A stretch of DNA of 34,380 nt from a virus. The first letter of the stretch is position 1. Each line of letters begins with the position of its first letter. Where the stretch lies: IMG/VR virus record IMGVR_UViG_3300036768_000484, positions 1 through 34,380 of that record. One strand, given 5' to 3'. The notes beneath the pieces were generated by a model that was given only the letters and a program-made list of their open reading frames with translations, ran no database searches and was not told the DNA's origin. Both the position numbers and the translations under genes were made by a program. Shown one piece after another: positions 1 to 34,380 of this stretch.

Positions 1-776
1 AAACCCAGCTTGGGTTTAGCCTCAAGGACGGTAAAACCTTAGAAATCCAAGCGGCAAGCGCAAGCTTCAGGCTTGCCACCTTGCCCGCCGACACTTTTCC
101 CGAATTTACCCTGCACGGCAGCGCCATGACGGCTTATGTACGCGATGAGCGGCTTAAGAAGCTTTTGGCTAAAACCTTCTATGCCATCGCCAAGAAAGAC
201 GTACGCTACTACTTGACCGGCCTGCTTTTGGAACTGGACGGAAGCGCTATCCGCGCCGTTGCCTCTGACGGCCACCGCCTAGCTTGGTGCGAGGCGGCTT
301 TGGAGAGCGAAGTCGAGGGCCGCTACCAACCCCTCCTGCCGCGCAAAGTCGTCCAGGAATTAATGCGCCTGCTCAAAGGCGAGCAAACCGCCATCTGTCT
401 GCGGCTGGCAGAAAACAGCATTCGCCTGGAACTTGAGGAGGAGATTTTCTCCGCCAAACTGCTCGATGCCCGTTACCCGGATTATCGGCGGGTTTTTCCA
501 AAAGAATTCAGCCGCCGGCTGACCTGCAACCGCCAAGCGTTGAAAGAAGCCATCAGCCGAATTTCCGTCCTCGCAGACGAACATAACCGCATCATCCTAG
601 ACGTCTCCGAGGGGACTTTACGCCTTTCCGCCCATAATCCTGAGCAAGAAGAAGCTGAAGAGCGGCTTGCGGTCAGCTATGTCGGCGAGCCGTTTACGGT
701 CGGCTTTAACGCCGCTTATCTCGCTGATGCGGTCTCTCACCTAGACTCTGAAACCATTCAGCTCTCTTTTGCTGAC
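1..776 (+). repeat. Left copy of near-perfect terminal direct repeat
   Basis: Bases 1-776 match 33605-34380. I compared the two copies line by line: the first 724 bases are identical, then mismatches fall at 725, 731, 773 and 776. All four are at third codon positions of dnaN; three are silent and the last changes Asp to Glu. The repeat lies wholly inside dnaN. It begins at a short inverted repeat (AAACCCA / TGGGTTT, positions 1-17). The simplest explanation is overlapping ends of a circular or permuted genome, with allelic variation at the right end. Confidence 0.95.
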
Positions 777-851
777 CAAAACTTAAGCTGCTTTGCAGAA
801 GACCCCCAAGACCCCTGCGTTCGCCACCTGGTAATGCCTATGCGGCTTTGA
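1..851 (+). CDS. dnaN: DNA polymerase III beta sliding clamp, C-terminal part (left end of window)
   Basis: This is the distal part of a bacterial beta clamp, the ring that tethers DNA polymerase III and other enzymes to DNA. The frame is open from base 3 and stops at 849-851. Signatures seen include DVRYYL, SDGHRLA, DYRRVFPK, NPEQEEAEE and the terminal VMPMRL, which closely follow the E. coli clamp, including the C-terminal segment that forms part of the partner-binding cleft. If the genome is circular this joins 33352-33604 to give a complete 367-residue protein, the normal bacterial length. The stop is only 10 bases from the stop of the convergent endolysin gene, so phage DNA directly adjoins the gene on this side, with no host gyrB or recF. 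Confidence 0.93.
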   Translation, partial: TQLGFSLKDGKTLEIQAASASFRLATLPADTFPEFTLHGSAMTAYVRDERLKKLLAKTFYAIAKKDVRYYLTGLLLELDGSAIRAVASDGHRLAWCEAALESEVEGRYQPLLPRKVVQELMRLLKGEQTAICLRLAENSIRLELEEEIFSAKLLDARYPDYRRVFPKEFSRRLTCNRQALKEAISRISVLADEHNRIILDVSEGTLRLSAHNPEQEEAEERLAVSYVGEPFTVGFNAAYLADAVSHLDSETIQLSFADQNLSCFAEDPQDPCVRHLVMPMRL

Positions 852-861
852 TCCGCTAATT

Positions 862-1386
862 TTAGTTTTGAGTGGTTGGCGGCGAGTTCTCAACGAACTC
901 CGCCACCCTTTCCATCCACCCCTTCGCGAACACAGCATTGGCCGGGCGCGCCGTGATGACTTCTCCAAGGTAGCGGATGCGCTCGGCCAGCATCTTGCGG
1001 TACAGCCACGCGGCATTCGTGTTTCTCACTGCTGCCATCGTAGCCGGCCCCAAGATGCCGTCCATGGCTGGGACGCCAAGCGCTTTTTGCAGAAGTCTCA
1101 CTGCTGTTTTTACACCGCTATGCACCGCGGTGTCCACCACCAGACCTCGCAGCGGTTCCGGCAAAGCGGCGAGGCCTGGCTTCTCGATGTAGAGCGCCCG
1201 GTAAATGCGCCGCGCTTCCTCGACTGTTAGCGCTTTCACGTCCTCTATCGTGACCGGATGTCCACGCCACTCTGCGAGCGTGGCCTGCGTGATTCCGTAC
1301 TTCGTCGGCCCGCCACGATCTGCCGGATGATCGACAAAGCCTCCTTCGCGCCGGATGATGTCGTCGATGATGTCGTCAACGGTCAT
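862..1386 (-). CDS. Endolysin, glycoside hydrolase 108 family with C-terminal peptidoglycan-binding domain
   Basis: A 174-residue lysozyme-like muramidase that would cut peptidoglycan glycan strands at the end of infection. The N-terminal REGGFVDHPADRGGPTKYGIT region (residues 13-33) is the hallmark of the GH108 family, with E14 of the REGG motif as the expected catalytic acid. Residues about 85-165 resemble the PG_binding_3 domain that usually follows. I chose the start at 1386 because GGAGG lies about 9 bases upstream and the family begins there; the frame is open upstream to 1455 but that extension does not look conserved. No signal peptide is visible, so export probably depends on the adjacent holin-like proteins. 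It is the last gene of the leftward late operon and converges on dnaN. Confidence 0.9.
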   Translation of the reverse strand: MTVDDIIDDIIRREGGFVDHPADRGGPTKYGITQATLAEWRGHPVTIEDVKALTVEEARRIYRALYIEKPGLAALPEPLRGLVVDTAVHSGVKTAVRLLQKALGVPAMDGILGPATMAAVRNTNAAWLYRKMLAERIRYLGEVITARPANAVFAKGWMERVAEFVENSPPTTQN

Positions 1387-1609
1387 CACCCTTTTCCTCC
1401 AGCGGTTGCGTAGTGATCCAGCGCAGGAAGCTGATAATGCCATAGAGAACCGCACCGGCCAAGGCGTAGTCGTCTTCAGACAGCTTTATTTGCAGAAATT
1501 TTTCGATCTGCGGAGTCGCGCCCACCAGCACGCCAAGCAGCACCCCTGCCCAGTGAGTGCGGCTTCGCCAGAGGCCTTTCAGCTTGCGTTTGAGCTTAGT
1601 GAACATCAA
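1376..1609 (-). CDS. Small membrane protein, probable holin
   Basis: A 77-residue protein with a basic N-terminus (residues 1-18), a first hydrophobic segment at about 19-37 and a second at about 46-65, then a charged tail. Size, topology and position directly before the endolysin are those of a phage holin, which opens the inner membrane for lysis. I do not recognise a named holin family with certainty. The start overlaps the stop of the upstream gene as ATGA at 1609-1606; a second ATG at 1606 is equally possible. Its 3' end overlaps the endolysin start by 11 bases, as expected for a coupled lysis cassette. Confidence 0.65.
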   Translation of the reverse strand: MMFTKLKRKLKGLWRSRTHWAGVLLGVLVGATPQIEKFLQIKLSEDDYALAGAVLYGIISFLRWITTQPLEEKGDDR

Positions 1610-1923
1610 AACAACCCCGCCTTATGCGCCACAAATACCGCCGCCGCGCTAGCTGCGGCCCACATCGCGCGTTCGATCCACTCCGCCGTTCTGTTCTGAA
1701 TCGTCTCGGCTTTTTCCAGCGCGCGCACTCGCTCGTCGATCTTCTCGACCGTTGCCATGACTCTCTCTATCGCGTGCGATGAAGCCGCCTGGCGCTCCTC
1801 GATGATGGCAAGTCGCGTCACGGCTTCGCTCATCCGCTCGATGGCGGATTTCATGGCTTCCTGATCGGATCGGATATGCTGAACGTCCCTTGCAAGCGTG
1901 GCTATTTTCTCATCCATCATCAT
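1606..1923 (-). CDS. Coiled-coil protein with C-terminal membrane anchor (XhlA-like lysis accessory)
   Basis: A 105-residue protein. Residues about 1-82 are charged and heptad-like, consistent with a coiled coil, and residues about 85-103 form one hydrophobic segment ending in HKAGLF. This arrangement resembles the XhlA/haemolysin-type lysis accessory proteins of phages, which act together with a holin. It lies between the tail-tip gene and the holin-like gene, and both junctions are ATGA overlaps (1923-1920 and 1609-1606). The protein begins with three consecutive methionines, so the exact start is uncertain. A spanin role is less likely because no lipobox or periplasmic domain is visible after the membrane segment. 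Confidence 0.55.
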   Translation of the reverse strand: MMMDEKIATLARDVQHIRSDQEAMKSAIERMSEAVTRLAIIEERQAASSHAIERVMATVEKIDERVRALEKAETIQNRTAEWIERAMWAAASAAAVFVAHKAGLF

Positions 1924-4073
1924 GACCTGTTAGTTTCTATTACGTGCTTGTACAGGCTGGTGAACGTGCCGTTGGAATCGGTGCGCGTCGATTCAATCTC
2001 TATTCTGATACGTGGGTCGCTGCTAGCGCCGTCAGCAGCGATTTGCGCAAGCGTCCAGGTCTGGCTTGTCCCGGTCAGTCCGCTGAAGGTCCGGCGCAGC
2101 GTCGTGAGCGACGGGCCGCCATAGATTCTGATCGTGGTCGTCTGTCCGCTCTCCGGCGTGATGTCGCCGTCTGTCTGCTTGACGACGTAGGCGGTCTGAT
2201 TGACGCGGTTGCGGTTGGCCCAGGTGATGGTGATGTCGCCAGACACGGCAGCCGGGTATGCCGTCCCGTTGATCTTAATGTTTCCAGGTGGATAGGGCCG
2301 GATGAAGCGCTGCTGGATGCTGCGCGACAGCGTGCTGGCGGAAGATATGTCAAGCTCGCCCATGCCGGTCTTGGGGAGCAGTCGGATCTGCGCCGTCTCG
2401 CCGGCGACGTACTCGTGTTCTATATAGTGCGGCTCGACGAAATACACCCGCGCGCCTGCATAATGCGCCGCCGGCACGGTGTCCAGCACCCCGCGGGCAA
2501 AGGTCATGGTCGAGCCTGAAATGGCGGTGACCATGAGCCATTCTTCGTCTACGATGGCGAAATCGCCTACATCCACCTTGTCTAGGTCGATAGGAGAGCT
2601 AAGTCCTATTGAGATGTCGGCAGCGCCTTGAGGCATGTACGTGGCCAGCACCGCCGTGGGCGCGAAAGCGCCGCGATCGGCGTCCTCCCAGCCTGATCCA
2701 TCCCAGCGCATGGCGTGGTAGTCGATTGCGTCCGCGCTCGGACGCGCACCCAGGACGGCGACGATGCCCTCGGTTTGGTCGATGTCATTTAGCAGGCTTG
2801 GCCACTCGCCAACGACGTCTTTCACGATCTGCCAATACGGCACCTCATAGACCATCTGGGCGGGGCACGGCGCTGGCGGGCTGATGGGGCTCTGCCAGCC
2901 GGTTGGTGTAGGTGTGGTGTAGACTGAGGCTGGCAGACCGAAAATATCCTGCACCGCCTCGATGCGCACCTGGCCGTTTGTCAGATCGCCGTAGCTGATC
3001 CGTGCCACCCGCATGACCATCTCCACTATGCCATACGGCGGCCAGTTGAGTTTGAAGACGTCTCCGATGTCGAGACTCGATGCTTCGCGGTTTGCCACCA
3101 AGGTCGCCTTGGCCAGGGTGTTGGAAAGCTGTTTCAGCTCGCGCATAGCTACCCGGTTGGCCAGATCGCCCTTGCTGATGCCAGGATAGCGCACCGTGGT
3201 GGCCACCACCCCGCCTTGAGCCTGAATCGCGGCGATGTCTTGCACAGTGATGCTCGCGTCCTTGTCCGTCTGTCCGTCTCGGTATTGGACCGTGACCTGG
3301 TTGACGATCTCGCCCCACGATGACCGGGCGAACTCCTCGACGCGCAGGACGTTGGACGGCGAGAGCGTTGGCAAACTCGCCGCGTCGTAATCGTCCCTCG
3401 CCAGCTTGAGCGTGAACTTTCCGGTGCGTGGGTGGACATACAGCACGCCGTCGATGTGGCGCAGGATAGAAAGTATGAAGTCCTCGATCGGCTGCTCCTG
3501 ATCCCAGAGGATCGACAATCCGAAGCCTTCGGAATAGAGCGTGTCAGCCGCCGCCGTGAAGCTGGCGTCATCGATGTCCGCATCCGGATACCCCATGCCC
3601 CAGGTGGGGTCTGTCAGGCATTCGCGGATGATGTGCGCCGGATTGGCGTCCCCGCTGATCTCTGCTTTGGCTGGATACCAGGCCTTTGGGATACGCTTGA
3701 CGCGAAAGCGCCACGGCTTAATGTAGGGGTTCATGGCGGAGACAAGCCCATTCCAGACGACTGACAGAACACCACGGAAGGCCGGGATGTTCGTCCCTAA
3801 CTTGCTTTGCAGGTAGGCATTCGCCGTCTGGGTAGCGCCACCGAACATCACGTCCAGCGTGCCGTCCACGCCACCCTCGCGCTCCTCGCCGCCGAATAGG
3901 TCGCGACGGCTGATTGTGACACTGCTGTTACCGGTGATGCTGCCGGTCCAGGCCGTTCTCTCGCCGACGATGACCTCTTTCACCTCATCGACCGGCCCAT
4001 GGCACAGCGCCATGTGCATGCCCAGCCCGTACCAGTAGCCGACGGTGTATTTCTTTTTTCTGCCGCCGCTCAT
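1920..4073 (-). CDS. Tail tip / central fibre protein (J-like, host specificity)
   Basis: A 717-residue protein at the distal end of the tail gene cluster. The N-terminal part (YTVGYWYGLGMHMALCHGP) and middle region resemble the phage tail-hub proteins that occupy the place of lambda gpJ, and residues beyond about 600 look like a fibronectin-type beta domain (TITWANRNRVNQTAYVV). It would form the tail tip that contacts the host and opens a path for DNA. Position after the BR0599-family gene and two small tail genes is typical for this tail type. The start ATG overlaps the preceding stop as ATGA (4073-4070). Much shorter than lambda gpJ, so the receptor-binding load is probably shared with the fibre cassette at 10165-13303. 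Confidence 0.75.
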   Translation of the reverse strand: MSGGRKKKYTVGYWYGLGMHMALCHGPVDEVKEVIVGERTAWTGSITGNSSVTISRRDLFGGEEREGGVDGTLDVMFGGATQTANAYLQSKLGTNIPAFRGVLSVVWNGLVSAMNPYIKPWRFRVKRIPKAWYPAKAEISGDANPAHIIRECLTDPTWGMGYPDADIDDASFTAAADTLYSEGFGLSILWDQEQPIEDFILSILRHIDGVLYVHPRTGKFTLKLARDDYDAASLPTLSPSNVLRVEEFARSSWGEIVNQVTVQYRDGQTDKDASITVQDIAAIQAQGGVVATTVRYPGISKGDLANRVAMRELKQLSNTLAKATLVANREASSLDIGDVFKLNWPPYGIVEMVMRVARISYGDLTNGQVRIEAVQDIFGLPASVYTTPTPTGWQSPISPPAPCPAQMVYEVPYWQIVKDVVGEWPSLLNDIDQTEGIVAVLGARPSADAIDYHAMRWDGSGWEDADRGAFAPTAVLATYMPQGAADISIGLSSPIDLDKVDVGDFAIVDEEWLMVTAISGSTMTFARGVLDTVPAAHYAGARVYFVEPHYIEHEYVAGETAQIRLLPKTGMGELDISSASTLSRSIQQRFIRPYPPGNIKINGTAYPAAVSGDITITWANRNRVNQTAYVVKQTDGDITPESGQTTTIRIYGGPSLTTLRRTFSGLTGTSQTWTLAQIAADGASSDPRIRIEIESTRTDSNGTFTSLYKHVIETNRS

Positions 4074-4273
4074 GCCGTCACCTCACGCTCTGCTTCATCG
4101 GCCACACGGATCGCCATCTCGTCGCCGGTGGCGCGCAGCCACGAGACCGGCACGCCGAAGGAGACGAACTCTTGCCACGTATGCTCGCGACCTTCAAACC
4201 AACGGCGCATGCCGCGTGCGCAGTAGCCGAGCTTCCTGGCATGCTCCAGCTTCGCCATCACTTCGCTCATCAT
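4070..4273 (-). CDS. Small conserved tail-tip assembly protein, function unknown
   Basis: A 67-residue protein without signal or membrane segment, rich in Arg, Glu and Trp (for example RRWFEGREHTW). Both ends are ATGA overlaps, with the 84-residue gene upstream and the J-like gene downstream, so all three are probably translated together. Proteins of this size and composition are common just before the central tail-tip gene in phages with a BR0599-type tail module, where they are listed as hypothetical. I infer a role in tail-tip assembly only from position. Confidence 0.6.
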   Translation of the reverse strand: MMSEVMAKLEHARKLGYCARGMRRWFEGREHTWQEFVSFGVPVSWLRATGDEMAIRVADEAEREVTA

Positions 4274-4524
4274 TTCTTACCCTTCGCTTTGCGGCGAATA
4301 GGCACCACGCGAACATCTCCCCACCAAACCACGTTCGGTTGCGACAGCACGCGTGTGCCGAATAGCACCGGAATCGGAGCGTCCTGGCTCGCGATGGGGA
4401 TGTCCTTGTCACCTATCTGACCCGGCTGCGCATCGCGAATCCGCTTCGGATGCGGGGCCAATAAGACGGAAAGAACTACTGTGGTGACTGCGGCAGCTGC
4501 CCAAAGGATGAGTTGTTCCAACAT
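4270..4524 (-). CDS. Tail assembly protein with N-terminal hydrophobic segment
   Basis: An 84-residue protein. Residues 3-23 are hydrophobic and could insert in a membrane; the rest contains a conserved-looking stretch DIPIASQDAPIPVLFGTR followed by NVVWWGDV. That second motif is familiar from tail proteins that sit between the BR0599-family protein and the tail-tip protein, and a related motif is often found at the N-terminus of larger tail-tip proteins. It has GAGG a few bases ahead of the ATG and ends in an ATGA overlap with the next gene. The basic C-terminus (RRKAKGKK) is unremarkable. Function is inferred from position. Confidence 0.65.
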   Translation of the reverse strand: MLEQLILWAAAAVTTVVLSVLLAPHPKRIRDAQPGQIGDKDIPIASQDAPIPVLFGTRVLSQPNVVWWGDVRVVPIRRKAKGKK

Positions 4525-4533
4525 CGCCTCGCC

Positions 4534-5337
4534 TCACACGATTGGATCACCAGAGAACGGGTTCTTCTGCGGGATGTACGGGAACCCGCCGAAGTTGGCC
4601 AGATTGTTGAAGCGGTTGAGACAGGTGGCCGTTGAATGGTCGCACCCGGCGTAAAGCTGCACCGAATCACCTACAGCGAGCGAAGGCATGGGCGCTATCA
4701 ACGTGATGTTTGCCCCGCTGTGGCCGATGATCATACGCTGGCCCTTGTTGGTAGCCAGCATTCCGGCCACGAAATAGCCATCAGGCTTGCTGGCAGCATC
4801 GTCAACCTGAACAGTCGTTCCTGAGATGGAAGCCACCGTTCCGCTCGTCACGAATGATGCCTTGGCCACGCCGCATCCAGCAGAATACAGCGGGTGACGG
4901 CAGAGCAGCTGGTACCTGGCGCGCAACCCGGGTCGTTTGAGGCTAGTGGCGATTGGCTCGCATTTGAGTATTAGATCTGATCCGGAGAGTCGCGCCACGC
5001 CGACGCGGCCTTTCCAGAGGACGATGGTTTCATTGGCCGTATCTGTCACGTGATAGCGATAGATGGTAACCGACATCACACCATCCGGCGGGCTGGCGAT
5101 GAACTGATCGACAAGAATGTTGTCACGCGGCAGCGTGATCTCAAGGCTAGCCCGGTTGATCTCGTTTCCTTGCTCGATACCTGACCGGCGGATCGGGACG
5201 GGTTCGTAGGTCTCTGACTGATAGACCACCGCCGTCTGTCCGGACGTGAACGTCCACCTGTTGGTACCAAGCGCAAACCGGTACAACTCTACCGGGTGGC
5301 CTGATGCTATGCTGTTCTCCTGCGCTGCGTAGCTCAT
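4534..5337 (-). CDS. Phage BR0599 / DUF2163 family tail protein
   Basis: A 267-residue structural protein of the distal tail. The N-terminal half has the beta-rich DUF2163 look, and the C-terminal half has the conserved cysteine pattern of the BR0599 family: CRHPLYSAGCGV, then YAGCDHSTATCLNRF, ending with NFGGFPYIPQKNPFSG. In some phages of this group the cysteines coordinate an iron-sulphur cluster in the tail tip; I infer that possibility here from the spacing but cannot show it. The start ATG overlaps the stop of the upstream tail gene (5337-5334). It belongs to the same block as the tape measure and J-like gene and probably lines the tail-tip hub. Confidence 0.85.
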   Translation of the reverse strand: MSYAAQENSIASGHPVELYRFALGTNRWTFTSGQTAVVYQSETYEPVPIRRSGIEQGNEINRASLEITLPRDNILVDQFIASPPDGVMSVTIYRYHVTDTANETIVLWKGRVGVARLSGSDLILKCEPIATSLKRPGLRARYQLLCRHPLYSAGCGVAKASFVTSGTVASISGTTVQVDDAASKPDGYFVAGMLATNKGQRMIIGHSGANITLIAPMPSLAVGDSVQLYAGCDHSTATCLNRFNNLANFGGFPYIPQKNPFSGDPIV

Positions 5338-6512
5338 TGCTTAACAAGCCTGAAAGTCAACTGAACGCGAGCGATGCTGTCTGTCTCATAGTGGATCTCG
5401 ACGGCATCAGATTCAAGGCGTGCCAGGCTCATCCACATGGCGCGGCGGATGTTTGATACTGGCACCAGAACGCCGAGCGACGAATCCATTGCGATCTGCT
5501 CTGTGCCTGTGCCGATTTCGGAGATACCGGTCACTAGGCGGTGGAAGACTTGCCCGCTTGTCGTCTCGATGCGGATCGCCGTGCGGTTCGGCATGCCAAC
5601 GCCATATCTGGCATTGAGACCGCTGCGTACTGTTATCGCTGTGTCTGATGGCTGAATATCATGGACGATGTCCAGGTCATCCATAAAGCTCGGCAACCAC
5701 AAGGAATTGAGCCTGCCTGCACGCGCCGCGGCCCATTTTTTAAAGAGGTCGATGGCCTGCCTTCCATCGAGCAGCCAAGCATAGGTGCGGCGGATGACGG
5801 GGAAGCCGGTCGTATCGTCCGCCATCATGATGCCGGTGAGGTTGTCTAGCACTTCAAGCGTCCGGCTCCATGTTGACACCTGGTCTTCGCTGTAGTCAGG
5901 ACGAGAATCAAGCACGGCATATCCTTGCCAAACTGGCCCAATTTCTGCCGCCTGCCGGTCTTTGGCCATCTCATCTAGAAAGCGCACTACCCCGGCCAGT
6001 GCATCGGAACGGACATGCCGAACCTGTACATCACCATCTATGCGACCAAACATCGCAGGACAGATGGACGTGCCTGCCGGGTAGCTTTTAGACACAGGCG
6101 TATCGAGCGTCAACGTGTTTCCGGAAATCGCTGCGATTTTGATTGCCTCGGCCTGTGTCTCGTCCGCCCACAGCACCACGTAGCCGCCAACGGCGTAATC
6201 CTTGAGAGCAGCATCGGTGACCGTCAGGCTTGTCGCACCGGATGGAATTGGCGCAGCGGCACGATCCCGCTCCATCCATACCGGCACGTAGTATTTGCGG
6301 CTTCCCCAGCCGGTAAGCAAGGTGTCTGCGATCATAGCACGCTGACCTTGCGCAAGCCACGCCATTTCAAGCGTGCGCCTCGCGTTCCTGCGCAGCCTCA
6401 CACGCTGCTCATTCCCGTTGTTGGCCGTTAGCACATCCGTGAGCCACTCCAGCCGTTCGGTGATGCCGTTGCTCCAGTCAGGACGGATCGACCACAGACA
6501 ATTCAGCGTCAT
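5334..6512 (-). CDS. Distal tail protein encoded between tape measure and BR0599 protein
   Basis: A 392-residue, mostly beta-rich protein with no membrane segment. It opens with a Trp-rich stretch (LWSIRPDWSNGITERLEWL) and has repeated beta segments such as GATSLTVTDAALKDY. This position, directly after the tape measure, is where the distal tail or tail-hub protein lies in related siphoviruses, so a structural role joining tail tube and tip is likely. It shares ATGA overlaps with the tape measure (6512-6509) and with the BR0599 gene (5337-5334). I do not recognise a named Pfam domain. Confidence 0.65.
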   Translation of the reverse strand: MTLNCLWSIRPDWSNGITERLEWLTDVLTANNGNEQRVRLRRNARRTLEMAWLAQGQRAMIADTLLTGWGSRKYYVPVWMERDRAAAPIPSGATSLTVTDAALKDYAVGGYVVLWADETQAEAIKIAAISGNTLTLDTPVSKSYPAGTSICPAMFGRIDGDVQVRHVRSDALAGVVRFLDEMAKDRQAAEIGPVWQGYAVLDSRPDYSEDQVSTWSRTLEVLDNLTGIMMADDTTGFPVIRRTYAWLLDGRQAIDLFKKWAAARAGRLNSLWLPSFMDDLDIVHDIQPSDTAITVRSGLNARYGVGMPNRTAIRIETTSGQVFHRLVTGISEIGTGTEQIAMDSSLGVLVPVSNIRRAMWMSLARLESDAVEIHYETDSIARVQLTFRLVKQ

Positions 6513-9439
6513 GCGAGAAACTGCCTGACTGTCCCGGCATTGCGCTGCAGGATGTTGAGGATGGTTTTCTCGCCAGAGGGCGAGTTCAGGTAATCAGCGG
6601 CCATCGCCGGATCAACGACATTGACGATGCGCACGGTCTGACTCGCCTGCGGCAAGGCCGGTTGTGCCTGGGAAGGCACCAGGCCTCCGGACGCGAAGGC
6701 CAATCGCCCCATGCTCATGCGCGGCACAAAGCCGCCGTTTATGCTGTCCAGCAAACCGTAACCAATGCGCTGGGCCACGTCCCGGCGGATCACATACTCG
6801 CCCGGCGTTAGCATGGCCGGCACGGTGTCGCCGGTGCCTGTGCCAGGAACCTGGCCGCCGGTGGAGAAGGCTAAGCCTAAGCCTAAGAACTGTAGCCCTG
6901 CGGAAATAAGACCGCCGATGCCACCACCGCCATCGCCGGAGATACCGAAAATCTTCTCTGCCAGCTTCTGCGCCAAAATGCGTTGAATGCTGGCGATCAC
7001 AGAGCGGGCGAAGTCGAGGAAGGCTTCCTTGGCATTCTTCGCGCCGGTTCCGATCTGCTCGAACATGGTAGCGAAGGCGTTTTTGACGTCCGTATTGATG
7101 GCGTTTGCCACAGGATCGACGATTGTTTTCGCACCGATCAGTTCCGCTATCCACTGCTCGATCTTGGCCTTGGCCTCCGGCCCAAAGACGTTAGCGATGG
7201 CTTCCATCTTAGGCAGCAGGTCTTCCATGGCTGCCGCGGCCTCGCGGTGCGCATTGGCGATCATGGACTGCGCCTGACCGATGGTGATAAGTCCGGCCTG
7301 CGCCTGAATATTGGCCGATTGCTCCGCCGTGCGCATGCGATCCAAAGCCATAGACCACTGCTTCTCAAAGGCGTCAAGCTCGGCTTCCTTCGCCTTGAGG
7401 TCGATGAGCCGATCAGCCAGAGCAGCGCCTTCGGCGTCCTGCTTCAGCTTTTCGATAGTGTCGCGCATGGCGCGCTCGATGGCGGCACGGCGCATCTCCG
7501 GCGTCTCCGTGCCGGTCATGCGGGCGATCTCGGCCTGCGCTTCGGCCACCGCGTCGCGGATTTCCTGCATCGCCTTCTCGCGGTCAATATCCAGCTTGAA
7601 CTTGGCCGCGACTTCCTTGCCGTTCAGCGCGTCTAGTTCAGAACGCAGATTCGCCGCCGCCACTCTCGCGTCGTTGAGCTTCTGAGCGATCTCGGCCTGC
7701 TGGTTGGCGTCCTTCGGCTTGACGCTGGAAAGTCTGGCAATTAGGTCTTCCTGCGCGGCGAGTTCGCGCGTGATCTTCTCGCGCTCTGCAGCGAAGGCCT
7801 TGGCGTCGATGGCTTCTTTTGCCTTCCAGTAGTCGGCCACCTTTATGAGCCGTCCCGCCAGCTCCGCCTCGATGATCTCGCTCTGGGTCTTGAGCGCTTC
7901 CTGCATGGCGCGAATGTCGTCGTCCATGGGCTTTTTCAGCTCTGGCAGGCGTGTGAGCGTGGCGCCTTTGGACATTGCAGCCCGCACCTTGGCCAGTGCC
8001 TCATTCCACTCCTTGCTGCCCTCGGCCACGCCAGCGGCACGGAGCTTGTCTTTCATCTCATTCAGAGCATCGGCGAGCTTTTCCTCTGTGGTGGCGTACT
8101 TCTTGAGCGCCTCATCGAGCAGCTTGCGGTTGAGCTCCTGAGCAAACGCCGCGCCAGCCTGTCCACCTGCCTGTGCCGCTGGCTGTTTCGTCCCGCGCAG
8201 GCGCTCGATCATCGCCTCGTCGGCAGCTATGCGCGCCTTGGCCTCGTCTGGCTTGATCATCCCAAGCCGAGACGATTCTCGCGTCTGCTCGATGCGCCTT
8301 TGCAGCCGTGCCACCGCCGCCTCGACATCGCGCACCGTGCGCGCACCTGCACCAGATGCGGTGCCGTCCGGCAGCAGGCTGTACGCACCGGCACCTCCAG
8401 CCACCGCGCCGATGCCTGCGCCAATGGCAGCGCCATGTGTGCCGGCAATTCTTCCAAGCTTCGCGCCAGCACCGGCACCGGAAAGCACGCCGCCCAATAT
8501 CACCAGCTTGTCGCCATGCTCTACCACAAACCGCGTGAGCGACGCGATCAGCGCGCCAAACTCGCGCACCGACTTGCGAAATTCTTCATCGCGGAAAGCG
8601 CCCGTCAGCTGCCTTGAAGCTTCGACGATGGCGTCCATAAAGCCAGAGCGGGCAAACTCCAGCTTGAGGTCGAGCAGCGCGTTTTCCAGCCTGGCAAAGG
8701 CAGCACGCGCGCTGTTGCTGGCGTCTTCCGCTCCACCTCCCAGCTCGCGACGTAGCTGCTCAGCGAATGCAGGTAGCAGCCTGGACGCTGGAAGAAGACC
8801 TTTCTCCATCAGCGCGGAAAAGCTCTCAGTGGTCAGCCCGATCGAGCGTGCAGCGATATTGAGCGAGCCATAGAGACGTTCGCCGAGCTGCTGGCGCATT
8901 TCCTCGGCGGAGACGGCTCCCTTGCTCATCATTTGCTGCAAGGCCAGCAGGCTGCCTGCGATCTGCTCGGAGCTAAGCCCAAGCGCCGTGCCCGCCTCGG
9001 CGACCGCCTCGAACACATCACGCGCCTTGGCGCCTTCCAGCGCCGTGCCCTTGGCTGCTGCCGCAAATCCAAGATACTGCTCGGCAAGGGTCTGCAGCGA
9101 AACGCCAAGCCGGTCAGAAATCTCGCGCAGCCTCTTCATCTCGTCTTCTGCCGCCTGGGCCGAGCCAAAGACGTCCTTGAGCGACAGGCCAAGCGACTCG
9201 AAGTCGGATGCGACGCGCAGGCTGTCTTTGGCGAAGCCAGGAATAGCGGAAAGCGTAGCCGACAGCGCATTAAACGCGGCTTGACCGGCGACTACGGCAG
9301 TCGCCAGGCTGCGCATACTCACCTGGGCGATCTCGACCTTATGCGCGACCGTCTCCACGGCGCGCGCAGATTCGCCCAGGGCGGAGACGGCCTGGCGGTT
9401 ATTGGCGACGATATTGATTTCGACCTTGTTCTCTGCCAT
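6509..9439 (-). CDS. Tape measure protein
   Basis: A 976-residue protein that sets tail length and is ejected with the DNA. Residues about 60-220 match the classical tape-measure N-terminal domain (for example VFGSAQAAEDEMKRL, GLSSEQIAGSLLALQQMM and LGERLYGSLNIAARSIG). A glycine/alanine-rich hydrophobic stretch follows at about 310-350, then long charged helices and coiled coils, and a C-terminal lambda H-like tail (PGTGTGDTVPAMLTPGEYVIR). The frame is open up to a TTG at 9448, but the ATG at 9439 (MAENKVEIN) is the more natural start; no strong Shine-Dalgarno is seen at either. It is the longest gene and follows the frameshifted chaperone pair after a 200-base gap that holds an antisense gene. 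Confidence 0.92.
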   Translation of the reverse strand: MAENKVEINIVANNRQAVSALGESARAVETVAHKVEIAQVSMRSLATAVVAGQAAFNALSATLSAIPGFAKDSLRVASDFESLGLSLKDVFGSAQAAEDEMKRLREISDRLGVSLQTLAEQYLGFAAAAKGTALEGAKARDVFEAVAEAGTALGLSSEQIAGSLLALQQMMSKGAVSAEEMRQQLGERLYGSLNIAARSIGLTTESFSALMEKGLLPASRLLPAFAEQLRRELGGGAEDASNSARAAFARLENALLDLKLEFARSGFMDAIVEASRQLTGAFRDEEFRKSVREFGALIASLTRFVVEHGDKLVILGGVLSGAGAGAKLGRIAGTHGAAIGAGIGAVAGGAGAYSLLPDGTASGAGARTVRDVEAAVARLQRRIEQTRESSRLGMIKPDEAKARIAADEAMIERLRGTKQPAAQAGGQAGAAFAQELNRKLLDEALKKYATTEEKLADALNEMKDKLRAAGVAEGSKEWNEALAKVRAAMSKGATLTRLPELKKPMDDDIRAMQEALKTQSEIIEAELAGRLIKVADYWKAKEAIDAKAFAAEREKITRELAAQEDLIARLSSVKPKDANQQAEIAQKLNDARVAAANLRSELDALNGKEVAAKFKLDIDREKAMQEIRDAVAEAQAEIARMTGTETPEMRRAAIERAMRDTIEKLKQDAEGAALADRLIDLKAKEAELDAFEKQWSMALDRMRTAEQSANIQAQAGLITIGQAQSMIANAHREAAAAMEDLLPKMEAIANVFGPEAKAKIEQWIAELIGAKTIVDPVANAINTDVKNAFATMFEQIGTGAKNAKEAFLDFARSVIASIQRILAQKLAEKIFGISGDGGGGIGGLISAGLQFLGLGLAFSTGGQVPGTGTGDTVPAMLTPGEYVIRRDVAQRIGYGLLDSINGGFVPRMSMGRLAFASGGLVPSQAQPALPQASQTVRIVNVVDPAMAADYLNSPSGEKTILNILQRNAGTVRQFLA

Positions 9440-9448
9440 GATGCTCAA

Positions 9449-9655
9449 ATGAACGTTTTGCTTGGCGTTTCCGCCCTATACGTCATCGTCTGTGCCATCC
9501 TGCCATCGCTCGTTGCGCGCCTGCGCGGCCACGACTGGCGCGGTGAGCTGCGCGTCTTCGCCGTCGGTTTGTTGCTTGGCTGGACGGGATACGGCGCGCT
9601 GGTGGCGTGGATCGACGCGCTGGTCGCGCCAGACGCCAAAATTATAATCCGCTGA
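9449..9655 (+). CDS. Small two-helix membrane protein resembling superinfection immunity (Imm) proteins
   Basis: A 68-residue plus-strand protein filling the gap between the chaperone extension (ends 9642) and the tape-measure start (9439). It has two hydrophobic segments at about 3-23 and 38-58 separated by a basic loop (ARLRGHDWRGELR). The pattern ILPSLVARLRGH followed by LLLGWTGYGALVA resembles the T4 Imm-type superinfection immunity family, which sits in the inner membrane and blocks DNA entry of related phages. It is the only likely gene on this strand within 28 kb of minus-strand genes. No good Shine-Dalgarno or promoter is obvious upstream, which lowers confidence. It would be transcribed independently of the tail operon, as an early or lysogenic protein should be. 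Confidence 0.65.
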   Translation: MNVLLGVSALYVIVCAILPSLVARLRGHDWRGELRVFAVGLLLGWTGYGALVAWIDALVAPDAKIIIR

Positions 9656-10165
9656 TCTCTCTCAGCCACCGCTCCCAATCCTTTTTCTCTGCCTGCGCTA
9701 CTCGCGCGGCCACCGCCATATCCAAAAGACGCTGACGGCGCATCGTCTGCGCCGCCGTGAGAAAATCCCGCGCGTCCGTCCAGGCCATGTCCATCACGTC
9801 CCGGTAGGCGAATCCGGCATCGACGAGGGCGGCGATCCACTCGTGCCACCAGAGGCGGTTTGTGCGAGACGGTCTGCTGCGCCTTGGAGCACCGGCAGCA
9901 CCCGCTGGACGAAAAAACCTGCATTTACCTCCAGCACCTTAGCTGCCAGTTCCGCCAGCACGTCCGGCGTCTGATCCTCTAGCCAGGCGCGATCAACACC
10001 TGCGCCGATGGCCGTAGCCTCGATCACGGCATCGGTATGGCGAATCAAGGCGCCTGAAATGTCGCCGACGGCCAGTTCCGCAGCGATGGGTTCGATGACC
10101 TTGAGAAAGCGCGGCAGGTCGCGCACCTTGATTGGGGTGATGTTTTGCATGCTTACTTTGTTCAT
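9642..10165 (-). CDS. Tail assembly chaperone fusion (gpG-T type) made by -1 frameshift
   Basis: Ribosomes that slip by -1 at T_TTT_TTC (9917-9911) leave the 123-residue frame after residue 85 and read a further 89 residues to TAA at 9644-9642, giving a 174-residue protein. I translated the extension by hand: it starts with a Pro/Arg-rich linker and then gives protein-like sequence (LWWHEWIAALVDAGF, then WTDARDFLTAAQTMRR). This is the known arrangement of lambda G and GT chaperones, where the long form bridges tail tube and tape measure. The extension has no start codon near its beginning, so frameshifting explains it better than a separate gene. Coordinates span both frames. Confidence 0.8.
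9794..10165 (-). CDS. Tail assembly chaperone, short form (gpG-like)
   Basis: A 123-residue, helical, mildly acidic protein that precedes the tape measure, as the lambda G-type chaperone does. It would coat the tape measure during tail assembly and is not expected in the virion. The core PIKVRDLPRFLKVIEPIAAEL is typical of the small chaperones of Mu-head siphoviruses. Unslipped translation ends with a low-complexity tail (SGSPPSSMPDSPTGT). The ATG overlaps the stop of the C-type-lectin gene by one base (TAATG). A later ATG at codon 6 is also possible. Confidence 0.75.
   Translation of the reverse strand: MNKVSMQNITPIKVRDLPRFLKVIEPIAAELAVGDISGALIRHTDAVIEATAIGAGVDRAWLEDQTPDVLAELAAKVLEVNAGFFVQRVLPVLQGAADRLAQTASGGTSGSPPSSMPDSPTGT
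9911..9917 (-). promoter_or_regulatory. Programmed -1 frameshift site T_TTT_TTC
   Basis: On the minus strand bases 9917-9911 read TTTTTTC, and position 9917 is the third base of a glycine codon in the chaperone frame. The heptamer is therefore in the exact X_XXY_YYZ register needed for -1 slippage. The -1 frame downstream is open for 89 codons, and its product is protein-like. Confidence 0.8.
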
Positions 10166-11277
10166 TACACTTTTGCTGGGCGAGCGCCAGAAGATGTAAA
10201 CGAAATAGTAGCATTGTATAGCATGTCTATCGCTGCAAATCCTCCGTTCGAAAAACTAAGTACCCAATTGCCACCGCGCATCGGATAACGTTTGCCGTGG
10301 TTACGTATGTAGATACTGCCATTTAGAACCAAGCTACCAGGCGCGAGACATAAGGCACGCATGATAGAAGGGATGGTGATGCCGGTATCTGCTGTAAGCG
10401 AATTAAACACCGTTGAAACAAGATCATAGCTATTCGTATCATTGCCAGCAGGTCCCGTTCTACAATCAACTACGTCATCGACTTGGAAATTGCCAAGATT
10501 GTTGACAATGCCATTGTCGCTGTAAGTAACGAGTGAGTCATATTTGGCCGTGCCTGCCGTCCCAGGCGCAACCAGCGCGCCATCTGAGAGGCTAATGGCT
10601 TTCCACGTGGCGCTATCGTCGAAAGCGCTGGCGGTAGCAGCGTTGTTGTTTTCTAACACTTGTATTTCGCCGTCGACCAGGCGCAATCCAGGTGTGAACT
10701 CCCAGATATTTCCGACCAAATCGGAAATACCAGCAGGACTGCCGTCATGTCTCCAGGTGAGCGGACCAGTACCAGTGAGCGTGCGCCCTGTGCCGGACGT
10801 ACTGCCGGGCGCGCCACCATCGACACGACGAGCTGTTTCCCAGGCAGCATCATGTGCGCAGCCCCAATTGGTGTTTCCACGTGGCTGCGTACCGGACTTG
10901 GCGGTGAGCAAAGCTACGGCAGCCCATTCGGCGTTGGTCATGACGTGAAAGCCAGCACCGCATGCTCTTGCGGCGGTGACGAAATAGGTGTAGGGCTGAT
11001 AGACGGTTGGATCGACGCCAGGCAGCGAGAGCAGCTCGCCGTTTTTCACGATGCCGGGATACATACCGATCCAGATGCCATCTTTTACGACACCATCGAC
11101 GATGAAAGCCGGATGCACACCGGTGCCGTAGTCGTTTCCGAGGTCTTGAAGGTTGAACTTTGGAACCCAGCGGAAATAGCTCGGCTGACCGGACTGGGTG
11201 TAGTGAACAGTACATAAACCACCAGTAGCTGCTTCAATGGCAGCTCGGAGTTCGTCGCGGACAAAAATAGTCGGCAT
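10165..11277 (-). CDS. C-type-lectin / formylglycine-generating-enzyme-fold receptor-binding protein
   Basis: A 370-residue protein with the SUMF1/FGE-type C-type-lectin fold: GFHVMTNAEWAAVAL, then NTNWG, then GISDLVGNIWEF. The last 40 residues (RGGNW, GGFAAIDML, SSGARPAKV) have the layout of the variable region of diversity-generating retroelement targets, where surface residues contact the receptor. I take it as a tail-tip adhesin rather than an enzyme, because phage versions of this fold usually bind ligands. It lies in the fibre cassette between tail tube and chaperone. I saw no reverse transcriptase or template repeat anywhere in the window. Its stop overlaps the chaperone start (TAATG). 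Confidence 0.78.
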   Translation of the reverse strand: MPTIFVRDELRAAIEAATGGLCTVHYTQSGQPSYFRWVPKFNLQDLGNDYGTGVHPAFIVDGVVKDGIWIGMYPGIVKNGELLSLPGVDPTVYQPYTYFVTAARACGAGFHVMTNAEWAAVALLTAKSGTQPRGNTNWGCAHDAAWETARRVDGGAPGSTSGTGRTLTGTGPLTWRHDGSPAGISDLVGNIWEFTPGLRLVDGEIQVLENNNAATASAFDDSATWKAISLSDGALVAPGTAGTAKYDSLVTYSDNGIVNNLGNFQVDDVVDCRTGPAGNDTNSYDLVSTVFNSLTADTGITIPSIMRALCLAPGSLVLNGSIYIRNHGKRYPMRGGNWVLSFSNGGFAAIDMLYNATISFTSSGARPAKV

Positions 11278-11288
11278 GGCTTATCTCC

Positions 11289-11618
11289 TTAACCAATAAA
11301 CGGCCAAAGCTCGACGGATACGGTATTTGGATCGATTGGCTCAGCCACGCGAATTGTGGTTGGCTCGCCAGTTATCGGGTCGACATCTCCCGGCTGCTCG
11401 GTGTAACGCCGCGCGGGGATGCGTACGACGGCGACGATCTCTCCTTGGTCTCCACCACGCACAAACTTACCAGAACAGTGACGAATAACGATCACGGAGG
11501 ATGTGTCTTGCTGCTCTGCAGCGAAGTTGACCGTAATGTCACCTACAGTAAGCCGGTCGGCGGAGATAGAAATGGGGGCAATCGGCGCACCAGGCTGGAA
11601 AAGGGTAATCATTGGCAT
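11289..11618 (-). CDS. Hypothetical protein of the tail fibre cassette
   Basis: A 109-residue protein, beta-rich by eye, with repeated short hydrophobic strands (ITLFQPGAPIAPISIS, SSVIVIRHCSGKFV) and no membrane segment or signal peptide. It is preceded by a reasonable Shine-Dalgarno (AGGAGAAACG) and lies 11 bases before the C-type-lectin gene and 11 bases after the second fibre gene. I do not recognise the family. Position suggests a small structural or assembly partner of the adhesin. Confidence 0.6.
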   Translation of the reverse strand: MPMITLFQPGAPIAPISISADRLTVGDITVNFAAEQQDTSSVIVIRHCSGKFVRGGDQGEIVAVVRIPARRYTEQPGDVDPITGEPTTIRVAEPIDPNTVSVELWPFIG

Positions 11619-11629
11619 AGCGTTTCTCC

Positions 11630-12514
11630 TTAGTCGGTAAGACGTTCGATAAGGTAGCGTACTAGTACGTTGTCGGCAGCGCTGGCAAGCGTAAGAGTGC
11701 AGCCGTTGGTGGCGCGGTTGGTAACCAGAATGTCGTTTGCGCGAGCAACGCCGGTTGCGGAAATTACATCGAAATTAATACGCCAATCTGTGCCTCGCAT
11801 TTGGCGAGCGAAGGCCAGTGAGACGGTCGGCGGCGAGTCAAGTAGCTTAGGAAAGCTCGCCTCGATCCTGCGCACGTCTGTGAGCGTGACATTGGTTAGA
11901 TTCGGATCGGTGGCTGCAGTGTTGTTAGCTGGGAGGGTCAGCTGGTAGATTGCGATACCGTTGTCCGGCACGGCCTGGCCAATGGCAGTCACAGCTAGCC
12001 GGTAAGTCTGGCCGTCGGTGTATGGATAGAGATAGGCGCTGACAACAGCGGCCGTAGTTGTTGAAGTGTTATCAGGGACGCTAGCAGCGTCGTTGCTTCC
12101 GACGACAGGATAGGTCGTTCCGTTGGCAAAGCACACGCCAGCAGCAAGGTTAAGACTGCGCGGAGTGGTTGTGGATTTCGTGACCGTACAGCCACTGACA
12201 ACTCCACGGTTTTTGATGGTGATCTCGCCTCGCTGTTGCCAAGGGCCGAAGCGCAGGGCATTAATTGCCTCATGCGCCATGTGTGCTAGCGAAAGCGCTT
12301 GCATCACAGCGGTGTTACCCATGTCTAGGGTTGTAGCGTCGATTATTGATTGGACATCGTCGCTATTGATAATGCGTCGTGCAACCGAGCCTGACGCGTC
12401 TGTCACGTACATCTCTACGTAGTTCGGCCTTGCAGCCGGAGCGACGAGATAGATGGCGTGGCTGTCGAGTATGCTAGGAAGAGAAGTGGTTTTGTGAACT
12501 TTGAAGGCAGACAT
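11630..12514 (-). CDS. Tail fibre protein 2 (paralogue of the upstream fibre gene)
   Basis: A 294-residue fibre-like protein. Residues 1-60 closely match the N-terminus of the neighbouring 188-residue protein (HKTTSLPSILDSHAIYLVAP against HKTTSLPGTLEGHSVYLVAP, then NYVEMYVT and RRIINSDD), so the two arose by duplication. The remainder is Thr/Asn-rich beta sequence typical of trimeric fibre shafts and differs completely from the paralogue. The shared N-terminus is presumably the virion attachment domain and the different C-termini the receptor-facing parts. The start at 12514 lies 4 bases after the paralogue's stop. Confidence 0.75.
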   Translation of the reverse strand: MSAFKVHKTTSLPSILDSHAIYLVAPAARPNYVEMYVTDASGSVARRIINSDDVQSIIDATTLDMGNTAVMQALSLAHMAHEAINALRFGPWQQRGEITIKNRGVVSGCTVTKSTTTPRSLNLAAGVCFANGTTYPVVGSNDAASVPDNTSTTTAAVVSAYLYPYTDGQTYRLAVTAIGQAVPDNGIAIYQLTLPANNTAATDPNLTNVTLTDVRRIEASFPKLLDSPPTVSLAFARQMRGTDWRINFDVISATGVARANDILVTNRATNGCTLTLASAADNVLVRYLIERLTD

Positions 12515-12517
12515 AAG

Positions 12518-13084
12518 TTACCAGCCCGCCGTCTCCAATCGTGCACGCGGATAGTTGCCGTTATAGGTGAAGTCACCATTTGAGTCCTCACCAACCTTGC
12601 CAAGCTGCGTCATGTTGGCGTGAGTATGGCTATTTGCTACCGCCGAATCGATAGCTGACGGAGACGAAGTCGGCTTGCCCTGGATCATCGCCCAAGTAAT
12701 GGTTAAGTCCATCGACTCATACTCAGTCAGCTTGATCCACTGGCTGGTAGCCGCGCGCCAGACATAGGACGCCGCACCGCTGTTGACGGTCGGGTCGCCA
12801 GTTGCATCAAGCACCAGCACATATTTCCCGTTTGTAGGTGTCAGAGCATTACGTGCAGCGATGTCAGCAACGATCTCAATCTTAGCTGTCGAAGCGGCTA
12901 TGGACGCATCGATCATCGCTTGGATGTCATCGCTGTTGATAATGCGCCGCGCAGCCGAGCCATCGGCATTGGTGACGTACATTTCGACGTAGTTCGGCTT
13001 CGCCGAGGGCGCGACAAGGTAAACGCTATGTCCTTCCAGCGTGCCGGGGAGGGAAGTGGTTTTGTGGATTTTGATAACTGCCAT
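12518..13084 (-). CDS. Tail fibre protein 1 (short paralogue)
   Basis: A 188-residue protein sharing its first 60 or so residues with the following gene. The middle (KIEIVADIAARNALTPTNGKYV and YVWRAATSQWIKL) resembles the beta domains in many phage fibre proteins, and the end (SHTHANMTQLGKV) has the His-Thr-His pattern common in fibre C-termini. It would be a short side fibre or an adaptor for the longer fibre. A Shine-Dalgarno (AAGGAG) precedes the ATG. It stands just after the collagen-like gene. Confidence 0.72.
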   Translation of the reverse strand: MAVIKIHKTTSLPGTLEGHSVYLVAPSAKPNYVEMYVTNADGSAARRIINSDDIQAMIDASIAASTAKIEIVADIAARNALTPTNGKYVLVLDATGDPTVNSGAASYVWRAATSQWIKLTEYESMDLTITWAMIQGKPTSSPSAIDSAVANSHTHANMTQLGKVGEDSNGDFTYNGNYPRARLETAGW

Positions 13085-13093
13085 TTTGACTCC

Positions 13094-13303
13094 TTACCAG
13101 TGAAGCGTTGAAACCACCGCCGCAGGACAGTACAAACCGCCATCGGTGCCGGTGGTGATTGCGTTGCCTGAGTCTGTCGACGGAAATCCCGGCGGACCGG
13201 GCGGACCTTGTATCCCTTGAGGCCCTTGCGGGCCAGGCGGCCCCTGGATCGTTCCTGCGACCGTCACAATCACCTTGTCGTGCACGACGACCTTGTCAGT
13301 CAT
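13094..13303 (-). CDS. Collagen-like small tail protein
   Basis: A 69-residue protein with a perfect run of Gly-X-Y triplets at residues 20-38 (GPPGPQGPQGIQGPPGPPG), flanked by a short beta N-terminus and a nonrepetitive C-terminus. Phage collagen-like segments form trimeric rods in tail fibres, usually as spacers. Here the repeat is a separate small protein rather than part of a long fibre. It overlaps the end of the upstream gene by 8 bases and lies directly before the two fibre paralogues. Confidence 0.8.
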   Translation of the reverse strand: MTDKVVVHDKVIVTVAGTIQGPPGPQGPQGIQGPPGPPGFPSTDSGNAITTGTDGGLYCPAAVVSTLHW

Positions 13304-13625
13304 GGCTTACATCCTCCAGCACGACGAGCGTGTCCTGCTCGTAGGTGCGCCGCATCCCACCGGCGTGCGTCACCTCGAGGTCGAAGCGGTAGGGGCCCGG
13401 GGCAAGACCGGTCGCCGAATACGGCACGGACATATCGATTCTGCCGGATGCAGGCGTGATGGTGATCCGCCCATCGGCAGTCGATGCGGAAATGACCACC
13501 GCGCCAGTCGCGTCTCGCACCTGAAGACGCGCGCTCGCGCCGGTCAGATCGATGGGGTTGCCGGCCGCATCGCGCAGCTCCCAGGCGCGGGTCCAGGTGT
13601 CGCCCCGGTAGAGCTTGACGGCCAT
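13296..13625 (-). CDS. Hypothetical beta-sandwich protein of fibre cassette (BppU-N-like)
   Basis: A 109-residue protein with a clear beta-sandwich pattern: KLYRGDTWTRAWELRDAAG, IDLTGASARLQVRDA, and YRFDLEVTHAGG. The opening strand followed by an IDLTGA motif is familiar from small baseplate and fibre-base proteins (BppU N-terminal type) found near phage fibre genes. It would anchor fibres to the tail. It sits between the tail tube gene and the collagen-like gene. The name is inferred from the pattern, not from a search. Confidence 0.6.
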   Translation of the reverse strand: MAVKLYRGDTWTRAWELRDAAGNPIDLTGASARLQVRDATGAVVISASTADGRITITPASGRIDMSVPYSATGLAPGPYRFDLEVTHAGGMRRTYEQDTLVVLEDVSHD

Positions 13626-13635
13626 CCATCACCCA

Positions 13636-14391
13636 TCAGGCGGCCAGGATCACGCGACCGAAAAGCCCCAGCGTGCTATTGTCGATCTTGGTGCTGTCCG
13701 CCAGAACCAGACCATCCAGCTCGAACTTCTGGATGTCGTCGCCGATAAGAGAAAACTCTTTGGTTGGATTAAACACCACCCGGTACAGATCGACGATCAC
13801 GCGATTGTTGCCATCTGCCGTGTTCAGGCCGTCAAAGCGCAGCCACACATCCGGCCGTGCAGACTTGAACATCGCCACCCGCTTGGTCGCGCCGTAGGAG
13901 TAGTTGGCCTTGAACGGCTGGACGAAGCTGCCAACATTCAAGAACTCTATAGCGCCCTGCTCGGCGTGCACCTTGTAGTGCGTTCCTTGTGTAATTGCAC
14001 CATTACCATTTGCGTCGATAAGGGTAACGTTCGAGACGAATTGATTCGCCAGCAGGACGATTGAGCCTGCCACCAAGCCGCTAGGCAGCGTCTCGTTGGT
14101 GACGGTGCCTGAGCCAACGCTGCTGGTCTGGCCGTAGAGGGCAAGTTCCAGAGTGTCGGTACTGAAGTTATCTAAAATGCAGGAAAACTCCGCATTCTTG
14201 CTCTTGACAATCTGCATGTCGCTGAGCCGCTGGCCGGAATAGCTCTCCTTGTGATCTATTGTCTCGATGTTTAACGAGACCTTCAGTTCAGACACGTCGC
14301 CAAGCCAGCGCATGGACTGCGGGTTGCCGTTACCGTCACGATTGCCGATGTAGACTCGGCCCTGACCGGAAAAGTACACCAATTGCGTCAT
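13636..14391 (-). CDS. Major tail tube protein
   Basis: A 251-residue protein with the features of siphovirus tail tube subunits: early LVYFSGQGRVYIGNRDGNG, then MRWLGDVSELKVSLN, and late FNPTKEFSLIGDDIQKFELDG. It would polymerise into the tube around the tape measure. Its gene follows the Mu gp37-like terminator gene and a small acidic protein, as in Mu-head phages with long flexible tails. A good Shine-Dalgarno (AAAGGAG) precedes the ATG. The tube gene is separated from the chaperones by about 3.5 kb of fibre genes, which is unusual. Confidence 0.82.
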   Translation of the reverse strand: MTQLVYFSGQGRVYIGNRDGNGNPQSMRWLGDVSELKVSLNIETIDHKESYSGQRLSDMQIVKSKNAEFSCILDNFSTDTLELALYGQTSSVGSGTVTNETLPSGLVAGSIVLLANQFVSNVTLIDANGNGAITQGTHYKVHAEQGAIEFLNVGSFVQPFKANYSYGATKRVAMFKSARPDVWLRFDGLNTADGNNRVIVDLYRVVFNPTKEFSLIGDDIQKFELDGLVLADSTKIDNSTLGLFGRVILAA

Positions 14392-14393
14392 CG

Positions 14394-14573
14394 TCAGTCT
14401 CCTTTAGGCTCTGGTTGTGGATCAGGTTCTGGCTCGGATTGTGGATCAGGCGCGACTTCGGCCACGCCGTACTTGATCAGCCACTGCAATGTGGCCTCGT
14501 CCACGTCAAGCGTGTCGCCTGCCAGGTAATACTTCCCGGCGTCTGTGTGCGGTTTGAGCAATTTCACAATCAT
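14394..14573 (-). CDS. Small acidic protein before tail tube gene
   Basis: A 59-residue protein I translated by hand. It starts MIVKLLKPHTDAGKYYLAGD, runs to IKYGVAEVA and ends in a Pro/Glu/Asp-rich tail (PDPQSEPEPDPQPEPKGD). The start overlaps the stop of the gp37-like gene as ATGA (14573-14570) and the stop is 2 bases before the tail tube ATG, so the spacing fits a coupled real gene. Small proteins of this kind, with a short globular part and an acidic proline-rich tail, are common at this spot in Mu-like phages. Function unknown. Confidence 0.75.
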   Translation of the reverse strand: MIVKLLKPHTDAGKYYLAGDTLDVDEATLQWLIKYGVAEVAPDPQSEPEPDPQPEPKGD

Positions 14574-15001
14574 GTTTCGACCCCCTGAATTAATTCTCCC
14601 ACCTCAAAGGCAAGCGGATAGAGAAGCAGGCCGTCCTGATAAACTGGCGCAGGCGGGGTGACAGGTTGCATCGTCTGCACCCCGGCGCGCGGCTGCCAGC
14701 CCATGAGGGCCTGCATGCAGGCCTGCACCAGATCAGCCGCCTCGGCACGCGCGGACTCACCACTCACAACCTGCTGCACGTTGCGCACGGCCACCACCAC
14801 AAGCCATCGACTGGCGATGCGCGCGGCTTTGCCGAAGCTGGTCACTTCCAGTACCTTGTGGCCGTCTGAAACGACAAAGGCCGCGGGAAGCTTTTTGTAG
14901 CCAACGTCATCGACGCCAAGCGATACCGCACTATGAACGCCTGCAAGACCCGGCACGGTATCTATGAGGCGCTGGCGGATCAGTGGCTCTAGGTCTAGCA
15001 T
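14570..15001 (-). CDS. Mu gp37-like protein (DUF1834), tail terminator
   Basis: A 143-residue protein of the DUF1834/gp37 type, which caps the tail and fits it to the head in related phages. It begins LDLEPLIRQRLIDTVPGLAG and ends with the strand LLYPLAFEVGELIQG. Gene order gp36-gp37 matches Mu. Its ATG shares one base with the upstream stop (TGATG at 15001), and its own stop overlaps the small acidic gene. Confidence 0.82.
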   Translation of the reverse strand: MLDLEPLIRQRLIDTVPGLAGVHSAVSLGVDDVGYKKLPAAFVVSDGHKVLEVTSFGKAARIASRWLVVVAVRNVQQVVSGESARAEAADLVQACMQALMGWQPRAGVQTMQPVTPPAPVYQDGLLLYPLAFEVGELIQGVET

Positions 15002-15414
15002 CAGTAGCCACCAGTCCCGTCTCTAGTCATCACTCTGGCATTGCCAAGGCTCACCTCGGCCAGCGCCGGGGCAGCGTTCGCGGCTGGCAATCCCAGCGAC
15101 ACCTGTCCGCGCGCGATGGATTCGAGCAGGCGGCGCGCATCCTCGTAGCGACGGCGCACCTCCTCGCTGGCTCGGTCTTCCCATAGCCGGTAACGCGCGA
15201 TGTCGCACGCAATGCGCACCAGTACCTGCGGGACGGTCGCCAGCGGCAGGGCGTAGCGGCTGGCAAGATAGCCGTCGATCTCCGCGTCTGCGTCAGAGAG
15301 TGCGCGCGCCACAATGCCAGCATCCGGCACACCCGCGCCCACCCGGTCGGTGAGCTGGGTCAGCTCATCGACACCGAAGCGCGCTTCCAGGTCGGCCTGG
15401 GTGGCGTATGGCAT
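15001..15414 (-). CDS. Mu gp36-like protein (DUF1320), head-tail connector
   Basis: A 137-residue protein with the DUF1320 pattern: PYATQADLEARFGVDEL at the N-terminus, then ALSDADAEIDGYLASRY and IACDIARYRLW. This family forms a connector ring between portal and tail in Mu-like virions. It follows the gp35-like gene by 4 bases and precedes the gp37-like gene with a one-base overlap, which is the Mu order. Confidence 0.88.
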   Translation of the reverse strand: MPYATQADLEARFGVDELTQLTDRVGAGVPDAGIVARALSDADAEIDGYLASRYALPLATVPQVLVRIACDIARYRLWEDRASEEVRRRYEDARRLLESIARGQVSLGLPAANAAPALAEVSLGNARVMTRDGTGGY

Positions 15415-15418
15415 CGCG

Positions 15419-15622
15419 TCACTCCGCCTCGGTTACGATCAGCACCGGATCGGCTTTGAGCGCCTCGGCCTGCTCCGGCGTAGCTTCGACCGTTACCGGC
15501 TCGCGACCAAAGGGGCCGAGTCCGGCGCGGTAGCGCGTCATCTCGCCATGCGCTGGCACGGTGCGCACAGTCAGGCGCACAGTTGTTTTCTCTGGCGCAG
15601 TGTCAGTCTTTTTCTCGGCCAT
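15419..15622 (-). CDS. Mu gp35-like small protein
   Basis: A 67-residue protein with a charged, probably disordered N-terminus (residues 1-16) and a short C-terminal module reading EPVTVEATPEQAEALKADP and ending in VLIVTEAE. That ending is characteristic of Mu gp35/HI1506-type proteins, small head-associated proteins of unknown detail. It lies between the capsid gene and gp36-like gene, exactly as in Mu. Confidence 0.7.
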   Translation of the reverse strand: MAEKKTDTAPEKTTVRLTVRTVPAHGEMTRYRAGLGPFGREPVTVEATPEQAEALKADPVLIVTEAE

Positions 15623-15633
15623 GCGTCACCTCA

Positions 15634-16539
15634 TCAGATCAGCCACGGCGAGACGATCAAGTCAACAACGCCAAAGTTGGGGTTGGAAGCACCGTTGGCC
15701 AAGCGCTCGCTCTTGACGATCTCCATCGCGGCGGCGCGCAAGGAAGGCGGCACCACCAGCACGGTCGGCTTGATGCCAAGGGGGCGACCTCCGTCGGCCT
15801 TGAGCGACTGCATCGCGGCAAGCGCGGCGTTGAAGTTGGTGGCGTCCAGCGTGGCCTTGCTCTTGTAGGCCATCTGCCAGAAGCCTAGACCAGCGTTGCA
15901 GCGGTAGCGGATTCCATAGCGATATTCGTCGTTCATAAACACGCTTTCGTCCTGCGTAGAGGTCAGCGCCTCCAGTTCCGGAGCGGTGCGCTCCTGGAAT
16001 ATCAGGGGCTTAAGCGCGCGGCTGGTGTCGAGTAGATACCAGGCATCGCCAGTTCCTGCTTGCACGTTGGAAACCAGCGTCGCCGTGCCGGTGCCGTCCA
16101 CGTTCGGATAGACCGGGTGGTCGGTGTCGAAGAAGAACTGGCCGTCGTAGCAGGTGACGGTGTGCGCGTCCTTGAGCAGACCGAAGACGAGCTTATCCGG
16201 GTGGGTGGCAGCGGCGCGGCCCATCTCTTCTAACAATGGGGTATAGATGCCGATGTTGTCGTCTTCGATGTCGGTGCGCTTGACAGAGACCGTACCCTCA
16301 TAGAGCTTGTTCTGAATCTGGTAGGCCTGCGCAGCCATGTCTTTAAGAACGCGGGGGCCAACCCATTCGCGCAGAGTCGGGAACTGGCCAAGCCAACCGT
16401 AGGTATTACTGGCAGAACTAGACGGCACGCGGGTGGCTACCTTCTGCCAGTCGGTTGGCGTGTTGGTCAGAGCATCCTGAAAGGCCTTTGAAAAGCCAGT
16501 GCGCAGACTGGTGAGGAGAGCGGGGGTGATGATGGCCAT
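15634..16539 (-). CDS. Major capsid protein (Mu T-like)
   Basis: A 301-residue member of the Mu major head subunit family. It begins ITPALLTSLRTGFSKAFQDAL, continues with TDWQKVATRVPSSS and WLGQFPTLREWVGPR, and contains the family stretch FFDTDHPVYPNVDG, ending in VVDLIVSPWL. It would form the icosahedral shell. The length equals that of Mu T to within a few residues. It follows the protease/scaffold gene by 3 bases, as expected, and high expression is likely. Confidence 0.95.
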   Translation of the reverse strand: MAIITPALLTSLRTGFSKAFQDALTNTPTDWQKVATRVPSSSASNTYGWLGQFPTLREWVGPRVLKDMAAQAYQIQNKLYEGTVSVKRTDIEDDNIGIYTPLLEEMGRAAATHPDKLVFGLLKDAHTVTCYDGQFFFDTDHPVYPNVDGTGTATLVSNVQAGTGDAWYLLDTSRALKPLIFQERTAPELEALTSTQDESVFMNDEYRYGIRYRCNAGLGFWQMAYKSKATLDATNFNAALAAMQSLKADGGRPLGIKPTVLVVPPSLRAAAMEIVKSERLANGASNPNFGVVDLIVSPWLI

Positions 16540-16542
16540 GTC

Positions 16543-17541
16543 TTACTCCTTTGTGAAGCGTTGTTTAGCTTGAGCGAATGCCTCTTCGGTCATGCCGAGC
16601 TGCTTCGCTACAAAGCGGTCTTCGTCGGTAAGCACCACTCCGTGCGCGGATTCGGTACGACGATGCGCGCCTTCTGGCACGATCTCAGGCGCGGCAGAGA
16701 CGAAGGCCTTGAAACCTTCTAGGTCGCGGCTGGCGTAGGATAGCGCCCATTCTTTCATTCCAGGCGAGACCTTGCGCGCGCTCATGGCAGCTTCCACAGC
16801 AGCCTCGGCCTCGCGGCGGGCGATTTCTGCCTGCAAGGCGGCGAGCTGGTCGGCCACCTGCTTGTGCATGGCGATGGGGACATACTTTGCCGGGTCTGGC
16901 TCACGCGCCTGCGAGGCTGCTGCCTCGGCAGTTTTGAGACGGTCGATGAGCTTTTGCAGCTCAGCTACAACATCGTCTGGCGTTGCCGTCACCGGCAGGT
17001 TGAGCGTGTAAATAAGGCGTTCGAGTAGTTCGTCCACGGCGTGACTCTCCTTTCGTGAGGATACGGCTTGAAGGTAAAGGTTTGGGTTGTGAGTCAGTCC
17101 TGCGCCGGTCAGAGCCACCACCCGGCCGTCCTTGACCTGGTAGCGGAAGACCGGCGAGAGGTAGCGGTATTCCTTGTTGGCGAGCAGCTCGGCGGCGCGA
17201 GGAGTCCATTCCACACGCGCCCAGATGCCATCCTCTCTGGCTTGCAGTTCCTTGATCCACCCGGCGGCTGGGACCGGACCGGCCTTGTCCTCGGCGGTGA
17301 GACTCTGGTGGTCGTAGTCGACTGGCAGGTCTGCACCGTTGGCGGCGAAGGCGTCCAGCACCGCCTTGGCGTCAAGCTTGTATGGCCCGCGTCCGTCCCT
17401 CCCGGAAAAAGTCCCTGCCGGAATGAGATGCACCCACTCCGGCGGGGTGAAGTTCCCGTCAGGAAGGTCTGCAGGATGGATAGGCAGGGAGATGGCGTTT
17501 CGCGCTAGTCTGAGCAATTCTGCGTGAGCTGGGTAAGCCAT
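16543..17541 (-). CDS. Prohead protease and scaffold (Mu I-like)
   Basis: A 332-residue Mu I-type protein. The N-terminal half is the protease, with LPVDYDHQS (around residues 72-80) carrying the expected catalytic His and YLSPVFRY (around residues 126-133) carrying the Ser region; the C-terminal half from about residue 190 is a charged coiled coil (HKQVADQLAALQAEIARRE) that serves as scaffold. In Mu an internal start makes the scaffold alone; here a Met at about residue 224 could do the same, though I see no decisive ribosome site. The start at 17541 has no Shine-Dalgarno and lies about 10 bases after the -10 box of a candidate promoter. Confidence 0.9.
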   Translation of the reverse strand: MAYPAHAELLRLARNAISLPIHPADLPDGNFTPPEWVHLIPAGTFSGRDGRGPYKLDAKAVLDAFAANGADLPVDYDHQSLTAEDKAGPVPAAGWIKELQAREDGIWARVEWTPRAAELLANKEYRYLSPVFRYQVKDGRVVALTGAGLTHNPNLYLQAVSSRKESHAVDELLERLIYTLNLPVTATPDDVVAELQKLIDRLKTAEAAASQAREPDPAKYVPIAMHKQVADQLAALQAEIARREAEAAVEAAMSARKVSPGMKEWALSYASRDLEGFKAFVSAAPEIVPEGAHRRTESAHGVVLTDEDRFVAKQLGMTEEAFAQAKQRFTKE

Positions 17542-17550
17542 ATAGGCTGC

Positions 17551-17579
17551 CGTATATCACGCTAATACATATTTGTCAA
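17551..17579 (-). promoter_or_regulatory. Candidate internal sigma70 promoter ahead of capsid genes
   Basis: On the minus strand TTGACA (17579-17574) is followed after exactly 17 bases by TATACG (17556-17551). It lies in the short gap after the morphogenesis gene stop and before the protease ATG at 17541. A transcript starting 7 bases after the -10 would begin near 17544, leaving almost no leader, which agrees with the missing Shine-Dalgarno. Confidence 0.5.
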
Positions 17580-18064
17580 CTATCGCCGTCCGACAGATAC
17601 GCACGGATGGCATCGAGGATCAGCGAACGGGCAGATTCATCTAGCTCGCCGCTCTCATTGACCGGGAAGTAGCGCCGCGCAGGGATGTCGCCCCATGGTA
17701 TCTTGGCTCCGCGCTTTGTCGCACCGAATGCGCCCTTCTTCGCGCCGAATTGCAACACGGCGGCCTGATCTGCTGAGGAGCCGACGGTCACGCTGTCGGC
17801 AGTGGCTTCGTAGTGCAGGCGACCGGTGACGAATGACATCGTGTCAATCAGCGGCTTGTTACCCTTCTTGCGCGCCAGCGTGGCCGGGCTGTTGGGCGCG
17901 AATGGCTTCCCAGTCCAGTCGTGGCCTGAAAGGATGTGTTTCCTGCTGCCTTCCGTCAGCGCCTTGCCGATGTCATGCATGACGGTCTTCATGTTCGAGA
18001 TGCGGCGGCGCAGGTCTTCCAGCGCCTTGCGCACTTCGCTGTCGTCGATCTCGATGCTGATCAT
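17576..18064 (-). CDS. Virion morphogenesis protein (Mu gpG / P2 gpS-like)
   Basis: A 162-residue protein of the phage virion morphogenesis family. The helical N-terminus (SEVRKALEDLRRRISNMKTVM) is followed by the typical stretch DWTGKPFAPNSPATLARK and a C-terminal PARRYFPVNESGEL. Members help complete heads or tails; in Mu the equivalent gene lies between F and I, as here. It ends about 35 bases before the protease gene, and that gap carries the candidate promoter. Confidence 0.85.
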   Translation of the reverse strand: MISIEIDDSEVRKALEDLRRRISNMKTVMHDIGKALTEGSRKHILSGHDWTGKPFAPNSPATLARKKGNKPLIDTMSFVTGRLHYEATADSVTVGSSADQAAVLQFGAKKGAFGATKRGAKIPWGDIPARRYFPVNESGELDESARSLILDAIRAYLSDGDS

Positions 18065-18082
18065 GTGGTGAATACCCGGGTA

Positions 18083-18415
18083 TTAGAAGACCGCGTCCGG
18101 ATGTTCGGCGAGCAGCGCATTGTCCTCTTCGATGTGCGGCGCGGCAGCGCGCTCGTAATACCGAGCCAGGTCGTCCGGCAGGATATAGGCTGCACCGAGC
18201 ACTACGGCCATGTCCACTGGATTGCGCAGAGGATCGTCCGATAGCCGATGGAGCCAGCCAGGCGGCGGCCCGAACACGAACTCGCCGCCAGGCGTGAGGT
18301 ACTGCGCGACGAGATGGGCATGCTCGCCTTCGAGCGTTCCCTTTTCAGGGTCCCATTCGATCCTGAGCACTGGGACCGGCGCAAATGGGTGGTGTGCTTT
18401 GAGTTCTAGCTTCAT
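18083..18415 (-). CDS. Unknown protein translationally coupled to the MuF-zincin gene
   Basis: A 110-residue soluble protein with no recognised domain. It reads KLELKAHHPFAPVPVLRIEWD, then a Gly/Pro-rich middle (GEFVFGPPPGWLHRLS) and a helical acidic end. Its ATG overlaps the stop of the MuF-zincin gene as ATGA (18415-18412), so the two are made together. Small genes directly after MuF proteins with toxic C-terminal domains can encode the matching immunity protein; that is an inference from position only. A plain head-assembly role is the alternative. An upstream ATG at 18424 is in frame but lacks the coupling geometry. Confidence 0.6.
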   Translation of the reverse strand: MKLELKAHHPFAPVPVLRIEWDPEKGTLEGEHAHLVAQYLTPGGEFVFGPPPGWLHRLSDDPLRNPVDMAVVLGAAYILPDDLARYYERAAAPHIEEDNALLAEHPDAVF

Positions 18416-19890
18416 GGGAACCACTTTAGCACACCGAGGACAAGCCAGAAAAGCTCTGGATCATCGCGCACGAGGCGCAGGAAAAACTCCTCACTCGATC
18501 CCCACCCTTTCGCGCGGCTAGCGGTTGCACCAAGCACGTATTCCATCGCCATCGGGAAGAGTTCGAGCGCCCCCCGCCCGCGGTACTCCTTGCCCATGTA
18601 TGGCTCAACGTAATTGTCCGGGCGCGCGAACTCGTCACGTCTGTAGTTTCTCGACGGATCGATGTATCTTAGCGCCCGGAGCGTCTCGCCATCGGTACGC
18701 CGCTTGTGCAGCTCATGGAAGATCGCGTCCAGCTCTGGCAGCGCACTCTGGATTCGATGCGCGAATTCGTGGATCATGTTGGCCTCGTCGCGTGCGACGA
18801 TAGCGCTGCCTGTCTGCGTCAAATAGTGCGAGCCTCGTGATTGCGAGAAGCGAACATCCAGCGTCCCGAAACTGTTCGCGGCCTCCACCCACTTGGCTGG
18901 GAAAATCCGCGTCACCCGGCGCACAAGTTCCTTCATCTTGCCAGAACCCTTGTCAACCCTGCTCTCCACACCTGAGACGTAGAGTCCGCGGATTGCTTCC
19001 CACGCGCCTTGAGGATCGCTGTCCGGGTCTGGAAGGCTAGCGGCCAGCTCTCTGCCAGCAGAGATAAACTCGTCTAGCGTACGAGGCGCGGAAGGCTGGA
19101 CTTTTCCACGATCACCGATGTCGAGCGCAAGTGCCTCTCCAAGAGGCTTGGGAAGCTTGGCCGCCTTGCGCTCTATCTCTCGCACCAGATCGGATGTCCC
19201 GCCAGGCATATACCCCCACCCCTTGTCGATCCCCACCTGCTCGCCGGTCTTGGGGTCGATCTCATCCCATCCGGCGGGCGGTTCGGTGTAGCCTGGCTTG
19301 CCGCCTACGAGCTTGGCCGTCTCCGGGCCGTTTGCCCCGACAACGCGGCATTTGCAGCCAAACCCATTGGGCGGGTAGTGCGTCTGCCAGAAGGGATGAT
19401 TGGCTGGCAGCATCATCCCATCCCATGCAAGATGATGTAGACGCGGGTGTTCTTGCGGTGTGTGGCGATATATCCAGTAGCGGTAGCCTGCATCGCGCAA
19501 TTGCGCCAGCCGCCCGGCAGCGTAGCTGGTGAACAGATTCGTCTGGTAGATGATGCGGGTTCGCCAAGCTCGCCCTTCTTCCGTCGCCTCGCCAGTCCAG
19601 CCGTGCCAGCCGTGTTTTTGGACGATGTCGGCAAAGCGCTCACGGAACTTGTCCAGCGTCTCGCCATCGGCGATGGCCTTGTCCACCGCCTCGGCAAGAT
19701 CGGCCAGCAAGTCGGCCTTAGCCGCCCCGGCGACCATAAAGGCGCGGTCGTGGGCAGATTTCCAGATGTCGTCCCAGCGCGCGGTCGGGACGAGGTTGCC
19801 CAGCTTGCCGCGGAAGAACGCCACCTGTTCGGCGAACGGGCGCTTAAAGATAAACGCAATGGCAGGATCAGCAGCCGCTGTCTTCGCCAT
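18412..19890 (-). CDS. MuF-type minor head protein with C-terminal zincin-like metallopeptidase domain
   Basis: A 492-residue protein. Residues 1-200 match the Mu F/SPP1 gp7 family: RTRIIYQTNLFTSYAAGRL, a histidine-rich stretch HPRLHHLAWDG, and the closing NGFGCKCRV. That part sits at the portal inside the prohead. The C-terminus is different: HEFAH at 374-378 is an HExxH zinc-protease motif, and ELFPMAMEY at 443-451 could supply a third ligand glutamate, followed by a helix (DDPELFWLVLGVL). The same overall layout occurs in phage-associated zincins. Such tails on MuF proteins may be virion-delivered effectors. The gene overlaps a zinc-ribbon gene upstream by 23 bases and couples to an unknown gene downstream. 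Confidence 0.82.
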   Translation of the reverse strand: MAKTAAADPAIAFIFKRPFAEQVAFFRGKLGNLVPTARWDDIWKSAHDRAFMVAGAAKADLLADLAEAVDKAIADGETLDKFRERFADIVQKHGWHGWTGEATEEGRAWRTRIIYQTNLFTSYAAGRLAQLRDAGYRYWIYRHTPQEHPRLHHLAWDGMMLPANHPFWQTHYPPNGFGCKCRVVGANGPETAKLVGGKPGYTEPPAGWDEIDPKTGEQVGIDKGWGYMPGGTSDLVREIERKAAKLPKPLGEALALDIGDRGKVQPSAPRTLDEFISAGRELAASLPDPDSDPQGAWEAIRGLYVSGVESRVDKGSGKMKELVRRVTRIFPAKWVEAANSFGTLDVRFSQSRGSHYLTQTGSAIVARDEANMIHEFAHRIQSALPELDAIFHELHKRRTDGETLRALRYIDPSRNYRRDEFARPDNYVEPYMGKEYRGRGALELFPMAMEYVLGATASRAKGWGSSEEFFLRLVRDDPELFWLVLGVLKWFP

Positions 19891-20074
19891 ACCTGCACCA
19901 ATCTTCTCGGCAATCGATACTGCACCATCTGTGCCCGGGCGGTACCGCCTCGCCGCACCATAAGCACTTGCCTTTCTTATCTGGGCGCTGTTTTAGCTGC
20001 TGGCGAGACCTGGAAATAGCTTCCTGTAAGGCCTGCTCGATTTCTTGCGCAGCGCGGTCGGCGTCGTCGCTCAT
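19868..20074 (-). CDS. Small zinc-ribbon protein between portal and MuF genes
   Basis: A 68-residue protein. The N-terminal 35 residues are helical and charged; the C-terminal part has four cysteines in a CxxC...CxxxC pattern (CLWCGEAVPPGHRWCSIDC), expected to bind one zinc ion. This resembles small C4-type zinc finger proteins carried by many phages, whose targets are usually unknown. ATGA overlap with the portal stop (20074-20071) and a 23-base overlap with the MuF gene indicate co-translation. Confidence 0.75.
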   Translation of the reverse strand: MSDDADRAAQEIEQALQEAISRSRQQLKQRPDKKGKCLWCGEAVPPGHRWCSIDCREDWCRYGEDSGC

Positions 20075-21606
20075 GTGGCTGACTCCTGACGTACATCGAA
20101 ACGCCCGGCCAGCTCGGCGGCGGCAAAACCCATCGCCATGATCTCGGCGAGCCGGTCGGTGGGCAGGTCGCCATAGGCGGCGAGCAGCGCATCGCGCATC
20201 TGCTTTAGACTCTGCGCCTCATCTACGATGCGCTTGATCGTGTCCATGATCTCGACCCATGCTGGCGCGGCTTCTTGCTCCATGCGGTCGGTCATCTGGT
20301 CGATGGGGGTCGGATCGGATTCGCCTGCGCTCGCGTGCGCGGATTGCATGCTACGCTGCGCGGCTTGCTGCGTGGTGTCTGACGGAGCTTGTGGCGTAGC
20401 GGTCGCGCCAAGCACAGGCTCATCCTGTGCAGCCTCAGGGATTCCCCACTTCTCACGCACCCAGCGCTGTGGTATGGGCACGCCAAGCGGCACCAGTTTG
20501 GCGAGCTGGTCGGCCAGCGCGGCCATATCCTCAGGCTCCTCGACCATCAGCGTGAATTTCGGCAGCGGCGCATCTGGCAGATTTAGCGCGATCAGCGGCG
20601 CGATCAGGTCGCGCGTGAGCGTGGCGGCAAGCGCACGAGCGTCAGCGCGCATCAGGTCGGCGCGCACTTCGTTGTGCACGCTTGCCTGCGCAAGGCTGCC
20701 GCTCGATCCTTGGTCGGTTGTGAGGGTCTGCCCCAGCACGGCCTTGGAGACCTGCCGGTCGAGGTATTCGATGAGGCGCTGGTAGAGGTCGGCGGAGGCG
20801 CTCTTGGCTCCGCTTTCGACGATCTCCAGCGCCATACTCTCCGGGATCACCGCCCCGGCGTCGCTGCCAAGCTCGAACACCGCGCGCTTCAGGACGGCGA
20901 TGTCTTCTCGCGTCGCGGCAGGCCCGTACTTGCCAATGCGGATTGGCTGGCCGTAGAGTTCGGCGAAGGCCGCCCAGTCGCGCAAGGCGTAAGACTTGAA
21001 AACCCATGCCCACAGCGCCGAGCGCGCCAGTCCGCCCATGAGCGGGATACCTGCGAGAATACGCGGCGTGTGGCAGATGAACTTATACGGCGGAAGTTCA
21101 GCGCCGTCAGGCGTTCCGTCGAACAAGCGCAGCTCGCGCCCCGTCTCGCGGTCGAAGCGGAACCAGTGCGCCTCGCGCGGCAGGATGGCACCCGGCACCC
21201 AGGTGGGGCCGTCGGTCTGCCAGACGATCTCGGCCACCGCGTAGCCCTTGGAGAGGGCATCGAGCAGTTGCACCATGAGTTCTGGCAGGTCGATGGATTC
21301 TAGCACCTGGCGCGTCAGAGCGGCGGCCTTCTTCGCCGCGCGCGACTCCTCCGCAGGCTGCACGTCCCACGGCAGGCCCGCCACCGCCAGCTTGCGGGTT
21401 TGCAGCACGGCGCGGTAGTGCAGGTCTTTTTCCTCGATGTCGGCGGCGGCGATGAGAAAGTCGTGTGCATCGCCCATGGCAGCGCGGCGCAGGATTTCCG
21501 CCACCTGCGCGGGCGTGAGGCTCGCAAGCGGACGCCATGTCCATGCCTGACGAAAGCCTGTCAACGCCGGGGCGGCGATTTCAGTTTTGAGGGCTTGAGT
21601 GTTCAT
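20071..21606 (-). CDS. Portal protein (Mu gp29-like, DUF935)
   Basis: A 511-residue protein of the DUF935 portal family, which forms the dodecameric DNA channel at one capsid vertex. Typical stretches include LTPAQVAEILRRAAMGDAHD, LAVAGLPWDVQPAEES, LRDWAAFAELYGQPIRIGKY and SKAVLGQTLTTDQG. The order large terminase, portal, MuF is that of Mu. The 67-base gap before it holds a 47-bp element also found before a small gene at 33119. The C-terminal 110 residues are low-complexity and helical. Confidence 0.92.
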   Translation of the reverse strand: MNTQALKTEIAAPALTGFRQAWTWRPLASLTPAQVAEILRRAAMGDAHDFLIAAADIEEKDLHYRAVLQTRKLAVAGLPWDVQPAEESRAAKKAAALTRQVLESIDLPELMVQLLDALSKGYAVAEIVWQTDGPTWVPGAILPREAHWFRFDRETGRELRLFDGTPDGAELPPYKFICHTPRILAGIPLMGGLARSALWAWVFKSYALRDWAAFAELYGQPIRIGKYGPAATREDIAVLKRAVFELGSDAGAVIPESMALEIVESGAKSASADLYQRLIEYLDRQVSKAVLGQTLTTDQGSSGSLAQASVHNEVRADLMRADARALAATLTRDLIAPLIALNLPDAPLPKFTLMVEEPEDMAALADQLAKLVPLGVPIPQRWVREKWGIPEAAQDEPVLGATATPQAPSDTTQQAAQRSMQSAHASAGESDPTPIDQMTDRMEQEAAPAWVEIMDTIKRIVDEAQSLKQMRDALLAAYGDLPTDRLAEIMAMGFAAAELAGRFDVRQESAT

Positions 21607-21625
21607 CGCTTTTCCACCCCCAATA

Positions 21626-21672
21626 GTTTCACTCAGATTAATAAAGTCTTAGCCCGGGCTTGGCATTGTTTC
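21626..21672 (-). repeat. 47-bp intergenic element, copy A (before portal gene)
   Basis: Read on the minus strand this 47-bp stretch matches 33058-33104 on the plus strand at 39 of 47 positions. It lies right after the terminase stop and 19 bases before the portal ATG. The core contains AAGCCCGGGCT, a palindromic centre, followed by TTTATTAA. Both copies point the same way relative to the downstream gene. Confidence 0.85.
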
Positions 21673-21673
21673 T

Positions 21674-22939
21674 TCAGTAGCTTGCCCACTTGTCTACCGT
21701 AGCATCCTCAGGCGCTTGGTCATACCGGCCAGACCATTTGCGCGCGCCGACTGGCTCGTAGGCGTATCCTACAACAGCAGATGACATACCAGCAAACGCG
21801 TAGGCCAGCGCATCGACGCCGTCATCATGCTCGCCTTCCGGGAACGCAAGCAGCTCGTCACGGAACCAGGCTGGCACTCCTGCCGGATCGTGGCGGATCA
21901 TGCGCTGCTCGTAGCGCGTGAGTACCGGAAGAAAGCGCGTCAGCTTGTCTTTGTCGGGACGTATGCCGCGCACCGGAAGTGGTGTGGTGCGCGTCAGCTC
22001 CTGCACCACGGCGGCTTGGTACTGAGTCTGCTCGATGGCGATCAGGATAGGGTTATGCCTCGCAGCAGCGGCCTTGATCCGCTGTAGCACGTCGTGAAAA
22101 CCGCACCGATGCCTCTCTGCCTCCTTGACGTAGAGGATACCGGTATCCTGGTCGCGCGCCAGTGCCACGATGGCGGTGTAGTCCGCACCATCTCGCTCGC
22201 TGATGGCAAGGTCGACGCCGAGCACGACTGGAAATCCGGGCGGGCAAGGCGCGTCTACCAGCATTTCCGTCTTCACCAGCCCACCGCCGAAGGTCACGAA
22301 CTCGGCCAAATACTCTTGCCGGAACACCAGATCGGGAAGCTCTCGGCGCTTCCGTTCGATCTCCGCCTGGTCGATATGCGGATTGACGCTAGTCGGCATG
22401 CGGAAGCTCTTCCAGTCCGGATATTCCGGGTCGCCATCACGGCGGAAAAGCTCGTAGAAGTAGTTTAGCCCTTTCGGCGTGCTGATGAACCACGCCTCGC
22501 CTCTGTAGTCCGTCAGCGTCGGGCTGATCGCCTGCTCCCAGGCGTCTTTCAGGTATCGAGCATGCGCGGCCTCGTCTATCACTAGGCGGGCATACTTGCG
22601 ACCACGTCCGGCGTCCTTGTCCTCAAGCGTCCAGAAGTCAATCACGCCGCCGGTGATGAGTTCGATGCGCATTTCCGTCCGGTTGGCTTTGCGCGCAACC
22701 GGCCTTAGCGTGCGCTCCATGTCCTCCCAAACGTCGAGCAGCAGCTTGTAGGTCGGCGAGAAGAAGGCGACTGGCTTGCCGTCAATCGCGCCTCCGTCCA
22801 TCAGCGCCAGCCACTCGATGGCGAGCAGCGTCTTGCCGAAACGCCGTCCGGCGCTGATGACCTTGTAGCGCGCCTTGCTCTCAAGGATGCGGAGCTGGCC
22901 GGGGTGCAGGTCGATTGGTGGGATGCGGATGCGGGTCAT
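21674..22939 (-). CDS. Terminase large subunit
   Basis: A 421-residue packaging motor. The ATPase has Walker A SAGRRFGKT (29-37), Walker B LVIDEA (119-124) and the coupling motif STPKG (153-157). The RNase H-like nuclease has D243 in GVDLAISERDGAD, E303 in IAIEQTQ, and the closing HDDGVDALAYA (371-381). All key acidic residues are present. The protein is related to Mu gp28-type and terminase_6 families. Its ATG overlaps the stop of the methyltransferase gene (22939-22936). Confidence 0.95.
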   Translation of the reverse strand: MTRIRIPPIDLHPGQLRILESKARYKVISAGRRFGKTLLAIEWLALMDGGAIDGKPVAFFSPTYKLLLDVWEDMERTLRPVARKANRTEMRIELITGGVIDFWTLEDKDAGRGRKYARLVIDEAAHARYLKDAWEQAISPTLTDYRGEAWFISTPKGLNYFYELFRRDGDPEYPDWKSFRMPTSVNPHIDQAEIERKRRELPDLVFRQEYLAEFVTFGGGLVKTEMLVDAPCPPGFPVVLGVDLAISERDGADYTAIVALARDQDTGILYVKEAERHRCGFHDVLQRIKAAAARHNPILIAIEQTQYQAAVVQELTRTTPLPVRGIRPDKDKLTRFLPVLTRYEQRMIRHDPAGVPAWFRDELLAFPEGEHDDGVDALAYAFAGMSSAVVGYAYEPVGARKWSGRYDQAPEDATVDKWASY

Positions 22940-24210
22940 TCTGCAGGGAACGGTTCTCCAGTTGCCTCAAGGATCGCTCGCTTGCCGGTGAATTGCTGCC
23001 AGCGGCGGACGGCAACATCGACGTATTGCGGCGACAGTTCCATCGCATAGCAGCGGCGGCCTGTTTGTTCGGCGGCGATGATTTGTGAACCGCTTCCAGA
23101 GAACGGCTCGTATATTATCTCGCCTGGCTTGGTGTGGTTATATATCGGCGGCAGCCATAGTGCTACCGGCTTTTGCGTTGGGTGCTCTGTGCCTTTGTCT
23201 CTCCCAATCTCCCACACGCTTGATTGATTCTTGTCCCCATACCACGGCGGCGGGTTGCCTTTGCGCCAGCCGTAAAAACACGGCTCGTGCCGCCAGTGAT
23301 ACATGCCGGATCGCGTCAAAACGAAAGAAGGCTTAACCCATATGATTTGCCGATGCAGCAGCACATCAGCAGCAGCAGCAGCAGCAGCGAAAAAGCCTTG
23401 CGTCAAATACGCGTGCCATAGATACCACGCCGCGTTTTCAACAAGCGCGATGCTTGCCGCATGTTTGAATGCCGCCTCTAAGAACTCCTGCAACTTCTCA
23501 TCCTGCAGGTCGTCGTTCTTTATGTGCTCCCACCTGCTTTCCATGTCCGAGAAGCCAGAATCTGGAATCCCGTTTTTTGTGGCGACGTGCGAAACACCAT
23601 ACGGCGGGTCTGTTTGCATCAGCACAGCCTTCTGTCCAGCCATCAGATTCTCTACATGTTCGGCAACCGTGCTGTCCCCGCACATCAAGCGATGGTCGCC
23701 AAGTAGCCAGATGTCTCCAGGCTTTGTTATTGCCTCTGGCTTTGTCTCTGGCACATCGTCTGGATCGGTCAGGCCATCAGTGACTTGATCGGAATCAACA
23801 TCGATCAGCGCAGAAAGTTCGTCAAAGTCGAAGCCGGTAAGCTCTAGATCAAAGCCAACATCGGAAAGCTCTTTAAGCTCAACCGCCAGCAGTTCATCAT
23901 CCCACCCAGCATTCAACGCCAGCTTGTTATCGGCGATGATGTAGGCGCGCCGCTGCGTTTCGGTCAGGTGTTCCATGCGAATGCAGGGAACCTCTTGCAT
24001 CCCAAGCTTGCGCGCCGCCAGCACGCGGCCATGTCCGGCTATGATGTTGCCGTTGCCGTCGATCAGCACCGGATTCGTGAAGCCAAACTCGCGGATGCTG
24101 GCCGCGATCTGCGCCACCTGCGCGTCCGAGTGCGTGCGCGGGTTGCGTGAGTAAGGGATCAGCTTATCGATTGGCCAGTGCTCTATCTTGTCTGCGACCC
24201 ACGAAGTCAT
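22936..24210 (-). CDS. ParB-like domain fused to DNA methyltransferase (first of two)
   Basis: A 424-residue protein. Residues 10-110 are a ParB/sulfiredoxin-like domain (IPYSRNPRTHSDAQV and GNIIAGHGRVLAA). Residues 165-410 are a DNA amino-methyltransferase with the catalytic DPPYG (201-205) before the SAM-binding EPFSGSG (368-374), the beta-class order that modifies adenine N6 or cytosine N4. An alanine run (around residue 277) is encoded by a CAG/CTG tract. No partner nuclease is adjacent; the gene sits between small and large terminase genes, so modification may protect DNA from restriction or mark it for packaging. Both junctions are ATGA overlaps. Confidence 0.9.
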   Translation of the reverse strand: MTSWVADKIEHWPIDKLIPYSRNPRTHSDAQVAQIAASIREFGFTNPVLIDGNGNIIAGHGRVLAARKLGMQEVPCIRMEHLTETQRRAYIIADNKLALNAGWDDELLAVELKELSDVGFDLELTGFDFDELSALIDVDSDQVTDGLTDPDDVPETKPEAITKPGDIWLLGDHRLMCGDSTVAEHVENLMAGQKAVLMQTDPPYGVSHVATKNGIPDSGFSDMESRWEHIKNDDLQDEKLQEFLEAAFKHAASIALVENAAWYLWHAYLTQGFFAAAAAAADVLLHRQIIWVKPSFVLTRSGMYHWRHEPCFYGWRKGNPPPWYGDKNQSSVWEIGRDKGTEHPTQKPVALWLPPIYNHTKPGEIIYEPFSGSGSQIIAAEQTGRRCYAMELSPQYVDVAVRRWQQFTGKRAILEATGEPFPAE

Positions 24211-24710
24211 TTGCCGTAGCTCCTTTCAATCACAATCTCATTCTTCGGCGTCGCGTCTTCAAGCCCCCAATTGATCCGCTCCAGACGCTGGATAATGGCC
24301 AGCGCCTCCGCCGCGATCTTGGCAGCCTTGAGGTCTTCGAAAGCCAGAGCCTTTTCTTCCTTGGTGATAGCTGCCTTGTGCGCCTTGAGGCCGGAGTAAA
24401 GGCGTTCTCTGGCTGCGTTGGTCTCCTCCTGGTGCCGTCTGACGATCTCAGCCGCACGGTCTGTTGCAGCCTCGATAGAAGCGGCGCGCTTTTTTAAGTT
24501 ACCACTGGTAACTACACCGGTAACCTTTTCGGTAACTTTGCGACGAATAATCTCAGCAACGTCTTCGCCGTTGCTCCACCCCTCGATTTTGGCGCGCTTG
24601 ATAATAGCTGTTTTGCTAACGCCAAAACGTCTAGCTAGCTCGTCAAAGGTTTCTCCAGCCTCCCGCTGGGCGCGGATGTCTTCCCACGTCTCTTTGCTAA
24701 GTCTTGGCAT
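24207..24710 (-). CDS. Probable terminase small subunit with N-terminal helix-turn-helix
   Basis: A 167-residue protein. Residues 5-45 form a helix-turn-helix (EAGETFDELARRFGVSKTAI), and the rest is a long charged helical region that would oligomerise. Small terminases bind the packaging start site through such a domain. The gene lies just ahead of the ParB-methyltransferase and large terminase, as in related phages. It has no Shine-Dalgarno, and an extended -10-like sequence lies just upstream. A transcription regulator is the alternative. Confidence 0.7.
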   Translation of the reverse strand: MPRLSKETWEDIRAQREAGETFDELARRFGVSKTAIIKRAKIEGWSNGEDVAEIIRRKVTEKVTGVVTSGNLKKRAASIEAATDRAAEIVRRHQEETNAARERLYSGLKAHKAAITKEEKALAFEDLKAAKIAAEALAIIQRLERINWGLEDATPKNEIVIERSYGK

Positions 24711-24719
24711 GCCGACAAT

Positions 24720-24728
24720 TGTATACCA
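24720..24728 (-). promoter_or_regulatory. Candidate extended -10 promoter before packaging genes
   Basis: On the minus strand the gap between rusA and the small terminase gene reads TGGTATACAAT; TG followed after one base by TATACA (24725-24720) is an extended -10 element. No good -35 is visible. Transcription from it would start only a few bases before the ATG at 24710. Confidence 0.35.
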
Positions 24729-24735
24729 ATACCTG

Positions 24736-25149
24736 CTAGATAGCCTTGCCGTCCACGTCTATCACAACATCGACGCGCCCGCCTTTCACGACCTCCGGAA
24801 TCATCTCGATGGAGAGCCGGAAGCGCGAATCATCGACGCCAAGCGCGTCTGCGATGCCGTCTAGCCCGGACTTGAGAGACGCGACTATGTTGTCCCAGTC
24901 GCGCCTGCGCTTGTCCGGGGGGTAGACACGCAGCATGACGCGCAGCGGCGCGCCTTCTGGCAGCACCTTCGCAAAATCGCGCGCGCCAGATGCAAGCGCC
25001 AGGATGCGCGCACCGGCGCGATACTTCGACCGCGCGCGGTGCACAGTGGCCCAGTGAGCCCGGGCGTTTGGACTAGCTGCCCGGGGTGGCCACGGGAGCG
25101 AGACAGTCAAAAAACTCAAGTCATTTAGTTTCTCTTGCTTGCTGATCAT
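24736..25149 (-). CDS. rusA: RusA-like Holliday junction resolvase
   Basis: A 137-residue endodeoxyribonuclease of the RusA family, which cuts four-way DNA junctions made by recombination or replication. The N-terminal strand VSLPWPPRAASPNARAHW and the conserved acidic motif PPDKRRRDWDNIVASLKSG (two Asp in DWDN) are both present. I prefer the ATG at 25149 because it overlaps the preceding stop as ATGA; a GTG at 25218 would add 23 residues that do not look conserved. It probably resolves concatemer branches before packaging. Confidence 0.87.
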   Translation of the reverse strand: MISKQEKLNDLSFLTVSLPWPPRAASPNARAHWATVHRARSKYRAGARILALASGARDFAKVLPEGAPLRVMLRVYPPDKRRRDWDNIVASLKSGLDGIADALGVDDSRFRLSIEMIPEVVKGGRVDVVIDVDGKAI

Positions 25150-25508
25150 GGTTGATAAAGCTTGAATTGCAACAGTTTTATTAAATCCTCCCTGGTCGCA
25201 GGTTTTTTGTTGATCCACATCCTCCCGTCGTCAGGATTTGTGTTCTCAAACTGCACCAGGTAGATGCCTCTATACTTCGGATCATGTTTTGCGGCCTTGT
25301 GAACCGTTCTGAAAACCTCCCTCTGCCACCCCGGGCAATCATTGCCATTCCTCTTCTCCTCTATGATCATCCATTCGCCTGTCTTGTAGTTCATCCAGAT
25401 ATAGTCGATGTTCGTGGCGATATATCCAAGCTTGCTGTCGATTTCCTCCTGATCACGAAGCCACAAACCAAATTGCGTGGAATGGCTATCCCTTCTTCTC
25501 GCAGTCAT
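25146..25508 (-). CDS. PD-(D/E)XK-like nuclease
   Basis: A 120-residue protein. The central core NIDYIWMNYKTGEWMIIEEKR has an Asp (D35) followed 15 residues later by E-x-K (E50 to K52), the layout of PD-(D/E)XK nucleases. The fold class is inferred from this motif. It overlaps the end of the 388-residue ParB-methyltransferase by 23 bases and is coupled to rusA by ATGA. It could be a resolvase-type enzyme or the cutting partner of the methyltransferase; nothing here decides. No Shine-Dalgarno is visible. Confidence 0.6.
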   Translation of the reverse strand: MTARRRDSHSTQFGLWLRDQEEIDSKLGYIATNIDYIWMNYKTGEWMIIEEKRNGNDCPGWQREVFRTVHKAAKHDPKYRGIYLVQFENTNPDDGRMWINKKPATREDLIKLLQFKLYQP

Positions 25509-26652
25509 TTAGAACCGCCATTGCTATTTTTGCTATCTTTTCGTCAATCTCCACGCCGTCGAATAAGCATCCGTGCCTCAACGCTGCCACACCAGTCGCA
25601 GCCGCTCCGCAAAACGGATCGAGTATGTATTGCCCGGGCTGGCAAATCTTCGAAATGATGTCGTACATGCCGCCAACTGATTGCCCCCAGTCGTGAAACC
25701 GCTTGTCACGCTCGCTGCTGGTGAAAACATCGCCAAAGATTTTTCCGTTATATTTGCAGCCTCGCTTAGTGAACATCAGGAGAGGCTTCCACGTGGTGTT
25801 GACTTGCACCTGCCGCAGCGGTGTCGGCTGCCCGGGCGTCAAGTAGCACGCCGTCCAGTAGTAGTCCAGGTGCTTCGTCATCATCGCCATGATCTCGTCG
25901 AGATAGCTCTGCCCACTCATGGCGATCAGCAAGCCGTCATCCTTGAGCCACTCGCTTGCTCGCTCAGCCAAGGCCTCCCACAAAGGCAGGTATTCGCGAG
26001 GATAAGGCGGATCGGTTATGATAAAATCGTACTGTCGAGGAGCTTTCCAAGTCCTCATATCGGCGTGCCAGATTCTCCAGCGATCGGATGGCTTGACCTT
26101 CTCTGCATCTCTCGCCATCTCCTCGCGCTGCTTCTCCCTCCTCATCTGGCGCGCCTTCTTCTCTGCCTCGTGAGCGGTCATCTCGCCTCGCTCTATCTTG
26201 CTTATCAGTTCAGGCGCTTCGCGCTCTACGGCTTTGACTGTAGCCACCAGGCGCGGGGAGACGTTAAGAAGTTCGGCGGCGTCTTCTTGGCTAATCTTTG
26301 GTGTCTGCAAATTTGCAGACACCACTTGCTGATACTGATTTCCGTGAAAGTCTCCAAGCTTCATATTCGCCAACCTCGCCGCAATCACAGCACGCTGGCT
26401 CTCATTCAGGTGCCGGCGGTTAAGGTTAAGAGAGATGACAAAACCAACAGGATCATCGCCGGTATACTCACGGTAACGCGGCTCAATCCCGGTAGCTAAG
26501 CAAGCGCGATAACGGTTCCTGCCGTCTAAGATTTTTCCCTCGTAAGTCCAGATTGGCTCGATCAAGCCGTTGGCGGATATGTCTTTGCATAGGTTCTCAA
26601 ACTCTTTTCCTTCCAGCAACGGGAAGGCTTCTGCAAAGTGGTGGAACTCCAT
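25486..26652 (-). CDS. ParB-like / helix-turn-helix protein fused to DNA methyltransferase (second)
   Basis: A 388-residue protein. Residues 15-70 are ParB-like (GKILDGRNRYRACLATGI), residues 118-145 a helix-turn-helix (SQEDAAELLNVSPRLVATV), and 160-190 a charged linker. The methyltransferase follows, with DPPYP (214-218) before the SAM motif DPFCGAAATG (345-354). It is clearly different from the 424-residue enzyme: the linker has a DNA-binding helix pair and the catalytic segments do not align closely. A GGAGGG site precedes the ATG. It sits among replication and recombination genes, so it may methylate DNA early. Confidence 0.87.
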   Translation of the reverse strand: MEFHHFAEAFPLLEGKEFENLCKDISANGLIEPIWTYEGKILDGRNRYRACLATGIEPRYREYTGDDPVGFVISLNLNRRHLNESQRAVIAARLANMKLGDFHGNQYQQVVSANLQTPKISQEDAAELLNVSPRLVATVKAVEREAPELISKIERGEMTAHEAEKKARQMRREKQREEMARDAEKVKPSDRWRIWHADMRTWKAPRQYDFIITDPPYPREYLPLWEALAERASEWLKDDGLLIAMSGQSYLDEIMAMMTKHLDYYWTACYLTPGQPTPLRQVQVNTTWKPLLMFTKRGCKYNGKIFGDVFTSSERDKRFHDWGQSVGGMYDIISKICQPGQYILDPFCGAAATGVAALRHGCLFDGVEIDEKIAKIAMAVLNDCEKKG

Positions 26653-26663
26653 AAACCCTCCGT

Positions 26664-27302
26664 TCAGTTAGCTCTTCTAGTTAGCACCGATTTGATCTCT
26701 TCAATATACTTGCGCACCTCCTCCCGCGTCGCTATCCCCTTCCCGGGCGCTGGAATCGCTTTTAGCCGCTTCGGCACCTCGGCCGGAAGCCTTCCGGTGC
26801 GTACTCCTTCTATCGCCTCGTCCAGCGCTGCCTTCCAGCGACCCTCTAGCGACTGGTACGAATAGGCAAAAAGGTCTGATCCTAGCTTCGCAGCAGCCCA
26901 ATAGATCGCCGGGGAACTCCATTTGTCTTCTCCGGCCTCGCGTTTGCGCATTTGCTCGACCGCTTCGAAAAATGCGCGCTCGTAGTCGATAGGAGGACGG
27001 CAGGCCTTCAGGAACTCGGCGAAAGATGGCGGCCAGTCGAACATCCTTCGGCACGCTGCAAGTCCGCGCTTGATCTCTTCCAACGTGACACCTTCCTCGG
27101 CGAATCCTTCAGCCCATGCGACGCGCCAGTTATCGATCGCCTGCTGGTTTGGAAAAGCCGAGCGCCAGCGGTGCGGATATAGACCGTCGAGGCGGTTGAA
27201 AAGGTGATCAATCAGCGCGACGCCGTCTAACTTTGGGTGCGGTTCAAGCCATGCGCTTAGGTGCGATAGGCGTGATGTCGATGATGTCGTGGTCATAGTC
27301 AT
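26664..27302 (-). CDS. Replication protein P-like helicase loader
   Basis: A 212-residue protein with the lambda P-family core FPNQQAIDNWRVAWAEGF, then ACRRMFDWPPSFAEFLKACR. Proteins of this family bring the host DnaB helicase to the phage origin. It directly follows the O-like initiator, overlapping it by 59 bases, as O and P are adjacent in lambdoid phages. AGGAGG stands 4 bases before the ATG at 27302; a second ATG at 27296 has more usual spacing. No helicase gene is present, consistent with use of the host enzyme. Confidence 0.82.
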   Translation of the reverse strand: MTMTTTSSTSRLSHLSAWLEPHPKLDGVALIDHLFNRLDGLYPHRWRSAFPNQQAIDNWRVAWAEGFAEEGVTLEEIKRGLAACRRMFDWPPSFAEFLKACRPPIDYERAFFEAVEQMRKREAGEDKWSSPAIYWAAAKLGSDLFAYSYQSLEGRWKAALDEAIEGVRTGRLPAEVPKRLKAIPAPGKGIATREEVRKYIEEIKSVLTRRAN

Positions 27303-28077
27303 GATTCCTCCTTTGCGTGCTAATGCGGTTTCTGTTGACGTATGCGACCGGATCGAACTTCTCTGCTTTACTCGACCTGCTGTTCAGATACCACTCCGCC
27401 TTGAAGCCTTGCCAGCCTGAGAGACAGCAGTGCTCTATAGCTTCCTGCAAGCTAATGCCTGCTTTACTCGCCTCTCTTCGCATTGTGTCTAGGACTGTCT
27501 GCGTGACTGGCCCTGCCCGCTTTGCTTTGCGGACTTCGAGCCAGTCCGAGAAGGTTTGTTGTGAGACATCAGGAGGACAAGGAAGACTTTTCTGTTTTGA
27601 AGAGCGCGCGCTTTGCGTGCGCGTATTCTTATTAATATCAGTACTTGTTTGATACTCAGTACTTACTATATATTCAGTACTTGTTAGTGTCGGATTTGCC
27701 GCATCCGGTTCAGCCGTATGCGGTTCTGCCGTATGCGGTTCTGCCGCATACGGTTCGGCTGTATGCTGTTCTGGCGTTTCAGACACTATGTAGTTGACGC
27801 TGGAGACCCTTCCATCCTTGCCTCTGACCTGCTCTCTACGCACATATCCGGCCTTGATTAGCTCGTCGATAAGTGCGTAAGTTGCATCCCTGCCGGTCGG
27901 CTTTCCACTGTTTGCCACCTCGTTGACCAAGGCAGCTACCGACACTTTCCAGTTGTCTGGTTTGCCTAGAAGGTATATGAGCAGCCCGCGCGCTGCCCAT
28001 GAGAGACGCTTATCCTCGCTGATGCGCTTGTCGAGGATGTAAAAATTGCTATCAGGTCTAGGCGCTCTGATGATCAT
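27244..28077 (-). CDS. O-like replication initiator with N-terminal winged helix
   Basis: A 277-residue protein. Residues 1-95 form a winged-helix domain (LSWAARGLLIYLLGKPDNWKV and DATYALIDELIKAGYVRRE) found in phage replication initiators and some plasmid proteins. Residues about 103-150 are a repetitive linker, and the C-terminal helical part (DWLEVRKAKRAGPVTQTVL) resembles domains in O-like proteins. The start at 28077 has GGAGGAGG just upstream and overlaps the DUF1376 stop as ATGA. Followed by the P-like loader. The origin could lie in the repetitive segment at 27638-27772, as lambda's lies in O. Confidence 0.75.
   Translation of the reverse strand: MIIRAPRPDSNFYILDKRISEDKRLSWAARGLLIYLLGKPDNWKVSVAALVNEVANSGKPTGRDATYALIDELIKAGYVRREQVRGKDGRVSSVNYIVSETPEQHTAEPYAAEPHTAEPHTAEPDAANPTLTSTEYIVSTEYQTSTDINKNTRTQSARSSKQKSLPCPPDVSQQTFSDWLEVRKAKRAGPVTQTVLDTMRREASKAGISLQEAIEHCCLSGWQGFKAEWYLNSRSSKAEKFDPVAYVNRNRISTQRRNHDYDHDIIDITPIAPKRMA
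27638..27691. repeat. Three 18-bp repeats inside the initiator gene
   Basis: The sequence TCAGTACTT occurs at 27638, 27656 and 27674, exactly 18 bases apart, with AT-rich DNA between. In the coded protein this gives TSTEY, VSTEY and TSTDI. The AT-rich, iterated layout could be an origin component or only a variable linker. Confidence 0.8.
27698..27772. repeat. Five 15-bp tandem repeats inside the initiator gene
   Basis: Five consecutive 15-bp units of the form GCCGTATGCGGTTCT fill this stretch; units two and three are identical and the others differ at a few bases. They encode five-residue units such as HTAEP and YAAEP. They lie 6 bases from the AT-rich 18-bp repeats, similar in outline to an iteron cluster next to an AT-rich region. 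Confidence 0.9.
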
Positions 28078-28514
28078 TTCTCCTCCTCCTTGTGATCGAT
28101 ATGCCAATGATTATTCGCTGAGCGTTCGTTCAGCGTTCGCCCTGCGCGCCTTGACAGACGCTTCAGCGGACGGCGGGCCTTGGCCTGCTTGTCACGCATG
28201 CGCTCTATCTCTGCGTCGCACCGTGAATTCCGCCAGCCTTCTGGCGTGAGAAAGAATAACTCTCGCAGAACCGATTCGACGCACTCGACGTGCTGACTCA
28301 TCCTCACGAGACGAGCGGCCTCATGCACGTCGGCCGGTATTGGCGACTCGCGCAGGTAGTAGAGGTCAAGCAGCCTTCTAAAGGCTGCATCCTCTTCCCA
28401 GCTTAAGTGCCTGGTAGCGCTGATGTAGTCACCAATGTGAAAGGGATAGTAGTTCATCGTTTTCTCCCATCTTCGTTGAATGTTAGTTGAGCGTTCGTTC
28501 AGCTTTATGTTCAT
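28074..28514 (-). CDS. DUF1376 family protein (phage replication-associated)
   Basis: The conserved domain starts with MNYYPFHIGDYISATRHLSW and DAAFRRLLDLYYL, the hallmark of DUF1376, a family found beside phage replication genes. Two starts are credible. The ATG at 28514 overlaps the upstream stop as ATGA and has AGGAGG before it, giving 146 residues; the ATG at 28457 has GGGAG and matches the family N-terminus, giving 127. The extra N-terminal piece contains LNERSTN, and LNERSAN recurs near the C-terminus; both are encoded by a repeated 16-bp dyad. The end is ATGA-coupled to the initiator gene. Confidence 0.75.
   Translation of the reverse strand: MNIKLNERSTNIQRRWEKTMNYYPFHIGDYISATRHLSWEEDAAFRRLLDLYYLRESPIPADVHEAARLVRMSQHVECVESVLRELFFLTPEGWRNSRCDAEIERMRDKQAKARRPLKRLSRRAGRTLNERSANNHWHIDHKEEEK
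28118..28133. repeat. 16-bp imperfect dyad, copy 1
   Basis: CTGAGCGTTCGTTCAG is nearly palindromic (outer CTGA/TCAG and inner CG/CG pairs match). A copy differing at one base occurs at 28487-28502. It could be a regulator-binding site or part of a duplicated coding segment. Confidence 0.6.
28487..28502. repeat. 16-bp imperfect dyad, copy 2
   Basis: TTGAGCGTTCGTTCAG, one base different from 28118-28133 and 369 bases away, between the two candidate start codons of the DUF1376 gene. The dyad form and the position make an operator possible. Confidence 0.6.
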
Positions 28515-28945
28515 TGCCTCCTCCTGTAAGCGCCGCGCTGCTCAAGAACCCTCATGAATGCCTCTATTAACGCGCCTCCATTCCCGTCCCCCCAATGCCA
28601 AATCGGGCGTGCATCATCGACGGCCTTTTCAATTGCCTTAATGAAGGCCGGCATAGCCTCTTGCTCGCTGGCTATTTCGCGTTCCAATCGTGCATCGTAG
28701 TCGTCGATCATGCCCACCTCCTCACCGCCCAGCTTCTGGCGCATATATTCCCAGTTAATGTCAGGCCGTAGCTCTTCGCACGGCACTCCTGTCGCCGCCT
28801 CTATCTTTAGGCAAAACTTGACCGGCACGCGCCCTCTGTTTGTCCAGTTCCATATCCGCTGGGGGGTGCATCCTATAAGTAACCCAAGCTTCCTCTGGCT
28901 ACCAGCTGCCTTGATGGCCCGTCGTACGGCATCTGTAGGTTGCAT
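28511..28945 (-). CDS. Cro/YdaS-type DNA-binding regulator
   Basis: A 144-residue protein. Residues 5-60 are a Cro-like helix-turn-helix of the YdaS type (AAGSQRKLGLLIGCTPQRIWNW, then VPVKFCLKIEAATGVP). The rest is helical and acidic. It is the first gene of the leftward operon and lies beside the two divergent promoters, where a Cro or repressor gene is expected. AGGAGG precedes the ATG. It lacks the cleavable peptidase domain of lambda CI. The C-terminal RRRQ is encoded by the run of AGG that also serves as ribosome site for the next gene. Confidence 0.8.
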   Translation of the reverse strand: MQPTDAVRRAIKAAGSQRKLGLLIGCTPQRIWNWTNRGRVPVKFCLKIEAATGVPCEELRPDINWEYMRQKLGGEEVGMIDDYDARLEREIASEQEAMPAFIKAIEKAVDDARPIWHWGDGNGGALIEAFMRVLEQRGAYRRRQ

Positions 28946-28976
28946 ACTCGCCTCCTATAATTGCAAAGACCTTATA

Positions 28977-29004
28977 AACATACTGTTTTATTTCAAAATG
29001 TCAA
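28977..29004 (-). promoter_or_regulatory. Leftward early promoter
   Basis: On the minus strand TTGACA (29004-28999), then 16 bases, then TATGTT (28982-28977). It drives the regulator gene starting at 28945, with an expected leader of about 25 bases containing AGGAGG. It faces away from the rightward promoter; the -35 boxes are 48 bases apart. Confidence 0.7.
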
Positions 29005-29052
29005 TTCGCTTCCACTTGTTGTAAAGCGCTTAAGAATTAATAAAAAAAAAGT

Positions 29053-29081
29053 TTGACATGCTGAAAAGAATGCATTATATT
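29053..29081 (+). promoter_or_regulatory. Rightward early promoter (strong sigma70 type)
   Basis: A perfect TTGACA (29053-29058), exactly 17 bases, then TATATT (29076-29081), preceded by a nine-A tract at 29042-29050 that could act as an UP element. It should drive the recombination operon. An 8-bp palindrome AAGCGCTT lies at about 29023-29030 between the two promoters and is a candidate operator. Confidence 0.85.
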
Positions 29082-29143
29082 TATCTCCGACAGCATGGTG
29101 CTGCGACCCGCGCCCCGGGGAGTCAGGGGCTGGAGGAAAAAAG

Positions 29144-29443
29144 ATGACAAAAGCAATCGTATATCCGATCTTGACTGGTGATGACTGGCTCAATCCGGAG
29201 CCACCGCTCCCGCTGGAGCGTGACTCTAAGGCCGCTGCCATCCGCGCCCTCCGCGATGAAGGCTACCGGATCATATGGAGCGGTGGCTTGTTCGATGTGT
29301 TGACTACCAGCGCTCAAGAGCTGTGCTGCGGGCGGGGTGACAACCCTCGTGTCATCAGCCGGGAGCGCGCTATCGGCTCCCAACTCCCGGAAGATGCCGA
29401 GATTACGAAATACGTGGTCTCGGTCTGGCCCACGAAGGACTGA
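29144..29443 (+). CDS. Hypothetical early protein, first gene of rightward operon
   Basis: A 99-residue soluble protein with no recognised domain, reading VYPILTGDDWLNPEPPLPL, then AAIRALRDEGYRIIWSGGLFD and ending in TKYVVSVWPTKD. A strong GGAGG lies 8 bases ahead of the ATG. Its leader of about 55 bases has two hairpins: CAGCA/TGCTG at 29091-29103 and GCCCC/GGGGC at 29112-29130, the second ending just before the ribosome site. As the first gene behind a strong early promoter it may be a takeover or anti-host protein; this is position only. Confidence 0.7.
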   Translation: MTKAIVYPILTGDDWLNPEPPLPLERDSKAAAIRALRDEGYRIIWSGGLFDVLTTSAQELCCGRGDNPRVISRERAIGSQLPEDAEITKYVVSVWPTKD

Positions 29444-29465
29444 GACATGATCTGACGCCACGACA

Positions 29466-29487
29466 CCCCCGGCCGAAAGGTCGGGGG
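29466..29487 (+). other. Stable GAAA-loop hairpin between early genes
   Basis: A 9-bp stem CCCCCGGCC (29466-29474) with GGTCGGGGG (29479-29487), one G-U pair, closed by a GAAA tetraloop. No U-run follows, so it is not a standard terminator. It lies between the first gene and the exonuclease gene and may stabilise or process the transcript. Confidence 0.75.
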
Positions 29488-29511
29488 AAACCAACTAACA
29501 GGAGGAAAGCA

Positions 29512-30498
29512 ATGAACACCGAACACGAAAAATGGCTCGAAGAACGCCGTAACGGAATCGGCGGCTCCGACATTGCCGCCATTCTCGGCTTGACGCCGAA
29601 GTGGAGAACGGCCCTCGACGTGTGGCTGGACAAGACCGGCCAAACGACCGAAGAAATCGGCAACGCCGAAGCCGCATACTGGGGAACATTGTTAGAGGGG
29701 GAGATTGCGCGCGAGTACGGACGGCGCACAGGCCGCACCGTGCAGCGCGTCAATCGAATCCTTCGCCATCCGGCCCACTCGTGGGTCATCGGGAATATCG
29801 ACCGCGCCGTGGTGCGCAATGGATCGCGCGTGCGCGTGGCTGCCGATGGCGGCACGCTCTTAGGCGCTGATGGTCTGCTGGAGGTCAAAACCACCAGCGC
29901 TTACAAGGCAGGCGAATGGGGCCGCGACGGCGAGGAGGACGCGGTGCCGATTCCATACCAAGCCCAGGTCATGTGGTACCTGGGCATAACTGGAATGCCG
30001 TGGTGCGATGTTGCCGCTTTGATCGGCGGCCAGCGGATGGTTATCCGGAGAATCCACCGCGACGACGAGACCATCGCCGTGATGCTGGAGCGCGCTCACG
30101 AGTTCTGGCACAAGTACGTTCTGACTAGACAGCCGCCGGAGCCGACAACGGCAAAGGACGTCGAGCGGCTATTCCCGTCCGACAACGGCGAGGCGCTTGA
30201 GGCTGACGAGGAACTACTGGCGGCCTACAACGCCGCGCGAGAAGCAAAGGCCAGAATGGAGCAAGCAGAGACGGACTACGAGGCTGCCGTGGAGCGTATC
30301 AAGATTGCCATGGGAGAGCGATCAGTTGTCACGCTCAACGGCCAGACGCTGGTGACTTGGAAGGCCAGTCAGCCTTACAAGCGCACAGACTGGAAGGCAC
30401 TTGTTTATCACCACTGGCCGGTGCCTCCACGCGATCTTGTCGAACAATTCACAACCGAAGTTCCAGGAACCCGCCGGTTCCTTTTGAAGGAGGTCTAA
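29512..30498 (+). CDS. YqaJ-like 5'-3' exonuclease (recombination)
   Basis: A 328-residue lambda-exonuclease-type protein. Residues 17-26 are GGSDIAAILG, the family signature. Catalytic residues fit at D97 (GNIDR), E124 and K126 (LEVKT), and Q150/Q152 in PYQAQVMWYLG. It would resect DNA ends to give 3' single strands for RecT. Residues 210-290 form a helical region (AAREAKARMEQAETDYEAAVERI cut short here at AVERI). AGGAGG precedes the ATG. It lies two genes before recT. Confidence 0.9.
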   Translation: MNTEHEKWLEERRNGIGGSDIAAILGLTPKWRTALDVWLDKTGQTTEEIGNAEAAYWGTLLEGEIAREYGRRTGRTVQRVNRILRHPAHSWVIGNIDRAVVRNGSRVRVAADGGTLLGADGLLEVKTTSAYKAGEWGRDGEEDAVPIPYQAQVMWYLGITGMPWCDVAALIGGQRMVIRRIHRDDETIAVMLERAHEFWHKYVLTRQPPEPTTAKDVERLFPSDNGEALEADEELLAAYNAAREAKARMEQAETDYEAAVERIKIAMGERSVVTLNGQTLVTWKASQPYKRTDWKALVYHHWPVPPRDLVEQFTTEVPGTRRFLLKEV

Positions 30499-30499
30499 G

Positions 30500-30856
30500 A
30501 TGGAAATCAAACTTAAAGAAGAGATTATTTCATCAGCGCTTGAGGGCGCTTTCGGTCGCGCAATAGACAACTTGATGTACAGCCGAGAAGTGCATGCTGC
30601 CATTGTCGAAGCTGTGTCCGGCAGCATTGCATCACATGCCATCGGGCAAGCTGTGGAAAATGCTGTCAAGAGCATCGACAAGGCCTCAATAACACAGGCA
30701 ATCGCGCTCGAAATGCAGCGATGCATCGTGGTCGGCGTTTCCAAAGTTGTCGAGGACGCTGTGGTCGAGATCATAGCCAAGATGCGAGGCGCATATACGG
30801 CAGACGAAAAACAGCGCATCCGCGCAGAACTGCAAGCAAAAGGAGGGATGAAATGA
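30500..30856 (+). CDS. Helical protein between exonuclease and RecT genes, unknown
   Basis: A 118-residue, almost entirely helical protein (VHAAIVEAVSGSIASHAIG, KASITQAIALEMQ), without membrane segments. GGAGG stands before the ATG, which lies 1 base after the exonuclease stop; its own stop overlaps the recT ATG (ATGA at 30853-30856). Tight packing between a nuclease and an annealing protein suggests a recombination accessory. I do not recognise the family. Confidence 0.7.
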   Translation: MEIKLKEEIISSALEGAFGRAIDNLMYSREVHAAIVEAVSGSIASHAIGQAVENAVKSIDKASITQAIALEMQRCIVVGVSKVVEDAVVEIIAKMRGAYTADEKQRIRAELQAKGGMK

Positions 30857-31704
30857 CATCAGCACTGAAAGAAGCAGTAACCGGAAAATATCCAGCAAAC
30901 CGCAAACCGGCAGGCGGCGACATCGCCGCCTTGCTGACCGATCAGAGGATAAAGGCGCAGATGGCTTTAGCTTTACCAAAACACGTTACCGCAGACCGTC
31001 TTGCGCGCGTGGCGCTCACCGAAGTGCGCAAGAACCCGGCTCTGGCGAAATGCGACCAGACAAGCTTCCTAGGAGCGCTCATGACCTGCGCCAGTCTCGG
31101 CCTAGAGCCAGGCGGGCCGCTTGGGCATGCGTACCTTGTGCCTTTTGAGAACCGCAAGAAGGGGATTATGGAAGTCCAGTTCATCATCGGTTACCGAGGC
31201 ATGATCGAGCTGGCGCGCCGCAGTGGCCAGATCATGAGCATCGAAGCGCGCGCCGTCTACGAGGGCGACACCTTCGAGGTGGTGTTTGGCCTTGAAAGCA
31301 ACCTGCGCCACATCCCCGACTTCGACAATCCGAACCGCGTACAGCCGGACAAGCTGCGGTTCGTCTACGCCGTCGCCAAGCTCCGTGACGGAGGCGTCCA
31401 GTTCGACGTGATGAGCCGCCGCGAGATAGAGGCCGTGCGCGCGCAGTCACGCGCTGGCACGAGTGGGCCTTGGGTAACACATTACGAGGCGATGGCGTTA
31501 AAGACTGTGATGCGCCGCTTATTCAAGTGGCTGCCGATTAGCATCGAGCTCGCCGCGGCTATCGAAGCAGACGAGCGCGCCGATCTTGGGTTGCCTCAAG
31601 ACAATCCGCTGCTTGAGGCGGAGGTAGAGACTGCGCAGCCTCAGCAGGAAGCGCAAGAGACGGAGCAGAGCGCTGACGGCGAGGCAGAGGAGGTCAAGCA
31701 ATGA
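30853..31704 (+). CDS. recT: RecT-family single-strand annealing protein
   Basis: A 283-residue RecT. Typical stretches are FLGALMTCASLGLEPGGPLG, HAYLVPFENRKKG, QFIIGYRGMIELARRSG and WVTHYEAMALKTVMRRLFKW. It anneals the single strands produced by the YqaJ exonuclease, making concatemers and allowing repair. The frame is open further upstream but the ATG at 30853 is supported by AGGAGG and the overlap with the previous stop. The last 40 residues are acidic and probably disordered. Confidence 0.93.
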   Translation: MTSALKEAVTGKYPANRKPAGGDIAALLTDQRIKAQMALALPKHVTADRLARVALTEVRKNPALAKCDQTSFLGALMTCASLGLEPGGPLGHAYLVPFENRKKGIMEVQFIIGYRGMIELARRSGQIMSIEARAVYEGDTFEVVFGLESNLRHIPDFDNPNRVQPDKLRFVYAVAKLRDGGVQFDVMSRREIEAVRAQSRAGTSGPWVTHYEAMALKTVMRRLFKWLPISIELAAAIEADERADLGLPQDNPLLEAEVETAQPQQEAQETEQSADGEAEEVKQ

Positions 31705-32252
31705 TCATCGGTCTTTGCGGCCCCGCTGGGTCTGGGAAGGATACAGTGCGCTCTATCCTTGAGCGCAAGCACGGATTCGTCGGGCTGGCGTTTGCCGATC
31801 CGATCCATGAGATGCTGAAAGCTCTGCTTGCGACGATCGACATGCGCACCTACGGCAATTACCGCTCCCTCAAGGAGCGGCCGGTGCCGCTCATAGGCGC
31901 AAGCTACAGGGAAATGGCGCAGACGCTCGGCACGGAGTGGGGCAGGAAACAAATTGGAGAAAATTTTTGGGTAGCGATTGCCATGCACCGGGTGCGCATG
32001 ATGAAGGCGTATGGCAATCGCCGGATCGTGATCAGCGACGTGCGCTTCCCTAACGAAATGAGAGCGATCCGCGAGGTCGGTGGCAGGATATGGGCCATCA
32101 CGCGGACCGGGGTCGAGCCGGTGAACGATCACGTCTCGGAGGCCATGGCACGCGACGCCGTGCACTTTGCGGACAGGATCATCAGCAACGACGGCACGAT
32201 TGAAGACCTTGAGCGCGCGGTAAGTGAAACACTAAACAACATAAACAACTAA
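31701..32252 (+). CDS. Deoxynucleoside monophosphate kinase-like P-loop protein
   Basis: A 183-residue protein with a perfect P-loop GPAGSGKDT at residues 7-15, then FADPIHEMLKALLA and a later SDVRFPNEMRAIRE stretch, as in phage dNMP kinases related to T4 gene 1. It would convert dNMPs to dNDPs to feed phage DNA synthesis. The ATG overlaps the recT stop (31701-31704). The final helix is Asn-rich and weakly conserved in appearance. Confidence 0.85.
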   Translation: MIIGLCGPAGSGKDTVRSILERKHGFVGLAFADPIHEMLKALLATIDMRTYGNYRSLKERPVPLIGASYREMAQTLGTEWGRKQIGENFWVAIAMHRVRMMKAYGNRRIVISDVRFPNEMRAIREVGGRIWAITRTGVEPVNDHVSEAMARDAVHFADRIISNDGTIEDLERAVSETLNNINN

Positions 32253-32269
32253 CTTAGGCGAGGTCAGAT

Positions 32270-32497
32270 ATGGTGGAAAAACAGCCTATTAGTGTTAAAT
32301 GCGCTTCAGACTCAGTCTTCGAGTCGTTATGGATGGAAATGACCGTATGCGGCGATGGAGAAGTAAGGCTTATGTTCGAAGATGGAAACCATGCTATTTA
32401 TATCTACACTAAATCGACAGAAGAGATGAGAAAGATTCTAGAGACTGCTTTGGATATGCTTAATCGATGGCGCCCTGGCAGGCGGCGCCATGAGTAG
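32270..32497 (+). CDS. Small hypothetical protein
   Basis: A 75-residue acidic protein with a beta N-terminal half (WMEMTVCGDGEVRLMFEDG) and a helical end (EEMRKILETALDMLNRW), finishing in a basic RPGRRRHE. GAGG lies before the ATG at moderate spacing. Its last codons lie within a perfect 8-bp-stem hairpin (32467-32491). No family recognised; it is the last gene before the operon's internal terminator. Confidence 0.65.
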   Translation: MVEKQPISVKCASDSVFESLWMEMTVCGDGEVRLMFEDGNHAIYIYTKSTEEMRKILETALDMLNRWRPGRRRHE

Positions 32498-32533
32498 CCT
32501 GCCCCTCCAGACCGCCGGATTTGATTGATCCGG
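32467..32533 (+). other. Two hairpins with alternative pairing ahead of terminator
   Basis: Hairpin one pairs ATGGCGCC (32467-32474) with GGCGCCAT (32484-32491). Hairpin two pairs CCGGAT (32515-32520) with ATCCGG (32528-32533). The loop of hairpin one holds GGCAGGC (32477-32483), which is complementary to GCCTGCC at both 32497-32503 and 32538-32544. The second of these overlaps the 5' arm of the terminator, so competing folds are possible. Confidence 0.6.
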
Positions 32534-32538
32534 CTTTG

Positions 32539-32581
32539 CCTGCCGCCGCGGACGATTCCCCGACGGCGGCGGGGCTTTTTT
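32539..32581 (+). terminator. Rho-independent terminator within the early operon
   Basis: A 10-bp GC stem (32539-32548 with 32564-32573, one G-U pair) is followed closely by six T (32576-32581). It separates the exonuclease/recT/kinase genes from the distal genes that include dnaN. Genes downstream continue in the same direction, so readthrough or regulation is implied unless another promoter exists. Confidence 0.8.
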
Positions 32582-32608
32582 CTAAACCTAGGCAGAAAGG
32601 AGATTGAG

Positions 32609-33049
32609 ATGGAAAATGCAACCGTCAAAGATGATTACCAGGGGATCAAAATCCACGGACTAGGAAAGGAGCAGCTGGACGCTGAGACAGCCAGAAAAGT
32701 GGTAGAAGCCTGGCGCATCAAGTGCCAGATCGACGATCTGAAAGAAAAGCTCGAAGCTCTCCAGTCCGAGCTCATAGCGCAGCACGGATCAGGTGTTGCG
32801 CTTGTGGTCCCCGGGGCATGTAGGGCGATTCTCTTATCGCGTCAGTCAGCCACAATCACCGATCCGAAACGCCTGGAGCAGGTGCTAGGAGCAGCAAAGT
32901 ACTTGTGTCTAGTGCGCGAGAAAGTGACCTACCACGCAGAAGATAGGCTGGTTGAAATGGCTCAAAATCCATCCGAGCCGTTGGCCAAGGCCATATCTGA
33001 GTGCATTTCCATCAGCCAAAGCAATGTAGTCACCTGGCTGGCGCAATAA
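32609..33049 (+). CDS. Coiled-coil protein of unknown function
   Basis: A 146-residue protein. Residues 30-60 form a coiled coil (VEAWRIKCQIDDLKEKLEAL), then a beta part (VALVVPGACRAILLSRQSA) and a helical end. AAAGGAG lies before the ATG at 32609; the frame is open further upstream but that would read through the terminator. The coiled coil followed by a beta core recalls small phage nuclease-inhibitor or recombination-mediator proteins, but I cannot assign it. It is the first gene after the terminator. Confidence 0.7.
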   Translation: MENATVKDDYQGIKIHGLGKEQLDAETARKVVEAWRIKCQIDDLKEKLEALQSELIAQHGSGVALVVPGACRAILLSRQSATITDPKRLEQVLGAAKYLCLVREKVTYHAEDRLVEMAQNPSEPLAKAISECISISQSNVVTWLAQ

Positions 33050-33057
33050 AACTTGGT

Positions 33058-33104
33058 GAAACAGTGCCAAGCCCGGGCAAACGTTTTATTAAACTGAGAA
33101 AAAC
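33058..33104 (+). repeat. 47-bp intergenic element, copy B (before 71-residue gene)
   Basis: Matches 21626-21672 (opposite strand) at 39 of 47 bases, including a continuous 14-base core TGCCAAGCCCGGGC. It lies 8 bases after a stop and 14 bases before the next ATG, the same placement as copy A. The second half, GTTTTATTAAAC, is itself an inverted repeat. Confidence 0.85.
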
Positions 33105-33118
33105 AATGAGGAGGGAAC

Positions 33119-33334
33119 ATGGACATAAATAGACTGATTGCAAGAACAAGACAAGGATTGACCACCGAGCAGGATGCGCAAGAAATCCTTTCCATGCTCA
33201 AGCAACTAGAGCGATACGAGCGAGCACTGCGCCAGATTGCCGCTTACGGAGGAAGCTGGTCTTCCAAAATCGCCGCGTGCGCCCTTGAATGGCGTGCTTT
33301 GGTGGAGGACTACGGCGATGAAATAGGCATATGA
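33119..33334 (+). CDS. Small hypothetical protein upstream of dnaN
   Basis: A 71-residue helical protein (INRLIARTRQGLTTEQDAQE, MLKQLERYERALRQIAAYG) with a strong GAGGAGGG site before the ATG. It follows the 47-bp element and ends 17 bases before dnaN, so the two probably share a transcript. The YERALRQIA stretch is common in small phage early proteins of unknown role. No domain recognised. Confidence 0.7.
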   Translation: MDINRLIARTRQGLTTEQDAQEILSMLKQLERYERALRQIAAYGGSWSSKIAACALEWRALVEDYGDEIGI

Positions 33335-33351
33335 TATCTCAGGAGATAGCC

Positions 33352-34380
33352 ATGAGGTTCCAAACCCCCCGCGAACCATTACTTGAGGCGTTGCAAAAAG
33401 TCGCCGGCGTCATAGACCACCGCTCTACCATGCCGATCCTGGCCAACGTTCTCCTCCGTCTCAAAGATGGCCGTTTGACCTTGATCGGCACCGATCTAGA
33501 AATCGAGCTCATCACGCATCTCCCCATTCAAGCTGCGGGCGAGCCGGGAGAGACGACGGTTTCCGCTAAGAAACTCCTCGACATCGTACGTCTTTTGCCT
33601 CCCCAAACCCAGCTTGGGTTTAGCCTCAAGGACGGTAAAACCTTAGAAATCCAAGCGGCAAGCGCAAGCTTCAGGCTTGCCACCTTGCCCGCCGACACTT
33701 TTCCCGAATTTACCCTGCACGGCAGCGCCATGACGGCTTATGTACGCGATGAGCGGCTTAAGAAGCTTTTGGCTAAAACCTTCTATGCCATCGCCAAGAA
33801 AGACGTACGCTACTACTTGACCGGCCTGCTTTTGGAACTGGACGGAAGCGCTATCCGCGCCGTTGCCTCTGACGGCCACCGCCTAGCTTGGTGCGAGGCG
33901 GCTTTGGAGAGCGAAGTCGAGGGCCGCTACCAACCCCTCCTGCCGCGCAAAGTCGTCCAGGAATTAATGCGCCTGCTCAAAGGCGAGCAAACCGCCATCT
34001 GTCTGCGGCTGGCAGAAAACAGCATTCGCCTGGAACTTGAGGAGGAGATTTTCTCCGCCAAACTGCTCGATGCCCGTTACCCGGATTATCGGCGGGTTTT
34101 TCCAAAAGAATTCAGCCGCCGGCTGACCTGCAACCGCCAAGCGTTGAAAGAAGCCATCAGCCGAATTTCCGTCCTCGCAGACGAACATAACCGCATCATC
34201 CTAGACGTCTCCGAGGGGACTTTACGCCTTTCCGCCCATAATCCTGAGCAAGAAGAAGCTGAAGAGCGGCTTGCGGTCAGCTATGTCGGCGAGCCGTTTA
34301 CGGTCGGCTTTAACGCCGCTTATCTCGCCGATGCAGTCTCTCACCTAGACTCTGAAACCATTCAGCTCTCTTTTGCCGAG
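33352..34380 (+). CDS. dnaN: DNA polymerase III beta sliding clamp (truncated by window end)
   Basis: A beta clamp open to the end of the window after 343 codons. It begins with MRFQTPREPLLEALQKVAG, then STMPILANVLLRL and IGTDLEIEL, aligning from the first residue with E. coli DnaN. AGGAG lies 8 bases before the ATG. All three clamp domains are represented, and the joined gene (33352-33604 plus 1-851) is full length at 367 residues. It follows small phage genes in the rightward operon, without dnaA upstream, so it looks like a phage-carried copy. With a phage initiator and loader but no polymerase, it would act with the host's polymerase III. A host chromosomal copy joined by misassembly is the alternative. 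Confidence 0.93.
   Translation, partial: MRFQTPREPLLEALQKVAGVIDHRSTMPILANVLLRLKDGRLTLIGTDLEIELITHLPIQAAGEPGETTVSAKKLLDIVRLLPPQTQLGFSLKDGKTLEIQAASASFRLATLPADTFPEFTLHGSAMTAYVRDERLKKLLAKTFYAIAKKDVRYYLTGLLLELDGSAIRAVASDGHRLAWCEAALESEVEGRYQPLLPRKVVQELMRLLKGEQTAICLRLAENSIRLELEEEIFSAKLLDARYPDYRRVFPKEFSRRLTCNRQALKEAISRISVLADEHNRIILDVSEGTLRLSAHNPEQEEAEERLAVSYVGEPFTVGFNAAYLADAVSHLDSETIQLSFAE
33605..34380 (+). repeat. Right copy of near-perfect terminal direct repeat
   Basis: Counterpart of bases 1-776. The last 52 bases carry four differences, at 34329, 34335, 34377 and 34380, all in third codon positions of dnaN. This clustering suggests a switch to a related allele near the end rather than random sequencing error. 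Confidence 0.95.

Follow-up and report, generated by a model that had tools for sequence, protein, structure and literature searches.

A diverged, full-length beta sliding clamp gene in a small tailed phage and its apparent capture from Methylothermaceae

What would a small tailed phage do with a complete dnaN of its own, and from where did it take the gene? The question is raised by an IMG/VR virus record of 34,380 bases (IMGVR_UViG_3300036768_000484), the whole of which was analysed and is called the window here. A sequence-only reading of the window had proposed that a gene for a bacterial-type beta sliding clamp is joined across its two ends, that phages of this kind normally borrow the clamp of the host, and that clamp, initiator and helicase loader make up a minimal set for redirecting host polymerase III. 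Here we consider the gene, its neighbours, its relatives and its residues, and we favour, with a probability of roughly 0.6, a phage-borne clamp that is loaded by the host and assists host Pol III on phage DNA.

The clamp gene and the genome around it

The gene is divided between the two ends of the window, which largely repeat one another:

33352 to 34380, plus strand: right-hand part of dnaN, beta sliding clamp; codons 1-343, truncated where the contig stops; reading frame intact, three clamp domains
1 to 851, plus strand: left-hand part of dnaN; codons 86-367 and stop; canonical C-terminus VMPMRL
33341 to 33345, plus strand: Shine-Dalgarno AGGAG of dnaN, read from the sequence
33605 to 34380, plus strand: terminal overlap with 1-776; 772 of 776 bases identical, mismatches at 34329, 34335, 34377 and 34380

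Joined, positions 33352-33604 and 1-851 read as a complete dnaN of 367 amino acids with no internal stop, as had been proposed; among the open reading frames the left-end part is listed as a partial frame at 3-851, and the right-end part as a frame running from 33352 off the end of the contig. We infer the join from the 776-base overlap. When 1-776 is set against 33605-34380, 724 bases are identical and the four mismatches follow in the final 52 bases, all at third codon positions (three silent, one D/E), a pattern that random errors would give about once in 80. Because all four fall at third positions, they are probably the trace of two real dnaN alleles that were assembled together and not of sequencing error. 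A second contig bearing the start of dnaN was searched for and none was found.

The borders of the gene agree in every detail with their first description: the ATG at 33352 follows the stop of a 71-aa reading frame (33332-33334) after a gap of 17 bases, the gene has its own Shine-Dalgarno, and its stop at 849-851 lies 10 bases from the end, at 862, of a convergent minus-strand endolysin gene. Both junctions between phage DNA and dnaN are internal to the contig and at gene boundaries, and the contig ends cut only through the middle of dnaN. Neither dnaA, gyrB nor recF, the neighbours that the sequence-only reading had named as the sign of a chromosomal copy, was seen next to the gene, which is embedded in a phage genome with phage genes on both sides. 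The rest of the record is a coherent tailed phage with a Mu-like capsid (PF10124), terminase, portal and tape measure.

The product is a full-length bacterial-type beta clamp, and its identity is beyond chance. In a profile search it matches TIGR00663 at 5.3e-90 (302 bits against a cut-off of 137.65), all three Pfam clamp domains are present above their cut-offs (PF00712, PF02767 and PF02768), beta clamps in the PDB are matched at 4.7e-86, and phrog_947 is matched at 1.3e-71. An AlphaFold model short of the last 24 residues (pLDDT 92.4) predicts the three-domain clamp fold, with a TM score of 0.96 to 2pol, the E. coli clamp, and 3pwe.

Other phage genes and signals set the context in which such a clamp would be expressed:

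33119 to 33334, plus strand: 71-aa phage gene that immediately precedes dnaN; its homologue in the related phage G039, 49% identical, stands beside a half-clamp gene
32609 to 33049, plus strand: 146-aa phage gene of the dnaN cassette (phrog_27552); related genes occur in other phages and in a prophage of Methylothermaceae
32539 to 32580, plus strand: strong intrinsic terminator, a stem followed by T6 (-28.3 kcal/mol, z -2.5)
29512 to 32252, plus strand: early recombination operon with RecE-like exonuclease, a 118-aa gene, RecT and dNMP kinase
27244 to 28077, minus strand: O-like initiator (phrog_678, 6.1e-24)
26664 to 27302, minus strand: lambda P-like helicase loader (PF06992, 6.7e-13)
862 to 1389, minus strand: endolysin, GH108 and PG_binding_3 (Glyco_hydro_108, 3e-25), convergent with dnaN

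The rightward early region ends with dnaN, next to the endolysin gene, and a strong promoter-like site at 29053-29081 lies ahead of the rightward operon. The terminator at 32539-32580 separates the dNMP kinase and the early operon from the dnaN cassette, which consists of the last three genes. Because it precedes the cassette, clamp expression is predicted to need read-through, antitermination or a promoter that we did not recognise. The terminator may itself be an antitermination site or the boundary of the cassette.

A full-length clamp, an O-like initiator and a P-like loader are all present, so the members of the proposed minimal set are there; they are, however, not one operon, since the clamp shares the plus strand with RecE/RecT and the dNMP kinase, the terminator stands ahead of it, and O and P form a divergent minus-strand operon at 26664-28077. 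Neither a polymerase nor a clamp loader was found among the phage genes examined. A scan of 43 phage proteins and DnaN itself for clamp-binding motifs, which had been suggested as a check, gave no strict match and hexamer matches at chance level only, and thus no sign of phage proteins that dock on the clamp. Since the phage has no polymerase, no clamp loader and no such motifs, the partners of its clamp must be host proteins.

Donor, host and related phages

The closest DnaN proteins are chromosomal Methylothermaceae copies at 60-68% identity, all others reaching at most about 48%. In a maximum-likelihood tree, of the kind the sequence-only reading had called for, the phage protein is nested within Methylothermaceae with support of 100/100 and is sister to the chromosomal copy L193 (95/84); its branch measures 0.42, that of L193 0.22. 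These comparisons point to capture of the gene from the chromosome of a Methylothermaceae-like gammaproteobacterium. The chromosomal proteins of this family (Methylococcales; L193, L194 and L005) have the same domains, length and cleft as the phage copy, but they keep basic residues at positions 103 and 105, Q149 and the near-invariant positions, which the phage copy does not. Their genes lie between dnaA and ftsZ, as seen in two loci (L005 and L006) with the order yidC, dnaA, dnaN and a convergent ftsZ, whereas the phage gene does not. The rare case of a phage clamp that can be traced to a donor family allows the donor and captured forms to be compared residue by residue.

Methylothermaceae, the apparent donor family, probably also include the host, because a related prophage lies in a genome of that family (G082; contig C64, about 13-26 kb, L240/L241), with matches in head (66%), portal (47%) and endolysin (61%). 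The sole dnaN match of that genome is on a different contig from the prophage. Contamination of the metagenome-assembled genome may lie behind this link.

Among related phages the gene stands alone. A full dnaN is found in 0 of 42 related phage records, and among 134 viral loci fetched the only other full dnaN is in the unrelated L004 (33%), so that only one genome was found with this dnaN. Two relatives, G035 and G004, have the same layout, with the endolysin gene (80-85% identical) converging on the RecT operon (79-82%) and other genes replacing dnaN; endolysins of relatives that lack dnaN are 80-86% identical to that of the window. In two others, G010 and G041, the slot is occupied by a tyrosine integrase.

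Some relatives carry a smaller clamp-like protein. A 188-aa half-clamp (PF02767 at 1.7e-5, phrog_3007 at 1e-21) is encoded at positions 1521-2084, minus strand, of a locus from IMGVR_UViG_3300036768_000129 (L179), within a related phage's RecE-RecT-SSB operon. Such half-clamps (phrog_3007; G039, BcepC6B gp31 and Acinetobacter phage Cato) differ from the present protein in that their 188 aa cover no more of DnaN than its central region and a part of the C-terminal one, and the copy in G039 also sits in a RecE-RecT operon, where the homologue of the 71-aa gene comes after it. The label of RusA-like resolvase borne by phrog_3007 and BcepC6B gp31 is apparently an annotation error for a clamp-like protein that lacks one domain. 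With a half-clamp in the early region of G039 too, that region may be a favoured place for clamp genes in this group of phages.

Residue changes and the role of the clamp

The captured protein has changed more than its chromosomal kin. At least 93% of 109 chromosomal clamps agree at each of 81 near-invariant positions; there the phage protein deviates 10 times, the Methylothermaceae copies 0-4 times and the worst other copy 8 times, while relative-rate counts place the excess of changes on the phage side in 20 of 20 comparisons, with a chi-square above 3.84 in 12. In the numbering of the E. coli clamp, used throughout, the partner cleft is kept (L155, G174, H175, R176, L177, P242, R246, V247, N320, Y323 and M362-L366), among them the docking residues for Pol III and delta in E. 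coli, and position 172 is S as in the chromosomal kin.

The changes that stand out lie elsewhere. One side of the dimer interface carries R103S, R105S and S107R, while F106, L108 and L273 are unchanged, as are the acidic partner residues, and position 272 has I272V; near the interface the 274-280 loop reads ADEHNR against SNEQYRG and is one residue shorter; and the DNA-contact residue Q149 is replaced (Q149K). The loop is presumably a contact site of the delta subunit of the clamp loader. In the E. coli clamp the interface is stabilised by salt bridges (PMC4041429); Q149 contacts DNA, and charged residues of the interface are not strongly conserved across bacterial clamps generally (PMC11139829). 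The comparison suggests that partner docking is preserved and the ring-closing side altered, and R103S and R105S together with the shorter loop could impair ring formation or loading. Deviant positions make up 4 of 17 at the interface against 6 of 71, a trend only (Fisher p = 0.096) between regions picked after looking, and we do not claim that they cluster there.

How might the phage use such a protein? In the reading that we prefer, a small tailed phage with Mu-type head genes, lambda-like O and P and RecE/RecT took up a host chromosomal dnaN. Its O-like and P-like proteins would initiate replication and recruit host DnaB, the host clamp loader would recognise the unchanged cleft and open and load it, and the polymerase III of the host would then use this phage clamp on phage DNA, which would relieve competition for a limited supply of host clamp. 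The conserved cleft, the intact frame and the location of the gene support this role; the interface changes and the upstream terminator are the source of the doubt that we attach to it.

The same changes admit other readings. The clamp may have been rewired apart from that of the host, through R103S, R105S, S107R, the 274-280 loop and position Q149, such that it pairs with itself, or is opened and loaded, in its own way while its docking of Pol III is kept; we regard this as unlikely, if worth setting out, and were it true phage DNA would have a separate pool of clamps.

Unlikely, too, is a clamp turned against the host, pairing with host clamp subunits in mixed dimers or competing for the loader and so slowing host replication and repair. 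Such an action would fit a cleft that is intact yet accompanied by changes on one side of the interface and in the adjoining loop, and in E. coli clamps assembled from two unlike protomers are functional (PMC3022782). However, the core of F106, L108, I272V and L273 and the acidic residues are kept, so homodimers are still likely, and bacterial clamps at large do not strongly conserve their interface charges (PMC11139829). Our search of the open literature found no experimental study of phage and host clamps mixing, a question that the pair of donor and captured proteins makes testable.

It is quite improbable that the gene serves resistance, as a spare clamp on which an inhibitor of a rival phage, of the gp168 type, or an antibiotic would not act, in the manner of GriR-type spare DnaN. 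griR, a dnaN-type self-resistance gene named in papers on griselimycin, counts in favour of this idea. The phage protein gp168 blocks the DNA channel of the clamp (PMC11139829), and the phage clamp has Q149K; but the cleft that binds drugs and peptides is unchanged, and neither an inhibitor gene nor a defence system was found nearby.

We think it similarly improbable that dnaN is a passenger, captured recently, without function and drifting. The gene is unique among relatives, has the longer branch and lies behind a terminator, as a passenger might, but its frame is intact after about a third of the residues have changed, the cleft is conserved and the two alleles differ at third positions only.

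Very improbable is a prophage flanked by two dnaN copies, with integrase-less entry through recombination between phage and host dnaN. Two alleles at the contig ends, the encoded RecE/RecT and a slot that holds an integrase in G010 and G041 would suit it, as would the window itself, in all 34,380 bases of which no tyrosine integrase was found. But the shared 724 bases carry derived residues that are absent from the chromosomal copies, so that neither end resembles a host allele, and variation between phage strains is a simpler account of the alleles; with neither a tyrosine integrase in the window nor chromosomal sequence at either of its ends, it does not read as an integrated prophage, and a Campbell-type prophage at dnaN has no direct support.

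Most improbable of all is an assembly chimera of phage and host dnaN, which a metagenomic contig with dnaN at both ends might suggest but which would need two independent joins exactly at gene edges; there is no dnaA or ftsZ remnant, both junctions are internal to the contig and the protein is distinct from each of the 109 chromosomal copies in the comparison, and we reject host contamination or chimera.

Other phage-borne clamps and further features of the window

By sequence comparison, phage-borne DnaN is already a known kind of protein, of which the present copy is another member, and the rarity that the sequence-only reading ascribed to it was overstated: Rhizobium phage 16-3, AmM-1, Thermus phage Lalka27b and Arthrobacter phages have DnaN. 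A protein search matched 138 records in phage collections, some of them bacterial contamination; clamps that lie among phage genes are those of 16-3, AmM-1, RHph_X2_25, RHph_TM3_3_14B, Rivra, Mae-JY04, RR1-A, Pyei1, RadFad and Lalka27b, and full-length DnaN is documented in phages of 40-72 kb. In the open literature our searches brought up no work on the function of a phage-borne DnaN. One apparent precedent, 'Acinetobacter phage MD-2021a' (L273, CAKLQH020000026.1), was dropped, being a bacterial chromosome contig filed as phage with the gene order yidD-rnpA-rpmH-dnaA-dnaN-recF-gyrB.

The phrog_947 clamps (Rhizobium 16-3, the RHph phages, RR1-A, Aurantimonas AmM-1, Agrobacterium Rivra, Paracoccus Pyei1 and Arthrobacter RadFad) resemble the present one in being full-length, in lying in a gene cluster of a phage, here of 44-69 kb, and in often standing beside recombination or replication genes. 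They are only 26-33% identical to it, their phages infect alphaproteobacteria or actinobacteria, and most keep R103/R105, so we reject an interface change common to all phage clamps. Lalka27b has RecT, the clamp, an O-like initiator and a DnaB-type helicase as neighbours; its clamp is 30% identical, and the phage differs in its size, 69 kb, and in encoding a DnaB-like helicase itself. What appears to set the present clamp apart is its traceable gammaproteobacterial donor together with its interface residues.

Three further features of the phage genome can be added. Two N6/N4 DNA methylase genes (22936-24210 and 25486-26652, minus strand) include one with a ParB-like N-terminal domain, and no partner nuclease was recognised. 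The putative tail-tip protein at 10165-11277, minus strand (phrog_2889), has a C-terminus that by eye looks like the lectin-type variable domain of a diversity-generating retroelement, and no reverse transcriptase for such an element was found in this record or in 14 relatives. Finally, a pair of 169-base repeats at 12336-12504 and 12906-13074, 73% identical and in adjacent tail-region genes, looks like a duplication of a gene end.
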